A stretch of 64,000 nucleotides of DNA, from contig JAGSHN010000030.1 of NCBI GenBank assembly GCA_029855935.1, positions 1 to 64,000 of the forward strand. The letters run 5' to 3'. This DNA comes from Candidatus Thorarchaeota archaeon. Its GTDB lineage: Archaea; Asgardarchaeota; Thorarchaeia; Thorarchaeales; Thorarchaeaceae. Shown piece by piece: positions 1-64,000 of this stretch. The notes beneath the pieces are model-generated. The model ran no database searches. It worked only from the letters and a program-made list of their open reading frames with translations, and had not been told where the DNA came from. Each line of letters begins with the position of its first letter. The first letter of the stretch is position 1. The position numbers and the translations under genes were made by a program.

Positions 1-1
1 C

Positions 2-604
2 GGCTATGCCTGGGTCTTTCCACGGGGACCTCTGGTCGTCGTCGGCACAGGCGGCTTGGTCAGCGAGGTCAGAGCCTCGGGGAGACGTCTGCAGGAGTAT
101 CTGGACCACCTTGTACAGGAGACAGAGCCCGCGCGCTCCGAACTAAGTGGAGCAGAGACCGTCAGAACGGAGGCGGCACTTATGCCCCTTGCCGGTGTGG
201 TTCGTCCTTCGTCTGCAGAGCGAGTGATGCTCGCAGGTGACGCAGCAGGCCACTGCTCGCCCATAACAGGGGAGGGGATCTACTACTCTATGGTGGGCGG
301 GGAGTGTGCAGCGCGAGCCGCAGTTCACGCGGTCAGCAGGGGCGACTTCAGCGCGAAGACTCTGAGAGGGTACGAGAGAGCATGGACCCGGCGGATTGGT
401 TCCGACCTCAAGTGGGGTCTGTGGCTCCAGCGCAGACTGATCCGGAGCGGGTCGCGATCGCTGGGCCCGGCCCTGCTCTCGTCTGAGAAGAACATTCGCG
501 CTATTGGAGAGATGCTCCTTGGCGAGCGGACGGTGCTCCGCGCGATACTCTCTGTCGCTCCCTCGTACGCGCGCCTGAAGATAGGCGAGCGCTTCTCCCG
601 TTGA
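2..604 (+). CDS. Geranylgeranyl reductase family protein, 3' part (5' end outside window)
   Basis: The reading frame is open from base 2, so the gene begins before the window; only about 200 C-terminal residues are visible. The first residues, GYAWVFPRG, match the conserved 'GY.WVFP.G' segment of geranylgeranyl reductases, followed by a GDAAGHCSPITGEGI motif, the C-terminal FAD-binding loop of the family. These flavoproteins saturate the isoprenoid chains of archaeal membrane lipids or related prenyl groups. A GTXXG-like stretch (VVVGTGG) follows the start. The C-terminal third is helical, as in the family. The exact substrate (digeranylgeranyl-glycerophospholipid or another prenyl compound) cannot be decided from this fragment. 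Confidence 0.85.
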   Translation, partial: GYAWVFPRGPLVVVGTGGLVSEVRASGRRLQEYLDHLVQETEPARSELSGAETVRTEAALMPLAGVVRPSSAERVMLAGDAAGHCSPITGEGIYYSMVGGECAARAAVHAVSRGDFSAKTLRGYERAWTRRIGSDLKWGLWLQRRLIRSGSRSLGPALLSSEKNIRAIGEMLLGERTVLRAILSVAPSYARLKIGERFSR

Positions 605-1174
605 GATCTGGACCGATAGCATCGCACAGTTTCTTCGGACGCAGCGGGTGTCAACGACAGTGACTGGCCCACACCTCTGTGATGCGTCAGCGATACGTTA
701 GAGAATGACTTATATTGTGGGGTTCTTACCCCTGCAATCAATTGATTGAAGTACTCGCAACGGTCTTCTCTGAGGATTGCGGAAACCGCAACAGGGGCGT
801 CTGTCGCTCTCACCTCGGGAATACCGCCTGATAGAGGGACCCGACATACACAGGTCACACGTTGGTCAACCACCCAGGCAAGGGGCAGGCTCACATTGCC
901 CCACGTGATTGGGGACAGCGTTGGGCAACCAAGACGGGGAAGAAGGGACCGGAGATCCTCGGAGGCGAGGAAAGAACTGACACAAAGAGCCTGCCCTCGC
1001 CTCCAAATTCTCTACTGTTTCGCGGCCCGGTGACTCGAGGTTCTGTGGGTGACCCTGCTCTGCTGAGTCACGTCTGACACTCCTCCGACGTGCTCCCGAT
1101 TGCCCATCAGTGGTTCCGGTCTTGTGAACGGCCTGATTGTGTGCTGGTACTGACAATGGGTCATATCTCTGCTG
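605..1174. other. Gene-free stretch downstream of the reductase
   Basis: No ORF here has convincing protein-like composition; the short ones give low-complexity or basic products. A small hairpin (GGGG 719-722 with CCCC 729-732) is followed at once by a perfect 14-base palindrome, CAATCAATTGATTG, at 735-748. These could be a terminator for the reductase or a protein-binding site. The right end of the stretch runs into decayed CRISPR sequence. Confidence 0.5.
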
Positions 1175-1342
1175 TGCTCCATTCCCATCACGATTCGATT
1201 GAAACACCTACGTAGCTAAGCTATCGTGGAGGGGCCTCCCATCGTCTCACTCCCACTCTCAGTCCGATCCAAACATAGTACTATGAAGTTCTGGACCGAC
1301 AACACTGCGCCATTTCGACCCTACTTTTAGGCCGGTTGAAAC
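1175..1342 (-). CRISPR. Decayed CRISPR repeats (two clear, one doubtful), no longer a working array
   Basis: Two 31-base units on the minus strand match the repeat of the intact array at 63701-64000. The unit at 1312-1342 has 25 of 31 identical bases and the unit at 1244-1274 has 23 of 31, counted by eye without gaps. They are separated by 37 bases, inside the 36-40 range of the intact spacers. A third unit at 1175-1205 retains mainly the end of the repeat (CGATTGAAAC) with about 14 of 31 matches; its distance gives a 38-base spacer. Divergence between units suggests an abandoned locus. The adjacent leader remnant fixes the orientation. Confidence 0.72.
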
Positions 1343-1430
1343 TGCAGCTAGCTTGACCCGTTTCCGGCAAGATAAGTCCTACGGTGGTTGCTCTGTGCAC
1401 TCTTTCCCGGAAGTCTCTGGTCGTGCATAG
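1343..1430 (-). promoter_or_regulatory. Decayed CRISPR leader, paralogue of the leader at 63613-63700
   Basis: The reverse complement of these 88 bases aligns without gaps to the 88 bases just before the first intact repeat at 63701. I count about 61 identical positions. Shared blocks include GTGCACA and CAACCACC/CGACCACC. The likely TATA element is kept at the same distance from the first repeat: CTTATCTTG here (1368-1376 complement) and CTTATTTTG there. Similarity fades beyond this segment. Confidence 0.7.
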
Positions 1431-1675
1431 TGCGAGGTGAGTCCGAATCTCCAGCGAGGTGAGATGTGCGACTTGGGTCACCCCGGACGCGGCGGCGACC
1501 GTTCCCGCCTGATGACCGAACTATGATCGGATGGAACAAGATGGGACATAATGGCCTGCTGCTCGAAGGCCTCTGTCCTTCTGTGTCTGACGCAGGATGA
1601 TCTAGTGCTCGCTATCCCGCGCGACTTGATGAGGGCTTGGCGAGGTGTGGAGAGTGTCGGACTGGCCTCGGTCGC
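1431..1675. other. Intergenic sequence without recognised feature
   Basis: Nothing could be recognised between the leader remnant and the end of the small minus-strand gene. Reading frames through this stretch do not look like protein, and it does not resemble the sequence upstream of the intact CRISPR leader. Confidence 0.4.
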
Positions 1676-1945
1676 CTACGACGCCTCGGCACGCATCTTG
1701 TTGACAATGAGGCACTTCTGACGGTAGGCCTCCTCATCGAGGCTGGTGATGAACTGTTCGAGACGCTTGACGCGTGTGAATTCCTCCTCGATTCCGAGGT
1801 CGCGCACGGTCACAAGTGCCGTCTTGTTCTGAATTCTGACATAGATCCCACCAATGCCTACGTGATGCTTCATGTAGACTGGTTGATCCTGTCCCTTGAC
1901 CCGATAGAACCCTTGTCTTCTTAGCATCCTTGAGAACATCTGCAT
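1676..1945 (-). CDS. Hypothetical protein, 89 aa
   Basis: I do not recognise the family. The product is a small, mixed-charge, soluble protein beginning MQMFSRMLRRQGF, with a central beta-like stretch (IGGIYVRIQNKTALVTVRDL) and a helical charged C-terminus. It has balanced composition, unlike the overlapping plus-strand frame. Upstream on the minus strand there is a GGGAGGG ribosome-binding site about 9 bases before the ATG and an AT-rich TATA-like element near 1995-2003, both supporting a real gene. It stands alone between the CRISPR remnant and a long intergenic region. No catalytic motif or membrane segment is visible. Confidence 0.55.
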   Translation of the reverse strand: MQMFSRMLRRQGFYRVKGQDQPVYMKHHVGIGGIYVRIQNKTALVTVRDLGIEEEFTRVKRLEQFITSLDEEAYRQKCLIVNKMRAEAS

Positions 1946-2501
1946 CTGTGCAGCCCTCCCGGCGGCTGACGAAAATATGAGTACACGTATCTACAATATA
2001 AACACATCACATTCCGTTGAGTAAACGTATGAGATGGGCAGCTTTGCCATTCTGAACAAAGACTACAGAATGAGGCCTCCGGCAATACAAAACTCCGTTC
2101 TGCGGATTCTTTTTCTGCACTTGACCACGCAGCTGGCCAAGAAGTAACATCTATGTTCACCGTTTGGCGCGGAACAATCATACGTTTACTAGTTAGAGCA
2201 TCAGTGGGACATGGTAAATGGCATACGTGTACTAGGTATATGTCTAGGAATTTACTCACCGGGCACGGTACACGTGTGCATCGAGCAAGGCAGACCATTG
2301 TCCAGTGTGGGTGTACTCAGGCCCGACAATCGGACGCGCACTCACTACGCCGTTGGACAGGAGCTCTCCCGTGAAGTAACTCAATCCGATCGGCGCCGCT
2401 TGCCGTGTCCGTCAGATACTGTGTCGTCTACCGCAAGACCGGAATTCTTGATGTCCTCACAAGCGCATAATTCATATTGCAAGCTGGACTCAGCGGCATG
2501 T
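1946..2501. other. Intergenic region upstream of the membrane protein at 2502
   Basis: About 550 bases without a credible gene. The left edge holds the likely promoter of the minus-strand 89-aa gene. The right edge holds a TATA-like element (CATAATTCATAT, 2464-2475), about 30 bases before the start at 2502. An in-frame extension upstream of 2502 is open, but its composition is poor and it is not matched by the paralogue at 3272. Confidence 0.45.
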
Positions 2502-3173
2502 ATGTACAACCTGCCACACCCTCCAGGAGAGCACGCCAAGAAGAGCCCCTTCGCCCTCTTTGTAGCCGCCATCCTGATTGTCTCCGGCATAGTTCTGGCG
2601 ATCTACGAGTGGCTCAATGCATCATCGGTCTATGATTGGGCTGCGGGGTGGGGCTTGGCGACACCCCTGTATCTCATTTTCATAGGAGTGATGATGAGCG
2701 ACCTTGACTCGGCCGAGTCGCTGAGGAAACTGGCGGAACCGATAGCCACCGAGCTCAATCTGCCGACTTATGCAGAGAGCGACTTTGTATCTCTGAGGCG
2801 GATGTTCTTTGCATTGCTATTAGTGCTGACGCTACTGAGCGTTGTGCCGCTACAGTACCAATGGTCATTCGTCATGTGGTTTCTAGTCACCTTCGGTCTG
2901 CTTGCCACAGAGATCTCGGTGTATGTGTTCATAGGGGAGATGTTCCTCTATCTCGTCGTCGTGGCAGTTCTCTCTACAATCTCTCTCACTATTGCTACGA
3001 AGACTCATCCTCTTGGAGGACAGATCCTCGAACGGCTGCAGGAGATTGAGGCCGAGGAGAAGAAGCGCGAGAAAGAGCAGAAGGGTCAGCAAGAGAAGGC
3101 CGAACCGGAAAGTGCAAGCCCTGACGAAGGCGAGAGCGACTTGGATTTCGGATTCAGTCCCGACCAAGAATAG
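2502..3173 (+). CDS. Four-helix membrane protein with charged cytosolic tail
   Basis: 223 residues and no known family recognised. Hydrophobic segments lie at about residues 15-38, 45-65, 98-118 and 122-165 (the last probably two helices), followed by a strongly charged, Glu/Lys-rich tail of about 50 residues that looks like a coiled coil and then a disordered acidic end. The start was chosen at ATG 2502 because the neighbouring paralogue at 3272 begins at the same position (MYNLPHPP versus MYSTPQVP). The frame could extend to ATG 2451. A motif shared by both copies is AEPIA.EL.LP.YAE.D. The role is unknown; the tail may recruit a partner to the membrane. Confidence 0.7.
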   Translation: MYNLPHPPGEHAKKSPFALFVAAILIVSGIVLAIYEWLNASSVYDWAAGWGLATPLYLIFIGVMMSDLDSAESLRKLAEPIATELNLPTYAESDFVSLRRMFFALLLVLTLLSVVPLQYQWSFVMWFLVTFGLLATEISVYVFIGEMFLYLVVVAVLSTISLTIATKTHPLGGQILERLQEIEAEEKKREKEQKGQQEKAEPESASPDEGESDLDFGFSPDQE

Positions 3174-3271
3174 CGACCGGTTTCCTACGCCCTAACGATC
3201 ACGGCATCAATCACCCACAGGATCGAGGGGGGCCGTAACTACCACATTCTGATCTTGCCCTAGGGTGCCAC

Positions 3272-3935
3272 GTGTACAGCACACCTCAAGTACCAGAGGG
3301 GTTCACCACTGTAGGCCGCTTCAAGCTTCTCATTTCCCTCCTCTTCATAATGTCCGGTGTCGCCTTCGGAGCCTACAAGTGGCTCAACTCGTCGTCGTTC
3401 TACGAGTGGGCGACCGGATGGGGCTCAGCAGGGGCAGGCTACATCGTTGGTCACAGGACTGATCCTGTTTCCAAACACTCTGTCCACGGAGGCGCTCAGG
3501 GCTGAGGCCGAACCAATAGCCATCGAACTCCATCTCCCCGCCTATGCGGAGGCTGACTACGTAAGGCTCAAGCAACAACACTTCGTCCTGATCACAGTCC
3601 TGAATCTTGTTGCTGTGGCACCATTTCAGCTCCAGTGGTCTCTCTTCGTTCGGCTGTTGGTTGAATATGACCTCTACCTGACAGACGCGGCTCTGACGTT
3701 TGTCCTCCTTGAGTTCGTACCCTTTGTGCAGATTCCGGACAAGCTCTGCAGTCTTGCCAGCTGGATAGCCAAGAGATCCCACCCTGCTGGGGCTCAGATT
3801 CTGGAGCGACTCGAGCAGGTCCGACAGGAGGAACAGGAGACAATCGAACAGAGGGGCACGACAAGGCGTAGCAGGATGACCCTGAACACTTCCGTGATCA
3901 CAACTTCAGGCCTCGGTGACGACACACGCTGGTAA
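3272..3935 (+). pseudogene. Frameshifted tandem paralogue of the membrane protein at 2502
   Basis: The first frame (from ATG 3272) matches the upstream gene through 'YKWLNSSSFYEWATGWGSAG' and then loses similarity. From about 3445 similarity resumes in the next frame (LSTEALRAEAEPIAIELHLP...) and continues to a stop at 3933-3935. A single-base insertion (or two-base loss) near 3437-3460 explains this. The C-terminal part keeps the hydrophobic segments and the 'RSHPAGAQILERLEQV' motif that matches 'KTHPLGGQILERLQEI' upstream. It is either a recent pseudogene or a sequencing error in an intact gene; both halves otherwise look selected. Confidence 0.65.
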
Positions 3936-4014
3936 GCTGTCCTGATGAGTGTCTCACCACGTGCCTCTTGACAACCCTTAAAACCCCAGCATGTCGACGG
4001 TGCCAAGACTCACC

Positions 4015-4554
4015 ATGGACATCTTCGGCGACCTGTTCAATGCCATCATCGATGTACTGGATCCAGTTGCCAACCCGCCTGCCTCGGCACTGTTCGTGTT
4101 CATCGTAGGCGTCACTCTCTCGCTGTTCTCGACAGTGGTGACAGTGAGAATGGTCGACCTGGAGGACCTCAGGGAGAAGACCGAGTTCGTCAACGAGTGG
4201 CGCAGGAAGCAGATGCAGGCGATGAAGACGATGGACCCGGTTCTTCTCACCGAGGTTATGGCACAGAGGAGTAGAGTGCTGCTTGTCCAGTCTCAGGTGG
4301 CTCAGGCGCGGATGAAGCCGATGTGCGTCTTCTACCTGCCGATGTTGATTGTCTTCTTCCTCCTAGGGGCCGTCTACGGGGTCACTCCAGTCGCGATCCT
4401 TCCGTTCAACATTCAGCACGTCTTGCCCTTCCTCGATGGGTGGATAGGACGGACTCTCGACAGCGGCGCCTTTGGCCTCTATTTCTGGTCGTGGTACGTG
4501 CTGACGAGCGCCGGTATTGGCAACATCATCAGAAGAGCAGCAGGGCTCGTTTGA
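4015..4554 (+). CDS. DUF106 family membrane protein (EMC3/TMCO1-like insertase)
   Basis: The 179-residue product has the layout of archaeal DUF106 proteins, which belong with YidC, Oxa1, EMC3 and TMCO1 in the superfamily that inserts membrane proteins. There is a first helix at about 20-42, then a long cytosolic coiled-coil hairpin with 'VDLEDLREKTEFVNEWRRKQ', then two to three helices from about residue 100 onward. A TATA-like element (CCTTAAAACC, 3976-3985) lies only 6 bases before ATG 3991 but about 30 before ATG 4015, so 4015 is the better start. It is convergent with the MFS gene. The function is inferred from the family. Confidence 0.75.
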   Translation: MDIFGDLFNAIIDVLDPVANPPASALFVFIVGVTLSLFSTVVTVRMVDLEDLREKTEFVNEWRRKQMQAMKTMDPVLLTEVMAQRSRVLLVQSQVAQARMKPMCVFYLPMLIVFFLLGAVYGVTPVAILPFNIQHVLPFLDGWIGRTLDSGAFGLYFWSWYVLTSAGIGNIIRRAAGLV

Positions 4555-4612
4555 GCGCCCATTCTGATCTCGGGGCGGAGGCTGCTCCCACGGGAGACCG
4601 CCCGGCACTTGC

Positions 4613-5854
4613 TCACTGCGACTTCTCTGTTCTAGGCCGTACTACCATCAGAATCACAGTGGCTACGACACACAGGACGAGTGAGACGTGGAATGATGCA
4701 AGATGACCCATGTTGTCCCATACCCATCCGAGGAGCATCCCGGCCGGGAGAGCGGCTATGCCCACGGCCATCTGAAAGGCACCGATGACGCTGGCGCGTC
4801 GTTCCTCCTCGACTAAATCGGCGACGTAGCTGGTCTGCACGGGGTCGAGAGCGCCGTTCGCGAGGCCGAAGAATATCATCAACGGGAGGACCGTGAGCCA
4901 GTCGGTCGTGAGATTCGCCCAGAAGGAGGTGAGTGCAAGCAGGATGAATGCGGCTATCAGTACAGGCCTTCTGCCCACGCTGTCGGAGGCCCGACCGAAG
5001 GGATATGCTGACAGGGCATAGACACCGGTGAACAGGATGTAGAGGAGGGGCAACTGAACCTCGACGTACCCGAAGTCCGCAGCGTACAGGATGAGGAACG
5101 AGTAGGAATATGTCCCCAGGGCAAGGATAATTGAGGCGAGGAGGAAGAGCTTCAGGTCTCGGCTCAGGCCACGGAATGAGACTCCCCTGAAGACCTCACG
5201 ACCAGCCTCCTCACGGATCAGCAGTACCACAAGGAGGACGGCTATCGTGCCCGGGATGGCGGCGAGGATGAATGTCCAGAAGTAGCCGAGATAGAGGAAC
5301 AGCACAAAGCTCAGTGTGGCCCCCACAAGAGCGCCTGCAGAGTCTGCCGCCCGCAAGAAGCCGAAGGCCCGCCCGCGTCGCTTCTCACGTGCGTGGGCTG
5401 CGACTATTGCGTCTCTGGGAGGACCACGCATCTTTCCCAAGCGGTCAAAGGCCTTCAGTACGAGTATCTGCCAGAATGAGACACTGAAGATGAAGGCCAG
5501 CCTCGACAGCATCGATATGAGGTAGCCGGAGGTTATGAACGGCTTCCGTTTCCTGAGCCTATCCGACGCGTAGCCAGAGGCCAGCTTTGACAGAGAGGTC
5601 ACTGCTATGGCCATTCCGTCGACGATGCCAATCTGAAACAGGTTCAGCCCGAGCTGACGCTGGAGGAAGGTTGGCCAGACCGGGGCAATCATGTCCGACC
5701 CAACATCGTTCATGAACGAAGCAGAGGCGAAGACTACTGTGGGGTCTATTCCCTCGTTGTCGGTGTTCTCGGCCGTGAGTATCACCTTGCCTCCGTTCCT
5801 GAACTCCGCCCCTATTGTATATAGCTCTCTGGTCAATGTCCACCTCTGAGTCAT
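4613..5854 (-). CDS. Major facilitator superfamily transporter
   Basis: About 413 residues with 12 predicted transmembrane helices. It shows an MFS signature loop between helices 2 and 3 (SGYASDRLRKRKPFI) and its echo in the second half (AYPFGRASDSVGRRPVLIA), with a DR.GK.MRGPPRDA stretch in helix 4 typical of drug or organic-anion MFS families. The frame could start at 5905, but that is only 26 bases from the divergent start at 5932 and adds 17 residues unlike a transporter. The next ATG (5854) precedes the first helix. The substrate cannot be told. It shares its upstream region with the DUF362 gene. Confidence 0.85.
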   Translation of the reverse strand: MTQRWTLTRELYTIGAEFRNGGKVILTAENTDNEGIDPTVVFASASFMNDVGSDMIAPVWPTFLQRQLGLNLFQIGIVDGMAIAVTSLSKLASGYASDRLRKRKPFITSGYLISMLSRLAFIFSVSFWQILVLKAFDRLGKMRGPPRDAIVAAHAREKRRGRAFGFLRAADSAGALVGATLSFVLFLYLGYFWTFILAAIPGTIAVLLVVLLIREEAGREVFRGVSFRGLSRDLKLFLLASIILALGTYSYSFLILYAADFGYVEVQLPLLYILFTGVYALSAYPFGRASDSVGRRPVLIAAFILLALTSFWANLTTDWLTVLPLMIFFGLANGALDPVQTSYVADLVEEERRASVIGAFQMAVGIAALPAGMLLGWVWDNMGHLASFHVSLVLCVVATVILMVVRPRTEKSQ

Positions 5855-5931
5855 CCTGCAGGACCGCACATTGTGGCTGTACGGTGCTTCAGTGAATAGA
5901 CTCATATTGAGCGCAGAGAATTGGGTTGCCT

Positions 5932-7128
5932 ATGCCAGAGCCAGCAACGGTGTATTTCGGTTCTGTCCAGCATGGTGCCAAGGCTGCCTTTGCATCATTC
6001 GCAGCGAAGGTCGACGAGGTCTTCAGGAGACTGGACCTCTCCACGATTGACAAGAAGGACAAGGTTGCGATCAAGATGCACCTTGGTTTCAGGGACGGCT
6101 ATCAGACGGTGCCCGTGTTCTTTGTCCGTCGGATTGTCAAGGCAATCAAGGAACGGGGTGCCTTTCCGTTTGTCACCGACAATCCGACGTCAGTGTACAA
6201 TGCTGTTGCGAGGGGCTACACGCAAGAGACATGTGGCTGTCCAATCATTCCGATAACTGGTGTGAAAGACGGCTACGTGGAGAGGGTCGATGCCGGGCTC
6301 CACGGCGTCGAGAGTATGGATCTTGCTGGAGTTCTGAGGGACGCGGACGTCCTTGTTGACCTGACGCACGTGAAGGGCCACAACTCTTGTGGCTTCGGCG
6401 GTGCAATCAAGAACATCGCCATCGGGGGCTACGCCGCAAATACGAGGTGGAAAAAGTATCACACCGTGTACTCGCACGTCCCATACTGGGACCCTGACAA
6501 GTGCACACCGGAGCACGCAAAGAGACTTGTCGACTCCTGTCCCTACAACTGCATCAAGTACGACGAGGGGAGACACAGTCTGACGATAGTGTTCGATGTG
6601 TGCAATCAGTGTATGAAGTGTATCAGAGCTGACGAGGGGGTCGGATGCCTGGACATAAGACAGGAGCACTTCTCCGCGTTTCAAGAGCTTATGGCCGTCG
6701 GTGCGAAGATCGTCCTTGACACCTTCGACGAAGACAAGCGGTTCTTCGTCAGTTTCCTGACTGAGATAACCGCCCTGTGTGATTGCTGGGGCTTCGGGCA
6801 GCCCTGTGTCGTCAATGACATCGGAGTACTCTCAAGCCGGGACATTGTTGCCATAGAGCAGGCGTCGCTGGACCTCATAGCCAAGGAGGGCCTGATCGAG
6901 AAGAACATCCCACCGTTCCTGCGGACCAATCTCGATCCCCATATGGACCTGCATCCATTCCAGCGCCTTCACGGACCAATGAAGGACCCCCATATCGCGG
7001 TCCGGTATGCTGAGAAGCTCGGGCTCGGGACCACAGAGTACGAACTTGTCGAGATTCTGAGGCCAGAGGAGACCCTGAAGATGAAGCCGCCGGAGGGCAT
7101 CAGCGAGACAGAGCCATCATTCTTCTAG
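5932..7128 (+). CDS. DUF362 domain protein with cysteine clusters
   Basis: A 398-residue protein of the DUF362 family, seen in 'DLTHVKGHNSCGFGGAIKNI' (a hallmark of the domain) and the N-terminal 'AIKMHLGFRDGYQTVP'. The middle contains two cysteine groups, CPYNC and CNQCMKC, like [4Fe-4S] ligands, although the spacing differs from a classic 2x4Fe ferredoxin. DUF362 proteins are often near redox enzymes, but their reaction is not established. ATG 5932 is used; a TTG six bases earlier is also in frame. No signal peptide is seen. It is divergent from the MFS transporter, so a shared control region of under 80 bases lies between them. Confidence 0.8.
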   Translation: MPEPATVYFGSVQHGAKAAFASFAAKVDEVFRRLDLSTIDKKDKVAIKMHLGFRDGYQTVPVFFVRRIVKAIKERGAFPFVTDNPTSVYNAVARGYTQETCGCPIIPITGVKDGYVERVDAGLHGVESMDLAGVLRDADVLVDLTHVKGHNSCGFGGAIKNIAIGGYAANTRWKKYHTVYSHVPYWDPDKCTPEHAKRLVDSCPYNCIKYDEGRHSLTIVFDVCNQCMKCIRADEGVGCLDIRQEHFSAFQELMAVGAKIVLDTFDEDKRFFVSFLTEITALCDCWGFGQPCVVNDIGVLSSRDIVAIEQASLDLIAKEGLIEKNIPPFLRTNLDPHMDLHPFQRLHGPMKDPHIAVRYAEKLGLGTTEYELVEILRPEETLKMKPPEGISETEPSFF

Positions 7129-7307
7129 CTTGCGAGACGAACACCTACAGCGATGATCCTGCTATCACACTATGGGAACGCCTTCCCGATTGGCATCGAC
7201 CAGCGGATGCAGCATCGTGTCTCGCGGTAACCGAGAGATTGTCGGAGCAGGTATACGCACACAATACGCTAATAACGTCATGCTGCCGTGCCTGTGCGGC
7301 GATAGAG

Positions 7308-8402
7308 GTGATTCTGCCACCGCCCACAGCAACGGTACTCTTCACGTTCGAGCAGGTCACATTCTGGGCTGGTGCCCTATTGATGCTCCGGACCTACCGG
7401 AGATACGGGTTCGAGGCCTACAGGTATATGGCGCTGTCATTTGGCCTCTGGGCTGTCAGCTCGTCATTCAGGCTCTTGGCAAACATGTTTGAGAGCAACG
7501 AGATGAACACGGTAACCACCCTGTGGCAGGTGATGAACCTCTTTCTGATCCTCGGTATTGTGACGACGTTCTATTCGTTCTTCTACTATCAGCACAACCG
7601 ACTACCCGCGCGCACAAACATCGCATCCCTCCTCGGCGGAGGTACAATCGTCGCCTACTGTAACCCGGACTGGTTCAGCGTCAGTCGAGACTTGCAGGCC
7701 CAGATCTATGCGGCCTCGTATTCTCCCGTTGTCAACCTCTTCGCAGTACCACTTATCGTACTCTTCATACTGGTCTTCCTGCGTCCGATATTCAGAAAGT
7801 TCAGAAGGGCGAGCTCGGAGGAGGGACGCAAGGAGGCTCTGAGCCTACTGCTGGTCCTGTCGTTCCTTCTTGGCTGGGCAGCAGCGAGCGGTCTGACGGG
7901 AATTCCTCTTGTGCGCATTGCGCGACCGTTCCTCTTTGTCGCAGGATGGATGGTGTGGATAGTATTGACCTCTCGCCGGCCTCTGACGCTGATCTTCTCT
8001 GAGAGGTCATTCGACAAAGTACTTGTGATGACGAGCGCGGGCTATCCGATACTGCTGTACGACTTCCAAGAAAAGCGATTTGAGGACCCCTCTCTCTTCT
8101 CTGCGCTCTTCTCTGCCCTAGAGACGGCCATGAGCAACCTCATTGAGACACAGAGCGAGCTACAATCAATCTACTACGAGAACAAGGTCATCACCATCGA
8201 GAAGAGAGCAGACGTGTTCTTTTTCGGGATTGGCGACGAACCGGACACAGCTCTTGAGGCTGCGCTTCGCGTGTTTGCTGACCTGTTGTTGCAGTATCAC
8301 TCGTTCTCGGTCGAGGAGGACGGGGCCGTTTTCGCTCTTGACCTTGACGAAGATGTGGTAACGGAGATAGTAGAGCAGTCATTCGGGAGTGTCACAGTAT
8401 AG
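7308..8402 (+). CDS. Polytopic membrane protein with C-terminal longin/roadblock-like domain
   Basis: The N-terminal half has about seven hydrophobic segments resembling the 7TM sensor part found in front of histidine kinases. The C-terminal 130 residues (from 'KVLVMTSAGYPILLYDF') have the beta-alpha-beta pattern of longin/roadblock-type small-GTPase regulatory domains, which are numerous in Asgard archaea. No kinase motif is present. GTG 7308 is preferred because GATAGAGG precedes it and the first helix starts soon after; the frame is open to TTG 7239. The role is inferred: a membrane platform for a small GTPase or for another longin-domain protein. Confidence 0.6.
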   Translation: MILPPPTATVLFTFEQVTFWAGALLMLRTYRRYGFEAYRYMALSFGLWAVSSSFRLLANMFESNEMNTVTTLWQVMNLFLILGIVTTFYSFFYYQHNRLPARTNIASLLGGGTIVAYCNPDWFSVSRDLQAQIYAASYSPVVNLFAVPLIVLFILVFLRPIFRKFRRASSEEGRKEALSLLLVLSFLLGWAAASGLTGIPLVRIARPFLFVAGWMVWIVLTSRRPLTLIFSERSFDKVLVMTSAGYPILLYDFQEKRFEDPSLFSALFSALETAMSNLIETQSELQSIYYENKVITIEKRADVFFFGIGDEPDTALEAALRVFADLLLQYHSFSVEEDGAVFALDLDEDVVTEIVEQSFGSVTV

Positions 8403-8490
8403 GAAGCAGGCTGCTGGTCTGTGTCTTGTGGGAAATACAATCACAGAAAAGCAAAATAATCACACAGGGTCTGCTAGTGACTACCGGAGG

Positions 8491-9417
8491 ATGACACTAC
8501 TGCCCAAGAGCCGCTCCCGAGAATCAGTGATGATTGCCTTCGTCCGCTCCGTGTGCAATATGGTGGAGCGGGGGGACATTGACCTAATCGGCGAGTCTCT
8601 CAGAGGATACTGGGTAGACAAGAAGGCTCATCCGTGGCACAGAGTCCTGAAATACCTTCAGAGGAAGGGTGACAAGTACGCTGATCAGAAGCAGCTCGCA
8701 GAGTGGGTCGGCGTGCTCAGGGACGGGGTGTTTGCAGCACTTGATGCACTGTCGCTGAATCTGGCAGTGGACATTAGTATTGAGGAGATCCTCTCGACTC
8801 TGCTCTCTGCAGAGACGTGGCGTGATGGTAGGAGGGAGGTACGCAACGTGTTGGCAAAGGTCGCGTTGGACCTGATAGATCGGCACAAGCTGGACCACCT
8901 GCAGCCCTCGGAACTGGCAAGAGACGGGTTCGGCTTTCTTGTGCCGCGTCTCCTTGATTCACAAATCCGACAATTGGAGAAGTGCCGGCCTGTGGAGAAG
9001 GATGACACCATCGACCTGACGGCTCTTCACAGGTCAGTCCTGGGTAGGATGGTCCTCCGAAGTGCCGAGGTCGGAGAGAGGAAGCTGAGGAGGGACGATC
9101 CCCGGGTCTCCGAGCTTTTCGCCGCGTACGATCGAATGCTTCTGGACAAAGAGGTCGAGAAGGGGACCCTTGCCACAAAACTTGATGAGCTCACTGCACA
9201 GGCCACGCTGAACGGACAGGTAGTAGAAGAGGCAAGGGCAATCTCTGCACCGGAGCCCGCTGTGGGTGTGGGAGTGGAGGAGAACGGGAGGACTCAGAAG
9301 CCTCTGACGGAGTTCATCGACGAGAAACAGCCATCGGCTCGAGAGAAGAAGACGAAGAAGAGTGCCACAAAGGGTCCGAAGCGAAAGAAGAAGAGTGGGG
9401 GCAGCAAGAAGAGATGA
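8491..9417 (+). CDS. Hypothetical helical protein with lysine-rich tail
   Basis: 308 residues, mostly alpha-helical, with no family recognised. The last 45 residues are extremely lysine-rich (KKTKKSATKGPKRKKKSGG), suggesting nucleic-acid or membrane-surface binding. Start ATG 8491 is supported by CCGGAGG directly upstream and a TATA-like AAAATAATC at 8454-8462, about 30 bases before. Its last four bases overlap the start of the HEAT/winged-helix gene (ATGA), so the two are co-translated and probably work together. Confidence 0.65.
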   Translation: MTLLPKSRSRESVMIAFVRSVCNMVERGDIDLIGESLRGYWVDKKAHPWHRVLKYLQRKGDKYADQKQLAEWVGVLRDGVFAALDALSLNLAVDISIEEILSTLLSAETWRDGRREVRNVLAKVALDLIDRHKLDHLQPSELARDGFGFLVPRLLDSQIRQLEKCRPVEKDDTIDLTALHRSVLGRMVLRSAEVGERKLRRDDPRVSELFAAYDRMLLDKEVEKGTLATKLDELTAQATLNGQVVEEARAISAPEPAVGVGVEENGRTQKPLTEFIDEKQPSAREKKTKKSATKGPKRKKKSGGSKKR

Positions 9418-10889
9418 ATGACCAAGTGGACATCGCCAAGCTTGAGAAGAGTCACATCAGCGGCATGCGTCGACTCATAGTCTCCCTCGATTCTCCCGAC
9501 CCCAAGACAATGTACGCTGCAGCGGGCAAGATGATGGCCCACGAGAACAGCATCGCGCTACTGCCGAAAGCAATGAGCCTGCTGGATACCGACGACGCGA
9601 CTATTCGGAGACTGATGTTCAGGACTGCTGCACAGCTTATGTACGGAAAGTACGTCGGGGCACTCATAGAGGCCTTTGACAACATCTCTCCTGCGGAGCG
9701 GGAGCAGGTGCTGCAGCTCGTCGAGGAGCGACTTCGGAACCGGGGCGGACCCTCAAGCCGCTACGAGCAGGAGAACTGGGTTCAGGCGCTACAGAGGCTC
9801 GGCCGTGAGCATCAACCAACAGTGCTTGGCATCATGTCGTTCCTTGGAAGGCCCGGCCTGAAATGGGTCAAGGACCTAGTCTCTGAACGCATTCAGGAGG
9901 TCACTCCTGCAGCTATCCACAGGCTCAACACAATCCCCAACTCGCAGAGAAGGCGCCTCCTCCGACTGGCCGTCGAGAGAGCCGTCCAGCGGAACAGAGA
10001 GCTGATTCCCTACATCATCGATGCTCTCGATGAGAAGAGCCTGAAATATGCGACGATGATCCTCAGAGAGGGGGCCTGGAGAGAGCGTGCGATGGTCGCT
10101 GCAAAGGTCGCTCGTCTCGGGATTCGTAGTTGTCGAGGTATCGTTCTCGACATCTTGGCCGACCCGGACTGGCGGGTGAAGCAGGCCCTGCTGGAGAACA
10201 TCGACATTAGCAAGAGCAAGTTCTCGGCACTCTTGCAGCTGCTCGGCTATGTGATCGCCGACTCACACGCCCGGGTACGGGGCCACGCCGAGAGACTTGC
10301 GCTTCTGCTTGGCATACAGACATGTCTTGATGGTGATCTTGAGAGGCAGCGCACCAGAGTGGAGAAGAGATACAGGAAGCAGCTGCTCCGCGCCGCTCAG
10401 CATAACCCAGATGTCGATTCCTCTTGGCTTGGCGTACAAGTGGTGGTCCCCGAGGTCGAGTTGGAGCCCGAGGAGCAGGAGGAGGGTCTCAGCCTTGGTG
10501 ACCTTGGTGCCGGAGCAGAGGAGAGGCGTCCATCGCCGGGCGAAGAGCCACGGCCAGAGAGCGCGCCGGCAAGCCCTGATGTATCGTCACTGCTTGCTGC
10601 ACTGAAGAGGACAAAGCAGTCCGTGTCCGCGGGAACTCAAGAGTCCGTCCTGAAGGCTGTGGAACGTGTTGACGAGTCGGCGGCTGTGACAGACAGGTTC
10701 ATCGAGACGTTGAAGGAGCTCAGTGAGTCATTCGGCAAGGACGTCCCAATGGAGTCGCTCCGTAAGGAGCTCAGGGCAGACGGAGTCACAGATGAGGACT
10801 TTGAGAGGGCTCTTGAGGCCCTTGAGCGAGACGGCCTTGTGTACCGTTCGGGCAAGGACACCGTAAGCTACGTGGATATGGAACTCTGA
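9414..10889 (+). CDS. HEAT-like repeat protein with C-terminal winged helix
   Basis: 491 residues. Residues 1 to about 330 form repeated antiparallel helix pairs typical of HEAT/ARM scaffolds (for example 'DPDWRVKQALLENIDISKSK'). A disordered acidic-proline linker spans about 345-385. The last 65 residues (from 'PMESLRKELRADGVTDEDFE') resemble the winged-helix domain at the C-terminus of archaeal MCM. The overlap with the upstream lysine-rich protein implies a pair. The combination suggests a chromatin- or DNA-associated adaptor; this is inference only. Confidence 0.65.
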   Translation: MNDQVDIAKLEKSHISGMRRLIVSLDSPDPKTMYAAAGKMMAHENSIALLPKAMSLLDTDDATIRRLMFRTAAQLMYGKYVGALIEAFDNISPAEREQVLQLVEERLRNRGGPSSRYEQENWVQALQRLGREHQPTVLGIMSFLGRPGLKWVKDLVSERIQEVTPAAIHRLNTIPNSQRRRLLRLAVERAVQRNRELIPYIIDALDEKSLKYATMILREGAWRERAMVAAKVARLGIRSCRGIVLDILADPDWRVKQALLENIDISKSKFSALLQLLGYVIADSHARVRGHAERLALLLGIQTCLDGDLERQRTRVEKRYRKQLLRAAQHNPDVDSSWLGVQVVVPEVELEPEEQEEGLSLGDLGAGAEERRPSPGEEPRPESAPASPDVSSLLAALKRTKQSVSAGTQESVLKAVERVDESAAVTDRFIETLKELSESFGKDVPMESLRKELRADGVTDEDFERALEALERDGLVYRSGKDTVSYVDMEL

Positions 10890-10996
10890 TCTCCTTTCCT
10901 CTGCTGGCAAGTGCAAGACGGATTCCAAGAGGCGGGCGCTCACCCGCCGCAAAGACTAAGTGGCCAGCAGTTCTTGGTCGGGAGGACCGGAGAGAT

Positions 10997-12328
10997 ATGA
11001 GAATGGGACGGACCACTCTCATCAGGAATGCAGTGATAGTGACCGTCGACGACAGCAATACCGTCTATGACAGAGGGTACGTGTACGTTGAGGACGGCAA
11101 GATCACAGATGTTGGCGAGGGGGACACCAAGGACGACGCCGATATGGTTCTCGACCTGCCGGGAAGGATCGTGATGCCCGGTATCGTTGTGGCGCACACG
11201 CATCTCTATGGCATACTGCTCAGAGGCGCAGCCCTCAGAATAGCCCCACCAACGGACTTTGCGCAGGTCCTTCAGAGGATCTGGTGGCCCGTCGACGAGG
11301 CGCTCACGGTCGATGATGCGTATGCCAGCGCACTCTCTGCAGGTGCCGAGATGCTGCTCAGTGGCTGCACCACCTTTGCCGACACGTACTCCGGTCCAAA
11401 CGCAATAGAGGGTTGTCTCGAGGCAATTGCCAGAGCAACGGACGAGCTAGGAATGAGAGGAATCATCGCCTTCGAGGTCACAGAGCGTCACTCCCCAGAG
11501 GAAGCGGAGAGAGGTCTCGACGAGACGCAGCACGCTGCGAGGACCCTTTCGTCTGATGATAAGATCTCCCTGATGGTCAGTGTACACGCCTCTTTCACCG
11601 TCAGCGACGGACTCATCACAAAGGCCGTGCGTCGGGCGCGCACACTTGACCTGCCCCTGACCATTCACACATCTGAAGGTCTTGTGGACCTCTACCACAA
11701 TCTGGAGAAGTACGGCGAGCGCACAATCGAACGCCTCGACAGGCTTGGCGCGGTCACGTCATCGACCGTGCTTGCTCACTGCGTTCACGTCAACGACACA
11801 GAACTCGACATTGTGGCCGAACGTGGCGCCTCTGTCGCCCATAATCCAATGAGCAACATGCTGAACGCGGTGGGCGTGGCACCAGTCCCGAAGATGCTGA
11901 ACAGAGGCATCACGGTCGGGCTGGGCAATGATGGCTGGATCTTCGACCCATTCGAGAACATGCGATGCGCACTCACCGTGCACCGGCTCGCCGCAGGAGA
12001 CCCCAGCGTCGTAGACGAGAACACTGTCTTGCGGATGGCCACAGTAGAGGCAGCGAGATGCTATGGCCTAGAGGGGCGGGTCGGATCCATCAGGGTGAGT
12101 AACGACGCGGACGTCATTGTCATTGACGGACGCGGTCTTCCCACTCCTGTGACCTCACGGTCGGTCATCGGCCACATCGTACATAGCGTCCGTGGCAGTG
12201 ATGTAGAACACGTACTCGTGGGCGGTGAATTGGTCGTTAGAGACCACGCCCTTGTGCGGGTGGACAGGTCTCGGGTCAGCGAGATCTCCCGCAGAGCTGC
12301 ACGCGCGCTATGGGACCGCCTCCATTGA
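10997..12328 (+). CDS. Amidohydrolase, SsnA/ATZ-TRZ-like aminohydrolase
   Basis: 443 residues of the metal-dependent amidohydrolase superfamily. The metal-binding HxH (VVAHTHLYG) follows a short beta sandwich, and there are the later histidines in 'LTIHTSEG' and 'LAHCVHVND', the 'HNPMSNMLNAVGVAPVP' segment and the catalytic Asp in 'VGLGNDGW'. The 'DFAQVLQRIWWPVDEAL' and 'NAVGVAPVPKML' stretches look closest to SsnA-type putative aminohydrolases and SAH/MTA deaminases. Start ATG 10997 follows GGAGGACCGGAGAG. It sits just before a second, unrelated amidohydrolase. The precise substrate (a guanine-, adenosine- or triazine-like compound) is open. Confidence 0.8.
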   Translation: MRMGRTTLIRNAVIVTVDDSNTVYDRGYVYVEDGKITDVGEGDTKDDADMVLDLPGRIVMPGIVVAHTHLYGILLRGAALRIAPPTDFAQVLQRIWWPVDEALTVDDAYASALSAGAEMLLSGCTTFADTYSGPNAIEGCLEAIARATDELGMRGIIAFEVTERHSPEEAERGLDETQHAARTLSSDDKISLMVSVHASFTVSDGLITKAVRRARTLDLPLTIHTSEGLVDLYHNLEKYGERTIERLDRLGAVTSSTVLAHCVHVNDTELDIVAERGASVAHNPMSNMLNAVGVAPVPKMLNRGITVGLGNDGWIFDPFENMRCALTVHRLAAGDPSVVDENTVLRMATVEAARCYGLEGRVGSIRVSNDADVIVIDGRGLPTPVTSRSVIGHIVHSVRGSDVEHVLVGGELVVRDHALVRVDRSRVSEISRRAARALWDRLH

Positions 12329-12372
12329 CACAGTGCGATAGTCTCCGTCTGCAGAGTGCCAGTTCAAGAAGT

Positions 12373-12380
12373 CTTTTACA
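12373..12380 (+). promoter_or_regulatory. TATA box of the gene at 12405
   Basis: CTTTTACA lies about 28 bases before ATG 12405, which would place the transcript start almost at the start codon, as in leaderless archaeal mRNAs. Confidence 0.45.
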
Positions 12381-12404
12381 CACATTTCCTCGACAGACCC
12401 GTTG

Positions 12405-13346
12405 ATGAACTCCGTCAGGGACACCTTCAGATACGAGGGACCGATCTTCGACGCTCACTCTCACGTCGTCGACTGCGACTCCCTCTCACTCCTTGTCAAG
12501 ACTGCAGATGAATTCGGAGTTCGTCGTGCCGTGTTGATTGTGCATCACTCAAAGCCCACGGAGATTGAGAAGCGCTATCCTGAGCGGTTCATCTTTGCAA
12601 AGTACTTCTCGGGCACAATGCTGCTGAGCGGCGACGTCGACAGAGCAATCAAGGAGGCCGCCCGCATGGCCGAGGAGGGATTCACTGTGGCTAAGATGCA
12701 TTTCTCGCCAGTGTGGGCCACCCGGCTGGAGGGCTCAAGTCCCCTCAGCATCGACTCAACGTCGCTTGATCCCTTCTTCGACTTTCTGCAAGACGAGAAC
12801 ATTCCCTCTTTGATTCACATTGCCGACCCGGACACCTACTACAGGACCCGCTATGCAGACACGTCTGTGTTTGGTACGAAAGAGGAACATCTTCGGCAGT
12901 TCGAGGCACGGCTTGAGCGTACGCCGAGACTACGCATTCAGGTTGCCCACTTTGCTGCACAGCCTGAGCCTCATCGTCTTGACCACCTCGGCTCTCTCCT
13001 TGACCGGTTCCGAAATGTTGTCATTGACACAGGCTCCGCGCGTTGGATGGTCCGCGAGCTTGGACGCGAGCCACGTAGGTCACGTGACTTCATCACGAAG
13101 TATCGTGACCGCATTCTGTTTGGCAGTGACTGCGTCGCAAGAACTACGGACCGTTCCTATTTCGAGGGGAGATTCCATTCGTTGCGGATGCTGATGGAGT
13201 CGAATGTCTTGAATGTCCCGTTGCCCTTCGTTGACGAGGACACGGTGAAGACGGGCGGGACGTTCATCAACGGTCTCTGCCTTCCGGACAGGGTTCTCTC
13301 CGCACTGTACTGGGACAATGCCTCGACCAGATACGACATAGAGTAG
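12405..13346 (+). CDS. Amidohydrolase family 2 TIM-barrel hydrolase
   Basis: 313 residues. The N-terminal metal motif 'IFDAHSHVVD' (HxH), a central 'IPSLIHIADPD' and the late 'ILFGSDCVAR' (catalytic Asp of the GSD motif) place it in the amidohydrolase-related (Amidohydro_2) family, which includes decarboxylases and lactonases. An ATG at 12405 follows an in-frame TTG at 12402. Unlike the upstream gene there is no beta-sandwich domain, so the two are not duplicates. The reaction is not predictable from sequence alone. Confidence 0.75.
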   Translation: MNSVRDTFRYEGPIFDAHSHVVDCDSLSLLVKTADEFGVRRAVLIVHHSKPTEIEKRYPERFIFAKYFSGTMLLSGDVDRAIKEAARMAEEGFTVAKMHFSPVWATRLEGSSPLSIDSTSLDPFFDFLQDENIPSLIHIADPDTYYRTRYADTSVFGTKEEHLRQFEARLERTPRLRIQVAHFAAQPEPHRLDHLGSLLDRFRNVVIDTGSARWMVRELGREPRRSRDFITKYRDRILFGSDCVARTTDRSYFEGRFHSLRMLMESNVLNVPLPFVDEDTVKTGGTFINGLCLPDRVLSALYWDNASTRYDIE

Positions 13347-13455
13347 GACCACTCACTACAGCCAGCCCGAAGACGGTCCGCTCAATGCAGCTCAAGTTTA
13401 TTACCCTCTACATCTAGTTCTCCGTGACTGCATCTTGAGAGAGGGTGTCGGCAGA

Positions 13456-14187
13456 ATGGAACAGACCGAACGGCAGCTTTTTGTTGACAGGGAGACACGA
13501 AGAATAGAGACCCGCCTACGCAAGGCGCAACTGCTGTTTCCTCTGAACCCAATTCCAGAGCCCCTGTTCCAGACGATGCTCGCCTTCACGGATCCTCGTG
13601 ACGACCCTCAGGCCGCACTTGAACGGCTGATGCAGAGTCGTGTCTTTGAGGCCACCGTCTGTACCTTCTCCTTCAATCAGCTCTTTCCCGTAAACACTGC
13701 TCGAAAGTTTGTGTATCCCACCCCTCACGACGGAGTCCTCGAGGAGGTCATAGACGACCTTGAGGGGCAGTTGCTGTCATTTCAGGGTCGCCCTCTCGAC
13801 GACACCCTCGGAGAGAGGTTCGAGCTATTCAGAAATCTGTACATCGATGAGGAGCGACTCGACAGATTCCGACTTGGGGCGCTTGAGATATACGGTGACC
13901 TCACCTATCGGAACATCGTCCGTGATCCGCGTGTCTCGCTCAATATGCGCTGGGACGAGGGGACATCCTTGAAGAGTGTCCAGTTGAACTGTATAGCAGA
14001 GATTGTCGGTAAGAGCACCCCGTTCTACAGATTCATCCGCGTGGTCCGGTCGCTCTTCTCCCAACATTTCGTCGACCTCTTGGGCTACGAGTATACCTGC
14101 GCCTACAAGTTCTGGATATGCGAGTCCTTCAACAAGCATCTCTCGGACAGGCACGGCTTCAGACCAAGCGTCCGTACCTCTGACTGA
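13456..14187 (+). CDS. Hypothetical protein, 243 aa
   Basis: No family recognised. The sequence is rich in charged and aromatic residues, without membrane segments or cysteine motifs; there is a moderately conserved-looking core 'YGDLTYRNIVRDPRVSLNMR'. The ATG at 13456 was chosen over the in-frame TTG 13435. A TATA-like TTTATTA at 13397-13403 supports transcription starting near 13425. The gene ends 11 bases before the large helicase, so both may be on one transcript, and it could be a helicase partner. Confidence 0.6.
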   Translation: MEQTERQLFVDRETRRIETRLRKAQLLFPLNPIPEPLFQTMLAFTDPRDDPQAALERLMQSRVFEATVCTFSFNQLFPVNTARKFVYPTPHDGVLEEVIDDLEGQLLSFQGRPLDDTLGERFELFRNLYIDEERLDRFRLGALEIYGDLTYRNIVRDPRVSLNMRWDEGTSLKSVQLNCIAEIVGKSTPFYRFIRVVRSLFSQHFVDLLGYEYTCAYKFWICESFNKHLSDRHGFRPSVRTSD

Positions 14188-14198
14188 GATGAGCCGCC

Positions 14199-17000
14199 TT
14201 GGTCACAGCAACAGACTTTCCCGATGCGCTCCACTTCAAGCATCGCTGGAGAGACTATCAGAAGCAGGTGCTGAACCAGCTCGAGGACCTCCGTGACGAC
14301 GAACATATTCACATTGTGGCTGCGCCCGGCTCTGGAAAGACTGTCTTGGGCCTGGAGGTGATTAGGCGGCTTGGTCGTCCTGCGCTTGTGTTGGCCCCGA
14401 CAGTGGCCATCCGTGACCAGTGGATTGAGCGGCTGGTCCGCGACTTTCTACCTGAGGGGGCGGATGTGCCAGGATGGATCTCCACAGACATTCGGCGACC
14501 GGGCAAGATTACCGTTGCCACCTATCAGGCCCTGCACAGCGCGATGAAGGGAGAGCCGGACCCGGACGACCAGTGGGTGAGCGAGGAGGAGACACACTCC
14601 GCGGAGATAGCCCAACAGCATCAGACGGTGAACGTGTTCGGACAGGAGGATGGGGACGAGGACATAGAGCAACGCCTCGGAAGACGGCGGACGCATCGTC
14701 GTGACAGTAATCTACCCGACATCCTGAGGGCTCACAGCATTGATACCTTGGTCCTTGACGAGGCTCACCATCTGCGGACAGAGTGGTGGGGGAGTCTGAC
14801 AAGACTCGTCCATAGACTCTCAGTCTCTGTCGTCGTTGCGCTCACGGCCACACCGCCATATGATGTTCCCGAGTACGAGTGGGATCGCTACGTGGACCTG
14901 TGTGGTCCGATTGATATCGAGGTGCCAGTGCCCGAGCTTGTGGCCGTTGGGGACGTGTGCCCGCATCAGGATCTTATCTATCTGACAACCCCGACTGAGG
15001 ACGAGAGGCGCGTCATCAGCGAGTACCGGCAGAGGGTCGAGTTGTTTGTTGAGGAACTGAAACAGAATGCGGAGTTCATCGCCCTTCTCAGCAATCATCC
15101 CTGGGTCCAAGACCCAGAGTCGTACGCCGAAGAGGTCCTTGAGGAGCCAGACCTCTTCTCAAGCATGCTTGTCTTTCTTGGCGCAGCGGGCGTGGAGGTG
15201 CCAAAGAAGACCGTGAAGTTTGTCGCGGGGGAGGTGAGGCGCCTGCCGAGTCTCAACCTTGAGTGGCTGGAGATACTACTGACCGGCCTGCTGTTTCCGC
15301 ACGGCTCTCGCGGAGACACGCTCCAGCCAATCCTCGAACGAGTCCTCCAGGAACTGCGCGACATTGGTGCGGTGGAGCGCAGACACGTGATGCTTAGAGA
15401 GACCAAGACGGTCAAGAGGCTTCTGATGCAGAGCATCTCGAAGCTTGAGGGAATGAAGGAGATTGTCGTGACCGAGTACGAGTCACTCATCTCCGACATG
15501 AGAATGGTCATTCTCACAGACTACATCAGGAAGGGCTTCATCCCGCGCAACCGGGATGACGAACGGCCTCTGCTGAAGATTGGCGTGGTCCCTATCTTCG
15601 AGACACTACGGCGTGCGCGTATCCTCGGGTTACGTCTCGGGGTGCTGACAGGCTCTCTCGTCATAATCCCGTCTGAGAGTGAAGAGAGGTTTCTGAGCAT
15701 AGTACGCGGGAGGGAGATTGACCCCTTCGCTCTCAAGCTACGGCCCTATCCCGCGGACGACGACTACCTGCTGGTCGAGGTGAGCGGCTCACAGCGCTCG
15801 GTGATTGTGGGTGCCGTCACGGAGCTGTTCAACCAGGGAGGCCTGCACGTACTGGTTGGTACCACTGCACTCCTTGGGGAGGGTTGGGACGCCCCGACCG
15901 TGAACTCCTTGATACTGGCGAGCTTTGTGGGTTCCTATATGCTCTCCAACCAGATGCGGGGCCGTGCGATCAGGTCTGTCAGGGACGACCCCGACAAGAC
16001 CGCAAACATCTGGCATCTTGCTTGCGTCTATCCTGACAGTCACGATGCTGGCGGAGACTACGAGACGCTGGTGCGGAGGTTCAGAGCGTTTCTCGGGATC
16101 TCCTTCGAGTACGATATGATAGAGAATGGTATTGCCCGTACGGGGATAGGAGAACCCCCCTTCTCGAAGAAGAGCATAGACGCCTTCAACAAACGCATGC
16201 TGGAGATTGCTGAGGACAGGCAGGCAATAAGAGAGAGGTGGGAGGTTGCGCTACGTCGAGGAGAGGAGGGCGTCCGACTCGTCGAGGAGGTCAAGGCGCC
16301 ACCTGTACTCCTTCCCCGAGGATTCGTGTTTAGGAACACCATATCAGCAATGTTCTGGGAGGGCGTGGCTCTGAGCCTCTACGTCTTCGCTCAAATGGCG
16401 CGTGCGGCACGAAACTTGAGCTCGCTCCAAGAGCTATTGATCTTCATGGAGTTTGCAGCCATTATCGCAGTGCTGGTGGGACTGCCGAAGATGCTCAAGG
16501 CCGTGTGGCTGGCCATCCGCCACGGACCAGTGAAGTCAAGTCTGAGAGAGATAGGCCTTGCACTTGTCGAGGCACTCTACTACGCAGGCGCAATACGCAC
16601 ATCGCCCGACTACATAGAGGTGATTGCAGAGGACGATCCCCAGTTTCCTGGATGGGTATTCTGTCAGATCAAGGGCGGAACGAACAGGGACCGCTGGACG
16701 TATCAGAGGGCGCTGCAAGAGCTGTTGAACCCGATAAGGAATCCGCGATACCTCCTTGTGCGCTACTCCAGCCTGTGGAATCTCTTTGGACGGGTTGACT
16801 ATCACGCTGTGCCAGCGGTGCTCGGCACGAATAGAAGATACGCATCGAATTTCGCAGAACGTTGGGAGAGGCACGTTGGAAAGATGGCGCTGGTCTACAC
16901 ACGCAACGCGGAGGGGAGAAGAATTCTCCTTCAGGCGAGGACACACTCTCTCTCCGCCGCATTCCGCCCCCGAGCCGAGTCGATCACGCGATGGCGGTAG
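14199..17000 (+). CDS. Superfamily 2 helicase with C-terminal membrane hairpin
   Basis: 933 residues. SF2 motifs are plain: I AAPGSGKT (41-48), Ia LAPTVAIRDQW, II DEAH (187-190), III TAT (216-218), V GTTALLGEGWDAP (about 553-565) and VI QMRGRAIR (about 585-592). A long insertion separates the two RecA lobes. After the motor come two hydrophobic helices (about 716-735 and 747-768) and then a C-terminal region with 'QIKGGTNRDRWTYQRALQEL' and 'NPRYLLVRY'. TTG 14199 must be the start because an in-frame stop lies at 14190-14192. Anchored helicases of this kind are unusual; a role in defence or in DNA handling at the membrane is inference. The previous gene ends 11 bases upstream. Confidence 0.8.
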   Translation: MVTATDFPDALHFKHRWRDYQKQVLNQLEDLRDDEHIHIVAAPGSGKTVLGLEVIRRLGRPALVLAPTVAIRDQWIERLVRDFLPEGADVPGWISTDIRRPGKITVATYQALHSAMKGEPDPDDQWVSEEETHSAEIAQQHQTVNVFGQEDGDEDIEQRLGRRRTHRRDSNLPDILRAHSIDTLVLDEAHHLRTEWWGSLTRLVHRLSVSVVVALTATPPYDVPEYEWDRYVDLCGPIDIEVPVPELVAVGDVCPHQDLIYLTTPTEDERRVISEYRQRVELFVEELKQNAEFIALLSNHPWVQDPESYAEEVLEEPDLFSSMLVFLGAAGVEVPKKTVKFVAGEVRRLPSLNLEWLEILLTGLLFPHGSRGDTLQPILERVLQELRDIGAVERRHVMLRETKTVKRLLMQSISKLEGMKEIVVTEYESLISDMRMVILTDYIRKGFIPRNRDDERPLLKIGVVPIFETLRRARILGLRLGVLTGSLVIIPSESEERFLSIVRGREIDPFALKLRPYPADDDYLLVEVSGSQRSVIVGAVTELFNQGGLHVLVGTTALLGEGWDAPTVNSLILASFVGSYMLSNQMRGRAIRSVRDDPDKTANIWHLACVYPDSHDAGGDYETLVRRFRAFLGISFEYDMIENGIARTGIGEPPFSKKSIDAFNKRMLEIAEDRQAIRERWEVALRRGEEGVRLVEEVKAPPVLLPRGFVFRNTISAMFWEGVALSLYVFAQMARAARNLSSLQELLIFMEFAAIIAVLVGLPKMLKAVWLAIRHGPVKSSLREIGLALVEALYYAGAIRTSPDYIEVIAEDDPQFPGWVFCQIKGGTNRDRWTYQRALQELLNPIRNPRYLLVRYSSLWNLFGRVDYHAVPAVLGTNRRYASNFAERWERHVGKMALVYTRNAEGRRILLQARTHSLSAAFRPRAESITRWR

Positions 17001-17007
17001 TGAACGT

Positions 17008-17343
17008 CTATGCTCCATCCTGTTCTGGCCGCCTTCTTCTCAGCGCTCTCCTTTTCCTCCTCCGAGCCTTGCTCTTGGGCTGGACAAAATCGGTGAGCGA
17101 GAGTTGGCGAACCGGACCGAGCCGCCATTCCTTGGTATCGCTACTCCTCTCGACAAGACGCTCTCTGAGCATGTTTCGCAGGTGATAGAGGACCGTGGAG
17201 TAGGAGACGTGGACCTGACGTGAGATGGCTGCAGTGGTGGCCTGCCCTTGTCTCTCCACCGTTGCCAGAATTCTGGAACGTGTAATCACGCCTCTCCGAA
17301 TGTTGCGAATCAGGCCGAGATAGGCACGCCTGTCGAGTGACAC
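17008..17343 (-). CDS. Small winged-helix DNA-binding protein
   Basis: 111 residues. A helix-turn-helix/winged-helix core covers about residues 18-75 ('QGQATTAAISRQVHVSYST' then 'VLYHLRNMLRERLVERSS'), the arrangement of ArsR/MarR-like transcription factors. A very basic tail (RRRKRRALRRRRP) follows. It is convergent with the helicase, with 7 bases between stops. An AT-rich TGACTAATATTGC near 17391-17403 on the minus strand is a likely promoter. Targets are unknown; the neighbouring longin-like gene starts divergently 322 bases away. Confidence 0.7.
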   Translation of the reverse strand: MSLDRRAYLGLIRNIRRGVITRSRILATVERQGQATTAAISRQVHVSYSTVLYHLRNMLRERLVERSSDTKEWRLGPVRQLSLTDFVQPKSKARRRKRRALRRRRPEQDGA

Positions 17344-17665
17344 CTCATCACCTGACCATCGACATCTGCCATCCTATCTGCGGCGAAGCAATATTAGTCA
17401 TTTCACACCCCGAAGTCAGGGTTGGTATCTGAATGTATCTTTCATCCTAAGGCAGCACGGGACGTGCGCTGTGCTGGAGAGCTGGGGATAGTCCGCCGGG
17501 TACATCAAGTATATCTTTATCAGTTTCGTTCTTCGCTCTCTGACGAACAGGACAGTAGCTGTTACCCCTGCCGGCGCCACCGAGTCACGGCAGTCCGCCC
17601 CCCAAGATTCAGAGACCAGCAGCGCGGATGCAGTAACCTGACAATAGCCTACGGAAGGATGGTAA
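17344..17665. other. Divergent intergenic region
   Basis: 322 bases between the winged-helix gene (minus) and the longin-like gene (plus). It contains the minus-strand TATA-like element near 17391-17403 and a plus-strand AT-rich element (AAGTATATCTTTATC, about 17507-17521). A GGAAGGATGG sequence just before GTG 17666 can serve as ribosome-binding site. No gene was recognised in the stretch. Confidence 0.45.
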
Positions 17666-18919
17666 GTGCGTAATCCCGGCATAACTGGCATTCTAGTGGT
17701 TCACAAGGACTCTGGGCTCCCGCTTCTCTATCAGAAGCTGGATCCACGACATACTGACATCGACCCGGCCTTGTTGTCGGGATTCTTCACAGCACTCAGG
17801 CTATTCTCCCAAGAGATTGTCCATCAGCAGAGATCCGGGTTTGAGATAAACTATGGCACGAGCCAGCTAGTTGTTGCTATTGGCAAGGTCACAATGTTCG
17901 CAGCACTGGCGGAACGAGCCTCTACCGACATAACAGCTCGCGTCAATGAACTGCTGGACGAATTCGAGAGGATGTGGCTTGCCGACAGGGAGGACATTGA
18001 CCCCGGGGACCCTGAGCTGAGAAGTCGCCTCGAGGAGTTCAAACAGACAATTGTGGCCCGTATTGGGATTCAGAACATCAAGCCGAAATGGATTCCCGTC
18101 TTCACCAATGTGCACGCCGTGGATCCGAATGAGCACGCGGTGGACCGCTACATAAATGGAGAAAATACAATCGATGCAATAGTCACAATCAGCGGACTTG
18201 AGAGAAGCAAGGTGATCGATCGCATAACAGAGCTCTGGGCCAGTGGAGCGATCTACTTCAAGAACCTCCTTGACAACACTGACGTGGTCATTCCCACAAG
18301 CCGACTGTTCAGACACCTTCAGGTGGACACACCTGAGAGGAGAGAACTGGAGAGGAGAATGGGCCACGTTGTGCACCTCCTCCCGGAGGTCTCTCGTCTG
18401 CTTGATGGACGCACCACCGTTGGAGAGATTGTGAAACGTCTCTCGCCGGAGGTGTATGACCTGCTGGACTATCTGTTTCGAGTGAATGCGATCGAAGTCC
18501 TCACGCCCGAGAAAAAACGGATCCTCGTGGCGAAAAAACTGAGTGAGATGTCTCTAAGTGTGGCGGCAAAGGTCTTCGACAGCTCAGACGTCGCAAGGGC
18601 AGTCGAACGCGCTCTTGAATCTGCAGGAAGACCCGAGATAGACGCAGATATCCTTCGTGGCGACAACCGCGTGAGTGTGAATTTTGACTTCCACGTGTAT
18701 GAGGGGCTGACCCCACGACAGGTCTTGGAGGTGCACGATGGGTGGCTGAAGTTTCTTCGCGAGTTCGTCGCGGCACTGCCGACCAAGAGGAGGAGACGCT
18801 TCGTCGAGCAGCTCGGAGAACGAATTCGCGAGGACTTCTTTGCCTGCTATGCTCCAGATGAGCTAGAGGGTATCGACGAGTTTACCTTTTATCTCGAGAA
18901 GCTGATGACTCGCTCGTAG
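17666..18919 (+). CDS. Longin/roadblock-like protein with C-terminal helical domains
   Basis: 417 residues. The first 110 ('GITGILVVHKDSGLPLLYQK' to 'ITARVNELLDEFERMW') follow the longin/roadblock pattern of five strands with flanking helices, common in Asgard small-GTPase systems. Two later segments (about 165-200 and 250-285, e.g. 'DGRTTVGEIVKRLSPEVYDL') look like small winged-helix-type modules. The last 80 residues form a charged helical domain. GTG 17666 with GGAAGG upstream is the start. A related gene of the same length lies at 47573. A role as GTPase regulator or adaptor is inferred from the domain. Confidence 0.65.
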   Translation: MRNPGITGILVVHKDSGLPLLYQKLDPRHTDIDPALLSGFFTALRLFSQEIVHQQRSGFEINYGTSQLVVAIGKVTMFAALAERASTDITARVNELLDEFERMWLADREDIDPGDPELRSRLEEFKQTIVARIGIQNIKPKWIPVFTNVHAVDPNEHAVDRYINGENTIDAIVTISGLERSKVIDRITELWASGAIYFKNLLDNTDVVIPTSRLFRHLQVDTPERRELERRMGHVVHLLPEVSRLLDGRTTVGEIVKRLSPEVYDLLDYLFRVNAIEVLTPEKKRILVAKKLSEMSLSVAAKVFDSSDVARAVERALESAGRPEIDADILRGDNRVSVNFDFHVYEGLTPRQVLEVHDGWLKFLREFVAALPTKRRRRFVEQLGERIREDFFACYAPDELEGIDEFTFYLEKLMTRS

Positions 18920-18984
18920 TACTTCACACGAAGAAAAGGAGAGGAGGTCAGGAATAATCACGCTACCAAAGTGAGGGACTAACC

Positions 18985-19716
18985 ATGACTGAGATAGACC
19001 CTGAGACAGCAGTTGAGATCAAGCCCGACCTGTGGTGGGTCGGGTGGCCAGACTATCATGCTGGCTTCTCGAACAACCCGTATCTGATAGTTGAGGAGGA
19101 TCAAGTGATCCTCATCGACCCCGGCTCCCGACACGAGGACCACTGGGGCTGGGTGAAGCGCAAGATTGAGTCCGTGGTGCCACTGAGCTCGATAACCATG
19201 ATCATAGTCCACCACCAGGACCCAGACCTCTGCGCAGCCATACCGCTGATAGAGGAGGAGGTGGGTGTGGGCAACTTCGAGATTGTGACCACCGAGCGGA
19301 CGGCCCTCTTCATTCCGTACTACGGGGTGAAGACTGAGGTGACCAGTGTCGAGGACGGGACAGTGCTTGAGTTGACCGAGGGCCACGAACTCAAGTTCAT
19401 CACCACCCCGTATCTCCACTTTCCTGGGGCGATGGTCACGTACGACACGAAGTACAAGGTACTGTTCAGTTCGGACATCTTCGCTGGTTTTTCCATCGAC
19501 TGGTCACTCTATGCCAACGAGTACTACTTGGAGGCGATGAAGGTGTTCTCACAGCCATACCTTTCACATCACAAGCACGTGTTGAACTTCCTCAGGAAGA
19601 TTGAGGACCTTGACATCGATATGATCTGCCCGCAGCACGGCTCGATCATCCCGCGCGACCGCGTGAGAGAGGCCATCGAGACACTGCGCGACCTGGAGGT
19701 GGGCATATGGGAGTAG
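18985..19716 (+). CDS. ODP/flavodiiron-like metallo-beta-lactamase fold protein
   Basis: 243 residues with a metallo-beta-lactamase fold like the diiron domain of flavodiiron proteins, but no flavodoxin domain. Likely ligands are H77, D79 and D81 (VHHQDPD; the family usually has HxExDH), a later His in 'YLHFPGAM', Asp in 'FSSDIFAGF' and His in 'CPQHGSI'. The residue after D81 is Leu rather than His. Such ODP proteins bind or reduce oxygen or act as oxygen sensors. It overlaps the next gene by 10 bases. A TATA-like AATAATC (18953-18959) lies 26 bases before the start. Confidence 0.75.
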   Translation: MTEIDPETAVEIKPDLWWVGWPDYHAGFSNNPYLIVEEDQVILIDPGSRHEDHWGWVKRKIESVVPLSSITMIIVHHQDPDLCAAIPLIEEEVGVGNFEIVTTERTALFIPYYGVKTEVTSVEDGTVLELTEGHELKFITTPYLHFPGAMVTYDTKYKVLFSSDIFAGFSIDWSLYANEYYLEAMKVFSQPYLSHHKHVLNFLRKIEDLDIDMICPQHGSIIPRDRVREAIETLRDLEVGIWE

Positions 19717-20024
19717 ACCAGCCAGCAGTGGACCAGCTTGTCCATACGCTCGTTCAGCGCGGCCTCGGCATCTACGGCTATGAGAAGATGACAGAGATCT
19801 GCGAGTCCTCCGGTGTGGCACTCCTTGATGACTTCAGCATTGACTGGCTGGATGATGACAGGGAGAGAGCACTAAAGCGGTTCCTCATATCGTACGCTCG
19901 CCAGAACCCGGCAGCCCGGATGACGGTGCTTGTCCTTGCCAAGCGGTACGGAGTTCCTGTCCCAAAGGAGCTGGAGCGAAAGAAGAGATTCCGTGCCAAG
20001 TTCCGTCGGCTCTTTAGGCGTTGA
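19707..20024 (+). CDS. Small helical protein coupled to the ODP gene
   Basis: 105 residues, all helical, with a strongly basic C-terminus (ERKKRFRAKFRRLFRR). No known family. It starts at ATG 19707, inside the end of the ODP gene, so translation is coupled. Its middle ('GVALLDDFSIDWLDDDRERA') repeats a FSIDW string also present in the ODP protein, which may be chance. A function linked to oxygen sensing or detoxification is a guess from context. Confidence 0.6.
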   Translation: MGVDQPAVDQLVHTLVQRGLGIYGYEKMTEICESSGVALLDDFSIDWLDDDRERALKRFLISYARQNPAARMTVLVLAKRYGVPVPKELERKKRFRAKFRRLFRR

Positions 20025-20054
20025 GTTCATTAGAGGCGACAGAGGGGACAATGC

Positions 20055-20990
20055 ATGCGTTTCGGAGTGCAGGTTGAGCCTCAGTTCGGCTTCCCGTACG
20101 AGAGGATACTTGAGATCGCTAGCGAGGCCGTTGAGAATGGTCTCCCCTCGGTCTGGTTCTCGGATCACTTTATGCTGAACAGAGAGGCGGGAGACCGGAT
20201 ACTGCTCGACCCCTGGCTCGTGATGGCAGCCCTCTCTCGTGACACCGAAGACGTACGCCTGGGTGGTCTTGTCTTCTGCAACTCATACAGGATGCCAACG
20301 CTGCACGCAAAGATGGGTGCAACACTGGACGTTCTGTCGAACGGCCGGCTTGAGTTCGGCATTGGTGCTGGATGGAAGGAGATTGAGTACCGTGCCTACG
20401 GGTACGAGTTCCCACCAGCACCCACGAGGATTGCTCAGCTCTCAGAGGCACTACAGATAATCCGTTGTGCGTGGACGGAGGAGCGCTTCTCTTTCCACGG
20501 CAACTACTACCATGTCGAGGAGCACATATCCTATCCGAAACCGGTCCAGCGACCGCATCCGACCATCTGGGTTGGGACAATGACAGCAGGTCCGAAAATG
20601 GTCGATGTCGCAGCCCACTACGGGGACGGTATCAACGTGGCCTGGCGGTTCCGACCTGAAGAGTGCAAGAGGATATTCGACGAGCTGGATGACCGGGCAG
20701 AGAAGTACGGGCGGAAGAGAGGTGCTATCAAGAGGTCCGTGGGACTATGGACGCATGTCTTTGCCTCAGAGGCCGAGTATCAGAGGGGCCTTGAGAGTGA
20801 GGCTGCAAGAAGGGGCATCTCGGTCGAGCAGCTCAGGGAGAGAGTATCAACGGCGCTCTGGGGTACAGTCGACCAGGTCGCTGACAGACTCCGCGAGTAC
20901 GAAGAGCTCAACGTGGAGTATGCAATATTGATGTTCCCCCACGGTGAGGAGCTAGACCAGATGCGCCTACTGAGGGAGAACGTCGTCTGA
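20055..20990 (+). CDS. LLM-class F420-dependent oxidoreductase
   Basis: 311 residues with the luciferase-like monooxygenase TIM barrel. The N-terminus 'MRFGVQVEPQFGFPYERILE', 'PSVWFSDHFML', 'LGGLVFCNSYRMPTLHAKMG' and 'LSNGRLEFGIGAGWKEIEY' are diagnostic of the F420-using branch. It would transfer hydride between F420 and an unidentified substrate. CofE, the F420 side-chain ligase, is encoded at 31874, in keeping with F420 use by this organism. It lies 30 bases after the ODP-associated gene and is convergent with the gelsolin-like gene. Confidence 0.85.
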   Translation: MRFGVQVEPQFGFPYERILEIASEAVENGLPSVWFSDHFMLNREAGDRILLDPWLVMAALSRDTEDVRLGGLVFCNSYRMPTLHAKMGATLDVLSNGRLEFGIGAGWKEIEYRAYGYEFPPAPTRIAQLSEALQIIRCAWTEERFSFHGNYYHVEEHISYPKPVQRPHPTIWVGTMTAGPKMVDVAAHYGDGINVAWRFRPEECKRIFDELDDRAEKYGRKRGAIKRSVGLWTHVFASEAEYQRGLESEAARRGISVEQLRERVSTALWGTVDQVADRLREYEELNVEYAILMFPHGEELDQMRLLRENVV

Positions 20991-21101
20991 CCATCACTTC
21001 GACAAGGCAGCAAGGGACAGATGGCGTCTAGGAAAGGTCCTTGCGTCACTGGCGACGATCCAGTGGCCACTGGTAGATGCTCTGCCGGTCTCGACCGCTC
21101 C

Positions 21102-21440
21102 TCAGGAATCGCCGCTGCGAAAGAGCTCCTTCAGCGCAGCAGGCTCGCTGCCCTCGCCCACCGGCCGGATACGGTAGTCAGGATAAGTATGGCTCAGCCT
21201 TGCGGCGACCCTTGTGCCTACCAGCTTCGTGACGACGTCCGCCTTCTTCCCCCGCCAGAGGTAGATGACCTTGTTATCGTGGTCGATCAGGACCAGAACC
21301 TTCTTTGTGTCAAGCTGCCGGATAGGGCCATCGGTCTCGATCAGGCGCGCCTTGGAGTCTATCTCAAAGGTCTCTACGTTCAGAGGAGCACCTCCATTCT
21401 CTCGTACAGTTGCGGCCCGCCTTATCATCCTTTCCTGCAC
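21102..21440 (-). CDS. Single gelsolin-like domain protein
   Basis: 112 residues. From about residue 34 the sequence follows the gelsolin repeat: a strand pair ending 'KKVLVLIDHDNKVIYLWRGK' (the FVLD...IYVW.GK pattern), a long helix 'ADVVTKLVGTRVAARLSHTY', then 'IRPVGEGSEPAALKELF', matching the VVxxGxEPxxFxxxF ending. Gelsolin domains bind and sever actin, and Thorarchaeota are known to encode one- and two-domain forms acting on Asgard actin. GTG 21440 is used; ATG 21428 is an alternative. It follows the VIT gene by 9 bases on the same strand, so they are probably co-transcribed. Confidence 0.78.
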   Translation of the reverse strand: MQERMIRRAATVRENGGAPLNVETFEIDSKARLIETDGPIRQLDTKKVLVLIDHDNKVIYLWRGKKADVVTKLVGTRVAARLSHTYPDYRIRPVGEGSEPAALKELFRSGDS

Positions 21441-21449
21441 CTAGGTAGC

Positions 21450-22100
21450 TCAGCCTGGCACGCCCGTAGTCCACGCAAGAAGGAACAGGATCAGGGCCGT
21501 GACGAGACCCGCAAAGAGAGTCTTCGCCCCGTATCTTATCATACTCTTCTTTGAGATGCTGCCCAGGAACATCCCGAGGAGGAACAGGAGGAGCAGACTT
21601 GCCCCTATCGACATCAGAAAGGCGAGCTGATAGGGAATAATGCCTGACGGCACGAAGAGCAGCGGCATCATTATTATCAGCGCCGCCACCGCTGGTGAGG
21701 CCCCGTCCACTATGGCGACTACGACTGAGGTGGTCTTTGATGCCTTGGCATACATCGAGTGGCTCATATCGGTGAGCATTGCCCTTCCTATCTCCTCGAC
21801 CTCCCGTTCCCGCTCAGCGCTCTCTGCGAGATACGATCCCGAGAGGCCGGAAACGGCCATTGCAATGCTAGTCCCGAGAGCCCCCAAGAGGATGGCGTGA
21901 AAACCCGGGCCAGGATTCTGGGGATTGATCGTGAGCAGGCCTCCGAGAAGCAGTCCGAGCATAGTCAGTGCGCCGTCGAATGCGTTCATTGCAAGATAGC
22001 GACGAGCTATCTCGACACCGTGAGTTATCTCGAGAGCCCTCATTATCTTCGCTATTCTGCCCTCTTCCTCTTCCGAACGGTTTTTTCCGCCAGTTGTCAA
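21450..22100 (-). CDS. VIT1/CCC1 family membrane transporter
   Basis: 216 residues. The segment 'ARRYLAMNAFDGALTMLGLL' and five helices match the VIT/CCC1 family, which moves ferrous iron or manganese across membranes. The first helix pair is followed by a charged cytosolic loop ('ESAEREREVEEIGRAM'), probably the metal-binding domain, then three helices. The start shown is TTG 22100; an ATG at residue 19 is an alternative. It forms a two-gene unit with the downstream gelsolin-like gene and is divergent from the zinc-ribbon gene at 22199. Substrate is inferred from the family. Confidence 0.8.
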   Translation of the reverse strand: MTTGGKNRSEEEEGRIAKIMRALEITHGVEIARRYLAMNAFDGALTMLGLLLGGLLTINPQNPGPGFHAILLGALGTSIAMAVSGLSGSYLAESAEREREVEEIGRAMLTDMSHSMYAKASKTTSVVVAIVDGASPAVAALIIMMPLLFVPSGIIPYQLAFLMSIGASLLLLFLLGMFLGSISKKSMIRYGAKTLFAGLVTALILFLLAWTTGVPG

Positions 22101-22198
22101 CTACCTTCAGACCTCGCTTGGACGCGCGCTCGTTGCTGACAACGCGCGCACCATTCCTCAATGCGGGCCGGGGTCGCCCATCGACCCGGTCTGACCAT

Positions 22199-23833
22199 AT
22201 GTTGCCGCGCGACAAAGCGTCCCACCCTGAATATAAGTCGGTTGGTCTGAGAGCTGAGCACAAGGACTACGTCGAGAGAGAGCTTGATGAGCATAACATA
22301 GAAAAGCGTTCTCCGCTCTGGGAGCGGGGGCAGCGTGCCTGTCCTGACGAGTGGGTGAGGCTGTTGAGCGAGGAAGAGCGCCACCACACAATCACGATCT
22401 TTGACAGACCCAGACTCCTCAGGTTCATTGGCCTGACACAGATGCTCTTCGGGTTCTTTGGGGTGGTTGCCACTGTCGGCCTTCTGTATGCGTGGTCTGT
22501 TGGAGTAGAGTCGCTCAAGGGTGTTGGACCACTGTACGCAGCTGCTCTGTTCTTAGGGGTCGCCCTTCCGTGCCTTGTGATCGGCAACTACGTGGACGAC
22601 CTTCGACGTGAGGCCGTCATAGCCCAGATCCTCTACAGCACGTTTGCTGTGGTCATATCGGCCTATTTCCTCTACTGGAGAGGCATAGACTATCACTGGA
22701 CGTTTCCCTTCTTCGACACACAGTTCGACGTGTTTGTGGGCAATCTCGCTGCTGAAATCCTCGTAGTAGAGGCGGTCTTCGCACTCTACCTCGTCGTGAA
22801 ATGGCACGATGTCGTACCACCACCGGGCACCGTCGTCGAGCGCGACCGCACGAGAGCCCGACTCATTCAGCGCGGAGTCTCGCCCAGTGCGCTCTCTCCC
22901 GCGGTGGTCAGTGCTGACGGAACGGAGCTAACGACGGACCAGCAGGAACGGGTACTGCAGGTACGCAGGGTGGAGACTGAAGAGGGAATGGCAATCCTCT
23001 GCTCGAACTGTGGCGGTGCAACTCCTCTGAGCAAGGTCGCTCCTGACAACACTCTGACCTGCGACTACTGTGGCGTGAGGCTCGGCGTGAGCAGTGTGTT
23101 CGTCCCCTGCAAGAACCATCCAGGCTACCTTGCAGCAACGAGCTGTGCTGTCTGCGGCGGGTACTTCTGCAGGCAATGTCTCACAGCCCAAGAGCCCCCA
23201 GTCGACGAACGATGGGACGGCTCCACAATCTTTCTATGCAAACAGTGTTTCGAGGGGCGATATCGTCCGGCCGTGACGACAGCATCGCTCGTCATTCCAA
23301 TCGAAGAACTGTTCACCAAGGCTGGGGGAAGATTCGCCAAGCTGGGTCAGATGTACAAGCGGTTCCTGTACGGGTACGCCTCTTCTATGAGATATGTGGC
23401 GGAGTTCGGGCTCAAGGTTGCTGTCCCAATGTTGAAGGGGGCCTCTGGCCCGTCGGGGGACAATGCCGCTGCCGCGCTACTGGTCATCATTCTCATCATC
23501 ATAGCAATTCCCGTTCTAGTGGCGGTTCTGATGCTTGCGGCGGGCATCGTCATCATTCCGCTGCTGTTCTACGCGGGTCTGATCAGCATCACAATTCAGG
23601 CCATCCGAATAATCCGTCACACAGACTTTGTCAGCCTGGCCGAGGCCAGGGACCTCTCCATCAGGCGTCGCAAGGAGGTCCGGACCACCGCCCCACCGAT
23701 GCGCGAGGCCACCCAGTCTTGGAGTGCAGCGAGCCGGCCATCTCGGCCACCTCCCATTGGGACGCAACACCTCAGTAATGCCGACCGTCGGAGGCTGCGG
23801 AGAGAGATGGACACCGTCTGGGCCAGGAGGTGA
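22199..23833 (+). CDS. Membrane protein with zinc ribbon and B-box-like zinc finger
   Basis: 544 residues. Four helices occupy about 75-200. They are followed by a zinc ribbon (CSNCGG...CDYCG, about 262-290), a B-box-like cluster (CKNHPGY...CAVCGGYFCRQCL...CKQC, about 301-350) and a hydrophobic hairpin around 420-460. A basic, Pro-rich tail ends the protein. The frame is open far upstream, but ATG 22199 is the first start giving a sensible N-terminus. It overlaps the next gene (TGATG), which repeats the zinc ribbon-B-box-membrane design. B-box fingers mediate protein contacts; a role in protein quality control or signalling at the membrane is only inference. Confidence 0.7.
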   Translation: MLPRDKASHPEYKSVGLRAEHKDYVERELDEHNIEKRSPLWERGQRACPDEWVRLLSEEERHHTITIFDRPRLLRFIGLTQMLFGFFGVVATVGLLYAWSVGVESLKGVGPLYAAALFLGVALPCLVIGNYVDDLRREAVIAQILYSTFAVVISAYFLYWRGIDYHWTFPFFDTQFDVFVGNLAAEILVVEAVFALYLVVKWHDVVPPPGTVVERDRTRARLIQRGVSPSALSPAVVSADGTELTTDQQERVLQVRRVETEEGMAILCSNCGGATPLSKVAPDNTLTCDYCGVRLGVSSVFVPCKNHPGYLAATSCAVCGGYFCRQCLTAQEPPVDERWDGSTIFLCKQCFEGRYRPAVTTASLVIPIEELFTKAGGRFAKLGQMYKRFLYGYASSMRYVAEFGLKVAVPMLKGASGPSGDNAAAALLVIILIIIAIPVLVAVLMLAAGIVIIPLLFYAGLISITIQAIRIIRHTDFVSLAEARDLSIRRRKEVRTTAPPMREATQSWSAASRPSRPPPIGTQHLSNADRRRLRREMDTVWARR

Positions 23834-24690
23834 TGAAGATATCGGACACAGAGACTGGGAATGACAGCAGCCCGGCCACCATCATGTGCCCCGTGTGCGG
23901 CGGTCAGGTGGTCGTCGCCAACGTCGACAAGGTGAACCGATGCGAGTATTGCGGTAGTCCAGTCCTCGGCCCAGGCCAGAAGTACACCTGTGTGAATCAT
24001 CCTGACCGACGTGCAAAGGGGGTATGTCACGTCTGCGGCGACCTCATCTGCGAGGAGTGTCTTGAGAAGCGAGTCGGAGACTACGGTGGAAAGCTTCTGA
24101 CCATCGTCAACTGTCGGAAGCCCGAGTGTGTGGCAGAGAGCGAGTGGGCACCCCTACTCAATGAGGAGTACCAGCGGATGGTCAACTTCGACTGGGCAGA
24201 CCACATCGACAATATCATCCTTCGAGTGACGGGCCTGGGTGGTGTCCTGTTTATGATATTCGAACTCTTCTTCGTTCTCTCTATGCTCGGTGTCCAGTAC
24301 TTCACAGCCTGGGGACTGTCGGGCAACATTCCCCACGCCCTGTTTCTGGGCGACTATGTCATAGTTCTCTGCATCCTCGGCAACCTGCTGTCGGCCATTA
24401 TCATGCAGACAGCACTGCAGGTCTACGTCCACGACAGGCAGCTCGGTTCAGGCATAATGCTGCTGATCTTTCTCATCATCGAGGTTGTGTTCCTGCTGTT
24501 CCGTGGCGTGGTCTTCAACCTACGGCTGTTTCCAGATCCCCGCCTTCTCCTGTTCCTGACGTTGTCGTTCTCTCTAGCCACCATACTCGTATTCATCGGT
24601 TCATTGATGGCTATTGTTGTGGGCTACAAGAAGCGCAGGCAGATGCAAGAGGCCGCTCGCAGGCTCGGACTGACAGCTGACAGCGGGTGA
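23833..24690 (+). CDS. Zinc ribbon/B-box-like membrane protein, partner of the preceding gene
   Basis: 285 residues with the zinc domains in front of the membrane part. CPVCGG...CEYCG (about 18-42) is a zinc ribbon. Next, CVNHPDRRAKGVCHVCGDLICEEC has the same spacing pattern as the B-box-like cluster in the upstream gene, with one more CRKPEC pair. Five hydrophobic helices follow. The ATG overlaps the stop of the preceding gene, so the two are translated together and may form a complex. The shared fold points to an old duplication with rearranged domain order. Confidence 0.7.
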   Translation: MKISDTETGNDSSPATIMCPVCGGQVVVANVDKVNRCEYCGSPVLGPGQKYTCVNHPDRRAKGVCHVCGDLICEECLEKRVGDYGGKLLTIVNCRKPECVAESEWAPLLNEEYQRMVNFDWADHIDNIILRVTGLGGVLFMIFELFFVLSMLGVQYFTAWGLSGNIPHALFLGDYVIVLCILGNLLSAIIMQTALQVYVHDRQLGSGIMLLIFLIIEVVFLLFRGVVFNLRLFPDPRLLLFLTLSFSLATILVFIGSLMAIVVGYKKRRQMQEAARRLGLTADSG

Positions 24691-24851
24691 ACTTCGATTC
24701 TCGCAGTACTGACCGCAGAAGAGCGCTCACGCGCCGAAGGTACAACATAGGAACTGTTATCACGAGAGAATGGGCCAACTACAGTTGTCCACCGCGTTGG
24801 GACAATGCGGGAAGACTGTTCCTCGGGTAGCGAGAGAAAGGGCCAATCTGG

Positions 24852-26597
24852 GTGTGGAACGTGACTACTGGTGATGACGACTCTCTGTCGTGCAAGACTG
24901 CCAAGGAGATGCACCTGGCACTAATGCAGCTCTCCGCTGACGGAATCGCCGTAGCACGGGACGGCACCGTCCTGATGGCAAATCCCGCACTGTGCGATAT
25001 GGTTGGAGAAGATCCCGTGGGCAGGGAGATCTCAGCTCTACTCAACCGTGTGCCCGGTCCAGACTCGCGGGGTCCTGTGGCGACTCAGAAGGGAGAGCTC
25101 AGGACGGTCCGCGGTACCAAGATTCCCGTCGAGTACAGCTTTGCGGAGGTCACATTCGAGGGCTCGCCCGCAAGGGTCTATGTGATTCGAGATATGTCAC
25201 AGCAGATAGCAATGGAGCGAGAGGCACAGCTCAGCGCGATCCGCTACAATGAGATCCTGATACACTCACCCGTGGCATTCTTCACAGTCAGTCCCCGCGG
25301 TATCATCACAGACATCAACGTCGCAGCACTGGAACTCCTGGGATACGAGCGCGAACAGCTTGTTAGGAGGAACATTGTCGCGATCTTTCCCCGGACCAAG
25401 GAGGGCCGCCGTGCAGGCGAGGACCTTATCACTTCGGCTGCGAGGGGCAACGTAGTGGCAAATGTCGAGACCCAGTTTAGGCGTAGCGATGGCGAGCTCG
25501 TCTGGGTCAGTGTGACGGCCTACCCGATCAAGATGAAGGAAAACATAGACGTGATAATGGTCATGGCAATGGACATCCATCGACGAAGGATTGCTGAAGA
25601 GCGCGCCAAGATGGAACGCGACAGAGCCAATCTCTATCTGGAGATCATGACCCACGACCTGAACAACATCAATCAGGAGGTGGTCTTCTCTCTCGACCTG
25701 GTCGGCGAGTATGTGGAGATACCAGACGAGCTCAAGGTCAGGCTAGACCAGACGCGCTGGAACATAAGACGTGGCGCACGCATGATACGTAACATGCGGT
25801 CACTGCTGCGGCTCCAGACTGAGCCTCCCAAGAACGGACCGTTTGACCTGAGAGAGCCCATCCGCGATGCCGTCCGGGCCGTGCAGAGCGATATGACCTG
25901 GAAGCGTGTGCAGGTCAACGAGGAGATTCCGGACAGAGAGATTCTGATTGAGGGTAATGAATACCTGTATGACGTCTTCTTCAATGTGGTCCACAACGCA
26001 GCCTTCTTTGATGTGTCCGAGGATGTAGTTGTGGACATCCGTGTTGAGGAGCAGGACGGTACAGTACGGGTCATCGTGGAGGACAGGGGGCCGGGTATTC
26101 CGGACCATCTCAAGGCGGCGGTGTTCCGAAGGACCGACGAGGACGCTCGCAAGATAACCGGTAGGGGCCTCGGCCTGACGCTCATCCATCAGATAATGAA
26201 GACCATACGTGGCCGCGTCTGGATCGAGGACAGGGTTCCTGGCGACCATAGGAAGGGGACTAGAGTTGTTCTCGAGTTTGCCAAGTGGGTGGAACCTGTC
26301 GTTCTCCCCTGCGGACGAAAGACCTGTATCACCTTCTACAAGTCGGCACATTGCCTATTCTGCGAGCCGTCGTTCCAGATTCTCACATCCGTGATGGACG
26401 AGTTCGGAGTGTCGAGAGATCATCTTGAGGAGGTGGACATTGACGACCCCACTGCGGAGGTGGGAGACATCGACCTCTCAATGATGCCGGTGGTACGAAT
26501 ATGCAACAACACGCTCTATGGGTTCTTCTCAGAGGACAACGTCCGGTCGGCCGTCGCGAACCTTTTCGCCCAGCCCTGTTTTCCTCAGAACAGGTGA
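24852..26597 (+). CDS. PAS sensor histidine kinase fused to a thioredoxin-like domain
   Basis: 581 residues, no membrane segment. Two PAS domains lie at about 20-120 and 130-255. The phosphoacceptor region 'EIMTHDLNNINQEV' (His near 268) and an ATPase domain with N-box 'VVHNAAFF', G1 'EDRGPGIPD' and G2 'GRGLGLTLIHQIM' follow. From about residue 487 the protein continues with 'CITFYKSAHCLFCEPSFQIL', a thioredoxin/glutaredoxin-like start with C501-L-F-C504, and a cis-proline candidate 'MMPVVRI'. The kinase could thus read a thiol redox signal. No response regulator is adjacent. GTG 24852 is the start, with a second GTG three codons later. Confidence 0.8.
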   Translation: MWNVTTGDDDSLSCKTAKEMHLALMQLSADGIAVARDGTVLMANPALCDMVGEDPVGREISALLNRVPGPDSRGPVATQKGELRTVRGTKIPVEYSFAEVTFEGSPARVYVIRDMSQQIAMEREAQLSAIRYNEILIHSPVAFFTVSPRGIITDINVAALELLGYEREQLVRRNIVAIFPRTKEGRRAGEDLITSAARGNVVANVETQFRRSDGELVWVSVTAYPIKMKENIDVIMVMAMDIHRRRIAEERAKMERDRANLYLEIMTHDLNNINQEVVFSLDLVGEYVEIPDELKVRLDQTRWNIRRGARMIRNMRSLLRLQTEPPKNGPFDLREPIRDAVRAVQSDMTWKRVQVNEEIPDREILIEGNEYLYDVFFNVVHNAAFFDVSEDVVVDIRVEEQDGTVRVIVEDRGPGIPDHLKAAVFRRTDEDARKITGRGLGLTLIHQIMKTIRGRVWIEDRVPGDHRKGTRVVLEFAKWVEPVVLPCGRKTCITFYKSAHCLFCEPSFQILTSVMDEFGVSRDHLEEVDIDDPTAEVGDIDLSMMPVVRICNNTLYGFFSEDNVRSAVANLFAQPCFPQNR

Positions 26598-26644
26598 CGC
26601 TGGCCTGATATTCTAGAATCCTCTCTTCGTTCCGTCCAAGCTGG

Positions 26645-26678
26645 ATTTATTAAAGACCCCACGAACTCAGGAGGGAGG
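26645..26678 (+). promoter_or_regulatory. TATA box and Shine-Dalgarno site for the gene at 26687
   Basis: ATTTATTAAA at 26645-26654 is a good archaeal TATA box, with GGAGGGAGG at 26670-26678 as ribosome-binding site, just before ATG 26687. An out-of-frame ATG at 26679 is too close to the purine stretch to compete. Confidence 0.6.
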
Positions 26679-26686
26679 ATGCAAAA

Positions 26687-27091
26687 ATGGGACTGATAAG
26701 CCACGTAGCATCACTACTCGACCAGGCCGGCCTCAAGTACCAGGAGGTCGAAGGCTCGCTGATTCTGCTCTGGAAGACAGACCATTTCGATGAGCTGATC
26801 GTGCGGATTGTGCCGAGCAGCAGCGAGGACTGGCTCTATATCTACGCGCCATTCCCGAGCATCAAAGAACTCTCCAAGGAGGACCAGGTGGAACTGGCAT
26901 TCTCCATGCTCAGAGAGTCATGGAAGATGAACGGTGTCAAGCTGGCCCTTGACCCTGACGACGACATCGTTGTTCTCTCCGAGACCAACGACCGCGACCT
27001 CACCGCGGAAGAGATCAATATGTTGGTCGGAAATGTCGTACGGGCCTGCGACCGCCTGTGGGAGCTTCACCGGGAGGCTGTCATGAGCTAG
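26687..27091 (+). CDS. YbjN/secretion-chaperone-like small protein
   Basis: 134 residues with alternating strands and helices. The N-terminal helix 'SHVASLLDQAGLKYQEVEG' followed by strands 'LILLWK', 'LIVRIVP' and 'DWLYIYAPF', and a helical end, resembles the YbjN/CesT-like chaperone fold. The fold assignment is by pattern only. Such proteins often bind partner proteins. A clear promoter precedes it and it appears to be a single-gene unit between the histidine kinase and a PH-domain-like gene. Confidence 0.6.
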   Translation: MGLISHVASLLDQAGLKYQEVEGSLILLWKTDHFDELIVRIVPSSSEDWLYIYAPFPSIKELSKEDQVELAFSMLRESWKMNGVKLALDPDDDIVVLSETNDRDLTAEEINMLVGNVVRACDRLWELHREAVMS

Positions 27092-27242
27092 AGCCTACAG
27101 AGCGCAGACCTAGTCACAGTTCAGATGGGGCCTCGCCAAGGGCACCACTGGTGGCCGCACCTACAAGGGGCAAAGGCAGGCCCCCTCTCCTGTTTTCGAC
27201 ATCTTGATAAGACAGTGCCATCCACCACGTCTGAGAGAGACG

Positions 27243-27782
27243 ATGAGCGGAACGGCACTCAGGGTGGTACTCCCTCCTGAGAAACGGGAGCGACTTGTTC
27301 TGATACTGCATCCCCGAAGGATTGCGTTCATCATCCACTACGTCGTCGGTGCCGTGTTCATATTCGTCGGCTTTCTCTACTATGTGACAGCGGCTGGTGG
27401 GTGGACCGCGGAGAACATGGTCTCCTGGACTCTTGGTCTCATCTCTATTGGAATCGGCTCGCTCATTATGGTCCGGGTCGAACTGAAGCGCAGATACACA
27501 CTGTACATAGTGACAAGCTGGAATGTCCGGACTCGGACGGGAATAGTCCGCCGAAGCACGGTGCGTGTATTCTACGATGAGATTGACTTTATGGAGACCA
27601 CCTCGACTCCCGAGGAGCAGATTGCAGAGATGGGGGATCTCCGCATATTCTCGAAGAAGAGGCCCGATGCTCCGGCAATCGTGTGGTCCAATCTCTGGAA
27701 TCCAGAGGGCATCCGGGAGGTCATCCAGCGCTTTGTGGATACGACCCCTGACCCGCCTCCTTGGTCGCATATTCCGCGGTAG
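27243..27782 (+). CDS. Membrane protein with bacterial PH-like domain
   Basis: About 179 residues. Two hydrophobic helices ('RIAFIIHYVVGAVFIFVGFL' and 'SWTLGLISIGIGSLIMVRVE') are followed by 'RRYTLYIVTSWNVRTRTGIV' and 'YDEIDFMETTSTPEEQI', the layout of bPH_2/YdbS-type domains, where strands follow a membrane hairpin. The ATG at 27243 (in MSGTALRVVL) is preferred over an in-frame TTG at 27204. The family's role is unclear; it may assist membrane organisation. Confidence 0.65.
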   Translation: MSGTALRVVLPPEKRERLVLILHPRRIAFIIHYVVGAVFIFVGFLYYVTAAGGWTAENMVSWTLGLISIGIGSLIMVRVELKRRYTLYIVTSWNVRTRTGIVRRSTVRVFYDEIDFMETTSTPEEQIAEMGDLRIFSKKRPDAPAIVWSNLWNPEGIREVIQRFVDTTPDPPPWSHIPR

Positions 27783-27889
27783 CCCTGCTCAATCATAGAC
27801 TGGGAACGCCCCGCTCATCGACCGAGTGCACATTGGAAAGTTTCAAGAAGGAGTTATGCTATGTCAGTCTACGGAGGCACCATCGAGAC

Positions 27890-28582
27890 ATGTGGGAACG
27901 GACTGCAATCCGTTTTGAGCAAGAAACGGGTGGTACAATAGTGTCAAGTCTTCCTCTTCGCAGCGCCGAAGTGATTCTATCGGACCGGGGAATATCTAGC
28001 ATAGACCTGGGCCAGTTTGCCCCGCTCGATAATGTGACGGTGATCGACCTCTCCAAGAACCTGCTGCGTAGTCTCGACCTGTCCCCGCTGGTCAATCTCT
28101 CCAGGCTCCGCGTTCTGAATCTCTCAAAGAACCGGTTGGAGAGCATCTCTCTCGCCCCCATCGTAAGGTGCCGCCATCTTGAAACAGTCGACGTCTCACA
28201 CAACCAGCTTAGACAGATAGAACTCGCGGAATTTCCACCTCACTCGAGACTGAAGCGAATCTATCTGAATGACAACAGGCTGACCTCACTCGACCTAGGC
28301 GCATTTGGAAAGTGTGAGGAGCTACAGTTCCTCATCTTGAGCAACAATGAGCTTGAGGCAATCGATCTCAAGCCGCTCGTCGGTTGCCAGCAGCTTGCAT
28401 ACATAGTGATATCTGGCAACAAGATCAGGGAGATTGATGTATCACCTCTGTTTCACGTCTACAGCCTAGAGGTCTTTGCTGTCGACCCCGACACCGTGTT
28501 GTACGCCAACAAGAGGCTGCAGAGTGCAGAGGCCGTACCTCTCCCGATTGCCGACAAGATGTCCAGAATTGAATGGCGATAG
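27890..28582 (+). CDS. Leucine-rich repeat protein
   Basis: 230 residues. About eight LRR units run from residue 30 on, each with a pattern like 'VIDLSKNLLRSLDLSPLVNL' and 'RVLNLSKNRLESISLAPIV' (LxxLxLxxNxLxxLDL). There is no signal peptide or membrane anchor, so it should be cytosolic. ATG 27890 (MWERTAIRF) is the natural start; the frame is open upstream to 27761 but overlaps the end of the previous gene with poor composition. LRR proteins bind other proteins; no partner is indicated by position. Confidence 0.75.
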   Translation: MWERTAIRFEQETGGTIVSSLPLRSAEVILSDRGISSIDLGQFAPLDNVTVIDLSKNLLRSLDLSPLVNLSRLRVLNLSKNRLESISLAPIVRCRHLETVDVSHNQLRQIELAEFPPHSRLKRIYLNDNRLTSLDLGAFGKCEELQFLILSNNELEAIDLKPLVGCQQLAYIVISGNKIREIDVSPLFHVYSLEVFAVDPDTVLYANKRLQSAEAVPLPIADKMSRIEWR

Positions 28583-28594
28583 TCAAGACGGCTC

Positions 28595-28903
28595 CTATGC
28601 CGGGGGAGGCGGGGGTACGTGATCAGGTGACCTCTGCTCTTCGATACCCAGTGCGATGAGCAGCTTGCCCGCATCCTGATAGCCGAATACGTAGGCAATC
28701 TCGTCGAGTATCTTCCTTGCTGTGATTCCAGTGCCCCGAGTCGTCTTGGCCTCAAGTACCTCTGAGACAAGATCCCTCAGGTCCTGTACAGCGGTCTCCG
28801 ACTTTGCCGCAGTCGTCTCAGAGTCTCCCTGAAGTGCCGCCTCCAGCAGAAGGCGAACAATCACGCGAATTCTTGGCAGATAGTCGTCGAGTTCCATTGC
28901 CAT
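28595..28903 (-). CDS. Hypothetical helical protein, 102 aa
   Basis: A small acidic, helical protein (MAMELDDYLPRIRVIVRLLL...) ending in a run of prolines. No family recognised. It is convergent with the LRR gene, 12 bases between stops, and divergent from the coiled-coil/HTH gene at 29019. An ATG at 28903 gives a sensible N-terminus. The proline tail suggests a flexible end. Function unknown. Confidence 0.55.
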   Translation of the reverse strand: MAMELDDYLPRIRVIVRLLLEAALQGDSETTAAKSETAVQDLRDLVSEVLEAKTTRGTGITARKILDEIAYVFGYQDAGKLLIALGIEEQRSPDHVPPPPPA

Positions 28904-29018
28904 TGAGCCTCGTCAGAAACTCTCCTGCCATAGATGAAAAGGTCTCTTCCTGAGTTTGTCATACTCTTGCAATACTAGCCCTCATGACGGATACGTGTAC
29001 GATGGTCTTGTGGTTCCA

Positions 29019-29669
29019 ATGGCCGATCCGGAAGAGACAGCCGCGAGAATGACCATCAAGGTGGCAGGTGAGCTTCAAGACATACGGGACCACTGGGTGC
29101 GCCGTCTCGACCAGTACTTCAGCGACATAGAGAGACTAGTAGATGGTGAGTGGCTCTCAGTTGACGACGTAAAAGGGGTCATCAGGGAGGTCAGGCTCGC
29201 GGCAAGAGAGGCTCTCGACGGTCTTGGCAATGACCTCAGTGCGGTGCTTGTCCACGAGTCGGGGGGACTGTTCGCACGCTTCGAGGCAGAGCGTCAGTCA
29301 CTACTCGATGAGATCAACTCCCTTCGTTCTTCACTTGCAAGGGCACTGTCCGGTCACGAACGTCAGATATGGAGGGAGAACGAGGCCCTGAGAGCCGCAC
29401 TTGAGCAGGTGCCAGAGTTCAAGCTCCTGAGATCCCTGCAAGAGATTGGCACTGCGACCTATAGAGACCTTGCCGCCAAGACAGGCCTCAAGTCTGCGGT
29501 GCTGAAGCGGCTCGTCAAATCGCTCACGGGGATGGGCTACGTCGCTGTGGACAAGAGGTCGCGTCCCCATCGGGTGGTCTATCTGTCTTCGCCGTGGACA
29601 ACGGACGCCACGGCAAGTCTGAATATCGAGCGGCAGGAGGTCACAACGCAACAACCTCCTCTGGCCTGA
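29019..29669 (+). CDS. Coiled-coil protein with C-terminal winged helix
   Basis: 216 residues. The N-terminal two-thirds are long helices with heptads (e.g. 'ERQSLLDEINSLRSSLARAL'). The C-terminal part, about 145-200, is a winged helix ('LRSLQEIGTATYRDLAAKTG', 'SAVLKRLVKSLTGMGYVAVD'). It is probably a dimeric DNA-binding regulator. ATG 29019 (MADPEETAAR) is chosen over the upstream TTG 28956. Its 3' end overlaps by 29 bases the convergent membrane gene, so the two transcripts form a short antisense overlap. Confidence 0.68.
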   Translation: MADPEETAARMTIKVAGELQDIRDHWVRRLDQYFSDIERLVDGEWLSVDDVKGVIREVRLAAREALDGLGNDLSAVLVHESGGLFARFEAERQSLLDEINSLRSSLARALSGHERQIWRENEALRAALEQVPEFKLLRSLQEIGTATYRDLAAKTGLKSAVLKRLVKSLTGMGYVAVDKRSRPHRVVYLSSPWTTDATASLNIERQEVTTQQPPLA

Positions 29670-30528
29670 TGTGACTCGCACCGAGGACTCGCGCAGCTCC
29701 TCTCACCCAGCCCCTGACGTAACGCAAGACAAACTCGTGCACGATCACTGCGGGCAGGACAAAGGCAATCATCAGGAACGGCAGGCCGACAGTCCAGAAG
29801 ACGCTTGTCAGTATCTGAAGAGGAGTCATATCCACCCCCATAAGAACAAATGGCCGATAGAAGTGGGTGAAGAACGCCGACACCGGGTAGCCAAGCAGGG
29901 AGTAGCCGCCGAGAAAGTTCGAGACCCAGCGTCCGACGCCCGTCATGTCGGGGCATCTCCTTGCCGCAAGCTCTTCAGGCCGGAGGTAATAGATCACTCC
30001 ACTGTCGCTCAACGCCCAGGTGGGGGCATAGAGAGCGATTGCTACGACCAATACGACAAGTGATGCCAAGATGGCGAACAAGGGCATAAAGAGGGGCCTG
30101 ATTGCCTGCGGAACGACGGGAGGCTCTCGAATGATGAAGTCAGGGATGACCGCCAGCAGCACTTGGGCAAACGTCAGGCTGAACAGTGCTGGTGCCACGG
30201 CTCTCTGGAGTATCTTCCTTGTCCCAAATGACTCCCCAACCTCGACAATGCCAAGCCTGTACGATGTCAGCTTGGCCATCCTGTTGCCGAGCGTGTAGAT
30301 GAAAGCGAGCGGGACAGTCAGGATGATGTAGATCAACAGCGTCACCGGAATGACCGCACCGACGACAGTGGTGATGTCCGACATCATGCCGCCTGGCACA
30401 AGCGGGACGATGTCGTAGGCCGGCGCTTCTTGGAAGATTGCGCGTCCCAAGAACTCGACCATCTCGAATGTCAGCCATATTCCGAGTGCAGATACTATGA
30501 TGGGAATCACAAGTCGTCTCAATTCCAT
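29641..30528 (-). CDS. Multi-pass membrane protein of unknown function
   Basis: 295 residues with about six hydrophobic helices: near 8-25, 55-80, 115-132, 145-170, 215-232 and 240-265. A cytosolic loop carries 'YYLRPEELAARRCPDMTGVG'. No family or catalytic motif is recognised. ATG 30528 is used. It is divergent from the TlpA-like gene at 30629, with a 100-base shared region, and overlaps the convergent regulator gene at its 3' end. Confidence 0.65.
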   Translation of the reverse strand: MELRRLVIPIIVSALGIWLTFEMVEFLGRAIFQEAPAYDIVPLVPGGMMSDITTVVGAVIPVTLLIYIILTVPLAFIYTLGNRMAKLTSYRLGIVEVGESFGTRKILQRAVAPALFSLTFAQVLLAVIPDFIIREPPVVPQAIRPLFMPLFAILASLVVLVVAIALYAPTWALSDSGVIYYLRPEELAARRCPDMTGVGRWVSNFLGGYSLLGYPVSAFFTHFYRPFVLMGVDMTPLQILTSVFWTVGLPFLMIAFVLPAVIVHEFVLRYVRGWVRGAARVLGASHIRPEEVVAL

Positions 30529-30570
30529 CTCTACTCGGCCTCCTTCTCTCCGTTATGTATGCAAACGAAC

Positions 30571-30578
30571 ATTTAAAG
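30571..30578 (+). promoter_or_regulatory. TATA box for the TlpA-CcdA pair
   Basis: ATTTAAAG preceded by purines (ACGAAC) fits an archaeal BRE/TATA element, with a transcript start expected near 30600. GAGGAGCAAGGCG before ATG 30629 offers a ribosome-binding site. Confidence 0.5.
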
Positions 30579-30628
30579 AGGAGATGTGCATATCCTGCGC
30601 ACAACCGCTGTGAAGAGGAGCAAGGCGA

Positions 30629-31195
30629 ATGAGTACTGAGAAGACCCTGCTTGTTGGACTGCTCGTTGTCATAGTCATCACCGGTATTGCTATCGGTGTC
30701 AGTGTCCTGTCAATGCCGCAGGAGAACACTCAGAACAAGGGCGGTCAGGACAGTTCTCTCGCCCCTGACATCGACCTGATTGACCAGGAGCGGATGGTCC
30801 CGGACTGGGAGTTCGAGATGTCTGATGGTAGCAGCCTGGCCATAAGGGACTTGATAGGAAAATGGGTCATTGTTGACCTGATGAGCACCTCGTGTCCAGC
30901 GTGCGAGGCCGAGAATGACGAGCTAAAGGAGATCTATCGTGACCACAGTGACTCGATAGTCATCCTGAGCCTCTCCGTGGACAGCAGCTCCACGCCAGAT
31001 ATCATGGCTCAGTACAAGGAGTCGCGGGATATACCCTGGGACGTGGGCCTCGACGACAACGGGTTCTTCGTGCAGTACTTCCGCGTGCGGTATACTCCAA
31101 CGCTGGTGATCATCGACGATCAGGGGTACTTCAGGATGTATCACGAGGGACTGTGGACAGCGGATGACATTATGCAAGCAATGTCACTGATGTGA
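30629..31195 (+). CDS. TlpA/ResA-like membrane-anchored thioredoxin
   Basis: 188 residues. A single N-terminal hydrophobic anchor (8-28) is followed by a redoxin domain with the active site C89-P-A-C92 in 'LMSTSCPACEAENDEL' and the cis-Pro loop 'VRYTPTLVIIDD'. It should reduce or exchange disulfides on the outer face of the membrane. The CcdA homologue lies 21 bases downstream and would supply electrons across the membrane, so the pair forms a complete extracytoplasmic thiol-reduction system. Confidence 0.88.
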   Translation: MSTEKTLLVGLLVVIVITGIAIGVSVLSMPQENTQNKGGQDSSLAPDIDLIDQERMVPDWEFEMSDGSSLAIRDLIGKWVIVDLMSTSCPACEAENDELKEIYRDHSDSIVILSLSVDSSSTPDIMAQYKESRDIPWDVGLDDNGFFVQYFRVRYTPTLVIIDDQGYFRMYHEGLWTADDIMQAMSLM

Positions 31196-31216
31196 ATCCA
31201 TTCGGAGATGTAGCCA

Positions 31217-31903
31217 GTGCAGCAGATTGTGGAGGTACTCCTTCAGGTCGGAGCGAGCTTCGCGGTGGGCTTTTACACTGCAGTCTCACCGTGCCTGTTT
31301 CCTCTCCTCCCGCTCATGCTACTTCGGAGCCTCCAGACTGAAGACTCCCATCGGCATAGTCTCCTCATCACGATGACTCTGGTGCTGGGCATCCTGAGCT
31401 CAATCGCAGTGTTTGCTGCAATCTCAGGACTCATCGGGATGTTCCTGGTCCAGAATCATAACCTCCTACAGGCGGGGCTGGGCGTCCTGCTTGTCTTCTT
31501 GGGAGTGGTCACGATGTCCGAGAGACTGCGAACTCTGCTCCGTCTCTCCACCCTTAGCCTGACACGGCAACCAGACCTTCCTACCAGCCTGCTGAACGTC
31601 TATCTGATCGGACTCGGCTACTCCCTTCTCGCAGCACCGTGTTCCGGCCCCGCCCTACTAGGAGTGTTCGTACTGTTCGGTTCCTCAAGCGAACCAGTCA
31701 TTCTGATTGTGATGTTTGTGGCGCTCGCTGTGGGAGTCACGATACCCTATCTGGCGATTGCCCTAGTCAGTGGAGAGGCCCGTCAGAGAATGACATCGTC
31801 ACTCGCAAGGTCTTCCCGACTGGTCGAGATCGTCGTTGGGACTCTGCTCATCATAGTCGGCGTAGTCCTGATGCTACCCTTCTTTGGGGTGGTCATCCTC
31901 TGA
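31217..31903 (+). CDS. ccdA: CcdA-family transmembrane thiol-disulfide transporter
   Basis: 228 residues with six hydrophobic helices. The two redox cysteines sit in the proline-rich helix motifs 'AVSPCLFPLLP' and 'LAAPCSGPALL', which define the CcdA/DsbD-beta family. It carries reducing equivalents from cytosolic thioredoxin to the TlpA-like protein encoded just before. GTG 31217 is the start. The 3' end overlaps the convergent cofE gene by 30 bases. Confidence 0.9.
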   Translation: MQQIVEVLLQVGASFAVGFYTAVSPCLFPLLPLMLLRSLQTEDSHRHSLLITMTLVLGILSSIAVFAAISGLIGMFLVQNHNLLQAGLGVLLVFLGVVTMSERLRTLLRLSTLSLTRQPDLPTSLLNVYLIGLGYSLLAAPCSGPALLGVFVLFGSSSEPVILIVMFVALAVGVTIPYLAIALVSGEARQRMTSSLARSSRLVEIVVGTLLIIVGVVLMLPFFGVVIL

Positions 31904-32674
31904 GACCACCAGATCGCTCTTCGGACGCGCAAACAGGTCCTCAGCAGGGTCGCGCAGGATGCTTGTGGCAGTCCCCTCCGTTCTCTCGACTCGGAGCCCT
32001 CTGACCACCGCCACCGGGACACCCTCATCTGCCTGGCCCATCACGAGCTCGGCGGCCGCCGCTATCTCGTCGGCAACACAGATGAGCGACGACTTCAACA
32101 CCCGGCCGAAGAGGTCGGTCTTTCCGGCATTCCGGACAAACGGGTCGATGCCAGAGACCCCGATACACACATTGACAGCGCCCCTACGCCACGGCCGACC
32201 CTGGGTGTCCGTGATGATCACGCCCACCGACACTCCGCCCCACTCCTGAATGTGTGTCCTCAGACGCTCAGCAGAGGCGTCGGGGTCTCTTGGAAGAAGA
32301 ACGACGTAGCCCTCCGTAGCGTTGCTCAGGTCCACCCCTGACATGTCGGTGACAATGCCAGCACGAGTGCGAGTGATCAACACGGGTGCCTCAACAAGAA
32401 CCTCATCAGCCTCATCGAGGGCCACCTGTACGACGCGAGGGTCTCGGCCCGTCAGTGATGCGATTCTCTCGGCCGTACGCGACACTTCAACAGTCCTCAG
32501 ATCCACCACGCGGCCCTCGGATATGGACACCACCTTGTGCGTGACGACAACGATATCGCCATCTTGGAGTCGCAACCCCGCCCTCTGCATCTGGTTCACT
32601 ATTAGAGAGCCGAGGTCATCGCCCGGAGATACGGGGGGGATTCCAGTGACAGGCACGACCTCGTACTCGGACAT
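31874..32674 (-). CDS. cofE: Coenzyme F420-0:L-glutamate ligase
   Basis: 266 residues from ATG 32674 (GTG 32683 adds three). It matches CofE throughout: 'VTGIPPVSPGDDLGSLI', 'DGDIVVVTHKVVS', 'VGVIITDTQGRPWRRGAVNV' and 'AGKTDLFGRVLKSS'. It adds glutamates to F420-0, the last steps in making the deazaflavin cofactor. Here the LLM oxidoreductase (20055) and FrhB-type protein (52683) may use F420. It lies 36 bases downstream of an ECF S-component gene on the same strand. A decayed relative lies at 36990-37400. Confidence 0.92.
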   Translation of the reverse strand: MSEYEVVPVTGIPPVSPGDDLGSLIVNQMQRAGLRLQDGDIVVVTHKVVSISEGRVVDLRTVEVSRTAERIASLTGRDPRVVQVALDEADEVLVEAPVLITRTRAGIVTDMSGVDLSNATEGYVVLLPRDPDASAERLRTHIQEWGGVSVGVIITDTQGRPWRRGAVNVCIGVSGIDPFVRNAGKTDLFGRVLKSSLICVADEIAAAAELVMGQADEGVPVAVVRGLRVERTEGTATSILRDPAEDLFARPKSDLVVSEDDHPKEG

Positions 32675-32710
32675 CGCCTCCACCGGTCCCAGACAGGTGA
32701 CGTCGAGGTC

Positions 32711-33334
32711 TCAGTCCTTCTCGAGCTCGCTGTTCTTCTGCTCCTCTATGCTATTGCCCTCGCCAAGCCCGGCCTGAAGGGCGAGATCGCGAGGGACTGC
32801 GCGGTAGAGGACTGTTCCGCCGATGACGTTTATCGCAGACTGGAGCGCGTTCCACGGGAAGAGGATGACGCCAACGCTGAGGGCAACGTCGTATGGCAGA
32901 CCGTAGAACAACGGGAGCGCAACGTAGTTGAACAGGAGCATACCTGCTGCTCGAAACAGGCAGGCAAGGAAGAGGCTCACTATGAACCTCACCGTCTGAT
33001 GACCTGAGCGGGAGGAGACAATCTTTCCGCCGATGTAGAATCCGAGGACCGTGAGAGTCTCAGCAGCCACCTTGAACGTCGCCCCAATGGGGTTTCGGTA
33101 GCCGATGGCCACTCCCATCACGCACACCGTTATCAGAGAGTAGACCAGACCAAGGCCGATCGCAACGAAGATGATGGGGATGCCCGTCCAGTCGATGGTG
33201 AAGTAAGGGAACTGCGGTACAACCTTGAGGTCCGTCACTCCGACGATGGGGAACACCTCAAGCATTGCTGTCATTGCAGAGAAGACAGCAAGGAGGGCTA
33301 TGCTCCTCGAGTCGCGTCTGAGTCTCAGCTGCAT
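32711..33334 (-). CDS. ECF-type transporter substrate-binding (S) component
   Basis: 207 residues with about six helices. 'FPYFTIDWTGIPIIFVAIGL' and 'VMGVAIGYRNPIGATFKVAA' follow the ECF S-component pattern, with an acidic-polar cytosolic end. Such proteins bind a vitamin or precursor and dock on a shared ECF energising module, which is not encoded in this window. RibU-like riboflavin transport would fit its position before cofE, since F420 and flavins share precursors; this is inference. No riboswitch-like structure was recognised upstream. Confidence 0.75.
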   Translation of the reverse strand: MQLRLRRDSRSIALLAVFSAMTAMLEVFPIVGVTDLKVVPQFPYFTIDWTGIPIIFVAIGLGLVYSLITVCVMGVAIGYRNPIGATFKVAAETLTVLGFYIGGKIVSSRSGHQTVRFIVSLFLACLFRAAGMLLFNYVALPLFYGLPYDVALSVGVILFPWNALQSAINVIGGTVLYRAVPRDLALQAGLGEGNSIEEQKNSELEKD

Positions 33335-33528
33335 CTACTGTCACCCGCCCTTCGAGAGGCATTGCTCCTGAAAAGCATAGTCCTCAGGCGGTCGTCGTGG
33401 CCGAATGAAACGCAGTCGTTTAGGGAGGAGCGCGAGGAGAAGTTGAGCAGGTCATCAGTACCGCAGCGATCTCCCACACACGGGGCTGGAAACAATAGAG
33501 AGTGGTTTGAGATACGGGAAACCAATTT

Positions 33529-36500
33529 ATGATGACAAGGATGACCCGGACTCACAATTGCGGGGCGGACACGGTGGATATCAAGGGTCTGATGAAGAAG
33601 GTTGGAAAGGGCATCCTTGTTGCCGCCGCGAGCATGGTGGCCGGCGTTGCACTTGGTCCGATGGCAGGTGGCGCTGTCGGTAGTCTTGTCGCGAAGAAGA
33701 TGGCAGAACTCGGTGTCAGTATCGACGCTGACGCCATTGGCGACATGATTCAGAGAAGGATCAAGGATACGCCCGAGGGTATTGCAAGGCTCTTCGAGAG
33801 AAAGCAGATGGATGGACTTGCCAAGGAGATAGCGAGGGAACTCGGCATCAGGCAGGATGAGGCCTTTGCTGCACTCCAGTACGGCCTACGTGAGCTGCAG
33901 AACACGCTCTCCGGAATTGTTGAAGAGTTGAAGACCAATCAGTCCCTCCTGCTCGAGGTCCTCCACCTTGCACAAGAGTCAGACTCGAAGATTGGAGCAA
34001 TTATGGAGAACACATCACGGATTGAGGTCTCCATCAGTCAAGTAGATACGACCCTCAGATCCATCGAGCGCCAACTTGAACGCGTCTTCAAAGAGTTCTC
34101 AAAGAAGTATTCCACTGCAAGACTTGACTATGAACGGTTGCTGATAATCAGCCGCCTGCACCGACAGAATGCCATACTGGCCTCCCGCTACGGCATCTGC
34201 TACGACCCTGACCTCTATGTGCCCCGACTACGCGATGAGGAGACCTTTGAGGACTTCCTGAGCGATGTTGGTCTCACCGACAGAAACGTCTTCCTTGTGC
34301 TCGGTGACGTGGGCATGGGCAAGACGTGGTTCCTGTCGCGACTCTCCTCCATCACACTAGGTCGAGGCTATCCCTCCTTCTTTGTGACCCTCAGACAGGG
34401 GATCCGCAGCCTGACCGGGATACTGAACCGCAGTACCCTCCCCGAGTTTGTCAGTGAACTGGAGTCGGTCATCTCATCCAGTGACCAGCACGCATTCATC
34501 TTTCTTGACGGACTTGACGAGATGCCGGGTCGAGAGGCCCGGGTCATTCTTGGAAACATAGCGACCACAAGGTCCAACGCGGTGTCGTTCGTGCTGTCCT
34601 GCCGGATTGCGGACTGGACAGTTGATGATAGCATCGTACAGGCATCCCACGATTTGAGACACTCCATCTTTGAGAATCAAGAGGCGACTCACAGGGCAGC
34701 CAGTCTGGGAATCAGGACCCCGGTCTCCGTGCTGCTGACAGAGTTCACAGAACCGGAGACGAGGGCGGCAATCGAACGGTATGGCATCACGCATTCCATT
34801 CCACCAGACCTGCACTCACTCATCAGGAGGCCCTTCATCCTAAGACTGGTCGCCCAGTGGTCTGCAGCTCACGGCTCAGTCCCCTCGCCATCGTCACCCG
34901 AGTTCCTCGACCTGATGGCTGGTGACGACAACCCTGCAGACTCGATTCTCGGCAGGCTCGGTATCATCACCCAGCGTGAGACCCTTTTCGAGATCGTCAA
35001 GAGGTTCATTCTGGAGAGGCGTGATAGACTTCTGCTCTCACAGTTGCCAGTAGATCCGGAGTCGGACACCTTTCAGACCATTGTGTCCTCCGGGATATTG
35101 CAACTCAGTGTGGGCAGAGTGGGAACAAATGTGACAATCAACCAGAACTTCATCATCCCACTCATCGCCCTCACAATGGAACGATTCTCTATGATCAGCA
35201 ATGATTATGACGCACTGCGGGCCTCTCTAGAGGAGTGGCTTCCCGATGTCGCGGCCAGTGTTGAGAGGCTCCTCGGTCAACCCAAGAGCCCATTCGCTCC
35301 CATCCAGACACAGGGACGTTCGACACCTGTAGACCAAGCACAGTCCTCCACTGCGCTGCCAGACTCCACCGAGGTCGTCCCCCCAATCGGACGACTCTTG
35401 GCGGATGAAGACAAGGATGTCCGCAGCCACACAGTAGAGGGAGCGAGCAAGGCGGCCAGTCGCCTGCCGGACTCTACCGAGGTTGTCGGCCACGTTCAAT
35501 CGCGGAGACAATCAGAACCCACAGATGCTGCACAGCCTTCCATCATCCTATCGGACCCCAAAGAGATTGTCGACCTCCTCCGACCACTCCTCAGAGACGA
35601 TATGCATGTCCGCGGTGCCGCGGCGGTGGGGCTAGGCCTCGTGGCCACCGCTCTGGCGGGCTCCACAGAGATCATCGACCTGCTCCGACCACTCCTCAGG
35701 GACAAGGAACCGTATGTGCGCTATCACGCGGCCTGGGGTCTTGGTCTGGCGGCCACCACCCTGCCGAATCCCAATGAACGAGTTGACCTACTCCGACGAC
35801 TTTTCGAAGGGGTCAACCTCCATAGTGCCTCGGCGCTGGGTTTGAGTCTGGCAGCCACTTCTTTGCCGAATCCCTCGGAGCGAGTCGCAGTGATTCGTCC
35901 ACTCCTCACACACAAGAGCTCGGACAACCGCAGGGGCGCGGCGTTGGGCATGGGCATTGTGGCCACCACCCTGCCTGACCCCACAGAGGTCATCGACCTC
36001 CTTCGACCACTCCTCAGTGACGAGGACGTGGATGCCCCTGGGTACGCAGCCTTGGGCCTGAGTCTGGCGGCCACCACCCTACCGGACCCCACCAAGGTCA
36101 TCGATCTGCTCCGACCACTCCTTGACCACAAGGATGTAGATGTCCGGATACGTACTATGCGCGGCCTGAGTCTCGTGGCCACCACCCTGCCTGACCCGAA
36201 GGAGCGAGTCGGCCTGTTTCGGTCACTCTTCAGGGGGACGCACTACCAGCATAGCGCGCAGAGGGCATTGTGCCTTGGTTTGGTGGCCACTTCTTTGCCG
36301 GATTCCACATATATCGTCCATGATCTCCAAGAGACCATTGACAGACGGAAGGGACTTATGGAAATACGAGACACCCTTTTCGGCGGCATTCCATCTGACC
36401 GGATTGTCATGAATTATGCGGTGTGGGGTCTTGGTCTGGCGGCCACCACCCTGCCTGACCCGAAGAAGCGAGTTGAATTGCTCCGACCGCTCCTCAGGGA

Positions 36501-36891
36501 CAAGGACGTCCGCAAGAACGCGGCGTTTGGTATGGGCCTGGTGGCCACCACGCTGCCTGACCCGAAGGAGCGAGTCGAACTCCTCCGACCACTCCTCAGG
36601 GACAAGGACGAGGATGTCCGTGGGTACGCGGCCCTTGGCCTGGGCCTGGTGGCCACCACGCTGCCTGACCCGAGGGAGCGAGTCGAACTCCTCCGACCAC
36701 TCCTCAGGGATAAGGACTGGGCTGTCCGCAAGAACGCGGCGTTGGGCTTGGCGCTCACTTGCTACCCTGTTGGTCGGATTCCATTCGGATATTGGTCTGC
36801 GTTGCAAGACAACTTTTCGCACACTTCGGAGGTAATGCTCCCGATTGCGTTGGTGGTTCAATCATACGCAAACAAGAAGGACAGAAAATAG
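33529..36891 (+). CDS. STAND (NACHT-like) ATPase with N-terminal hydrophobic region and HEAT-like repeats
   Basis: 1120 residues. A glycine/alanine-rich hydrophobic segment (about 28-54) is followed by helices and a coiled coil (about 100-200). The NTPase has Walker A GDVGMGKT (259-266) and Walker B FIFLDGLDE (323-331), with a sensor-like 'FVLSCRIADW'. From about residue 607 to 1080 there are some 13 repeats of 34-38 residues built on 'LPDPKERVELLRPLLRDKD' and 'ALGLGLVATT'. This is the plan of NLR-like immune proteins: effector, STAND switch, repeat sensor. ATG 33529 is shown; a TATA-like CAATTTATG at 33523-33531 could favour GTG 33574 or ATG 33592. The gene lies between the ECF/cofE pair and a cofE pseudogene. 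Confidence 0.85.
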   Translation: MMTRMTRTHNCGADTVDIKGLMKKVGKGILVAAASMVAGVALGPMAGGAVGSLVAKKMAELGVSIDADAIGDMIQRRIKDTPEGIARLFERKQMDGLAKEIARELGIRQDEAFAALQYGLRELQNTLSGIVEELKTNQSLLLEVLHLAQESDSKIGAIMENTSRIEVSISQVDTTLRSIERQLERVFKEFSKKYSTARLDYERLLIISRLHRQNAILASRYGICYDPDLYVPRLRDEETFEDFLSDVGLTDRNVFLVLGDVGMGKTWFLSRLSSITLGRGYPSFFVTLRQGIRSLTGILNRSTLPEFVSELESVISSSDQHAFIFLDGLDEMPGREARVILGNIATTRSNAVSFVLSCRIADWTVDDSIVQASHDLRHSIFENQEATHRAASLGIRTPVSVLLTEFTEPETRAAIERYGITHSIPPDLHSLIRRPFILRLVAQWSAAHGSVPSPSSPEFLDLMAGDDNPADSILGRLGIITQRETLFEIVKRFILERRDRLLLSQLPVDPESDTFQTIVSSGILQLSVGRVGTNVTINQNFIIPLIALTMERFSMISNDYDALRASLEEWLPDVAASVERLLGQPKSPFAPIQTQGRSTPVDQAQSSTALPDSTEVVPPIGRLLADEDKDVRSHTVEGASKAASRLPDSTEVVGHVQSRRQSEPTDAAQPSIILSDPKEIVDLLRPLLRDDMHVRGAAAVGLGLVATALAGSTEIIDLLRPLLRDKEPYVRYHAAWGLGLAATTLPNPNERVDLLRRLFEGVNLHSASALGLSLAATSLPNPSERVAVIRPLLTHKSSDNRRGAALGMGIVATTLPDPTEVIDLLRPLLSDEDVDAPGYAALGLSLAATTLPDPTKVIDLLRPLLDHKDVDVRIRTMRGLSLVATTLPDPKERVGLFRSLFRGTHYQHSAQRALCLGLVATSLPDSTYIVHDLQETIDRRKGLMEIRDTLFGGIPSDRIVMNYAVWGLGLAATTLPDPKKRVELLRPLLRDKDVRKNAAFGMGLVATTLPDPKERVELLRPLLRDKDEDVRGYAALGLGLVATTLPDPRERVELLRPLLRDKDWAVRKNAALGLALTCYPVGRIPFGYWSALQDNFSHTSEVMLPIALVVQSYANKKDRK
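36451..36768 (+). repeat. Near-identical coding repeats in the STAND gene
   Basis: The last three HEAT-like units are very similar at DNA level, not only in protein. Units begin with CTGCCTGACCCGA at 36451, 36553 and 36661, giving steps of 102 and 108 bases (34 and 36 codons). Blocks such as CTCCGACCACTCCTCAGGGA recur unchanged. This points to recent expansion or gene conversion; units nearer residue 610 are much more divergent. Confidence 0.75.
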
Positions 36892-36989
36892 AGGCAACCG
36901 TGACCATTGATGGGACTACCGTCGGGCAATTGTTGTTCGTCTACTATCGCATTGTCATGACAATTCCGTGTCGCGAGTGCGCTACCAAG

Positions 36990-37400
36990 GTCCTCTGGTC
37001 CGAAGAGGTCCTGAGTTTCAACAGAAAAGGTGGTTCGGATTGGCGCGTCACCATCATCAACACTGAGATCACGATCCGTCGCAATGGGGATGCTTTCAGT
37101 AGCCCATCTCATCAATAGCTCTGCCGCGGGTGCAATCTCTTTGGCGATACGGGCCAACGATGAAAGCGTGGTTCGCGTGTAGAGGTCTCACTCTCCGGAC
37201 TCTCCTGCGATGAGATCAAGGCCATACAGGCTGATGCATTTACTCGATGCTTGCTCTCTACGGCCCTTCCTGAGTGTCCGCCACAATGGATTGGACGTGA
37301 AGACCGGGCCCATTGAGAATATCCTGACTAGTTGCTCCCGCACTCACGGGAGGATCTCTGAACAGGGTAACAACATATCGGAGAGGGCGTCTTGCGCCTC
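36990..37400 (-). pseudogene. Decayed C-terminal half of a second cofE-like gene
   Basis: Minus-strand translation matches CofE residues about 125-245. Pieces found: 'RYVVTLFRDPPVSAG' against 'GYVVLLPRDPDASAE'; 'VADTQEGP*RA' against 'ITDTQGRPWRR', where a stop replaces Trp; after a frameshift, 'CISLYGLDLIAG' against 'CIGVSGIDPFVR'; then a stop, and 'DLYTRTTLSSLARIAKEIAP' plus 'AAELLM' against 'DLFGRVLKSSLICVADEIAA' plus 'AAELVM' (about 21 of 42 identical in the longest part, counted by eye). At least two stops and one frame change make it non-functional. The N-terminal half is not recognisable. It lies between the STAND gene and adenine deaminase. Confidence 0.75.
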
Positions 37401-37532
37401 AATTTCGTCTTGGCGGTCACCTGCCCTTTCAGAGACACCGCTCCCGAATGACCCCGTCCCCGGAGGTACTCCTAACCGAAAGCTTTTCACTGGAATCATA
37501 CGTGACTCTAGAAATCAACCGGGTGAGAAGAG

Positions 37533-39284
37533 ATGTTTCTGTCGCGCTCAGAGACCTATCCACTGGACGATATGATAGATGTTGCATCTGGGAGAACGAG
37601 AGCGGATCTCGTCCTGAAGAATGCCTCCGTGGTGAACGTGTTCACGGGCGAGATTGAGGAGGGCGACGTGGCGATCTTTCAGAACTACGTCGCTGGCATT
37701 GGCAAGTACGAGGGAGACAAGGTCATAGATCTCAAGGGACAGTACGTCGTTCCCTCGTTCATTGACGCGCATGTCCATGTCGAGTCATCGATGGTGATGC
37801 CCATTCAGTATGCACGCGCTGTCGTCCCCCACGGCACGGGCGCCGTCGTTGCAGACCCCCACGAGATAGCGAATGTTCTGGGTATCGAGGGCATCCTCTA
37901 TATGAGCAAGAGTATGCGGGGCGGCCCTCTTGAGTTCTACATCATGGTGCCGTCCTGTGTGCCCTCGACCGACCTTGAGACGAACGGAGTCTCGCTGGAC
38001 TTTCTTGACATCAAGCCGGTCCTGACGGAGCATTACGTCCTCGGCCTGGCCGAGGCGATGAACTATCCCGGCGTGATCTATCGCGACCCCGTCATTCTTG
38101 ACAAGATACGTCTGGCACTGGCGATGGAGAAGCGAGTCGATGGTCACGCGCCGGGAATTGCGGGAAACGACCTGAACGCCTACGTCGCGGCACGTATCAC
38201 ATCAGACCACGAGTGCACGACGCTCGAAGAGGCAAAGAGGAAGATGGCGAGGGGGATGCACATTCACATCCGCGAGGGCTCCACGGCGAAGAACCTGCGT
38301 GATCTGGCTCCCATCATCACTCCTGAGACGGCGATGTTCTGCAGCTTTGTGACCGACGACCGCAACACGCTTGACCTGCTGACCAAGGGACACATCGACA
38401 TTATGATCCGTGACGCAATCGAGTTGGGCGTCGACCCGGTGCTCGCGATCAAGGTGGCGACCATATCGCCTGCGGTACACTACGGCATCCAGTATGTGGG
38501 CGCCGTCGCGCCGGGCTACTATGCCGACCTCGCAGTCCTTGGTTCACTGGGGAAGGTCGATGTCAAGATGGTCTTCAAGCAGGGGATGCTGGTCGCAAAG
38601 GACGGCAAGATGGTCCGTGAGTTCGGGATGGCCGAGGAGCCCCGACTGAGAAGGTCCGTCAACATCCACTGGCTTGAGCCACACGACTTTGAGGTCAAGG
38701 CACGCGGCACTCACATCAACGTCATTGGGATGATCCCGCATCAGATTGTGACCGACTGGCTTGTCGAGGAGGCACGTGTCATCGACGGCCTCGTTGTCCC
38801 TGACACCGACCGGGACATAGCGAAGGTCGCAATCATCGAGAGACACAACGCCACTGCACCTCACGCCATCGGATTTGTCAAGGGAACCGGCATCAAGGAG
38901 GGCGCAATGGTCTCTTCAATCGCTCACGATAGTCACAACATCGTGGCCGTGGCGACAAACGACCACGACCTGATAGAGGCGGCAATACAGCTAGTGCGAA
39001 TGCAGGGCGGTATCGCTGTCGTCCGTGATGGCAAGGTCCTTGCCTCTCTCCCATTGCCAATAGCAGGCCTGATGTCGGACCGTCCCATCGAGGAGGTCAG
39101 CGAGAAGCTGCAGGAACTGAAGGAGGCAGCCCACGAGATCGGCAGCGAGCTGGACGAGCCGTTCATGTCAATGGCCTTTCTGTCACTGCCCGTCATTCCG
39201 CGCCTCAAGATCACCGACAAGGGACTCGTGGATGTGGACAACTTCCGTTTTGTGGACCTGTTTCAAGTGAAAGGAAGCGGGTAG
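37533..39284 (+). CDS. ade: Adenine deaminase
   Basis: 583 residues, the usual Ade length. The amidohydrolase core shows 'VVPSFIDAHVHVESSMVMP' (metal HxH), 'VADPHEIANVLG', 'VDGHAPGI' and 'FCSFVTDDRN', with the C-terminal domain 'IAHDSHNIVAVATNDHDLIE' typical of Ade. It converts adenine to hypoxanthine and ammonia in purine salvage, using Mn or Fe. ATG 37533 follows GGGTGAGAAGAG. It stands alone after the cofE pseudogene region. Confidence 0.93.
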   Translation: MFLSRSETYPLDDMIDVASGRTRADLVLKNASVVNVFTGEIEEGDVAIFQNYVAGIGKYEGDKVIDLKGQYVVPSFIDAHVHVESSMVMPIQYARAVVPHGTGAVVADPHEIANVLGIEGILYMSKSMRGGPLEFYIMVPSCVPSTDLETNGVSLDFLDIKPVLTEHYVLGLAEAMNYPGVIYRDPVILDKIRLALAMEKRVDGHAPGIAGNDLNAYVAARITSDHECTTLEEAKRKMARGMHIHIREGSTAKNLRDLAPIITPETAMFCSFVTDDRNTLDLLTKGHIDIMIRDAIELGVDPVLAIKVATISPAVHYGIQYVGAVAPGYYADLAVLGSLGKVDVKMVFKQGMLVAKDGKMVREFGMAEEPRLRRSVNIHWLEPHDFEVKARGTHINVIGMIPHQIVTDWLVEEARVIDGLVVPDTDRDIAKVAIIERHNATAPHAIGFVKGTGIKEGAMVSSIAHDSHNIVAVATNDHDLIEAAIQLVRMQGGIAVVRDGKVLASLPLPIAGLMSDRPIEEVSEKLQELKEAAHEIGSELDEPFMSMAFLSLPVIPRLKITDKGLVDVDNFRFVDLFQVKGSG

Positions 39285-39790
39285 TTAGCCTACGTGCTGG
39301 GAACTCATCCATACTTTCCTCTCGATCTGCGCTTTCCGGCAGACGGGGAACTGAATGAAGACGTATGACGAATCCTAGGAATGAAAGAGGGGGGAGAATA
39401 CATCCATTGTGCGATGACACAAAAGTACAGAATCGGGAAAAGCACTAGGCAGAAACGGAATTGCCAAGTTCTTAGATAGTGGAAAGACGCGTGCGTTCAC
39501 AGAAGGACATCCGTATGCTAGCCGTACGTAGAATGAAAAACTCGACGGGAATCATCCTTCTTCGAACGTATGGGTGCGTGGCAACTGACCGTGAAGCTAC
39601 GCCAGCTTTGACACCGCAGCCTGCCTTGGCGAGTGGTTTGGCCACGACCCTCCCAACGCTCTTGTGCTTCCGATCTGCGGAAACGGCCCCACTGGTGGAG
39701 TCGCCCAATCTGGTTTCTACGACAAAAAGGAAACAGTAATGAGAGAATCCTCGCTGAAGAGAGGAAGATGCAAGACGACCAGTTGAAGAA
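39285..39790. other. AT-richer intergenic region, no assignable gene
   Basis: About 500 bases between ade and the membrane gene. Base use is visibly richer in A and T than in the flanking genes. Several overlapping open frames exist on both strands, none with a recognisable product. One short frame near 39600-39740 reads like protein ('ALVLPICGNGPTGGVAQSGF') but lacks a start and is interrupted upstream, so it may be a gene remnant. No repeats or mobile-element ends were found. Confidence 0.4.
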
Positions 39791-40657
39791 GTGAGGGACT
39801 GGTGTTTGAAACAGAGAAGGCTAAGAGCCATCTTGGCAACTGTACTAGAAGCCGCTAGGGGATGGGAGAGAGGGAAATGGGTGCAAGCTGGCGGATTCCT
39901 CTTGGTCCTAGTTGCGGGCTTCCTTCGATTCAGTTCATTCCTGCTCATTGTTTCCCCTAGCGAGTACATCAATAACCTTGCTACAGAGAAACTGGAGGTT
40001 ATGCTCCTATCGGTCGGTGTCTTGTTGTATCTAGTAGGCTACGTGGTTACGGAAACTCCAGTTGAAGAACCACAAGAGGAAGAGCCGGAATTACCATCCA
40101 CAGAGCTGGAACCATATAGTGTGTCGGTGGAGTTTCTTGTTAGCAGAATTGATGCATTGGAAGATGTGCAAAACAATCTCCGGACTGGAGCAAGCATTCT
40201 CGCGGGTGTGTTCAGCGGGATAGCCATCTGGATGATGAATCTGGGCCGTCCACTGGTTCCTTTTGAAGGCGGGGTGACTTTGGCGTGCATACTCGCAGCG
40301 CTACTTTGCCTATGGGCCATTATTTCCTCCTTCAAACTTTGCAGAATTAGATTCCCGGCCGCCACGCTGAACGAGGACCTTCTTCCCGAGAATCAGTCTG
40401 AGGGCGTGTACAAGAAACAGCTTTGTGAAATGGTGAAGGAAAAGTTCAGAGTGGTCGAAGGCATTAAGAAAACTGTGGCATCCGCCGTCTTTTGGGTTAT
40501 CCTAGTCACAGGAGCCGTCTTCGATTGGAGCGGGATTCTAGCGCACCCGGCAACCTCGCTATGGGTTGACCATCTCGCGTACGTTGCAGCCTTTGCTATG
40601 GCTGCGGCAGTTCTGTTGTTCGCCCTTGTGGTCCTTGAGAGAATATACGTTGGCTAG
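39791..40657 (+). CDS. Six-helix membrane protein, possibly acquired
   Basis: 288 residues with hydrophobic segments at about 31-55, 68-90, 133-153, 160-180, 228-248 and 258-283. An acidic-proline loop (EEPQEEEPELPSTELEP) lies after the second and a charged helix before the fifth. No family recognised; 2TM-type effector proteins of defence systems have similar simple layouts, but nothing here proves that. Codons use more A/T at third positions than neighbours, in common with the preceding 500 bases, suggesting transfer. GTG 39791 is the start by default. Confidence 0.55.
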   Translation: MRDWCLKQRRLRAILATVLEAARGWERGKWVQAGGFLLVLVAGFLRFSSFLLIVSPSEYINNLATEKLEVMLLSVGVLLYLVGYVVTETPVEEPQEEEPELPSTELEPYSVSVEFLVSRIDALEDVQNNLRTGASILAGVFSGIAIWMMNLGRPLVPFEGGVTLACILAALLCLWAIISSFKLCRIRFPAATLNEDLLPENQSEGVYKKQLCEMVKEKFRVVEGIKKTVASAVFWVILVTGAVFDWSGILAHPATSLWVDHLAYVAAFAMAAAVLLFALVVLERIYVG

Positions 40658-40729
40658 CCCTTAATAGAGAATACTTCGCAGTGCCTACAGGCGATCACGG
40701 TCTACGCCCCCCCCGCACAATGCGATATC

Positions 40730-40756
40730 TTTTTAACGTATGAACATATGTTCATA
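40730..40756 (+). promoter_or_regulatory. Promoter and palindromic operator of the arsR-metal ATPase operon
   Basis: A TATA-like CTTTTTAACG (40729-40738) is directly followed by a perfect 18-base palindrome, TATGAACATATGTTCATA, at 40739-40756. This spans the expected transcript start for ATG 40772. It is the size and form of ArsR/SmtB-family operators, so the first gene of the operon probably binds here and blocks transcription until metal is present. Confidence 0.8.
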
Positions 40757-40771
40757 TATTGAAGACTGGAG

Positions 40772-41095
40772 ATGAAGATAAGACTATTCGCACGCCGGGG
40801 TGACGACGTGCCCGACGATAGGGTCGTGTCACGCGTTGTCCAGATGTTCCGAGCGCTCGCAGACGAAACCCGGCTGAAGATACTCAGCCTGCTGGAGGGC
40901 GGTGACGAGTACGGGGTGACCGAGATTGCAGTGACGCTCGGACTGACGCAGAGTAATGTGAGTCATCACCTGAGCCGGCTTATGGACATGGGCTTTGTGT
41001 CCTACCGGCGCGAGGGCCGGTTCGTATACTACAGGATCTCGGACGAGTGCATCAAGGACATAATGAGGAGAGCAAGAGACCATGTCACATCATGA
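40772..41095 (+). CDS. ArsR/SmtB-family metal-responsive repressor
   Basis: 107 residues. The winged helix covers about 20-95: 'MFRALADETRLKILSLLEGG', 'VTEIAVTLGLTQSNVSHHLS' and 'GFVSYRREGRFVYYRISDEC'. The 'SNVSHHLSRL' recognition helix is typical of the family. Cysteine ligands of the ELCVC type are absent; possible metal ligands are late residues ('DECIKD', 'ARDHVTS'). It overlaps the ATPase gene by 14 bases and has a palindromic operator at its promoter, so it should autoregulate the operon. Confidence 0.9.
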   Translation: MKIRLFARRGDDVPDDRVVSRVVQMFRALADETRLKILSLLEGGDEYGVTEIAVTLGLTQSNVSHHLSRLMDMGFVSYRREGRFVYYRISDECIKDIMRRARDHVTS

Positions 41096-42995
41096 AGAGG
41101 GCGTGTACTGTACCTATTGTGCTACGCTTGAGGACCAAGAGGAGGAGTTCAACCCCAGAAGAGAGTATACACTCACGGCCATCGCGTCGGCCCTGCTGGC
41201 CAGCGCGGTGGTGGCGGACTTCATCATCAAGAATCTGCTAGTCGCCTACACGCTCTACATTGGCACGATGATAGTTGCAGGAAGAGCGATCATCCCGAAG
41301 GGGTTCAAGGGCCTGCTCAGGGTGCATCTCGACATCAACTTCCTGATGACATTTGCCGCACTCGCATCACTGATCATAGGTGCCCCGGCTGAGGGTGCGA
41401 CAGTGCTCCTGCTGTTCTCGGTCGCCGAGCTTCTTGAGGACATCGCAAATCAGAGGGTCAGGAGAGAGCTGGACGCGGTCATCAGTCTGAGGCCCCACGT
41501 CGCGACTGTCATCAGAGATGGTCGGCGCTACATCGTCCCGGTCGAGGAGGTGGCCGTTGGTGAGATAGTCGCTGTCCGGCCTGGAGAGAGGATCTCTGTT
41601 GATGGCGTTGTCGTCGAGGGTACGACCTACGTTGACGAGTCAGCAATCACTGGCGAGTCGGTCCCGGTTCCGAAGCAGCCGGGCGAGAGGGTCTATGCAG
41701 GGACTGTGAATCAGGCTGGCTATATCGAGATCAAGACGACAAAGAGCGCTGACGAGAGCGTGGTCGCAAGGATTGTCAGCCTCGTTGAGGAGGCGCAGAG
41801 GCACAAGTCTCGGACAGAGACCACCGTGGCACGTATCTCTCACAAGTACACGCCTCTGGTCGTGGCGGGGTCTATTCTTCTCGCACTGTTCAACTTCGCA
41901 CTTGGAGCCACACCGGCACAGGCCGTCTACAGAGGGCTGACACTGCTGGTGGCTGGCTGTCCGTGCGCATTCGCCATTGCCATCCCTGTGAGCATGGTGT
42001 CCTCCATCACGGGATATGCCCGAGAGGGCGTGCTCGTCAAGGGGTCCCGCCACGTCGAGACAATGGCGAGGACCGAGGTCGTCGCGCTGGACAAGACCGG
42101 CACACTGACCGAGGGCGCACTGTCTGTGAGCAACATATGCATTCACTCGGATGCAACCCCAGAGGAGGTCCTTGCAACGGCAGCCTCTCTTGAGCAGAAG
42201 TCCGAACACCCGATTGCTCAGGCGATACTGAGAAAAGCGGAGGAGAAAGGGGTGGCCATATCCGACGTCTCAGACTTTCAAGTCGTCCCGGGAATGGGAG
42301 TTGCGGGGACGATTCGTGGCGTTGAGTATGGTGCAGGAAACCTCAGACTGATCAAGCAGGAGAGAGTGGCCCTTCAGATGCCCGAAGACCACGAATGCGG
42401 TGATGGCTCACTGGTCTACGTATACCGTGGTGACCACCACCTCGGGACGATTGTGCTGAGCGACACCGAGCGTTCTGACAGTCCTGATGTCATTGCAGAG
42501 TTGAAGGAGATGGGAATCCGTGTCGTGATGCTCACGGGCGACAACAGAAAGACCGCGGAGATCGTCGCAGAGAGGCTCGGCATCGACGACGTCCACGCGG
42601 AGCTCCTCCCCGAGGACAAGGTCAACATCGTGAAGAAGATATCCCAGGACCACGTCGTGATGATGGTGGGCGACGGGATCAATGACGCTCCCGCCCTTGC
42701 AATGGCGGATGTCTCTGTGGCTGTTGCGGCGGCGACCAATGACGCAGCCATCGAGGCCGCTGATGTAGCCCTGATGAGAGGAGACATATCGTTGCTGCCA
42801 AGGATGATCCAGAAGGCACGCAGAACAATGGGCGTCATCCGTCACAATGTTGCCATTGCAATTGGGGCGAAGGCCTTCGTGGGACTCATGGCGGTCTTTG
42901 GCCTCGCGCCTCTCTGGTTCGCCGTTGCTGTGGGCGATATGGGTGTATCCTTTGTCGTCATAGCAAATGCCCTGAGACTGGCAAAGCGCACGTAG
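41082..42995 (+). CDS. P1B-type heavy-metal-exporting ATPase (Zn/Cd-like)
   Basis: 637 residues. Motifs: CPC in 'LLVAGCPCAFAIAIPVS' (about 292-294), phosphorylation DKTGT (D337), 'SEHPIA' (about 374-379), 'GDGINDAP' (from 530) and the last helix 'AVGDMGVSFVVIANALRL', whose Asp is typical of the Zn/Cd/Pb (P1B-2) branch. The N-terminus lacks an HMA domain but has a short His/Cys patch (SHHEEGVYCTYC) that could bind metal. It pumps metal ions out of the cell, under control of the overlapping ArsR gene. Confidence 0.92.
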   Translation: MSHHEEGVYCTYCATLEDQEEEFNPRREYTLTAIASALLASAVVADFIIKNLLVAYTLYIGTMIVAGRAIIPKGFKGLLRVHLDINFLMTFAALASLIIGAPAEGATVLLLFSVAELLEDIANQRVRRELDAVISLRPHVATVIRDGRRYIVPVEEVAVGEIVAVRPGERISVDGVVVEGTTYVDESAITGESVPVPKQPGERVYAGTVNQAGYIEIKTTKSADESVVARIVSLVEEAQRHKSRTETTVARISHKYTPLVVAGSILLALFNFALGATPAQAVYRGLTLLVAGCPCAFAIAIPVSMVSSITGYAREGVLVKGSRHVETMARTEVVALDKTGTLTEGALSVSNICIHSDATPEEVLATAASLEQKSEHPIAQAILRKAEEKGVAISDVSDFQVVPGMGVAGTIRGVEYGAGNLRLIKQERVALQMPEDHECGDGSLVYVYRGDHHLGTIVLSDTERSDSPDVIAELKEMGIRVVMLTGDNRKTAEIVAERLGIDDVHAELLPEDKVNIVKKISQDHVVMMVGDGINDAPALAMADVSVAVAAATNDAAIEAADVALMRGDISLLPRMIQKARRTMGVIRHNVAIAIGAKAFVGLMAVFGLAPLWFAVAVGDMGVSFVVIANALRLAKRT

Positions 42996-42996
42996 A

Positions 42997-44574
42997 CTAT
43001 CTGTAGTTCAGCAGTGCTCTCGAGGCTCTGGACAGAAAGAACCAGACCGCTGCGAGGACAAACAGCGGAATCGCCAGAATCAGCAGCAGGCCTGAGACCT
43101 GAAGGACGAAGTAACCCAAGAGGCCCCCGAGTGCGAGATTGATCACGGGAAAGGCAAACACCAGGGGAATTGGTGGGCTTGAGGGCTCGTTCGTGAACAC
43201 GGGTATGTAGGCCCCGATCATTGTGCCCGTCGCGCAGAAGAGCGAGAGCAACGGAAGCGCCAGAACGACGAGCGACAGTACACCATCAAAAGTGACGAAG
43301 TACGCCAGCAGCAGAAGGGCTGGCACTGAGGCTATCAATGACTCGACAAGACTTCCAACAAACTTGGCGAGAACAACCGATGACCGCGGCAACGGGCTGA
43401 CCCGAAGCAGATAGATGTTCTCCCGTTCGTCCGAAAATGACAGCAGTGAAGTCGTGCTTGCAACGTGAAGGAATGCCATCTCGACCAGGAAGAACGCGTA
43501 TGGAATGAGGTTCCGTGTCGACACTGGAAGTGTTATTCTCGTAGCAGCATACGGGAAGACCACCCACAGTAGCACGGCGACGACAGAGGCACCAGCCGCA
43601 GAGACGTATTTCGCAAACTGTAGGGGAGAACGCATCCGCGTCCAGAAGTCCTTCAGGATGACCCACATCATTGGATCGCTGAACCGCGACTGCGAGAAGT
43701 CCACCTCGCCTCTGACCGCGCGCTCCAGTCTTGTTGGCCGGCTGACCGGGGTGGGACGTGCGATGTATCTCTCGTAGTCGCCTCTCTCGACGGACACCGT
43801 GACCACCAGGAACATTATGAGGAAGTCGATTCCGATCAGGCCCATCAGTGGCCACAGAAACTGAGTCTGAAGAATGCCAGCGGCCGACAGAGCGACAAGC
43901 GAGATCAGGCTGCTTGGCAAGAGAAGCCCCAGGACTGGGTTCGAGTTCGTAGCAGGATGGACAAGGGCAAGAGCAATGCAGCCCACGCAGACGTATACTG
44001 CCAGTCTCTTGAGACGACCCAGTCCACTTGCTCTGTGGCGTAGAGTGTACCCCAGCAATGACAGAAGGAAGACAAACTCGAGCAGCCCCAGCGCCCCGAG
44101 AACGGCAAGCGATATCTCACCGAGCGAGAGAGCCGTTCTGATGGTCATAGGATATAGAACCAGTACGATGATGAGGGCGATGGTCAGCTTTCGGAGTATT
44201 CGTCTGGCATATCGCGCTACAAAGATCTGGTGTGGTCCAACTGGTGCTGGCATCAAGGCGAACTCGTCCGGGGGCCTGAGAACAGAGGTCGTCCCTGAGC
44301 CGAACATCCCACTGATCAGCGATGAGGCCATCACCAAGCCAAGGACAGTAGCCACAGACTCGACGGTCAGATAGTCCCGAAGCAGAACGGGGACTGAGGC
44401 CAGCATACTACCCGCTGATGCGACCTGGCCAAGCACCCAGCTGATGAAGATTCCACCACACACCATCACCGCATAGAAACCTAGTAACGATGCGCTCTTC
44501 GCGGTCCTCCGCACACCATTGAGTACCTCGCGCATCTCCACGAAGACGAGTGCGTGAGTCTTCACTTTCCTCAC
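42997..44574 (-). CDS. ABC transporter permease, large
   Basis: 525 residues with about twelve hydrophobic helices in two halves joined by a cytosolic loop ('LERAVRGEVDFSQSRFSDPM'). The layout matches ABC-2 type exporter permeases of the two-half kind. GTG 44574 overlaps the stop of the ATPase gene (GTGA). No substrate is apparent; the set resembles exporters of lipids, peptides or antibiotics. Confidence 0.78.
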   Translation of the reverse strand: MRKVKTHALVFVEMREVLNGVRRTAKSASLLGFYAVMVCGGIFISWVLGQVASAGSMLASVPVLLRDYLTVESVATVLGLVMASSLISGMFGSGTTSVLRPPDEFALMPAPVGPHQIFVARYARRILRKLTIALIIVLVLYPMTIRTALSLGEISLAVLGALGLLEFVFLLSLLGYTLRHRASGLGRLKRLAVYVCVGCIALALVHPATNSNPVLGLLLPSSLISLVALSAAGILQTQFLWPLMGLIGIDFLIMFLVVTVSVERGDYERYIARPTPVSRPTRLERAVRGEVDFSQSRFSDPMMWVILKDFWTRMRSPLQFAKYVSAAGASVVAVLLWVVFPYAATRITLPVSTRNLIPYAFFLVEMAFLHVASTTSLLSFSDERENIYLLRVSPLPRSSVVLAKFVGSLVESLIASVPALLLLAYFVTFDGVLSLVVLALPLLSLFCATGTMIGAYIPVFTNEPSSPPIPLVFAFPVINLALGGLLGYFVLQVSGLLLILAIPLFVLAAVWFFLSRASRALLNYR

Positions 44575-45488
44575 TCCTCCGGAATGCCACCTGTGAGCTC
44601 CAGAAAGACGTGCTCAAGGGTGCGCGCCCTGGGAAATCTCTCTCTGAGTTCGGTCAGTGTACCCCGGCCCACCACGTCACCCTCGTGCATTATCACGAAC
44701 CTGTCGCACAGGCCCTCGGCCACCTCAAGAATGTGGGTGGAGAGGAGGATTGCAGAGCCCGTGTCACGCAGGTGTCTGAGGTGCCGCTTTAGGCTCCAGG
44801 CTCCTCTGGGGTCGAGACCGTATATCGGCTCGTCAAGAAGAAGGACGTACGGCGGCGGTCTGACAAAGATCCCTGCAAGGAGAGTCCTCTGGAGATTGCC
44901 CTTTGAGAGAGAGCCAATGTACGAGTCCAGAAACTCATCGAGCTGCAGCATCCGAGAGAAACGACTTGTTCGGATGATGGCAATGTGTCTCGGCACACCA
45001 TAGATCTTGGCGACAAACGTCAGGTATTCGCGGACACGAAGATTCTCATAGCATGTGGGCCTCTCGGGTATGTAGCCCAGCACACGCTTGGTCTCCGTCG
45101 AGTCCTCTCTCATATCAACGCCGTTCACCATCACGCTGCCACTTGTCGGGCGGATTATCCCGGCGATGGCCCGGAGTGTTGTCGTCTTGCCGGCACCGTT
45201 CGGTCCCACGAGGCCGACAATCTCCCCCGGCCGCACAGTAAGGTCAAGACTCTTGACCGCTGTTGTCGCCCCATACCTCTTCCTGAGTCCAATGACTGAC
45301 ACAGCCGGGTCTGAGAGGGGTCGACCTGTCTGGGCAGGCCGAGGCAGTGAGTCAAGAGCCTCCCTCACAAGACCGCGCAGCTCGGTCACAGTGACGTAGC
45401 GCGTAGAGAGAGGGACGTTCACTGTCTGTGCGAGCCGGCGAAGATCCTCAGCTCGCATCATCTCCAATGTCTCATCGACTGTCTCCAC
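44571..45488 (-). CDS. ABC transporter ATP-binding protein with N-terminal helical extension
   Basis: 305 residues. Residues 1-60 form an unusual helical segment ('MRAEDLRRLAQTVNVPLSTR', 'VTELRGLVREAL') that looks like a small SAP-type or adaptor domain. The ATPase follows: Walker A GPNGAGKT (95-102), signature LSKGN (194-198) and Walker B VLLLDEP (215-221), H-loop 'LLSTHILEVAE'. It energises the neighbouring permeases. It overlaps both neighbours (17 bases upstream, 4 downstream), so the three proteins are made together. Confidence 0.88.
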   Translation of the reverse strand: METVDETLEMMRAEDLRRLAQTVNVPLSTRYVTVTELRGLVREALDSLPRPAQTGRPLSDPAVSVIGLRKRYGATTAVKSLDLTVRPGEIVGLVGPNGAGKTTTLRAIAGIIRPTSGSVMVNGVDMREDSTETKRVLGYIPERPTCYENLRVREYLTFVAKIYGVPRHIAIIRTSRFSRMLQLDEFLDSYIGSLSKGNLQRTLLAGIFVRPPPYVLLLDEPIYGLDPRGAWSLKRHLRHLRDTGSAILLSTHILEVAEGLCDRFVIMHEGDVVGRGTLTELRERFPRARTLEHVFLELTGGIPEE

Positions 45489-46545
45489 GACGTTGAAGCC
45501 TCCGGCGTATCTTCCAGTATATCACGTACCACAACGGTACCTCTACGAGTTCTTCGCCCTCGGTGTGTTCGCGTTCAACACGGTAGGTGTTGAACCGCCA
45601 AGCAGCCAAGACGACCACGATCTGAAACAGGGGTACAGGCACAACTAGATATAGTATCTGACTGCTCGATATCAGAACCGCTGCTGCCCACGTGAAGTCT
45701 GGCAGCAGTGACAAGACCGTCACAAGCACAAGGAGAAGCGGACGGGATTCGTCCGACAGGAACAACCTGAGCTCCCTGACCACCAGCAGCATCAACACCA
45801 GGGTGATGGGTCCAAGGGGAGAGATCGCGGCCGCGCCAGCGGTGTAGGACAACGTCACAATCTTGGCGGCGCCAATGCTGTTCTCATAGTACCCAAGCCC
45901 CGCCCATAGTGAGAAGAAGACCAGCACACCAGGCCCAAGATGGGGGGCCTCAAGGAACATGAGGGAGCCGCTGAGAAAGAGAAGAACTCCGAGTAGCCGA
46001 CCAAGACTCACCACGGGAGCGGAAGAGGACATCTCGGTGTGTCTCAGGCGAAATCGTCCTCCAAGCCGAGATGGGATAACCCTCTGCGGAAAGGCCCTAT
46101 GAAGAACGGGCACCACAACCAGTGACCAGATCGCATAGGTACTCGTTCCGACAATCAGACCGAGAGTCTGAAACCCGAGTCCGCCTGCGTGTATCGTCTG
46201 CCTGAGCAGCGTGTATGCCAGAGCGAACAGACCAGTGAACATCAGCACTGCGACTACGCCGCCCATTCTCAGAGTCCTGTGTTCGCGGATACGACCGACA
46301 GCCAGTAGAGCCCAGAACACGAGAGCGGGAACCAAGAAGAGCAGCGTTAGCGCTAGGCCCCTCCAGTCCGGGACTCTCAGCGCAGGACGCTGAAGGTCCA
46401 GCACAAACTGGGTATCCAGTGTCACTAGCAGCCCATCAGGGCTTGACATCAAGTAGAGGCCGGTTGGAACAAGAAGAACAATCAGACCCCGGACACAGGC
46501 AGAGACAATCAGTCGGCTTCGGTCTGTGGCGCATGGCAGGCTCAT
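45472..46545 (-). CDS. Membrane protein of the ABC exporter operon
   Basis: 357 residues with about nine hydrophobic helices and a cytosolic C-terminus ('YWKIRRRLQRRGDSR'). It has no recognised family, but its overlap with the ATPase gene and shared promoter indicate that it is a second membrane subunit or a substrate-handling partner. ATG 46545 is preferred over GTG 46551. Confidence 0.7.
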   Translation of the reverse strand: MSLPCATDRSRLIVSACVRGLIVLLVPTGLYLMSSPDGLLVTLDTQFVLDLQRPALRVPDWRGLALTLLFLVPALVFWALLAVGRIREHRTLRMGGVVAVLMFTGLFALAYTLLRQTIHAGGLGFQTLGLIVGTSTYAIWSLVVVPVLHRAFPQRVIPSRLGGRFRLRHTEMSSSAPVVSLGRLLGVLLFLSGSLMFLEAPHLGPGVLVFFSLWAGLGYYENSIGAAKIVTLSYTAGAAAISPLGPITLVLMLLVVRELRLFLSDESRPLLLVLVTVLSLLPDFTWAAAVLISSSQILYLVVPVPLFQIVVVLAAWRFNTYRVEREHTEGEELVEVPLWYVIYWKIRRRLQRRGDSR

Positions 46546-46583
46546 CAGCACACCGTCTCCCGTTGCCTGTCAATCATCCTAAC

Positions 46584-46595
46584 CCACTTAAATTG
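46584..46595 (-). promoter_or_regulatory. Promoter of the ABC operon
   Basis: On the minus strand CAATTTAAGTGG lies about 40-50 bases before ATG 46545, a good TATA element. It overlaps the stop codon of sfsA, so the ABC operon can be transcribed separately from sfsA. Confidence 0.5.
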
Positions 46596-47334
46596 TTGAT
46601 GCTAGGAGGTCGCTGGGCGGACTCAGATGTACGGGGATGTGGCCCAAGAGATGCAGACTCCACTCCCTCAGCTCAGTCCTCAGAGCAATGGCCTCAAGGC
46701 CCCTCCTGACCGAGTCTCGAAAGGAGTCGCCGAACGCGGGGTCGGTTGGATCATTAGGAGCAAAGGCGTGTGCGTCCGGTCTCTGTACGACAAACACGAC
46801 TGCCACACGTTCTGCAACGCGCTGCTCAAGTGCCCTGGCAAGGTCGCGCAGGTGTCGTGCCCCGCGTGCCGTGACAGCATCTGGGAACAGGGCCCAGCCC
46901 GACACCACAAGAGTACAGGACTTCACCTCGACGAGGAATCGACCGCTCGGCCCTGATAGGAGAAAGTCTGCACGCCCCTCAAAGAGTCTTGGTTCAGGGA
47001 TCACGGTTTCGTAGTCGCCAAACTCGGGGAGGAGTCGCTCTTCGAATACCTGCTTCATGAACCTGTTCGGAAGCAATGAGTCAATCGACACAAGGACACC
47101 GTCGTGTTCCACCGCGACAACCGTGAATCCTGTCTTCCGTAGGACCGCGTTCTCCCGGCGCACCCAGACTCTCTTTCCGGGAGTCATGAGCTCGTGCATA
47201 CGCCCGGGATTCGGAACGTATGCGTAGTGGCGTTCGCCGTCGACCAAGACCACCGCGAGGAATCTATTCGGCCGGGTGACAAACGTGGCCCGAAGATGCT
47301 CCGGGGTCTCATCTCTCTCCGTCAAGCAGAACAC
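46588..47334 (-). CDS. sfsA: SfsA-family DNA/RNA nuclease-like protein
   Basis: About 248 residues. 'FVTRPNRFLAVVLVDGERHY', 'YVPNPGRMHELMTPGKRVWV', 'ADFLLSGPSGRFLVEVKSCT' and 'FPDAVTARGARHLRDL' are hallmarks of SfsA, an OB-fold plus nuclease-like fold (D...EVK) family thought to act on nucleic acids. The frame is open to ATG 47397, but a minus-strand TATA-like ATTAATAA at 47366-47373 argues for GTG 47334 or TTG 47325, which also fits the family length. Confidence 0.85.
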   Translation of the reverse strand: MFCLTERDETPEHLRATFVTRPNRFLAVVLVDGERHYAYVPNPGRMHELMTPGKRVWVRRENAVLRKTGFTVVAVEHDGVLVSIDSLLPNRFMKQVFEERLLPEFGDYETVIPEPRLFEGRADFLLSGPSGRFLVEVKSCTLVVSGWALFPDAVTARGARHLRDLARALEQRVAERVAVVFVVQRPDAHAFAPNDPTDPAFGDSFRDSVRRGLEAIALRTELREWSLHLLGHIPVHLSPPSDLLASTI

Positions 47335-47572
47335 CCAATGGACCAAGGAAGGCCCTGCAGTGATTATTAATCCTCCCTCCCCACAGGAGCGTGACATCGC
47401 GTTCTTTCAACCCAAGAAGAAACATACTATCACCTCCCAAAAAGACCCAAATAGCAGTGGGCCGGATATTGGCACCGTAGGTGCCAACGTTTGCCAGTAG
47501 CTGCAGAGGGACCGCTACAGTCACCACCGAAGCAGTTGGACTGAAGGCCAATCGAGACGGGGAAGGACGGAT

Positions 47573-48838
47573 ATGGAGCACGGCAAGAGAACAGAGTTTC
47601 GGGAATGGCTTGAGTCAGAAGAGGCCGCCCTTGTGCCCTCAAATGAGCAGGTTCTTTTCATTCTGAACCGTTTCTCGGGCCTAGCGCCCTACACTCACGA
47701 GTTTGTTCCTGTCCAGAGCGACTCTCAGATTCTCTCCGGATTCGTGTCGGCGCTGGGTAGTTTCATGGGCGAGATGACGGGAAAGAGGGCTGGCCAGTGG
47801 AGAACGGTCTATGGGGAAGAGACAACAATGATTGTCGAGAATGGCGAGTGGGCCAGCGGGGTCCTCGCTGTCAGGAGAGACACAACTGAGGCAAGGAGCA
47901 AGTTGCGTGCGGTGGTGGAGGAGTTTGAGGTGACCTTTGAGACGTTGCGGGACTCTGACGATATTCAGGGGTCCCTCTTCTACGACTTCGACGGGTTTGT
48001 GAAGCGGATCTTCACCAGCGACAAGATATCTGCAAGAACCCTGATTGCGGGCATTGACAGGTCACGTCCGCTGTCTGAACAGTTGACGCCCAGTATGAGG
48101 TTCAAGGTCACAAGCTTCTTGGAGCAAGTCACAGAGTGGCAGTCTGTGTCTGAGGCTGCGGCCAACCAGGGGATTCCTGTAGACGAGGCGATTGACATAG
48201 TGGCAGCAGCCTATTGGGATCGACTGGTGACCATACTTGAGGTCCCAAGCGACGAGGATATCCTCGCCCCTTCACAGGATTCGCGGAGCATAGTGTTTGC
48301 AGCTGGCAATCCGTTTGCCCTCTCGCCTGACACGCTGCGATTCATAGGCGCCCTGGACGGTCGACACACTGTGCGGCAGATGTTTCAATCCCTTCAGGTA
48401 GAATCGGAAGAGGCAGTTCTTCTGGAACTGGGCTATCTATTGAATCACGGAATCCTACAGAGGATCTCTGTCGAGGGGAAGCTCTCACTTGTGATCGAGT
48501 GTATGGCAAACCGTGCTATGCGAGTTATCGTGGAGCGTACGGGATTTGAAGATGCAAAGAAGATACTGGATGAGATAGTGAGAGAGAACGTCGGACGAAT
48601 CCCCTGGATATCCTATGTTCGCATATCTGAAGAGGAGGGGATATTCTATCCCCGAGAGTCGTCTCTCGACCCTCGCGACATCGACCAGATTGCCGATGCG
48701 CTTGAGTGTGTCGCAGCAGGGATAATCCCTGTCGCAGCCGCAGTCCTTCACGAGAACGATGAGCAGACCCTGAGGTCAAAGATGCAGAGTGAGTGCGAGA
48801 AGCGGCTCCAAGGAATCCTCTCAAACATCGTGATGTAG
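47573..48838 (+). CDS. Longin/roadblock-like protein, relative of the gene at 17666
   Basis: 421 residues. About 25-125 has the longin/roadblock-like pattern ('EQVLFILNRFSGLAPYTHEF', 'LSGFVSALGSFMGEM', 'MIVENGEWASGVLAVRR'). A central 'DGRHTVRQMFQSLQVESEEA' module recalls 'DGRTTVGEIVKRL' in the protein at 17666. A second roadblock-like fold may form the C-terminus (330-415). ATG 47573 follows GGAAGGACGG. The following gene is a histidine kinase 183 bases away. A role in regulating small GTPases is inferred. Confidence 0.6.
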   Translation: MEHGKRTEFREWLESEEAALVPSNEQVLFILNRFSGLAPYTHEFVPVQSDSQILSGFVSALGSFMGEMTGKRAGQWRTVYGEETTMIVENGEWASGVLAVRRDTTEARSKLRAVVEEFEVTFETLRDSDDIQGSLFYDFDGFVKRIFTSDKISARTLIAGIDRSRPLSEQLTPSMRFKVTSFLEQVTEWQSVSEAAANQGIPVDEAIDIVAAAYWDRLVTILEVPSDEDILAPSQDSRSIVFAAGNPFALSPDTLRFIGALDGRHTVRQMFQSLQVESEEAVLLELGYLLNHGILQRISVEGKLSLVIECMANRAMRVIVERTGFEDAKKILDEIVRENVGRIPWISYVRISEEEGIFYPRESSLDPRDIDQIADALECVAAGIIPVAAAVLHENDEQTLRSKMQSECEKRLQGILSNIVM

Positions 48839-49021
48839 TCCCAACCAATCCCTGTCGGGTCCGTGTGTCCGGACATCGAGAAGACGCAGGGCTTAAATGG
48901 CGCTCTGCACTCAAGTCTATTTCTGGTTGGGCCACCCTGAGAGGCTATGGGGAACTGTGGGCGTAGACTCTGAACAACACCGGGTGAAGACTGGAAGATC
49001 AAGTCTAGTGGCGGGACACCT

Positions 49022-50752
49022 ATGCTGGCTCCTGTGATCAAGGCTCTGCCGTTCGGCATTGCCGTATTCGACAGCGGCGGTAGGCTGCACTTGGCCAACA
49101 GCAGATGGTGCAGGCTCTTTGGAGTCAAGGAACGCGACGCAAGAAGCCTTGTTCTAAAAGACCTTCACGGCGACGGCCCCCTTGAGAGAGTACGTTCCCT
49201 ATTTCTTCTTTTCGAGCAGCGTCCCAGCGAGGAACATGCTCCGATCAACTTGGAGAGCAGCGATGACCACACTGGGCCAATCACGGTATTTCCCTTGCAG
49301 AGCGAAGGCTCCTTCCACGGGCTACTCGTGATGGAGGATGTCCCACGCGGAATCGTCTCCAAGCTGGAGGCAACGTTTAGTGGAATCGTCGGTTCGGCAG
49401 TTGTGGTTCACAGGCCTGATGGTAAGATCGTGTACGCCACTCCAGAGTTGGCGGCAATGGTTGGAATTGGCCAAGATGAGATACTCCAGAAGGACATAAC
49501 AGACCTTGAATATGGCCTCACGAAGAGACGGCTTGCAGACAGGCTCAAGAGACTCAGACAGAAGGGCGGACAGATGACGTTCCGGACAAGGATTGTGAGC
49601 CGTGCTGGCAACAACATTCCCTGCCGAGCGAAAGACCTGTGCCTTGGTGTGGACACAATGAGTCTCATCATCAGTATGTTCACACCAACCCGAGCGCAGG
49701 ACCAGCTTCTACTCCGTCCGGTCTACTCTGAGCTCGCAGGACGTGCCTTCGAGGCCATTCCACTGCCAGCATTCGTGTGGGAACGCGTGAAAGGCCAGAC
49801 TGTGCTGAGGATGTACAACAGGGCCGCCTACGAGTTCACCGACGGCAGGATTGCCAACTACACAGGGTTGCCAGTGGGCAGAATCTTTCCAAGAATGCCT
49901 GAGATTGACAGTGCAATCACGCATACTCTTGAGACCCATCATCCTATTGGTGGTGAGATACCGTGTGCGTGCAATGCCCTCGGGATGAACGGAATCTTCG
50001 TCTTCTCGTTTTCGTGGCTTGCTCCGAAGACCGTTCTCATGACTGTGATGGACATCACCCGCCACATCAGGACGCAACGTCGGCTTGAGCGTCAGACCAA
50101 GGAGCTGAGCGCATTTGCCCATGATGTCAACCACGATGTGAAGAACCTCTTGCAGCAGATACTGATAGAGGTGGACCTTCTCACCGAGGACCACGACCGT
50201 TCTCGGGCCGAGCGCGTAGTCGAGCTTGTGGGCAAGATCACAAGGGTCCTCCAAGAGTCTGTCGAACTGGCAGATGCAGGTCAGATCATTGGAAGACCGG
50301 TGGTCACACCGCTGGAGCGACTTGTCAGAGAGGCCTCAGAACTCCTCGGCCTCCCGCCTCGAGCCGTGAGTATGAACGCCTTGCCGACTGTGAGATGCGA
50401 CCCCTCACGCATATTGAGGGTGTTCCTCAACCTGTTCTCAAACGCCATCCAGCACGGCAAGGCAAGAAGCATTCGAGTGAGATGGTATCCGTCCTCCAGG
50501 CGCCTCACTGTTTCAAATGACGGCGTGCTTGTGGACGAGGAGATTCGCAGGAAGATGTTCCGCGAGCGGGTGTCGAGTGACAGACAGGGCGGAAGAGGGC
50601 TTCTCATTGTCCGACGGATAATTGATGCTCACGGCTGGTCGATACGCCTGCTCGATACAAAGAGGACTACTTTTGAGATCAGGATTCCGGCACACGCAAT
50701 CGTAGATGATAGGAAAAAGGCTGCTTCGGAAGGCGAGCCTGAAGAGAAGTGA
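49022..50752 (+). CDS. Cytosolic multi-PAS sensor histidine kinase
   Basis: 576 residues, no membrane helix. Three PAS-like domains lie at about 1-110, 120-230 and 240-355 ('LPFGIAVFDSGGRLHLANSR', 'AVVVHRPDGKIVYATPELAA'). The His region is 'FAHDVNHDVKNLLQQILIEV', followed by N-box 'NLFSNAIQHG' and the shortened 'GRGLLIVRRIIDAHG' G2 box. No response regulator is nearby; archaeal kinases of this kind often act with unlinked regulators. Ends 128 bases before a convergent TusA gene, across a hairpin region. Confidence 0.85.
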   Translation: MLAPVIKALPFGIAVFDSGGRLHLANSRWCRLFGVKERDARSLVLKDLHGDGPLERVRSLFLLFEQRPSEEHAPINLESSDDHTGPITVFPLQSEGSFHGLLVMEDVPRGIVSKLEATFSGIVGSAVVVHRPDGKIVYATPELAAMVGIGQDEILQKDITDLEYGLTKRRLADRLKRLRQKGGQMTFRTRIVSRAGNNIPCRAKDLCLGVDTMSLIISMFTPTRAQDQLLLRPVYSELAGRAFEAIPLPAFVWERVKGQTVLRMYNRAAYEFTDGRIANYTGLPVGRIFPRMPEIDSAITHTLETHHPIGGEIPCACNALGMNGIFVFSFSWLAPKTVLMTVMDITRHIRTQRRLERQTKELSAFAHDVNHDVKNLLQQILIEVDLLTEDHDRSRAERVVELVGKITRVLQESVELADAGQIIGRPVVTPLERLVREASELLGLPPRAVSMNALPTVRCDPSRILRVFLNLFSNAIQHGKARSIRVRWYPSSRRLTVSNDGVLVDEEIRRKMFRERVSSDRQGGRGLLIVRRIIDAHGWSIRLLDTKRTTFEIRIPAHAIVDDRKKAASEGEPEEK

Positions 50753-50799
50753 TTGGACCGTATCCCTCAATGCCCTCAATGGTGGATATGGGTCAAGCG

Positions 50800-50850
50800 G
50801 GAATCAGGGCCCTCCGAGGACCCTGATTCCGCGAGGAATCGTTTTGTCTT
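50800..50850. terminator. Overlapping hairpins between convergent genes
   Basis: GGAATCAGGG (50800-50809) pairs perfectly with CCCTGATTCC (50821-50830) across an 11-base loop. The second arm can instead pair through GATTCC (50825-50830) with GGAATC (50835-50840), followed by GTTTTGTCTT. The two hairpins exclude each other. Position between two convergent stops suggests a bidirectional terminator. Confidence 0.55.
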
Positions 50851-50880
50851 CCCCGTGGCATTGCCAGGGGCGTCCGCGGT

Positions 50881-51120
50881 CTACTTGGTCCTCTTGATGA
50901 ACCAGATGAACTTGCCGTCCTCCTCGTTCATCCCGAGGATCTCGTGGCCGGTACGTTCCGCCCATGCCGGGAAGTCCTTCTTGGTCCCGATGTCAGTGGC
51001 TATGACTTTCAGGACCTGCCCGACCTCCACATTCTGAATCTCCTTCTTCAGCTTCAGTACGGGCATCGGACATCGAAGGCCTGATGCGTCAAATTCTCTC
51101 GCAAACTCGTAGTCGGTCAT
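50881..51120 (-). CDS. TusA/SirA-like sulfur carrier protein
   Basis: 79 residues with 'DASGLRCPMPVLKLKKEIQN' (the CPxP motif of TusA) and the beta-alpha-beta-alpha-beta-beta fold pattern. TusA proteins carry persulfide sulfur between enzymes. ATG 51120 is preferred; a longer frame to 51138 exists. A minus-strand TATA-like CGAATAATAG at about 51150-51160 precedes it. A second TusA relative is at 52421, and DsrE-like proteins are at 51719 and 58843, so sulfur trafficking is a theme here. Confidence 0.85.
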   Translation of the reverse strand: MTDYEFAREFDASGLRCPMPVLKLKKEIQNVEVGQVLKVIATDIGTKKDFPAWAERTGHEILGMNEEDGKFIWFIKRTK

Positions 51121-51307
51121 TGTGCATCGTCGTCGCACGCCAGCTGAGCCCTATTATTCGTTTTCGTATGTGAAATGTCAATTTTTGAAATCGTCATCAG
51201 GTGATTGAGTTCGGTTGCAGGCTGTAAGAGTCGCGCCTCCAAAATGTGCTAGTTTCGTCAGACTTATCTGGATGATTGGCGGACTCCGAACACCTAGGTG
51301 AAGAGCT

Positions 51308-51703
51308 ATGGCAGTCTTCCAATTGCTACTACTTGTTCTGGTAGGACTGGCCATCGGGACAATGTTCTCGGGTTTCATGCTTGCCCGTAGAATGGGAATG
51401 TTCCTGATGATGCAGGTGATGATGTTGATGCTGTCGATGTTTGTGGCGTTCGGCGCCCTTGCTGTTGGGCTGCTCCTTCCGCCGCAGGTCCCTGCTCAAT
51501 TCGACCTTCTGCATCTCATCCTGATTGTCGACCTGATCCTTGTGCTCCTCGCTCTGCTGATGGAGTTCGGTCAAGTCGTCCCAATCTTGATGAAGACTAT
51601 GCAGGGCGCACCAATGCACAGCAGCCACATCACAAACCTGCTCGTGCTGTTCTTTCTGCTACTCGGGCTTGTGATGTACTACCCGATCCTAGCAGTCCTA
51701 TAG
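51308..51703 (+). CDS. Small four-helix membrane protein
   Basis: 131 residues, nearly all hydrophobic: helices at about 3-25, 30-55, 65-88 and 108-128. The second is strikingly methionine-rich (RRMGMFLMMQVMMLMLSMF). No family recognised. It precedes the DsrE-like gene by 15 bases, so it may anchor or supply that protein, for instance in moving a sulfur compound or metal; this is inference from context. Confidence 0.65.
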   Translation: MAVFQLLLLVLVGLAIGTMFSGFMLARRMGMFLMMQVMMLMLSMFVAFGALAVGLLLPPQVPAQFDLLHLILIVDLILVLLALLMEFGQVVPILMKTMQGAPMHSSHITNLLVLFFLLLGLVMYYPILAVL

Positions 51704-51718
51704 GAGGATGAAGAGAGA

Positions 51719-52081
51719 ATGCCATCACTGTATATCATTGGTCAGTGGGGCCCTGAGGCCGCCGAGCGCTGCTACGGACCATTCGTGACTGGGACTACCG
51801 CTCAGGCACAGGAGATTGATGTCACCATCTTCCTGATGATGGACGCCGTCTGGCTCGTCAAGAAGGGTGTGCCTGAGAAGATCAAGGCTCCGGGATTCCC
51901 GCCCCTGCCGGAACTCATCGACGCGTTTCTTGAGGCTGGTGGGAAGATTCAGGTCTGTTCGAACTCTGCAGAGTTCAGAGGTCTGAGCGAGAAGGACCTC
52001 TATGATGAGCGGATCGAGATTGCCGGAGCGGCCACCATGGTGGACGGTATCTTCAAGCACGACCGGTACATTGCGTTCTAG
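51719..52081 (+). CDS. DsrE-family protein
   Basis: 120 residues. The DsrE-like fold is seen in 'LYIIGQWGPEAAERCYGPF', 'IDVTIFLMMDAVWLVKKGVP' and 'LIDAFLEAGGKIQVCSNSAE', where the Cys (about 80) is in the position of the sulfur-binding Cys of the family. It probably accepts persulfide from TusA-like carriers. GGAGGATGAAGAGAG before ATG 51719 is a strong ribosome-binding site. It follows the Met-rich membrane protein and ends at a hairpin terminator. Confidence 0.82.
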   Translation: MPSLYIIGQWGPEAAERCYGPFVTGTTAQAQEIDVTIFLMMDAVWLVKKGVPEKIKAPGFPPLPELIDAFLEAGGKIQVCSNSAEFRGLSEKDLYDERIEIAGAATMVDGIFKHDRYIAF

Positions 52082-52089
52082 GGGATGCT

Positions 52090-52121
52090 GGGCCAATCGG
52101 CCCCTCCTCTATCCTATTTTT
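52090..52121 (+). terminator. Hairpin terminator with T-run after the DsrE-like gene
   Basis: GGGCC (52090-52094) and GGCCC (52099-52103) form a stem with a 4-base loop, followed by a pyrimidine tract ending in TATTTTT (52115-52121). It begins 9 bases after the stop codon at 52079-52081. Confidence 0.55.
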
Positions 52122-52420
52122 CTCGGAATTGCAGTCGACCCAGAGAAGAGTCTGATTGTGGCGCTCTCCTCAGACCGATGAGCATCTCTGACTCAGAGAC
52201 GATACCCGTCGGGAGTGCACGCCGTTCAAACCATGTTCGTCAGAGGTCACGTGAGGCCTCTGGATTGGGCTGCCAATGATCGTCACTCAGGTCCGTGTTC
52301 TTGACGACGCGGCCACGAGGAGGGTGCTCGCACCGTGTGGAGCCAATAGAAATAGTTGGTGGGACGCTCTTCCGACCCGGGCATAGCCGCGTCAGAGGAG
52401 CGACCCGCTCGGCAGTGCGA
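52122..52420. other. Intergenic sequence without recognised feature
   Basis: Nothing recognisable lies between the terminator and the end of the minus-strand TusA gene. Short open frames in both directions do not look like protein. With the terminator the gene-free stretch is about 340 bases. Confidence 0.4.
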
Positions 52421-52654
52421 CTACTTCACGCACTCGAAGTACAGTGCCCACTCGCCGTCATCAATCTCCTCGACACCAAGGAACTTGTTCTTCGTCTTTG
52501 CGATCTCTCTCTGAACAGAGTCCACCGCGGGTGGATGGTCAATCAGGACCTTAAGTACGGTCCCCGGTGCCAGCTTCATCAGAGTCTGTTTCGTGCGCAA
52601 AGCCGGGTAGGGACACACTTGTCCCCGCACATCAAGCTCTTCATCATAGTCCAT
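52421..52654 (-). CDS. TusA-like sulfur carrier of the hdr operon
   Basis: 77 residues with 'LDVRGQVCPYPALRTKQTLM', the CPxP motif, and the small two-layer fold of TusA. ATG 52654 is chosen because GGAGGT stands 9-14 bases before it; ATG 52672 is also in frame. It is the last gene of the minus-strand Hdr operon, 28 bases after the FrhB-like gene. It probably carries sulfur to or from the Hdr complex together with the DsrE protein at the operon's head. The second copy at 50881 is divergent. Confidence 0.85.
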   Translation of the reverse strand: MDYDEELDVRGQVCPYPALRTKQTLMKLAPGTVLKVLIDHPPAVDSVQREIAKTKNKFLGVEEIDDGEWALYFECVK

Positions 52655-52682
52655 CTTTCTGTCTACCTCCATTATGTCTTCT

Positions 52683-53723
52683 CTATTCCTTCAGCGACCA
52701 CGCGAGGCGATAGGGATCGCTTGGATCCTCCAGTAGCTCCACAGCACCCTCCTGTTGGAGAACAAGAAGGTGGTAGTGGACCTTCTCGGGTGGCGCCTCC
52801 AGTCGTTGAGCTATCTCGACTGTGGTGGCCTCACCAACGGCCGAGAGTTCGCTCGCAATCCTCTCGCGCAGAGGCCTCTTGACCTCCGCTGGAGTGCGTT
52901 TGGCCTTACGTGCCTGAGATGCAGTGACCCTTGAGTAGTCAGCCTCACCAATCTCGAAGAGTCCTGCCCCCAGTGCCTGATCAAGCACGGCCTTCCCGCG
53001 CTCCGTCAGTGCGATGACTGTCGTATAGCCCTTCTTGCTGCCCGCAAAGCCGCAAGAGATATCGGCATGCGTGGCCACAAAGTCCGTGCAGTACTCGCAG
53101 GGCGTCATCTTTGTGGTCTTGCCGTCATCCGTCTTCCGCATGTTGTTGGAACAGAACAGGCCAATCTTGAGTACACTAATGCCAAGAGTCTCCTCCCAAC
53201 GCGACACCCCACGTAGCTCGCACGGCAGCCCGACCACTGCGAGTCTACCACGCGTGTCGCGCTGATGCCGGATGAGATGCTCCATCACGCCGCTCGGAGA
53301 GTATCTGGTCCCGGCTAGGGAGGGTATGTCGTCCGCCTTCTCGACGACCATAGGCTCAGGTGAGTACTTCTCTCCCGTCACCCCCACCACAGCATCGACA
53401 TCGCCGTTCTCGAGAAGGAACTTGAACAGTGTCGTCACAAAGCCGCCATTCGATGCACTCTCCAAGATCGCCTCGTCTTTGGAGCGGACCGAGACGACCG
53501 CAAGAGGCTCCTCGATCTCAGCGGGTACCTGTTCGGGGTGTGCCTGTGGACAGATGTCAAAACATCGTCCGCAATGGTCGGCACCGCGTCGCAGGATGCA
53601 TTTGCCCGTCAGAGTCGGTACGCCGTCCTTCATTGTGATGGACTTGCAGGTACCAACGCATAGGCCGCAGCCCTCGCACAGGCCGCGGTCAATCACCTGT
53701 TCCTTAAGCAGATCGAAGCTCAC
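52683..53723 (-). CDS. FrhB/F420-dehydrogenase beta-type subunit fused to a winged helix
   Basis: About 346 residues. 'GLCEGCGLCVGTC' and 'HCGRCFDICPQ' form an N-terminal ferredoxin part. The FrhB-type flavin/F420 domain follows ('SASNGGFVTTLFKFLLENGD', 'GTRYSPSGVMEHLIRHQ', 'VVGLPCELRGV', 'GLFCSNNM'). The last 65 residues ('RERIASELSAVGEATTVEIA', 'EKVHYHLLVLQQEGAVELLE') look like an ArsR-type winged helix, unusual for an enzyme. GTG 53723 is preceded by GGGAG; ATG 53753 is the alternative. It would pass electrons between F420 or a ferredoxin and the Hdr complex. Confidence 0.82.
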   Translation of the reverse strand: MSFDLLKEQVIDRGLCEGCGLCVGTCKSITMKDGVPTLTGKCILRRGADHCGRCFDICPQAHPEQVPAEIEEPLAVVSVRSKDEAILESASNGGFVTTLFKFLLENGDVDAVVGVTGEKYSPEPMVVEKADDIPSLAGTRYSPSGVMEHLIRHQRDTRGRLAVVGLPCELRGVSRWEETLGISVLKIGLFCSNNMRKTDDGKTTKMTPCEYCTDFVATHADISCGFAGSKKGYTTVIALTERGKAVLDQALGAGLFEIGEADYSRVTASQARKAKRTPAEVKRPLRERIASELSAVGEATTVEIAQRLEAPPEKVHYHLLVLQQEGAVELLEDPSDPYRLAWSLKE

Positions 53724-54966
53724 ATGACCACTCCCTGATAACACCCTGTTCATCAGTTGAAAACGAAACGCGGCTACAGCCGTCCTCAGACCGCGCGTGA
53801 ACGGCCTTGATCTCAAGAGGACCCACGCAGTACGTGTCAAAGCCGTTCTTGGCGGACTTCACAGGTCTCTTGAAGCCGCCGAAGTAGACGTTCGACAGGA
53901 CCTCGTTGCCGCCAATAGTCCGAATCTTGTCAATGACGCCCTCAAGCGCCTCGATGTCGTGCTGGTCCAGTGCCGTCAGAAGCCCGTCCTGAGCAGCACG
54001 GAGCTCTGACCGCAGCTCGCGGGTCTCATCACTCACCTGAATCCCTGCTGCAGCCTCGTAGGCCTCGATCAGATTCAGAGCAACAGAGATGCCATAGCGG
54101 CCGTAGATTGTGGCAGCTATCTGAGGTGCCTCCTCAATCGGACGAGCCACCATTATGTCGGCAAGCTCGTCGCCTGTTGATGGATTGCGTCCTGGAAACT
54201 TGAAATGGGAGGCGAGATGAAACCTGAAGAACGTCCCCACAACATCCACCAGCGAGCGCGTTATCTCATCAGGTCTGTCGCCAAGCCGGTCTGTCGCGCA
54301 GTCCGTGGCGACGGTATCCACCTGCAAGTTGACCGCCAGGGAGCCAAAGTACCCGATCATTCGACCGGGCGGGTCGTCAACCATCCCGACACAGCCCCTG
54401 CACGGAGTATCGAAGTCTATGCAGCGCTGGGCACATCTCGCAGAGAGGACACCACTACATGCCAGCCCGAGATTGTTGAAGCATTTCTCCCTGTTCGACC
54501 AGTCAGGCACGCGGATGATCTTGTCAAACTCCTCGTCAGTGAAGTGGCGCTCGCACTCCGAGCAGAGAGGCTGACGTTGAGCAGATTGCCCCTCAATGAC
54601 TGAGAGGAGTTCATCCGGACTTGGCGCACAACCGAGGACTGAGGCCACTGGGGAAAGATATTCGGTCACCGGGACCACATCTGCTCCCTTCTGATTCATC
54701 AGTCCGAATATGCCACCAGTGTACGGACAGGTGCCGTACAGAATCAACTTCTTTCCTCTACTCAGAAGCTCTCTGAGTCTTGCCTCGTCGGACTTTCGCG
54801 CGTATCCGGTGATAACGACAAAGTCGGCGTCATTGTCACTGCCGCTACCGCCGTCAATGAGAGGATGAGAGACAAACTCCACAGAGCTGTTCTTCGCCAG
54901 AGTCAGTAGATCCCACGCACAGCGCTCGCAGCCCCGCAACTGGACAACACTCAGTCTCACCATCAC
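53704..54966 (-). CDS. MvhG-like small subunit (20 kDa NADH dehydrogenase type) with C-terminal extension
   Basis: 420 residues. The N-terminal half matches hydrogenase/complex I small subunits: 'LRGCERCAWDLL' (proximal-cluster CxxC), 'LILYGTCPYTGGIFGL' and 'CRGCVGMVDDPPGRMIGYFG'. The second half, about 240-420, is not typical of the family and has no recognised function. No NiFe large subunit is encoded nearby, so the protein is unlikely to be part of a hydrogenase here; it may be an electron-transfer subunit of the Hdr complex. Overlaps both neighbours in the operon. Confidence 0.72.
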   Translation of the reverse strand: MMVRLSVVQLRGCERCAWDLLTLAKNSSVEFVSHPLIDGGSGSDNDADFVVITGYARKSDEARLRELLSRGKKLILYGTCPYTGGIFGLMNQKGADVVPVTEYLSPVASVLGCAPSPDELLSVIEGQSAQRQPLCSECERHFTDEEFDKIIRVPDWSNREKCFNNLGLACSGVLSARCAQRCIDFDTPCRGCVGMVDDPPGRMIGYFGSLAVNLQVDTVATDCATDRLGDRPDEITRSLVDVVGTFFRFHLASHFKFPGRNPSTGDELADIMVARPIEEAPQIAATIYGRYGISVALNLIEAYEAAAGIQVSDETRELRSELRAAQDGLLTALDQHDIEALEGVIDKIRTIGGNEVLSNVYFGGFKRPVKSAKNGFDTYCVGPLEIKAVHARSEDGCSRVSFSTDEQGVIREWSCELRSA

Positions 54967-55367
54967 TTTGCACCTCCGGGACAGGGCGGGGTCTCTGGGT
55001 CGTACTTCCGCTCGAGGATGTCCTCAAAGTCGCCGACAATGGTGTCGCCCTCAGCAGCCCTCGATGTGTACATCGTCACGCAGTCGGTGCTGTATCCCAT
55101 CTCGACAAGGAACTTCTTCACTATCTTGACCCGTCGGAGCGTGATCAGGTTGGCGTCACTGAAGTGGCAGGCTCCAAAGCAGCAGCCGATGACTGCCACC
55201 GCCTCCGCTCCGTTGTTGAAGGCATGAAGAATCTCCCGTGCGCCCGCACGGCCAGCACACGGCACTCTCACTATGTGTATCTCGTCGCTGTATCTCATTC
55301 GTTGGACACCAGCGGTGTTTGCAGCACCCTGGGCACAATTCTGACAGAGAAAGGCCACAATCATCAC
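54963..55367 (-). CDS. mvhD: MvhD/FlpD-type iron-sulfur subunit
   Basis: 134 residues with the [2Fe-2S] pattern of MvhD: 'AFLCQNCAQGAAN', 'VRVPCAGRAG' and 'AVIGCCFGACHFSD'. In methanogens MvhD passes electrons from a dehydrogenase to HdrA. Overlaps HdrA (upstream) and the MvhG-like gene (downstream) by 4-5 bases. Confidence 0.9.
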   Translation of the reverse strand: MMIVAFLCQNCAQGAANTAGVQRMRYSDEIHIVRVPCAGRAGAREILHAFNNGAEAVAVIGCCFGACHFSDANLITLRRVKIVKKFLVEMGYSTDCVTMYTSRAAEGDTIVGDFEDILERKYDPETPPCPGGAK

Positions 55368-57400
55368 TCATCGCCTCCTTCAAGCTCTGCTGCCACGGAC
55401 AATAGCGCACTGACCTCTGCGTTCAGCTGCGAGTCCCTGAAGTTCCGAATCTGGATTGCACCCACTGGACAGGCCGGAACGCACGCACCGCAGCTCTTGC
55501 ACGCAACATCGTTCACCTTCGGCTTCTCCCCCTCGGCCACCGATATGGCACCAACGGGGCACGTCGTCACGCATCCGAGGCAGGATATGCACAGTTCCTC
55601 GTCAATCACAGCGGTGTCCATCCGTTTCTCCAAAAAACCCTGGACAAGGGGTTGTGCAGCAGCCGATGCAGCGCCGCCAGCATGTGCCACCGTCTGGGTG
55701 ATGTCTTTCGGCCCCTGAATGGCCCCGGCCAAGTAGACTCCATCGCGACTGCTGCGGACAGGACCCATCTTGACGTGGTACTCCTTCGCGAAGCCCTCCT
55801 TTGCTCGGAGCAGCTCCAGCTTGGCACTGAGTTTTCCAAAACCCCTCGGCGCGACCATTCCCGCGCTCAGAACAACAAGGTCCGCCTCGATGCACATCGG
55901 CATATGGGTCAGTGTGTCCTCGACCTCGACGCGGATCTTGTCGCCTGTAGGGTCAGGGGTGATGGTCGAGGGACGACCTCGGATGAATCTGATGCCCTTC
56001 TTCTGGGCGCGCTTGTAGTACTCCTCGTAGTACAGTCCTGGTGTCCGGATATCAATGTAGCAGAAGTACACCTCAGTGTCGGGTAGATGGTCCTTGATTA
56101 TGCCGGCATTCTTGATGCCGAACATGCAACACACGCCGGTACAGTATTCATTACCCACCTGATCGTTGCGCGACCCGACACATTGGACGACCACCACGGT
56201 CTTGGGCACTTCCCCATTAGACGGCCGTACTATCTTGCCTTTTGTCAGCGTGGTGGGCGCGAGCATGCGTTCCATCTGTAGCTGCGTTATGATGTCCGGA
56301 TGGCCGTAGTGATAGGCGGTTATCTCCGTCGGGTCGTACTCCTCATAACCGGTTGCAACTACGATTGTCCCGACTTCGAATGTGCGCTCCTCCTTCGTCA
56401 TCGAGAAGTCCACAGCGTCAACGGGGCACACAATGACGCACGAGCCGCAGTCGATGCAGTGCTTCGTGTCCAGAGTGAAGACTGACGGGAGGGCCTGTGG
56501 GAAGGGCTTGTAGATTGCCTTGCGCATCCCGAACCCGTGGTCCCACTCGTTCTCCACCTCGACAGGACAGACGTCTGCACATCGTCCACAAGAGGTGCAG
56601 TTGTCATGTACGTAGCGCGGCTTTGTTGTCACCTCGACCACAAAGTGGCCCATCGTTCCCTCTACATTGGTCACCTCACTGAGTGTGAGCACCTCAATGT
56701 CGGGATGACTCATCACTCCGTTGAGCAGCGGGCTGACCGTGCACATCGGGCACTCATTAGTGGGGAATGTCTTGTTTAGCATCGTCATATGCCCGCCAAT
56801 CGAGGTCTCTTTCTCGACGAGGACCACTGGAATCCCGAGCTCAGCAAGGTCCATTGCCGCCCTGAGGCCAGCGACGCCGCCTCCAACGACCATTGTGCGT
56901 TTTGTGATCGGAATCTTCCTCGTGGCCACGGGCTCTTTCTTCGAGGCCCGTGCGACACCAGCAGCGACCATCCGCTTTGCCTTCTCCGTTGCCGCCTTCT
57001 TGTCATCAGTGACCCAAGAACACCACTCGCGTATGTTCACCTGAGTGTGCATATGCGGGTTCAGTCCGAGATCACTAATGGCCTTGGCAAAGGTCGGCCA
57101 GTGCTGCTCGTACGAGCACGACGCAACGACCGTTCTATTCAGTCCGTGCTCCTTCACGGCCTTCTGAATGAGCTCAATGCCCTGCTTTGAACACATAAAC
57201 AGGTAGTCAGTCGAGTATTCCACGTTTGGCAGATGAGAGGCGAACTCGGCAACATCCTTGACATCAACGACACCCGCTATGTTCTCACCACAGTGACACA
57301 CGAACACTCCGACGCGGGGCCGTTCCTGCTCCGCCGGTTCATCCTTGTTCTTCGCCTTCCTCGTCTTCCTCTGCTTGCCTTTCTTCTCGGACTTGCTCAT
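55364..57400 (-). CDS. hdrA: HdrA, flavin-containing bifurcating subunit
   Basis: 678 residues. A lysine-rich N-terminal tail (1-28) precedes 'RVGVFVCHCGENIAG' and a CSKQG/ASCSYEQH domain typical of HdrA. The FAD site is 'VVGGGVAGLRAAMDLAELG' (GGGVAG at 173-178), followed by 'NECPMCTVSPLL'. Four ferredoxin motifs are visible: 'CTSCGRCADVCPVE', 'CIDCGSCVIVCPVDA', 'CISCLGCVTTCPVGA' and 'CKSCGACVPACPVGA'. It is the site of flavin-based electron bifurcation or confurcation in Hdr complexes. Overlaps HdrB upstream and MvhD downstream. Confidence 0.93.
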   Translation of the reverse strand: MSKSEKKGKQRKTRKAKNKDEPAEQERPRVGVFVCHCGENIAGVVDVKDVAEFASHLPNVEYSTDYLFMCSKQGIELIQKAVKEHGLNRTVVASCSYEQHWPTFAKAISDLGLNPHMHTQVNIREWCSWVTDDKKAATEKAKRMVAAGVARASKKEPVATRKIPITKRTMVVGGGVAGLRAAMDLAELGIPVVLVEKETSIGGHMTMLNKTFPTNECPMCTVSPLLNGVMSHPDIEVLTLSEVTNVEGTMGHFVVEVTTKPRYVHDNCTSCGRCADVCPVEVENEWDHGFGMRKAIYKPFPQALPSVFTLDTKHCIDCGSCVIVCPVDAVDFSMTKEERTFEVGTIVVATGYEEYDPTEITAYHYGHPDIITQLQMERMLAPTTLTKGKIVRPSNGEVPKTVVVVQCVGSRNDQVGNEYCTGVCCMFGIKNAGIIKDHLPDTEVYFCYIDIRTPGLYYEEYYKRAQKKGIRFIRGRPSTITPDPTGDKIRVEVEDTLTHMPMCIEADLVVLSAGMVAPRGFGKLSAKLELLRAKEGFAKEYHVKMGPVRSSRDGVYLAGAIQGPKDITQTVAHAGGAASAAAQPLVQGFLEKRMDTAVIDEELCISCLGCVTTCPVGAISVAEGEKPKVNDVACKSCGACVPACPVGAIQIRNFRDSQLNAEVSALLSVAAELEGGDE

Positions 57401-58278
57401 AGCTCTACCGCCTCCAGTTTGAAGTCCGGTGCGATCGTCTGGTACTCGAGTCCAATGTCATCCAGTCCCATTGCAAAGGCCGTGAGCTGCGAGATGTGAA
57501 TGACCGGGACGTTGAAGTTAGTCCCGAATTTCTCGTTCAGGCTCTTCTGACCAGTGTCGAACTGTAGATGGCAGAAGGGGCAGATGTCCAGGATTGCCTC
57601 GGCCCCAACCTCCGTTATGGCCGCCATCTTCTCGCCCAACATCTCCAGCGAGACCTCGATGTGACCTGCTCTCACACCGCCGCCCGCTCCGCAGCACGCG
57701 TGTTTCCTGCGGTAGTCAATCAACTCGACGCCGAGTGCCTCAAAGTAGTCTTCAAGAATCGTCGGGTCCTCGGGATCGTCAATCTGTTTGAGGTGGAATG
57801 GCCGAAGGAAGTGACAACCATAGTGGATTGCACCACGCAGACGCACCTTGCGCTTGAGATAGTCCCGAATCCCATAGGGCCCAATGTCAAAACCGAGGAC
57901 CTGAGCAATGTGTTTGACCTCCTGATTCGCCTCGACATGATAGCCGAGATCCGCCAGCCGGGCGTTCACATCCTTTTTCAGCTCCTCGTCGTTCTTCAGG
58001 GCGTGGTTTACCTCGAAGAGTGTGCCGAAGCATCCGTTGCACACAGTGAGGAGGTCTGCACCGTTCGCCTCCGCGATGGCGAGGTTTCTTGCTGCAGCCA
58101 CCATCCAGTCCGGCTTGTTGAAGGAGCGGAAGACTCCGGGTGCAGGACAGCAGCCCGCGCGCTCCATCTCCTTGATCTCGATTCCCAGCTTGTCCAGAAC
58201 AAATCGTGTCGTGGACTCAATGGCGGGATATCGGTTGGGCATTATGCAGCCCAGAAACAACGAGTATGACTGTGCCAC
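57397..58278 (-). CDS. hdrB: HdrB, disulfide-reducing subunit with two CCG domains
   Basis: 293 residues. Two cysteine-rich CCG motifs are visible: 'GCIMPNRYPA'...'AGCCPAPGVFR'...'CNGCFG', and 'GCHFLRPFH'...'HACCGAGGG'...'CPFCH'. These bind the non-cubane [4Fe-4S] clusters that cleave heterodisulfide (CoM-S-S-CoB in methanogens). Neither coenzyme is expected in a non-methanogen, so the physiological disulfide is unknown. Overlaps HdrC and HdrA at its ends. Confidence 0.93.
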   Translation of the reverse strand: MAQSYSLFLGCIMPNRYPAIESTTRFVLDKLGIEIKEMERAGCCPAPGVFRSFNKPDWMVAAARNLAIAEANGADLLTVCNGCFGTLFEVNHALKNDEELKKDVNARLADLGYHVEANQEVKHIAQVLGFDIGPYGIRDYLKRKVRLRGAIHYGCHFLRPFHLKQIDDPEDPTILEDYFEALGVELIDYRRKHACCGAGGGVRAGHIEVSLEMLGEKMAAITEVGAEAILDICPFCHLQFDTGQKSLNEKFGTNFNVPVIHISQLTAFAMGLDDIGLEYQTIAPDFKLEAVEL

Positions 58279-58820
58279 TAACGTTCTTCCTCCTCGTCAT
58301 GGTCCTCTGGTCTCGGTGGCAACTGGAAGAGCGTTTTGCCGAGCTTCTCCAGTTCTTCGGGATAACAGTAAACAGTGGGAGGGAGCTCGGGCAGGCCGAG
58401 CTCCTTTCTTATCTTGCGAATCCTGTCGTTGATGGGGACAGCGTGGCCCGTCTTGTGTAGAAGGTCCACCGTCTTGCGATGCTTGTCGCTGATGAATCCC
58501 CTCGCTGATGCCAGGTTTCTGAGGGCAATTATCGCATCTGTCACTTGCAGGTCGCGTGGACATCTGTCATAGCATTGGTAGCATGTCGTGCAGAGCCATA
58601 TGTCGGGATCCGAGAGGACCACCTCGATGCTGAATGCAGCCTTGCGCATCACCTCGCGGGTACGCATCGCTGTCCAGCGCCCAGAGGGGCAGCTGGCGGT
58701 ACAGGTCCCGCACTGAATGCAGAGATTGGGATCGAACCCGGCTGCCTTCAATGTCTCCTCGATGGTCGGATCCCTCTTGCCGGAGTCCAGCACGCACGGT
58801 GGGTTCTTGAAGACGGACAA
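58278..58820 (-). CDS. hdrC: HdrC, 2[4Fe-4S] ferredoxin-like subunit
   Basis: 180 residues with two clusters, 'CIQCGTCTASCPSG' and 'CTTCYQCYDRCPRD', and the C-terminal 'PPTVYCYPEELEKLGKTLF' of the family. It carries electrons from HdrA to HdrB. Ends in an acidic tail. It follows the DsrE gene by 22 bases. Confidence 0.92.
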   Translation of the reverse strand: MSVFKNPPCVLDSGKRDPTIEETLKAAGFDPNLCIQCGTCTASCPSGRWTAMRTREVMRKAAFSIEVVLSDPDIWLCTTCYQCYDRCPRDLQVTDAIIALRNLASARGFISDKHRKTVDLLHKTGHAVPINDRIRKIRKELGLPELPPTVYCYPEELEKLGKTLFQLPPRPEDHDEEEER

Positions 58821-58842
58821 GACGGACCACCTCGTCTGACAT

Positions 58843-59199
58843 CTACGCTCCGAAGAAGACCGTCTGGTCGGCCTCTTTCATTGTGTTGACGAGCCTGTGG
58901 ATGTCGATCACCTCGACACCGTCAATCAGGCTGCTGGCATCGATGCCGCGCTCCTTGAGACACAGACCACAGGCGATCACTTTGCCGCCGGCGTCCATAA
59001 AGTCCTGAAGGACCTGAACAACTTGGAAGAACTGCTTCGCCTCCTGTCCCTTGACGGCACAGTAGACGCCATCCTCCATCAGGATGATGGTGGTCTCACA
59101 GTCCTCCATCACAGACGTAAGTCCAATTCTGGCGGCCGTGAACGCTCCAATCTTGTCGTAGGGAGGTGTTGCGATTATTAGTGCGAACTTCTTGCTCAC
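58843..59199 (-). CDS. DsrE-family protein at the head of the hdr operon
   Basis: 118 residues from GTG 59199 (GAGGTGAGAGAC precedes it). 'KKFALIIATPPYDKIGAFTA', 'CETTIILMEDGVYCAVKGQE' and 'MDAGGKVIACGLCLKERGI' are the DsrE fold, with the Cys of 'IACGLCL' in the sulfur-binding position. The frame is open upstream, but the extension is junk-like. It may accept sulfur from TusA and hand it to Hdr, as DsrE proteins do in the sulfur-oxidising sHdr system; this is an analogy. Confidence 0.82.
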   Translation of the reverse strand: MSKKFALIIATPPYDKIGAFTAARIGLTSVMEDCETTIILMEDGVYCAVKGQEAKQFFQVVQVLQDFMDAGGKVIACGLCLKERGIDASSLIDGVEVIDIHRLVNTMKEADQTVFFGA

Positions 59200-59242
59200 G
59201 TCTCTCACCTCGTTTTGGGTGTTAACGGCTCGCGGCGATGCT

Positions 59243-59359
59243 CTAAATAAATGTATGGCTATGAGGCTTCTCTCCAAACAATCGTTTACTGATGAGGGAA
59301 AGAGATAAATAAACGAGTGGCGGGGACCGAGGCAATACGCCCACGTGCACATATATATC
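59243..59359. promoter_or_regulatory. Divergent promoter region, hdr operon and Lrp-type regulator
   Basis: On the minus strand CATTTATTTAG (59243-59253) lies about 45 bases before GTG 59199. On the plus strand GATAAATAAA (59304-59313) and ACATATATATCG (about 59349-59360) are two TATA candidates for the regulator at 59398. A short AAAC-AATC-GTTT dyad lies around 59277-59288. The regulator is well placed to control both directions. Confidence 0.55.
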
Positions 59360-59397
59360 GAGGGACGTCATATTCCGAAGGCCACGGAGACAGAGAC

Positions 59398-59916
59398 GTG
59401 AAAGCCAGACTGCCTGTTGACACTCTCCGAGAACCAGAAAGGGTTCTTGAGATGCTTGAGAGTGCGGCAGGCATTGACGAGCTGGACATCAGTATCATCC
59501 TCATTCTGCAGGAAAACGGACGCGCATCATTCAATGAGATAGCCAAGCGACTGGGCGTGAGCGTGGCAACGGTCAGCAAGCGTGTCAGGGCACTTGAGGA
59601 GAGGGGGATCATAAAGGGGTACGCGGCCGTCATCTCCTGTGAGAACCTCGGGTTCACCGAGAACCTGTGGCTGATGGTTCACACAAAACCGGGGGCTGAC
59701 GTAGACTCAATAGGCAAGCAGATCTCGGGGCTCATCGGCGTCAAGTGTGTGTACAGCATCTATGCCGACTTTGATCTCCTCGTACACATCTGCTGCGCGA
59801 CACAGGAAGAGATTGCCGCAACACTGCAGGCCATCGGCAAGATTCGTGATGTCGTCCGCGTCACCAAGATGAGCGTCTGCTCGAAGATAAAAGAGGAGTT
59901 CAAGATAGTCCTCTAG
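59398..59916 (+). CDS. Lrp/AsnC-family transcription regulator
   Basis: 172 residues. The helix-turn-helix lies near 35-75 ('DISIILILQENGRASFNEIA', 'RLGVSVATVSKRVRALEERG') and the ligand-binding RAM domain in the second half ('LWLMVHTKPGADVDSIGKQI', 'YSIYADFDLLVHICC'). GTG 59398 is the best start; the frame is open to 59317. Being divergent from the hdr operon, it probably regulates it in response to an amino acid or a redox-linked small molecule. Confidence 0.85.
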   Translation: MKARLPVDTLREPERVLEMLESAAGIDELDISIILILQENGRASFNEIAKRLGVSVATVSKRVRALEERGIIKGYAAVISCENLGFTENLWLMVHTKPGADVDSIGKQISGLIGVKCVYSIYADFDLLVHICCATQEEIAATLQAIGKIRDVVRVTKMSVCSKIKEEFKIVL

Positions 59917-60013
59917 CGTCGACTGGACGCTCCCGCGAGACTCCAGTGGAGTGCCATTGCCACGGAGAGTACCTCTAAAAGGACTACAGACGGGAGTTCG
60001 CCGGCGGAGACGC

Positions 60014-61489
60014 ATGGCGACAGAGAACGATCAGCGGGTGCTTCTCTCAGTGGGCATAGATGTGGGGACAGCCACATCCCATCTGGTATTCAGCAGACTC
60101 ACCCTTCAGCGGGATCCCCAGAGCAGGACCAACAAGTTCGAGGTGATGAAGAGGGAGATACTCTTCGAGGGGCCAATTCATCTCACTCCACTCATTGGAG
60201 AGACAAGGATAGACTACGACCTGCTGAAGGATATGCTGCTAGAGGACTATAGAGAGGCGGGTGTGGATCCCGGCGATGTTGACACCGGCGCAGTGATTGT
60301 GACCGGTGAGAGCGCTAGGCGTCAGAATGCCGACGAGATTGTCCGCGCGCTCGCAGGTGAGGGTGGCAGATTTGTAGCGGCAACTGCTGGACCCAATATG
60401 GAGAGCCTACTGGCCGCCTACGGCTCCGGTGCGGTGGAGCTCTCAAGAAGACAGGGCATCACTGTCATCAATGTCGACATAGGTGGAGGCTCCTCAAATG
60501 TCGCAGTATGCTCAAAGGGTCGTGTCGTTGATACCACTGCTATCAGCGTCGGCGGACGGCTTGTCGCATTGGATGAACACGGTAGAATTCGAAGGATAGA
60601 GGCGCCGGCCAAGACCATCGCCCGTCATCTCGGTCACACGCTCAGGGTCGGCCAGAGTATTGAGCCCACGGTGATTGGCGAGATCGTGACGCAGCTTGCC
60701 GATGCCCTCGCTCAGGTCTTGAGGGGACCACAGATTGACCAGCTGGCGCAGCAGCTGATGTTGACCTCCCCTCTGAAGGAGAACTACACACCCGACCTGA
60801 TTACGTTCTCTGGAGGAGTCGCGGAGTACATCTACGGCCTTGAGAAACGGTCCTTTGGAGATATTGGTCGGCAGCTCGCGGAGCAGGTTGCGATGCGCGT
60901 GGACTCACTCGGTATGTCGTTGGGGGAGGTCGAGCAGAGGATCAGAGCCACTGTCATCGGAGTGGGGCAGAACACCCTCCGTGTAAGCGGATCAACGACG
61001 TACCTCTCAGAAGGCGTCAGATTCCCGTTTCGGGATCTTCCCGTCGTCGAACCACTGCTGTCAGAGCGCTGGTGGAAGAAGGGGAGCGTCGTTGAAGAGA
61101 TAGGGCACGCGCTGAAGAGGTTTGACCTCCGAGAGGCGAGCGACGCATTCCTCCTCTCCTTCAGGGGACACCTCCCTCCTTCCTATGAGATTCTGGCAGA
61201 GTTCTCGCGCGGGCTTGTGCGGGCGGTCAGGGACCACTGTCAGGACGGAAGGCCACTGTTTCTCTGCTTTCAAGAGGACATCGGCAACAGTGTGGGGAAC
61301 ATCATCCGCAGAGAGACGGACTTTCAAGGGCCGATCATCTCTGTCGACGAGCTCGATGTGCGCGAGGGAGAGTACGTGGACATTGGAGAGCCCGTCATCG
61401 GTGAGTCTGTCGTGCCTGTGATTGTCAAGACCCTGGTGTTCGCAGGTAGTGACAGCAGACAACACAAGAGGAGAGCCTCGAAGACGTAG
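60014..61489 (+). CDS. eutA: EutA-like ethanolamine ammonia-lyase reactivase
   Basis: 491 residues of the EutA family, an actin/Hsp70-like ATPase fold: 'SVGIDVGTATSHLVFSRLTL', 'LIGETRIDYDLLKDM', 'VIVTGESARRQNADEI' and 'VINVDIGGGSSNVAV'. EutA releases damaged cobalamin from the B12 enzyme EutBC. No eutB or eutC is in the window, so this copy is an orphan here. ATG 60014 is used, with a TATA-like CTCTAAAAGG at about 59971-59980. The C-terminus is basic. Confidence 0.88.
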   Translation: MATENDQRVLLSVGIDVGTATSHLVFSRLTLQRDPQSRTNKFEVMKREILFEGPIHLTPLIGETRIDYDLLKDMLLEDYREAGVDPGDVDTGAVIVTGESARRQNADEIVRALAGEGGRFVAATAGPNMESLLAAYGSGAVELSRRQGITVINVDIGGGSSNVAVCSKGRVVDTTAISVGGRLVALDEHGRIRRIEAPAKTIARHLGHTLRVGQSIEPTVIGEIVTQLADALAQVLRGPQIDQLAQQLMLTSPLKENYTPDLITFSGGVAEYIYGLEKRSFGDIGRQLAEQVAMRVDSLGMSLGEVEQRIRATVIGVGQNTLRVSGSTTYLSEGVRFPFRDLPVVEPLLSERWWKKGSVVEEIGHALKRFDLREASDAFLLSFRGHLPPSYEILAEFSRGLVRAVRDHCQDGRPLFLCFQEDIGNSVGNIIRRETDFQGPIISVDELDVREGEYVDIGEPVIGESVVPVIVKTLVFAGSDSRQHKRRASKT

Positions 61490-61550
61490 AGAGTGGCCCT
61501 CGAAGATAGCAGGCCAGAGATCATCTCAAGTCTATCGGTGCGCCTCACAA

Positions 61551-61994
61551 TCAGTCAGCGTACCTCGGGGCAAGGTCTCTGAACCACGGTGCAACCACGG
61601 CATGATCCACCCTGTCAGAAGAGGGAAGGTAGGGCTTGATGTCGATGACCGGTGAGCCGTCAAAGGCGTCAATCTCGTCAATCCACACACGGCACTCGTC
61701 AAGATTCACCGACTCGACCCTCACAACAGAGTGGCCGATTGGATTCGGCCTCGCCGGGCTCCTGCAGGCAAAGACACCGGAGAGTTCCGGGATCCGTCCT
61801 CCCTTCTTATGCGGATAGACTGTGGTGACAGCTCTGTCATCAGGATTGTCCCTGCCCGATATCCACCACAGCACGATGATGTGAGAGAACTTGTCAACAT
61901 TGATCAATGCGTCGCAGTATCGCCTGTCCACCTCGATGCATCTGCGGCCATCTCGCGTTGCTACGACTCCCACACTGACAATACGGAACTCCAT
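61551..61994 (-). CDS. TrmO/TsaA-like tRNA m6t6A37 methyltransferase
   Basis: 147 residues from ATG 61994. 'DKFSHIIVLWWISGRDN' and 'GVFACRSPARPNPIGHSVVR' plus 'WIDEIDAFDGSPVIDIKPYL' are the signature of the TrmO (UPF0066) family, which methylates N6-threonylcarbamoyladenosine in tRNA using S-adenosylmethionine. An in-frame ATG at 62054 sits about 40 bases from a minus-strand TTAAAAGC near 62090-62097 and may be the true start, adding 20 residues. Convergent with the EutA gene. Confidence 0.85.
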   Translation of the reverse strand: MEFRIVSVGVVATRDGRRCIEVDRRYCDALINVDKFSHIIVLWWISGRDNPDDRAVTTVYPHKKGGRIPELSGVFACRSPARPNPIGHSVVRVESVNLDECRVWIDEIDAFDGSPVIDIKPYLPSSDRVDHAVVAPWFRDLAPRYAD

Positions 61995-62224
61995 AGTTCG
62001 TCTGTGTTCGAGGGTGGAGAAAAAGCCAACGGCCAGCGGTCCGTCGTCCCACATACGATGTCCCGGCCAAGGCCGAAATCCGCTAGAAGTACGCTTTTAA
62101 GTGAAGCGCTCTACAGATGAGGAGACCCCACATCGGTCCCCTCGTCTGATACAACTGACCTCAACAACAGACGGTTCCCCGTCAGCGAAGCGGACGGGTG
62201 CCAGCCACCTGATCAAGTGAAACA

Positions 62225-63520
62225 ATGATGTTGCAATTCAGCATTCAACTCTCAATGACGCTCGCAGTAGGAACGCTCGTAGTGTTCATACTGATAATGA
62301 CAATTGCAATCCTCCGATTTGCCGGTTCGCCACAGTTCAGACTGTGGGCAGCTGGTTGGGCCACAATCACAGTCGGGCATATCTTCGGTCTATTCTCTGC
62401 TCCCCGGGCGTTCAGCCTGCCAGACGTTCTCTCAATATCGGGAATGGTCGTCGGAGGGACGCTCATTGTGATTGCCCGCCGGAGGAGGGTGAAGACACGT
62501 CGGGTAGGAACTGGCATTCTATTGTCGGTTCTCGGCTCCCTCATCTACGCATCAGTGTGCTACCTTCTCACGCCCCCAGCTGTGGTTGCCAATGTCCCCG
62601 CGCATCTCTATTCGTCGCTCGTGTTTTCTGTGCTTCTAGTTGGTCTCCTTCCAACTCGGGCGAGAGGAGTATTCTTTACGCTCTTCAAGTCAAGTGTGGC
62701 CATGTGGATTCCCACCAGTGTGCTCTTCAGTCTGACTCTGCTCAGCCCTGACTCACTGTATCCAGTCTTCTTGTGGGCTGAGATGGCGATCCTTGTTCTC
62801 ATGGGCGGCGCCATCTTTGGCTTTCTTCTCATGCTCAATGACTTCAGAATTCGCCAAGAGATTGCCGCCTCGGCCATCCTGGGCGGGATCATCCAGCACG
62901 ACGTTCGGAACTATCTGCAGACAATCGCCTCCAGCCTCGAACTCATGAGGACCGATGAAGAGCGATTCGAGGAGTGGCTACAACTAGCCGGGGAGACTAC
63001 CGAACAGGCAATTGTGTTCGTCAATCAGATGCGCGAGTTCAGCGTGGCCACACTCAGGAGTGCAGCACCCACCCACGTGCTCGACATTGTAGACGTCGTC
63101 ACATCAGTCGTCGAGACGATGAACAGGCTGCGGCGATCATCGCGACAACACATAGCCTTTGAGCCCTGCGCTGAGCTCAGGGTCATCGCAAGTACGGTGG
63201 TACGTCAGGTAGTGTGGAACATCATCGACAATTCCTTCAAACATGGTAGCAAGGTCGTCACAGTCGGTTGCGGAAAGACCGACGACCACGCCTACGTCAC
63301 GATCGAGGACCAGGCCGGTGGGCTTGACGAGGAGACAATTGCCTATCTCACAGACCCCGACATCGCGTACGCCGACGCACCAGGTCTGGGTATGGGAATC
63401 ATCCTCATCAAGGGACTGACCGGGATGTCGGGCGGTGAGCTTCACGTCGAGAATATCAGCGGAGGGGACGGCACTGCCATCGGCACACGGTTCACGGTCC
63501 TCCTCCCTCTTGCCAAGTGA
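62225..63520 (+). CDS. Membrane sensor histidine kinase, 7TM type
   Basis: 431 residues. Seven hydrophobic segments fill the first 205 residues. The kinase core follows: 'GGIIQHDVRNYLQTIASSLE' (phospho-His), N-box 'VVWNIIDNSFKHG', 'TIEDQAGGLDEETI' and 'GLGMGIILIKGLTGMSGGEL'. There is no PAS domain, so the membrane part should be the sensor. The membrane layout resembles that of the longin-tailed protein at 7308. The CRISPR leader begins 92 bases after its stop. Confidence 0.85.
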   Translation: MMLQFSIQLSMTLAVGTLVVFILIMTIAILRFAGSPQFRLWAAGWATITVGHIFGLFSAPRAFSLPDVLSISGMVVGGTLIVIARRRRVKTRRVGTGILLSVLGSLIYASVCYLLTPPAVVANVPAHLYSSLVFSVLLVGLLPTRARGVFFTLFKSSVAMWIPTSVLFSLTLLSPDSLYPVFLWAEMAILVLMGGAIFGFLLMLNDFRIRQEIAASAILGGIIQHDVRNYLQTIASSLELMRTDEERFEEWLQLAGETTEQAIVFVNQMREFSVATLRSAAPTHVLDIVDVVTSVVETMNRLRRSSRQHIAFEPCAELRVIASTVVRQVVWNIIDNSFKHGSKVVTVGCGKTDDHAYVTIEDQAGGLDEETIAYLTDPDIAYADAPGLGMGIILIKGLTGMSGGELHVENISGGDGTAIGTRFTVLLPLAK

Positions 63521-63612
63521 GTGTTCGAGAGCCGGGTCGAACCATACCTCTCTCCGAGTTGGCTCCCCCGCGTGGCGACACCGATATCGTCTATGTGTAT
63601 CTTGTCACACCA

Positions 63613-63700
63613 CCGTGCACAACTAGAGGTTTCCAGGACGGGGTGCACACAGCGACCACCATAACGCTTATTTTGGCGAAAATGAGTGAAAATACCTGCG
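63613..63700 (+). promoter_or_regulatory. CRISPR leader
   Basis: The 88 bases before the first repeat are homologous to the decayed leader at 1343-1430. A TATA-like CTTATTTTG at 63668-63676 would start transcription close to the first repeat. The last bases before repeat 1 are A/T-rich. A repeat 3' end in GTTGAAAC and the leader side agree on plus-strand orientation. Confidence 0.75.
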
Positions 63701-64000
63701 GTTTGAATCGGACTAGAAGTAGGGTTGAAACCTCCTCCTGCTTGGCAGTGGCACTGGGTGTCTCGTCCTCGGTTTGAATCGGACTAGAAGTAGGGTTGAA
63801 ACATTCTTGATGGTAATATAAATATCACGATTAGACTTTGGTTTGAATCGGACTAGAAGTAGGGTTGAAACCGCACATGTGCTCCTCGAACAACTTGCTG
63901 TCATAGATGGTTTGAATCGGACTAGAAGTAGGGTTGAAACATGGAGTGTTATTTAATGAAACGATTTATGCTTCATGTTTGAATCGGACTAGAAGTAGGG
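63701..64000 (+). CRISPR. CRISPR array, four whole repeats and one cut by the window edge
   Basis: Identical 31-base repeats (GTTTGAATCGGACTAGAAGT followed by AGGGTTGAAAC) occur at 63701-63731, 63772-63802, 63841-63871, 63910-63940 and from 63977 to the window end (24 bases). Spacers are 40, 38, 38 and 36 bases. The GTTGAAAC end is the usual 5' crRNA handle of archaeal type I or III systems processed by Cas6. Spacers 2 and 4 are notably A/T-rich. The array continues past the window; no cas gene is visible. Confidence 0.97.

What the first reader, a model, noticed from the sequence alone, without database searches (positions are those of the whole stretch)
1175..1430. Decayed CRISPR leader and repeats 62 kb from the live array
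The minus strand at 1343-1430 is about 69% identical, without gaps over 88 bases, to the leader of the live array, and is followed by two clear degenerate repeats (25/31 and 23/31) with 37-base spacing, and perhaps a third. The possible TATA element keeps the same place. This is a dead sister locus of the same CRISPR type in inverted orientation, so the region between may once have held, or been moved with, the cas module.
Basis: seen in the sequence. Interest (0 to 1): 0.75.

Follow-up and report, generated by a model that had tools for sequence, protein, structure and literature searches.

The report
Dead three-repeat CRISPR array with leader
An archaeon related to Thorarchaeota carries, far from its working CRISPR immune loci, the mutated remains of a small extra CRISPR array with its leader; it is a genuine relic, but an ordinary kind of one.

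Summary
Minus strand 1430-1312 matches the leader plus first repeat of the live array (63613-63731) at 87/119 without gaps; the next best place scores 56. A model built only from live leaders of this and related genomes finds, in the whole 2.97-Mb genome, the four live leaders, then this locus (E = 2.7e-16), and no other leader. Two decayed repeats (25/31, 23/31) at 68-base spacing are clear; a third survives only in its first ~11 bases, like a terminal repeat. The locus is a dead leader + 3 repeats + 2 spacers, in a variable slot between two conserved genes; the slots of five relatives hold no such leader or repeats. Tails of the live arrays in the same genome show similar repeat decay at the same spacing, and sister genomes hold orphan leaders with few repeats, some decayed. 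A creA-like regulatory RNA is unlikely (leader present, no seed target in the cas regions, not conserved).

The parts
1343..1430 (-). decayed CRISPR leader, 62/88 identical to the live leader at 63613-63700
1312..1342 (-). decayed repeat 1, 25/31
1275..1311 (-). relic spacer 1, 37 nt
   Evidence: position between repeats
1244..1274 (-). decayed repeat 2, 23/31
1206..1243 (-). relic spacer 2, 38 nt
1175..1205 (-). probable terminal repeat, only first ~11 bases recognisable (9/11)
   Evidence: p about 5e-4
2..604 (+). conserved gene A bounding the variable slot (its start lies off the contig)
1676..1945 (-). conserved small gene B bounding the variable slot
63613..63700 (+). live leader of the same family
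63701..64000 (+). live array (continues past the window end; near-intact repeats to C24:66972, then decayed copies)

Best explanation
A dead satellite CRISPR array. A leader with three repeats and two spacers, of the family shared by the genome's type I-B/III loci, stood in a variable intergenic slot. It once could be transcribed and take up spacers with Cas proteins supplied from elsewhere (inferred). It stopped acquiring spacers, so its repeats were no longer refreshed, and leader and repeats then accumulated point mutations (inferred from the different changes in each repeat). It most likely does nothing now. Shown: homology, order, spacing, uniqueness in the genome, and breakage of leader and repeat positions that are invariant in intact relatives. 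Inferred: loss of acquisition and of function.
For: Homology and order. A model without the locus finds it at E = 2.7e-16, 61 bits, behind only the four live leaders. Motifs invariant in the eight leaders aligned are broken: GAGGTTT to GAGACTT, AGCGACCACCATAA to AGCAACCACCGTAG, and conserved repeat positions. The two repeats differ from the live repeat at 6 and 8 positions and share only one change. In-genome yardstick: the leader-distal tails of the live arrays contain repeats decayed to 15-24/31 at 66-69-base spacing. Family pattern: orphan leaders followed by one to four repeats, intact or decayed, in G002, G009, G014, G055 and a leader fragment in G020. The slot between genes A and B is about 76 bp in G024 and 1.5-5.5 kb in G002, G003, G009, G022, with no leader or repeat found there.
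Against: Substitutions fall more on positions that vary among related leaders (13/27 changed) than on conserved ones (7/41; Fisher p = 0.013; Mann-Whitney p = 0.004), and leader plus first repeat has no indel. So part of the divergence was under constraint. The simplest reading is a working phase before death, but residual function is not excluded. No transcription data.
Confidence: 0.88

Rival explanations
1. Repurposed mini-array: a creA-type guide RNA whose repeats diverged under selection and whose spacer guides Cascade to a promoter.
For: Degenerate repeats around a spacer are the creA layout (PMC8501985, PMC9458426); substitutions are biased to non-conserved positions.
Against: creA genes with two repeats lack a leader (PMC8501985), and this has one; no cas gene was found near it. 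The creA-type seed pattern of spacer 1 has no match in the fetched cas regions, and its genome-wide number is 9 besides itself against 5 for the reversed control. Repeat 1's last 8 bases carry 2 changes and repeat 2's first 23 carry 5, so the handles are not specially kept. Not found in relatives.
Confidence: 0.05
2. A diverged but still working array of a slightly different repeat family.
For: The leader's TATA-like CTTATCT also occurs in an array of G014 with intact repeats; ungapped alignment.
Against: Repeats 1 and 2 differ from each other at 12 of 31 positions, the third repeat is mostly gone, and leader motifs invariant in the leaders aligned are broken.
Confidence: 0.04
3. Half of an ancient inverted duplication that also carried the cas module between the two arrays.
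For: Opposite orientation of the two loci 62 kb apart.
Against: No flank homology between the two loci (local scores 18-20, near the chance level); interval collinear with G002 apart from two internal inversions; no cas gene found in it; three other arrays share the live leader on another contig.
Confidence: 0.02
4. Chance resemblance.
For: None beyond the low percentage identity.
Against: Score far outside shuffled and real controls; E = 2.7e-16 with an independent model.
Confidence: 0.001

Closest known systems
Live arrays of the same genome (C24:63613, C29:106559, C29:124563, C29:134971), near type I-B and type III cas operons
   Same: leader family, repeat, spacing, spacer length
   Different: live leaders are about 97% alike with near-uniform repeats and many spacers; this one has 73% identity and three decayed repeats
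Remnant CRISPR of Haloquadratum walsbyi HBSQ001 (PMC3119063)
   Same: leader and a few repeats left behind in an archaeon
   Different: there the leader is nearly identical to the intact one and the cas genes are gone from the genome; here the genome keeps cas operons and the relic itself has decayed
creA antitoxin genes of CreTA (PMC8501985, PMC9458426)
   Same: short arrays with divergent degenerate repeats
   Different: those lack a leader, are linked to cas genes and have a seed-matched target promoter; none of these was found here
Orphan mini-arrays of sister genomes (G002:C5:36206, G014:C26:75292, G014:C38:18540, G009:C62:40830)
   Same: same leader family, one to three repeats
   Different: less decayed; at other positions

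Membership tests
CRISPR array relic of the local leader family | leader homologous to live leaders | tested here: met
   62/88; E = 2.7e-16 with an independent model
CRISPR array relic of the local leader family | two or more repeats directly after the leader at regular spacing | tested here: met
   25/31 and 23/31 at 68 bases, partial third at 69
CRISPR array relic of the local leader family | loss of function | tested here: inconclusive
   invariant leader and repeat positions broken; no expression or acquisition data
functional CRISPR array | uniform repeats | tested here: not met
   repeats 1 and 2 differ from each other and from the live repeat
creA / CreTA | no leader | tested here: not met
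   leader present; feature from PMC8501985
creA / CreTA | seed (1-5, 7-11) match to a nearby or cas-linked promoter | tested here: not met
creA / CreTA | linked to the cas operon | tested here: not met
   cas operons on contig C29; no cas gene found in the window proteins scanned
creA / CreTA | Cas6-processed small RNA | not testable with these tools
   no transcript data

The most novel reading that the evidence does not exclude
The relic still makes a short guide RNA that the genome's type I-B Cascade uses to regulate a host gene, a leader-bearing counterpart of creA in an Asgard archaeon.
Probability: 0.04. Interest if true: 0.7.

Novelty: new member of a known kind. Interest (0 to 1): 0.25.

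Why it matters
It is a fossil of CRISPR turnover: leader and repeats can be recognised after about 27% divergence, and in this archaeal family orphan leaders with few repeats recur, so array birth and death can be followed with leader profiles where repeat finders would probably see nothing. It has little mechanistic importance by itself.

Tried and rejected
Inverted duplication with a cas module (no cas genes found, no flank homology, collinear interval). creA-like guide RNA. The 604-633 / 1287-1316 partial repeat (22/30): overlaps relic spacer 1, but no repeat is apparent beside 604-633; treated as chance. Known RNA families in 500-2300: none. Plasmid and phage collections: no match. A tree of leaders places the relic beside the genome's own leaders but with weak support (67%), so its age relative to the split from G002 is not resolved. 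Zero indels as a sign of selection: weakened by the live-array tails, which decay while mostly keeping their spacing.

Full report
Check of the observation. The reverse complement of 1343-1430 aligns without gaps to the live leader 63613-63700 with 62 of 88 identities; the next best place in the window has 44. With the first repeat added the score is 87/119, the next best being 56. Local alignment scores 85 against 15.5 +/- 2.1 for shuffles (maximum 28) and at most 24 in 954 real blocks. The repeats at 1312-1342 (25/31) and 1244-1274 (23/31) stand clear of the best chance match (18/31), and their spacing of 68 equals that of the live arrays. A third repeat at 1175-1205 is supported only in its first 11 bases (9/11, p about 5e-4).

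Genome context. The window is the first 64 kb of a 103.5-kb contig (C24) of a 2.97-Mb genome; by one protein, the nearest named record found is a Thorarchaeota genome. Four leaders about 97% alike begin live arrays: C24:63613 and three on C29. The C29 arrays neighbour a type III operon (Cas10-like, Csx19 and RAMP genes) and a type I-B-like operon (Cas6, a CXXC protein in the Cas8 position, Cas7, Cas5, Cas3, Cas4, Cas1). A sequence model built from eight leaders of this and five related genomes, without the locus in question, was searched through the genome: four live leaders at 107-110 bits, then C24:1313-1428 minus at 61 bits (E = 2.7e-16), then only repeats. So the leader block is found nowhere without a CRISPR link.

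Decay. Positions invariant in the eight leaders aligned are broken in the relic, in the leader and in the repeats. Of 32 differences from the live leader and repeat, 23 are transitions. Changes are commoner at positions that vary in the family (13/27) than at conserved ones (7/41). The likeliest reading is that the locus worked for part of its separate history and then decayed; that is inference. The same genome offers a yardstick: at the leader-distal tails of its live arrays the repeats fall to 15-24 of 31 while the spacing stays at 66-69 bases. The relic's repeats (25, 23 and 15) are similar.

Place and relatives. The relic lies between gene A (ends at 604) and gene B (1676-1945, minus), which keep the same order and orientation in several genera. 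The slot between them is about 76 bp in G024, 1.5 kb in G022, 2.9 kb in G003, 5 kb in G009 and 5.5 kb in G002, and none of these holds a leader or repeat of this family. In sister genomes the model finds other orphan leaders: G002:C5:36206 with three repeats (in a genome whose Cas1 is on another contig), G009:C62:40830 with one decayed repeat, G014:C26 with two, G014:C38 with one, G055 with two loci of three or four, and a fragment in G020. Short or decaying orphan arrays therefore recur in this family.

About 50 main proteins of the window were scanned with Pfam or PADLOC models and none is recognised as a cas protein of a type I or III system (the only CAS-labelled hit is a weak helicase-type match to typeIV_DinG, E = 8e-4, at 14199-17000). 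The interval from 0.2 to 62 kb matches G002:C5 from 131 to 65 kb in order, apart from two inverted internal segments, and the flanks of the relic and of the live C24 array are not homologous. The interval is thus ancestral backbone, and there is no sign that a cas module lay in it.

Rival function. creA genes were considered because degenerate repeats are their hallmark. By PMC8501985 the two-repeat creA genes lack a leader, and the characterised ones lie with cas operons and have seed matches to a promoter. Here the leader is present, the cas operons are on another contig, and the seed pattern of spacer 1 occurs in the genome 9 times besides itself, against 5 for the reversed control, with none in the fetched cas regions. 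A precedent for a remnant array in archaea is Haloquadratum walsbyi HBSQ001 (PMC3119063).

Verdict. A true, well-supported relic array; ordinary in kind; modest interest.

Noticed in passing
G000 C30:27075-27105 minus (L017:7076-7106): Isolated repeat with its first 22 bases identical to the live repeat and a degenerate last 9, no leader, no significant upstream partner (p 0.07). The terminal repeat of the C29:124563 array shows nearly the same pattern (21 of its first 22 bases kept, end degenerate), so it is probably a stray terminal repeat; a creA-like repeat is not excluded.
   Followed up: partly
C24:66972-67250, C29:107607-107800, end of the C29:124563 array, C18:28550-28720: Leader-distal tails of the live arrays hold a gradient of decaying repeats at mostly preserved spacing.
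   Followed up: yes
G000 C29 right end and C18 right end: The array starting at C29:134971 runs off its contig and an array with the same repeat runs off C18; probably one array broken by assembly.
   Followed up: no
L019, L095, L098, L099, L100, L104, L105: Orphan leaders followed by one to four repeats in sister genomes, intact or decayed.
   Followed up: partly
window 604-1676: Variable slot between two conserved genes, from about 76 bp to 5.5 kb among relatives; its contents elsewhere were not annotated.
   Followed up: partly
window 604-633 and 1287-1316: 22/30 direct repeat, one copy overlapping relic spacer 1 and the other at the stop codon of gene A; probably chance.
   Followed up: partly
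window 2211-3935: Protein without a Pfam match (2211-3173) with a 39% identical partial paralogue just downstream at 3462-3866.
   Followed up: no

Follow-up and report, generated by a model that had tools for sequence, protein, structure and literature searches.

STAND receptors occur in bacteria, plants, fungi, and animals; to our knowledge, those of archaea are little known, and those of the Asgard archaea, the closest kin of eukaryotes, are known least. In Avs2, bNACHT, EruA, and HyoA, a P-loop STAND switch is flanked by an N-terminal region on one side and by a C-terminal repeat sensor on the other. The plant CC/RPW8 NLRs and the fungal HeLo/HELL NLRs bear a helix at the extreme N-terminus, ahead of a helical bundle and the STAND switch. 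Rpn1 and Rpn2, subunits of the 26S proteasome, are toroids made of proteasome/cyclosome (PC) repeats, as is Apc1. The number of PC repeats in Rpn1 is given as 9 to 11 in PMC8405992, and PMC12881547 describes the extreme N-terminal helix of HeLo and CC-NLR proteins as acting at the membrane. A survey of Asgard defence (PMC11291487) counted the NACHT ("NLR") proteins of Asgardarchaeota as a defence system; the word HEAT does not occur in its main text. In the open-licence literature, no paper was found to treat a PC repeat and NACHT together, and no prokaryotic PC toroid appeared in the titles or abstract openings among the matches listed.

We analyzed a stretch of 64,000 nucleotides from a Candidatus Thorarchaeota archaeon (hereafter the window). 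One of its genes encodes a protein, termed the window protein, with an NLR-like order of effector, switch, and sensor. This architecture is well supported: hydrophobic N-terminal helices are followed by a helical/coiled-coil domain, a STAND (NACHT-like) ATPase, and a repeat sensor. The layout is that of Avs2, bNACHT, EruA, and HyoA, and weak model matches to Avs2 (E = 1.5e-5; 3.1e-6 in PADLOC), HyoA (2.4e-4), and EruA (3.9e-4) were obtained, with scores far below the NCBIfam cut-offs (23.1 bits against 1000 for Avs2; 18.6 against 1000 and 18.8 against 1200 for EruA/HyoA). Unlike these systems, the window protein has glycine-zipper-like N-terminal helices, a PC-type sensor, and no enzymatic effector domain detectable by Pfam. 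The likeness to the CC/RPW8 and HeLo/HELL NLRs is one of layout. Among the PDB fold matches listed for the all-helical N-terminal model, there was no HeLo, CC (RPW8), or MLKL 4HB domain. In contrast to Rpn1 and Rpn2, the PC-type sensor is fused to a STAND ATPase, and a search of the draft genome for ubiquitin (PF00240) gave no match at E<=0.01, although no control genome passed the PF00240 cut-off either.

Reading frame, N-terminal helices, and ATPase switch

The open reading frame at positions 33529-36891 of the forward strand, on which all features below lie, encodes 1120 amino acids with no internal stop. As relatives with sensors align to its product at 34-44% identity and a partial orthologue (L045) at 77%, the frame is coding and, judged by these alignments, a genuine gene. 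Translation probably starts at GTG 33574 rather than at the annotated ATG 33529. The annotated ATG falls within a BRE/TATA-like stretch, GAAACCAATTTATG (33518..33531). This putative promoter recurs nearly identical 5' of L045, together with other conserved upstream DNA, and the matching GTG is the first in-frame ATG/GTG/TTG of L045. Together with the start region of the relatives and the Pfam scan, these observations define a probable CDS of 1105 amino acids (33574..36891) for an NLR-like receptor, and the GTG start would place the glycine-zipper-like helix pair at the extreme N-terminus. The gene occurs in three copies in the source genome. The C6 paralogue (L036) has an internal TGA, but it was rejected as a pseudogene, since this stop precedes the start and the reading frame runs open from position 7862 of L036.

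The helix pair (residues 1-45; 33574..33708) begins with a basic tip, KxxxKKxGKG, followed by AAASxxAGxxLGPxAxxAxG. Its conserved motif is GxxxGPxxxxxxG, of which G24 and P29 are invariant in all 14 rows of alignment A1, and the AlphaFold model places helices at residues 12-23 and 29-44. The helices are 90-96% identical in the three closest pairs. The most hydrophobic 19-residue window was found at the N-terminus in 14 of the 14 proteins tested (hydropathy 1.64-1.99), a set slightly different from the rows of A1. As hydropathy reaches 1.74 elsewhere in the same proteins and the helix has a low hydrophobic moment and is not amphipathic, insertion of these helices into a membrane is something that we infer. 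The pair leads into an all-helical/coiled-coil domain (residues 46-199; 33709..34170), predicted with a mean pLDDT of 77.8 and a pTM of 0.75. No Pfam family exceeded its cut-off in the N-terminal region, and its fold found no Foldseek match at E<=0.001 in PDB (best E = 0.14) or BFVD (0.13). JukB (9jht) was discarded as a fold relative, since its VIA Z of 6.7 (best Z 6.8) is at the noise level for helical bundles.

The putative STAND/NACHT-like P-loop ATPase (residues 216-400; 34219..34773), in which the model places strands and helices, contains Walker A, GDVGMGKT (34303..34326), and Walker B, FIFLDGLDE (34495..34521). In the numbering of the 1120-residue form, G262, G264, K265, and T266 of the former and D327, G328, D330, and E331 of the latter are invariant in 14 of 14 A1 rows. 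NACHT (17.3 bits against a cut-off of 26.7) and nSTAND5 (nSTAND_NTPase5; 21 against 34) scored below their cut-offs, and the label STAND thus rests on the motifs, the domain order, and the relatives, of which the Asgard protein L052 passes NACHT with 27.6 bits. A PDB profile search with A1, covering the N-terminus and the ATPase, yielded only weak P-loop and coiled-coil matches (best, ftsY, 1.9e-4). The slowly evolving switch arm that follows (residues 401-567; 34774..35274) is modelled as helices with a strand pair at 465-540 and may include a winged helix.

A first-pass annotation, made from the DNA letters alone, had already read the order of effector, switch, and repeats, and its glycine-rich hydrophobic N-terminus without a described family holds in the light of the hydropathy, Pfam, and fold results above. 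Its STAND ATPase is borne out by the invariant Walker motifs but not by the Pfam scores. Of the structures that it suggested predicting, the sensor gave an Rpn2-like toroid (see below), but the N-terminal model was all-helical without a significant fold match. As to the search that it proposed for the N-terminal domain beside other STAND ATPases, similar stretches are present in further STAND proteins of Asgards and in one leucine-rich repeat (LRR) protein, L133.

PC repeats or HEAT repeats in the sensor

The sensor is separated from the switch by a disordered, fast-evolving linker (residues 568-660; 35275..35553), with a pLDDT below 50 at 570-658 and 42-65% identity in close pairs, which harbours one degenerate repeat (extra match at 600-623). 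The sensor itself (residues 661-1061; 35554..36756) comprises 11 PC repeats, and its model contains 11 helix pairs and predicts a toroid of the Rpn1/Rpn2 type, which may close into two rings. In VIA, the model was superimposed on residues 348-782 of Rpn2 with a Z of 28.4 and an rmsd of 4.2 A over 385 residues, and all of the best 50 matches listed were Rpn1 or Rpn2 chains. Rpn2 was also the best natural PDB sequence for the sensors of the family.

The sensor could alternatively be an ordinary HEAT solenoid that resembles Rpn2 by convergence of short helical repeats, a view compatible with any of the functions weighed below. In the window protein, HEAT_2 (93.9 bits) outscores PC_rep (PF01851; about 29 bits), both being over their cut-offs (21 for PC_rep). 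PC_rep was found at E<=0.01 in only three of eight members, one of the eight being without a sensor, and at E<=0.001 neither L059 nor L036 had a match. With the window sensor or the A4 profile as query, the top rank goes to designed HEAT proteins, and the first Foldseek match is a designed protein as well. Against convergence, PC_rep reaches 42.8 bits in L056, and Rpn2 accounts for each of the 11 top PDB sequences of the L056 sensor (2e-16 to 2e-11), with a designed HEAT protein only at 4e-4, while an Asgard HEAT control (L027) found no Rpn among the best 60 of 81 matches. The number of repeats is 11 in eight of nine proteins (the window protein and seven of eight other complete relatives), albeit some units are weak, and an inner-helix motif, defined post hoc, occurs 3-9 times per sensor but is absent from two HEAT controls. 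We thus regard a plain HEAT solenoid as improbable. On sequence and model evidence, the description of the repeats as PC-type rather than generic HEAT is well supported; the first-pass annotation was right that the repeats are unusual, but its term "HEAT-like" is better replaced.

Distribution, genomic context, and evolutionary rates

Among the 47 genomes of the GTDB family of the source, 10 carry a substantial copy. Seven of the 10 have complete intact genes; in G003 the contig ends within the gene, the copy of G015 lies in pieces at contig ends, and that of G022 encodes a shorter protein. G021 retains a truncated remnant. Ten of the 17 named loci are Asgard, in line with the initial view of an archaeal receptor, and the remaining seven match the ATPase only. 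Behind a homologous switch, five Asgard proteins (L049, L050, L051, L052, and L054) have LRR sensors and L053 has no repeats; L048 bears an extra N-terminal region, and in L133 the N-terminal helix is fused straight to LRRs without an ATPase. The modules are shuffled among Asgards.

The window gene stands between two genes that adjoin in the same-genus genome G002, a closed site that could also reflect a loss. Conserved synteny in all relatives had been named in the first-pass annotation as a mark of a housekeeping scaffold; the patchy distribution and the closed site argue otherwise, but a paralogous subgroup B (eight rows) has neighbours that are partly common across genera, several being secreted. 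A gene for a secreted protein is divergent from the receptor gene in L038, L039, L043, and L044; L037 and L042 have a gene for a large TSP3-repeat protein, and L042 and L043 one for a VIT/VWA protein. Beside the window copy, no shared partner gene was found in the loci compared. Neither did a PADLOC scan of 10 nearby proteins detect a convincing defence gene: BrxC scored 15.5 bits for 28956-29666, and the mad3 match (88 bits) for 44574-45488 was not counted because Pfam identifies the protein as the ATPase of an ABC transporter (ABC_tran, 93 bits) and an ABC exporter lies beside it. No relative was detected on mobile carriers in IMG/VR, phage, or plasmid records. In 10 genomes of genus g5, this intergenic interval is likewise enlarged, but by secreted-looking proteins of ~770 amino acids and by genes that look methyltransferase-like or radical-SAM-like by eye, and not by NLRs; it was dismissed as a defence hotspot.

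Divergence is faster in the sensor than in the switch: between G002 and G001, dN is 0.55 in the sensor, 0.22 in the ATPase, and 0.15 in the arm. There was no sign of positive selection, with dN/dS of 0.01-0.19 in close pairs where computable (0.04 for the sensor in the single computable close pair) and 0.12-0.33 in more distant pairs, dS being often saturated.

Possible function and origin of the receptor

We tentatively propose, as a reading that is quite possible though short of probable, that the window protein is a single-protein, ring-triggered immune receptor of the NLR type in Thorarchaeia, which attacks the membrane and acts against viruses. At rest, the STAND ATPase would hold nucleotide and the C-terminal PC toroid would hold the protein in check. 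The toroid would bind a ligand that is probably either a viral protein or a host protein altered by infection; the ATPase would then exchange nucleotide and assemble into a ring, gathering the N-terminal helices, which could insert into or permeabilize the membrane so that the infected cell is stopped or killed. Among these steps, we infer the ligand or trigger, the oligomerization, the membrane insertion or pore, and the antiviral role. The invariant Walker motifs, the conserved N-terminal helices, the faster sensor, the shuffled modules, the three copies, the patchiness, and the closed site in G002 support an NLR-type receptor, and the HeLo and CC-NLR proteins (PMC12881547) offer a precedent for an N-terminal helix at work on the membrane. 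The lack of positive selection, of a defence neighbour, and of a relative on mobile carriers counts against it, as do the sub-threshold NACHT/nSTAND scores and the shared neighbours of subgroup B, which a housekeeping gene might have as well.

The last point, with the several secreted neighbours and purifying selection, would suit a STAND signalling or scaffold protein of a non-immune process such as membrane-surface or cell-envelope regulation, in which the helices are a constitutive anchor and the PC toroid is a docking platform as in Rpn1/Rpn2. Such a role sits poorly with substantial copies in only 10 of the 47 family genomes, with the closure of the window gene's site in a congener, with the variety of repeats that follow a homologous switch in other Asgards, and with the remnant in G021, and we consider it unlikely. 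It is similarly doubtful that the protein is an immune receptor without membrane attack, whose helices oligomerize or recruit a partner (perhaps L133-like proteins) while another protein responds. L133, in which the helices are fused to LRRs and no ATPase is present, and the lack of a clear amphipathic pore helix fit this alternative, and GxxxG-type motifs can pack soluble helices too; the N-terminal hydropathy in all 14 proteins and the absence of a shared partner gene beside the window copy in the loci compared speak against it.

A zipper-like N-terminal helix combined with a proteasome-type ring would represent a new sensor fold among NLRs and a testable effector, and it hints at the uses of such rings before the rise of eukaryotes. 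More speculatively, the sensor may share descent with the toroids of Rpn1, Rpn2, and Apc1: Asgards would have employed PC toroids for recognition, both by themselves and in NLR-type receptors, before the eukaryotic proteasome and APC/C took one over as a docking platform, and the receptor would be a membrane-attacking Asgard "resistosome". We hold this scenario to be rather unlikely as a whole. If true, the proteasome base would have its ligand-reading ring in common with an antiviral receptor of archaea, a prokaryotic relative of Rpn1/Rpn2 would be placed in a traceable Asgard lineage, and the origin of the toroids in the eukaryotic 19S base could be approached by direct comparison. In the phyla of two bacterial loci, PC_rep exceeded its cut-off in none of 292 and none of 296 genomes, blanks that are no proof of absence. 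In the phylum of the source, it did so in five of 227 genomes, three of which have stand-alone repeat proteins.

The receptor gene, its switch and its relatives

The frame at 33529-36891 (plus strand), claimed in the first-pass annotation, is open over 1120 aa, and we regard it as a real gene because sensor-bearing relatives of the protein align at 34-44% identity. Its start codon is probably GTG 33574, judging from the DNA around the start: the annotated ATG is overlapped by a BRE/TATA-like stretch (33518-33531), and the closest orthologue (77% identity over residues 1-276) keeps the upstream DNA, including this stretch, with the GTG matching 33574 as its earliest in-frame ATG, GTG or TTG. 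Residues are numbered from this GTG.

The P-loop and Walker B motif are typical and invariant in the 14-row alignment of the N-terminus and ATPase, and by motif and domain order the ATPase is STAND-like. To this extent the earlier assignment to STAND ATPases stood, but neither Pfam nor the named defence families reached threshold: the nearest Pfam entries (nSTAND_NTPase5, NPHP3_N and NACHT) were all below cut-off, the Avs2, HyoA and EruA models matched weakly and far under theirs, and the switch exceeded the threshold of none of the named defence families tested. We hold the STAND architecture to be highly probable.

A profile search with the same alignment found 17 named loci, comprising 10 Asgard (6 Thorarchaeota, 3 Lokiarchaeota and 1 Borrarchaeum by title) and 7 bacterial ones, the latter matched over the ATPase part alone (E 5e-6 to 3e-5). 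The N-terminal profile matched 25 of the 227 phylum genomes at E ≤ 0.001, many of them over the coiled coil alone. Substantial copies were detected in 10 of the 47 genomes of the GTDB family, being complete in seven (the source genome G000, G001, G002, G010, G014, G020 and G028) and incomplete in G003 (cut by the contig end), G015 (pieces at contig ends) and G022 (a shorter, 754-aa frame). An eleventh genome, G021, retains only an N-terminal remnant with a stop after 35 codons. The source genome possesses three copies. In the 16-row tree, the window gene grouped with G015 (support 97/99), and eight rows, among them the source genome's copy on contig C4, formed a clade termed subgroup B (100/100); the deep order of this tree is unsure because the outgroup branches are long.

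A sensor of probable proteasome-type repeats

The sensor had been described as HEAT-like. Its helical repeats were confirmed, but it is very probably better described as proteasome/cyclosome (PC) repeats, as both the model and the sequence matches point to Rpn2 and Rpn1. The full-length structure prediction (8 sequences; pLDDT 72.9, pTM 0.45) placed 11 helix pairs at 662-1061. VIA-align matched the model to Rpn2 with Z 28.4 (rmsd 4.2 Å, 385 residues), and its best 50 rows, with Z values of 21.5-28.4, were all proteasome entries whose chain names or residue ranges identified them as Rpn1 or Rpn2. Foldseek ranked the engineered protein 4rv1 at the top (E 1.1e-7), followed by Rpn1/Rpn2, CAND1, PP2A and others.

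In sequence searches against PDB, the best natural match of the window sensor was Rpn2 (8amz_N, 2.1e-7), behind three designed alphaReps. Among the best 60 of 118 matches of the five-sequence sensor profile, a synthetic fusion came top (1.9e-23) and designed alphaReps were interspersed, while Rpn2 (6.7e-21 to 1e-18) and Rpn1 (6.9e-14 and weaker) preceded 6veh (5.7e-9) and PP2A-A (1.8e-8). The sensor of the relative L056 alone gave Rpn2 in all of its top 11 matches (2e-16 to 2.1e-11). As for the controls, an Asgard HEAT array (L027) yielded no Rpn1 or Rpn2 among the best 60 of 81 matches, and a stand-alone Asgard PC protein (L136) yielded two designed alphaReps and then Rpn2 (3.9e-19).

Pfam PC_rep scored 104 bits in L136 and 29 bits in the window protein, over the cut-off of 21. 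It was found at E ≤ 0.01 in three of eight family members (the eight include one without a sensor and two truncated), and at E ≤ 0.001 there was no match in L059 and L036; HEAT_2 outscored PC_rep wherever both were listed. A repeat model, trained iteratively on the same proteins and counting every match to E 10, found 11 units in G000_C4, G020, G010, G002, G001 (one of the 11 being weak, E 0.1-1, in these five), G014 and G028, 10 in G000_C6, and 11 in the window protein, whose linker holds a further, degenerate unit; the tally omits the truncated or short members G003, G022 and G028_C135. The stand-alone PC control from G052 had 12. A closed ring would need a nearly fixed number of units, as seen here, but this consistency falls short of proof. 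The 11 PC-type units of the window sensor resemble the 9 to 11 repeats reported for Rpn1 in PMC8405992, and a reference title in PMC4590430 describes the PC domain of Rpn2 as a closed toroid. An inner-helix motif, composed after the repeats had been seen, was counted 3-9 times per sensor in five members of the family, the window sensor having 6; two PC controls had 5 and 7 occurrences, and two HEAT controls none.

PC_rep exceeded the cut-off in 5 of the 227 phylum genomes, by receptor-family members in G001 and G028 and by other repeat proteins in G052, G055 and G096, and in 0/292 and 0/296 genomes from the phyla of the Nostoc and Mucilaginibacter loci, 0/7 genomes of the bacterial matches and 0/14 controls; a blank of this sort is no demonstration of absence, and the search is insensitive, missing the window genome itself. 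Sampling by group covered the Asgard phylum and two bacterial phyla. Stand-alone proteins with proteasome-type repeats were seen in other families of the phylum, namely L136 (G052:C53, ORF 940-2382), L141 (G052:C91), L137 (G055:C150, ORF 1078-3093; PC_rep 76 bits) and L138 (G096:C97). By visual inspection, the L136 protein has a membrane-like helix at its end, and L137 carries an additional C-terminal domain.

The N-terminal helix module

The first 45 residues comprise a basic tip followed by AAASxxAGxxLGPxAxxAxG. Glycine zippers, with packing of the GxxxGxxxG type, are known in membrane proteins, and we take this label to suit the stretch. It is closely conserved in the 11 Thorarchaeal-family rows of the alignment and altered in three distant rows, with G24 and P29 invariant in 14/14. 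Mean conservation in the 11 rows was 0.68-0.79 per 15-residue block, compared with 0.42-0.62 in most blocks of the coiled coil, 0.64-0.83 in the ATPase and 0.93 in one arm block. The claimed hydrophobic, glycine-rich character was borne out, the N-terminus holding the most hydrophobic 19-residue window in all 14 proteins (1.64-1.99), although this peak is suggestive only, because other windows reach 0.91-1.74. The hydrophobic moment is low. Among close pairs, N-terminal identity was 96% in G020/G010, 96% in G002/G003 and 90% in window/G015; among the regions compared it was the highest in the latter two and within 1 point of the ATPase and arm in the first.

Structure prediction (10 sequences; pLDDT 77.8, pTM 0.75) gave an all-helical model with helices at 12-23 and 29-44, for which no fold match was found in PDB or BFVD at E ≤ 0.001. 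Similar stretches were found elsewhere, in L053 (without repeats), L049 (with leucine-rich repeats, LRRs), the C-terminal half of L048, and L133 (G130:C108, 1476-1910), a protein of ~140 aa in which a similar hydrophobic helix pair leads directly into LRRs and the ATPase is missing. The L133 protein is possibly a co-assembling helper or a deletion product. In the L048/L063 protein (G067, Borrarchaeum contig JAHQJS010000004.1), a 1337-aa relative, ~770 residues of different sequence that look beta-rich by eye come first, and the helix module and ATPase occupy the C-terminal half.

Competing readings and the genomic setting

Our tentative reading is an NLR-type receptor, in which the toroid would sense a ligand, ATP would drive assembly, and the N-terminal helices would attack the membrane. 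The sensor evolves faster than the switch, fitting the expectation for a receptor: dN between G002 and G001 was 0.55 in the sensor and 0.63 in the linker, against 0.22 in the N-terminal 50 residues, 0.34 in the coiled coil, 0.22 in the ATPase and 0.15 in the arm. No sign of positive selection appeared in the dN/dS of the pairs compared (≤0.19 in close pairs where computable; for the sensor, 0.04 in G020/G010, the sole computable close pair, and 0.33 in window/G001). A cellular docking or signalling protein is the main rival and is unlikely, its best argument being the common gene setting of subgroup B. There, a large TSP3-repeat protein is common to L037 and L042, a VIT/VWA protein to L042 and L043, and a secreted-looking protein is divergent from the receptor gene in L038, L039, L043 and L044 (genera g8, g1 and g10); these neighbours count against a purely mobile defence gene. 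An immune receptor acting without membrane attack is similarly improbable. These three readings are mutually exclusive. Taken on its own, membrane action of the N-terminus is somewhat favoured, as is, to a like degree, an antiviral role; the confidences in these two parts, the STAND architecture and the PC-type sensor are correlated.

STAND receptors are known already, and a survey counts NLR/NACHT proteins among Asgard defence systems (PMC11291487, in whose main text the word HEAT has no occurrence). No paper joining 'PC repeat' and NACHT was found in the open-licence literature searched. Against this background, a STAND receptor that combines a PC-repeat sensor with an N-terminal helix module belonging to no described family would be new.

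The window copy lies between a gene without a Pfam match (32711-33334, minus strand) and adenine deaminase (37533-39284, plus strand). Of the 47 family genomes, 13 have homologues of these two genes <500 bp apart, by a hand count from match coordinates; they include G002 of the same genus, where 152 bp separate the matches and 86 bp the called ORFs. In ten genomes of genus g5 the two genes are 3.5-5.3 kb apart, and other genes fill the interval in 10/10 (L119-L128; by eye, ~770-aa secreted-looking proteins, methyltransferase-like and radical-SAM-like genes). The site is insertion-prone; its interpretation as a defence hotspot was rejected on account of this filling. The occupied/closed difference may reflect either gain in the window genome or loss in G002. 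Directly downstream of the receptor gene lies a degraded second copy (~37002-37377, minus strand; 37% identity over 91 residues, with stops and a frame change) of a gene resembling cofE, the coenzyme F420 ligase gene; its intact counterpart is at 31874-32683 (minus strand). Among 10 nearby proteins, PADLOC reported BrxC (15.5 bits), discounted as weak, and mad3 (88 bits, 44574-45488), discounted since Pfam assigns it to ABC transporter ATPases (93 bits) and it adjoins an ABC exporter. A stand-alone leucine-rich-repeat protein is encoded at 27761-28582 (plus strand), ~5 kb upstream of the receptor gene; L044 has a similar protein (5829-6983) close to the relative there, possibly by chance.
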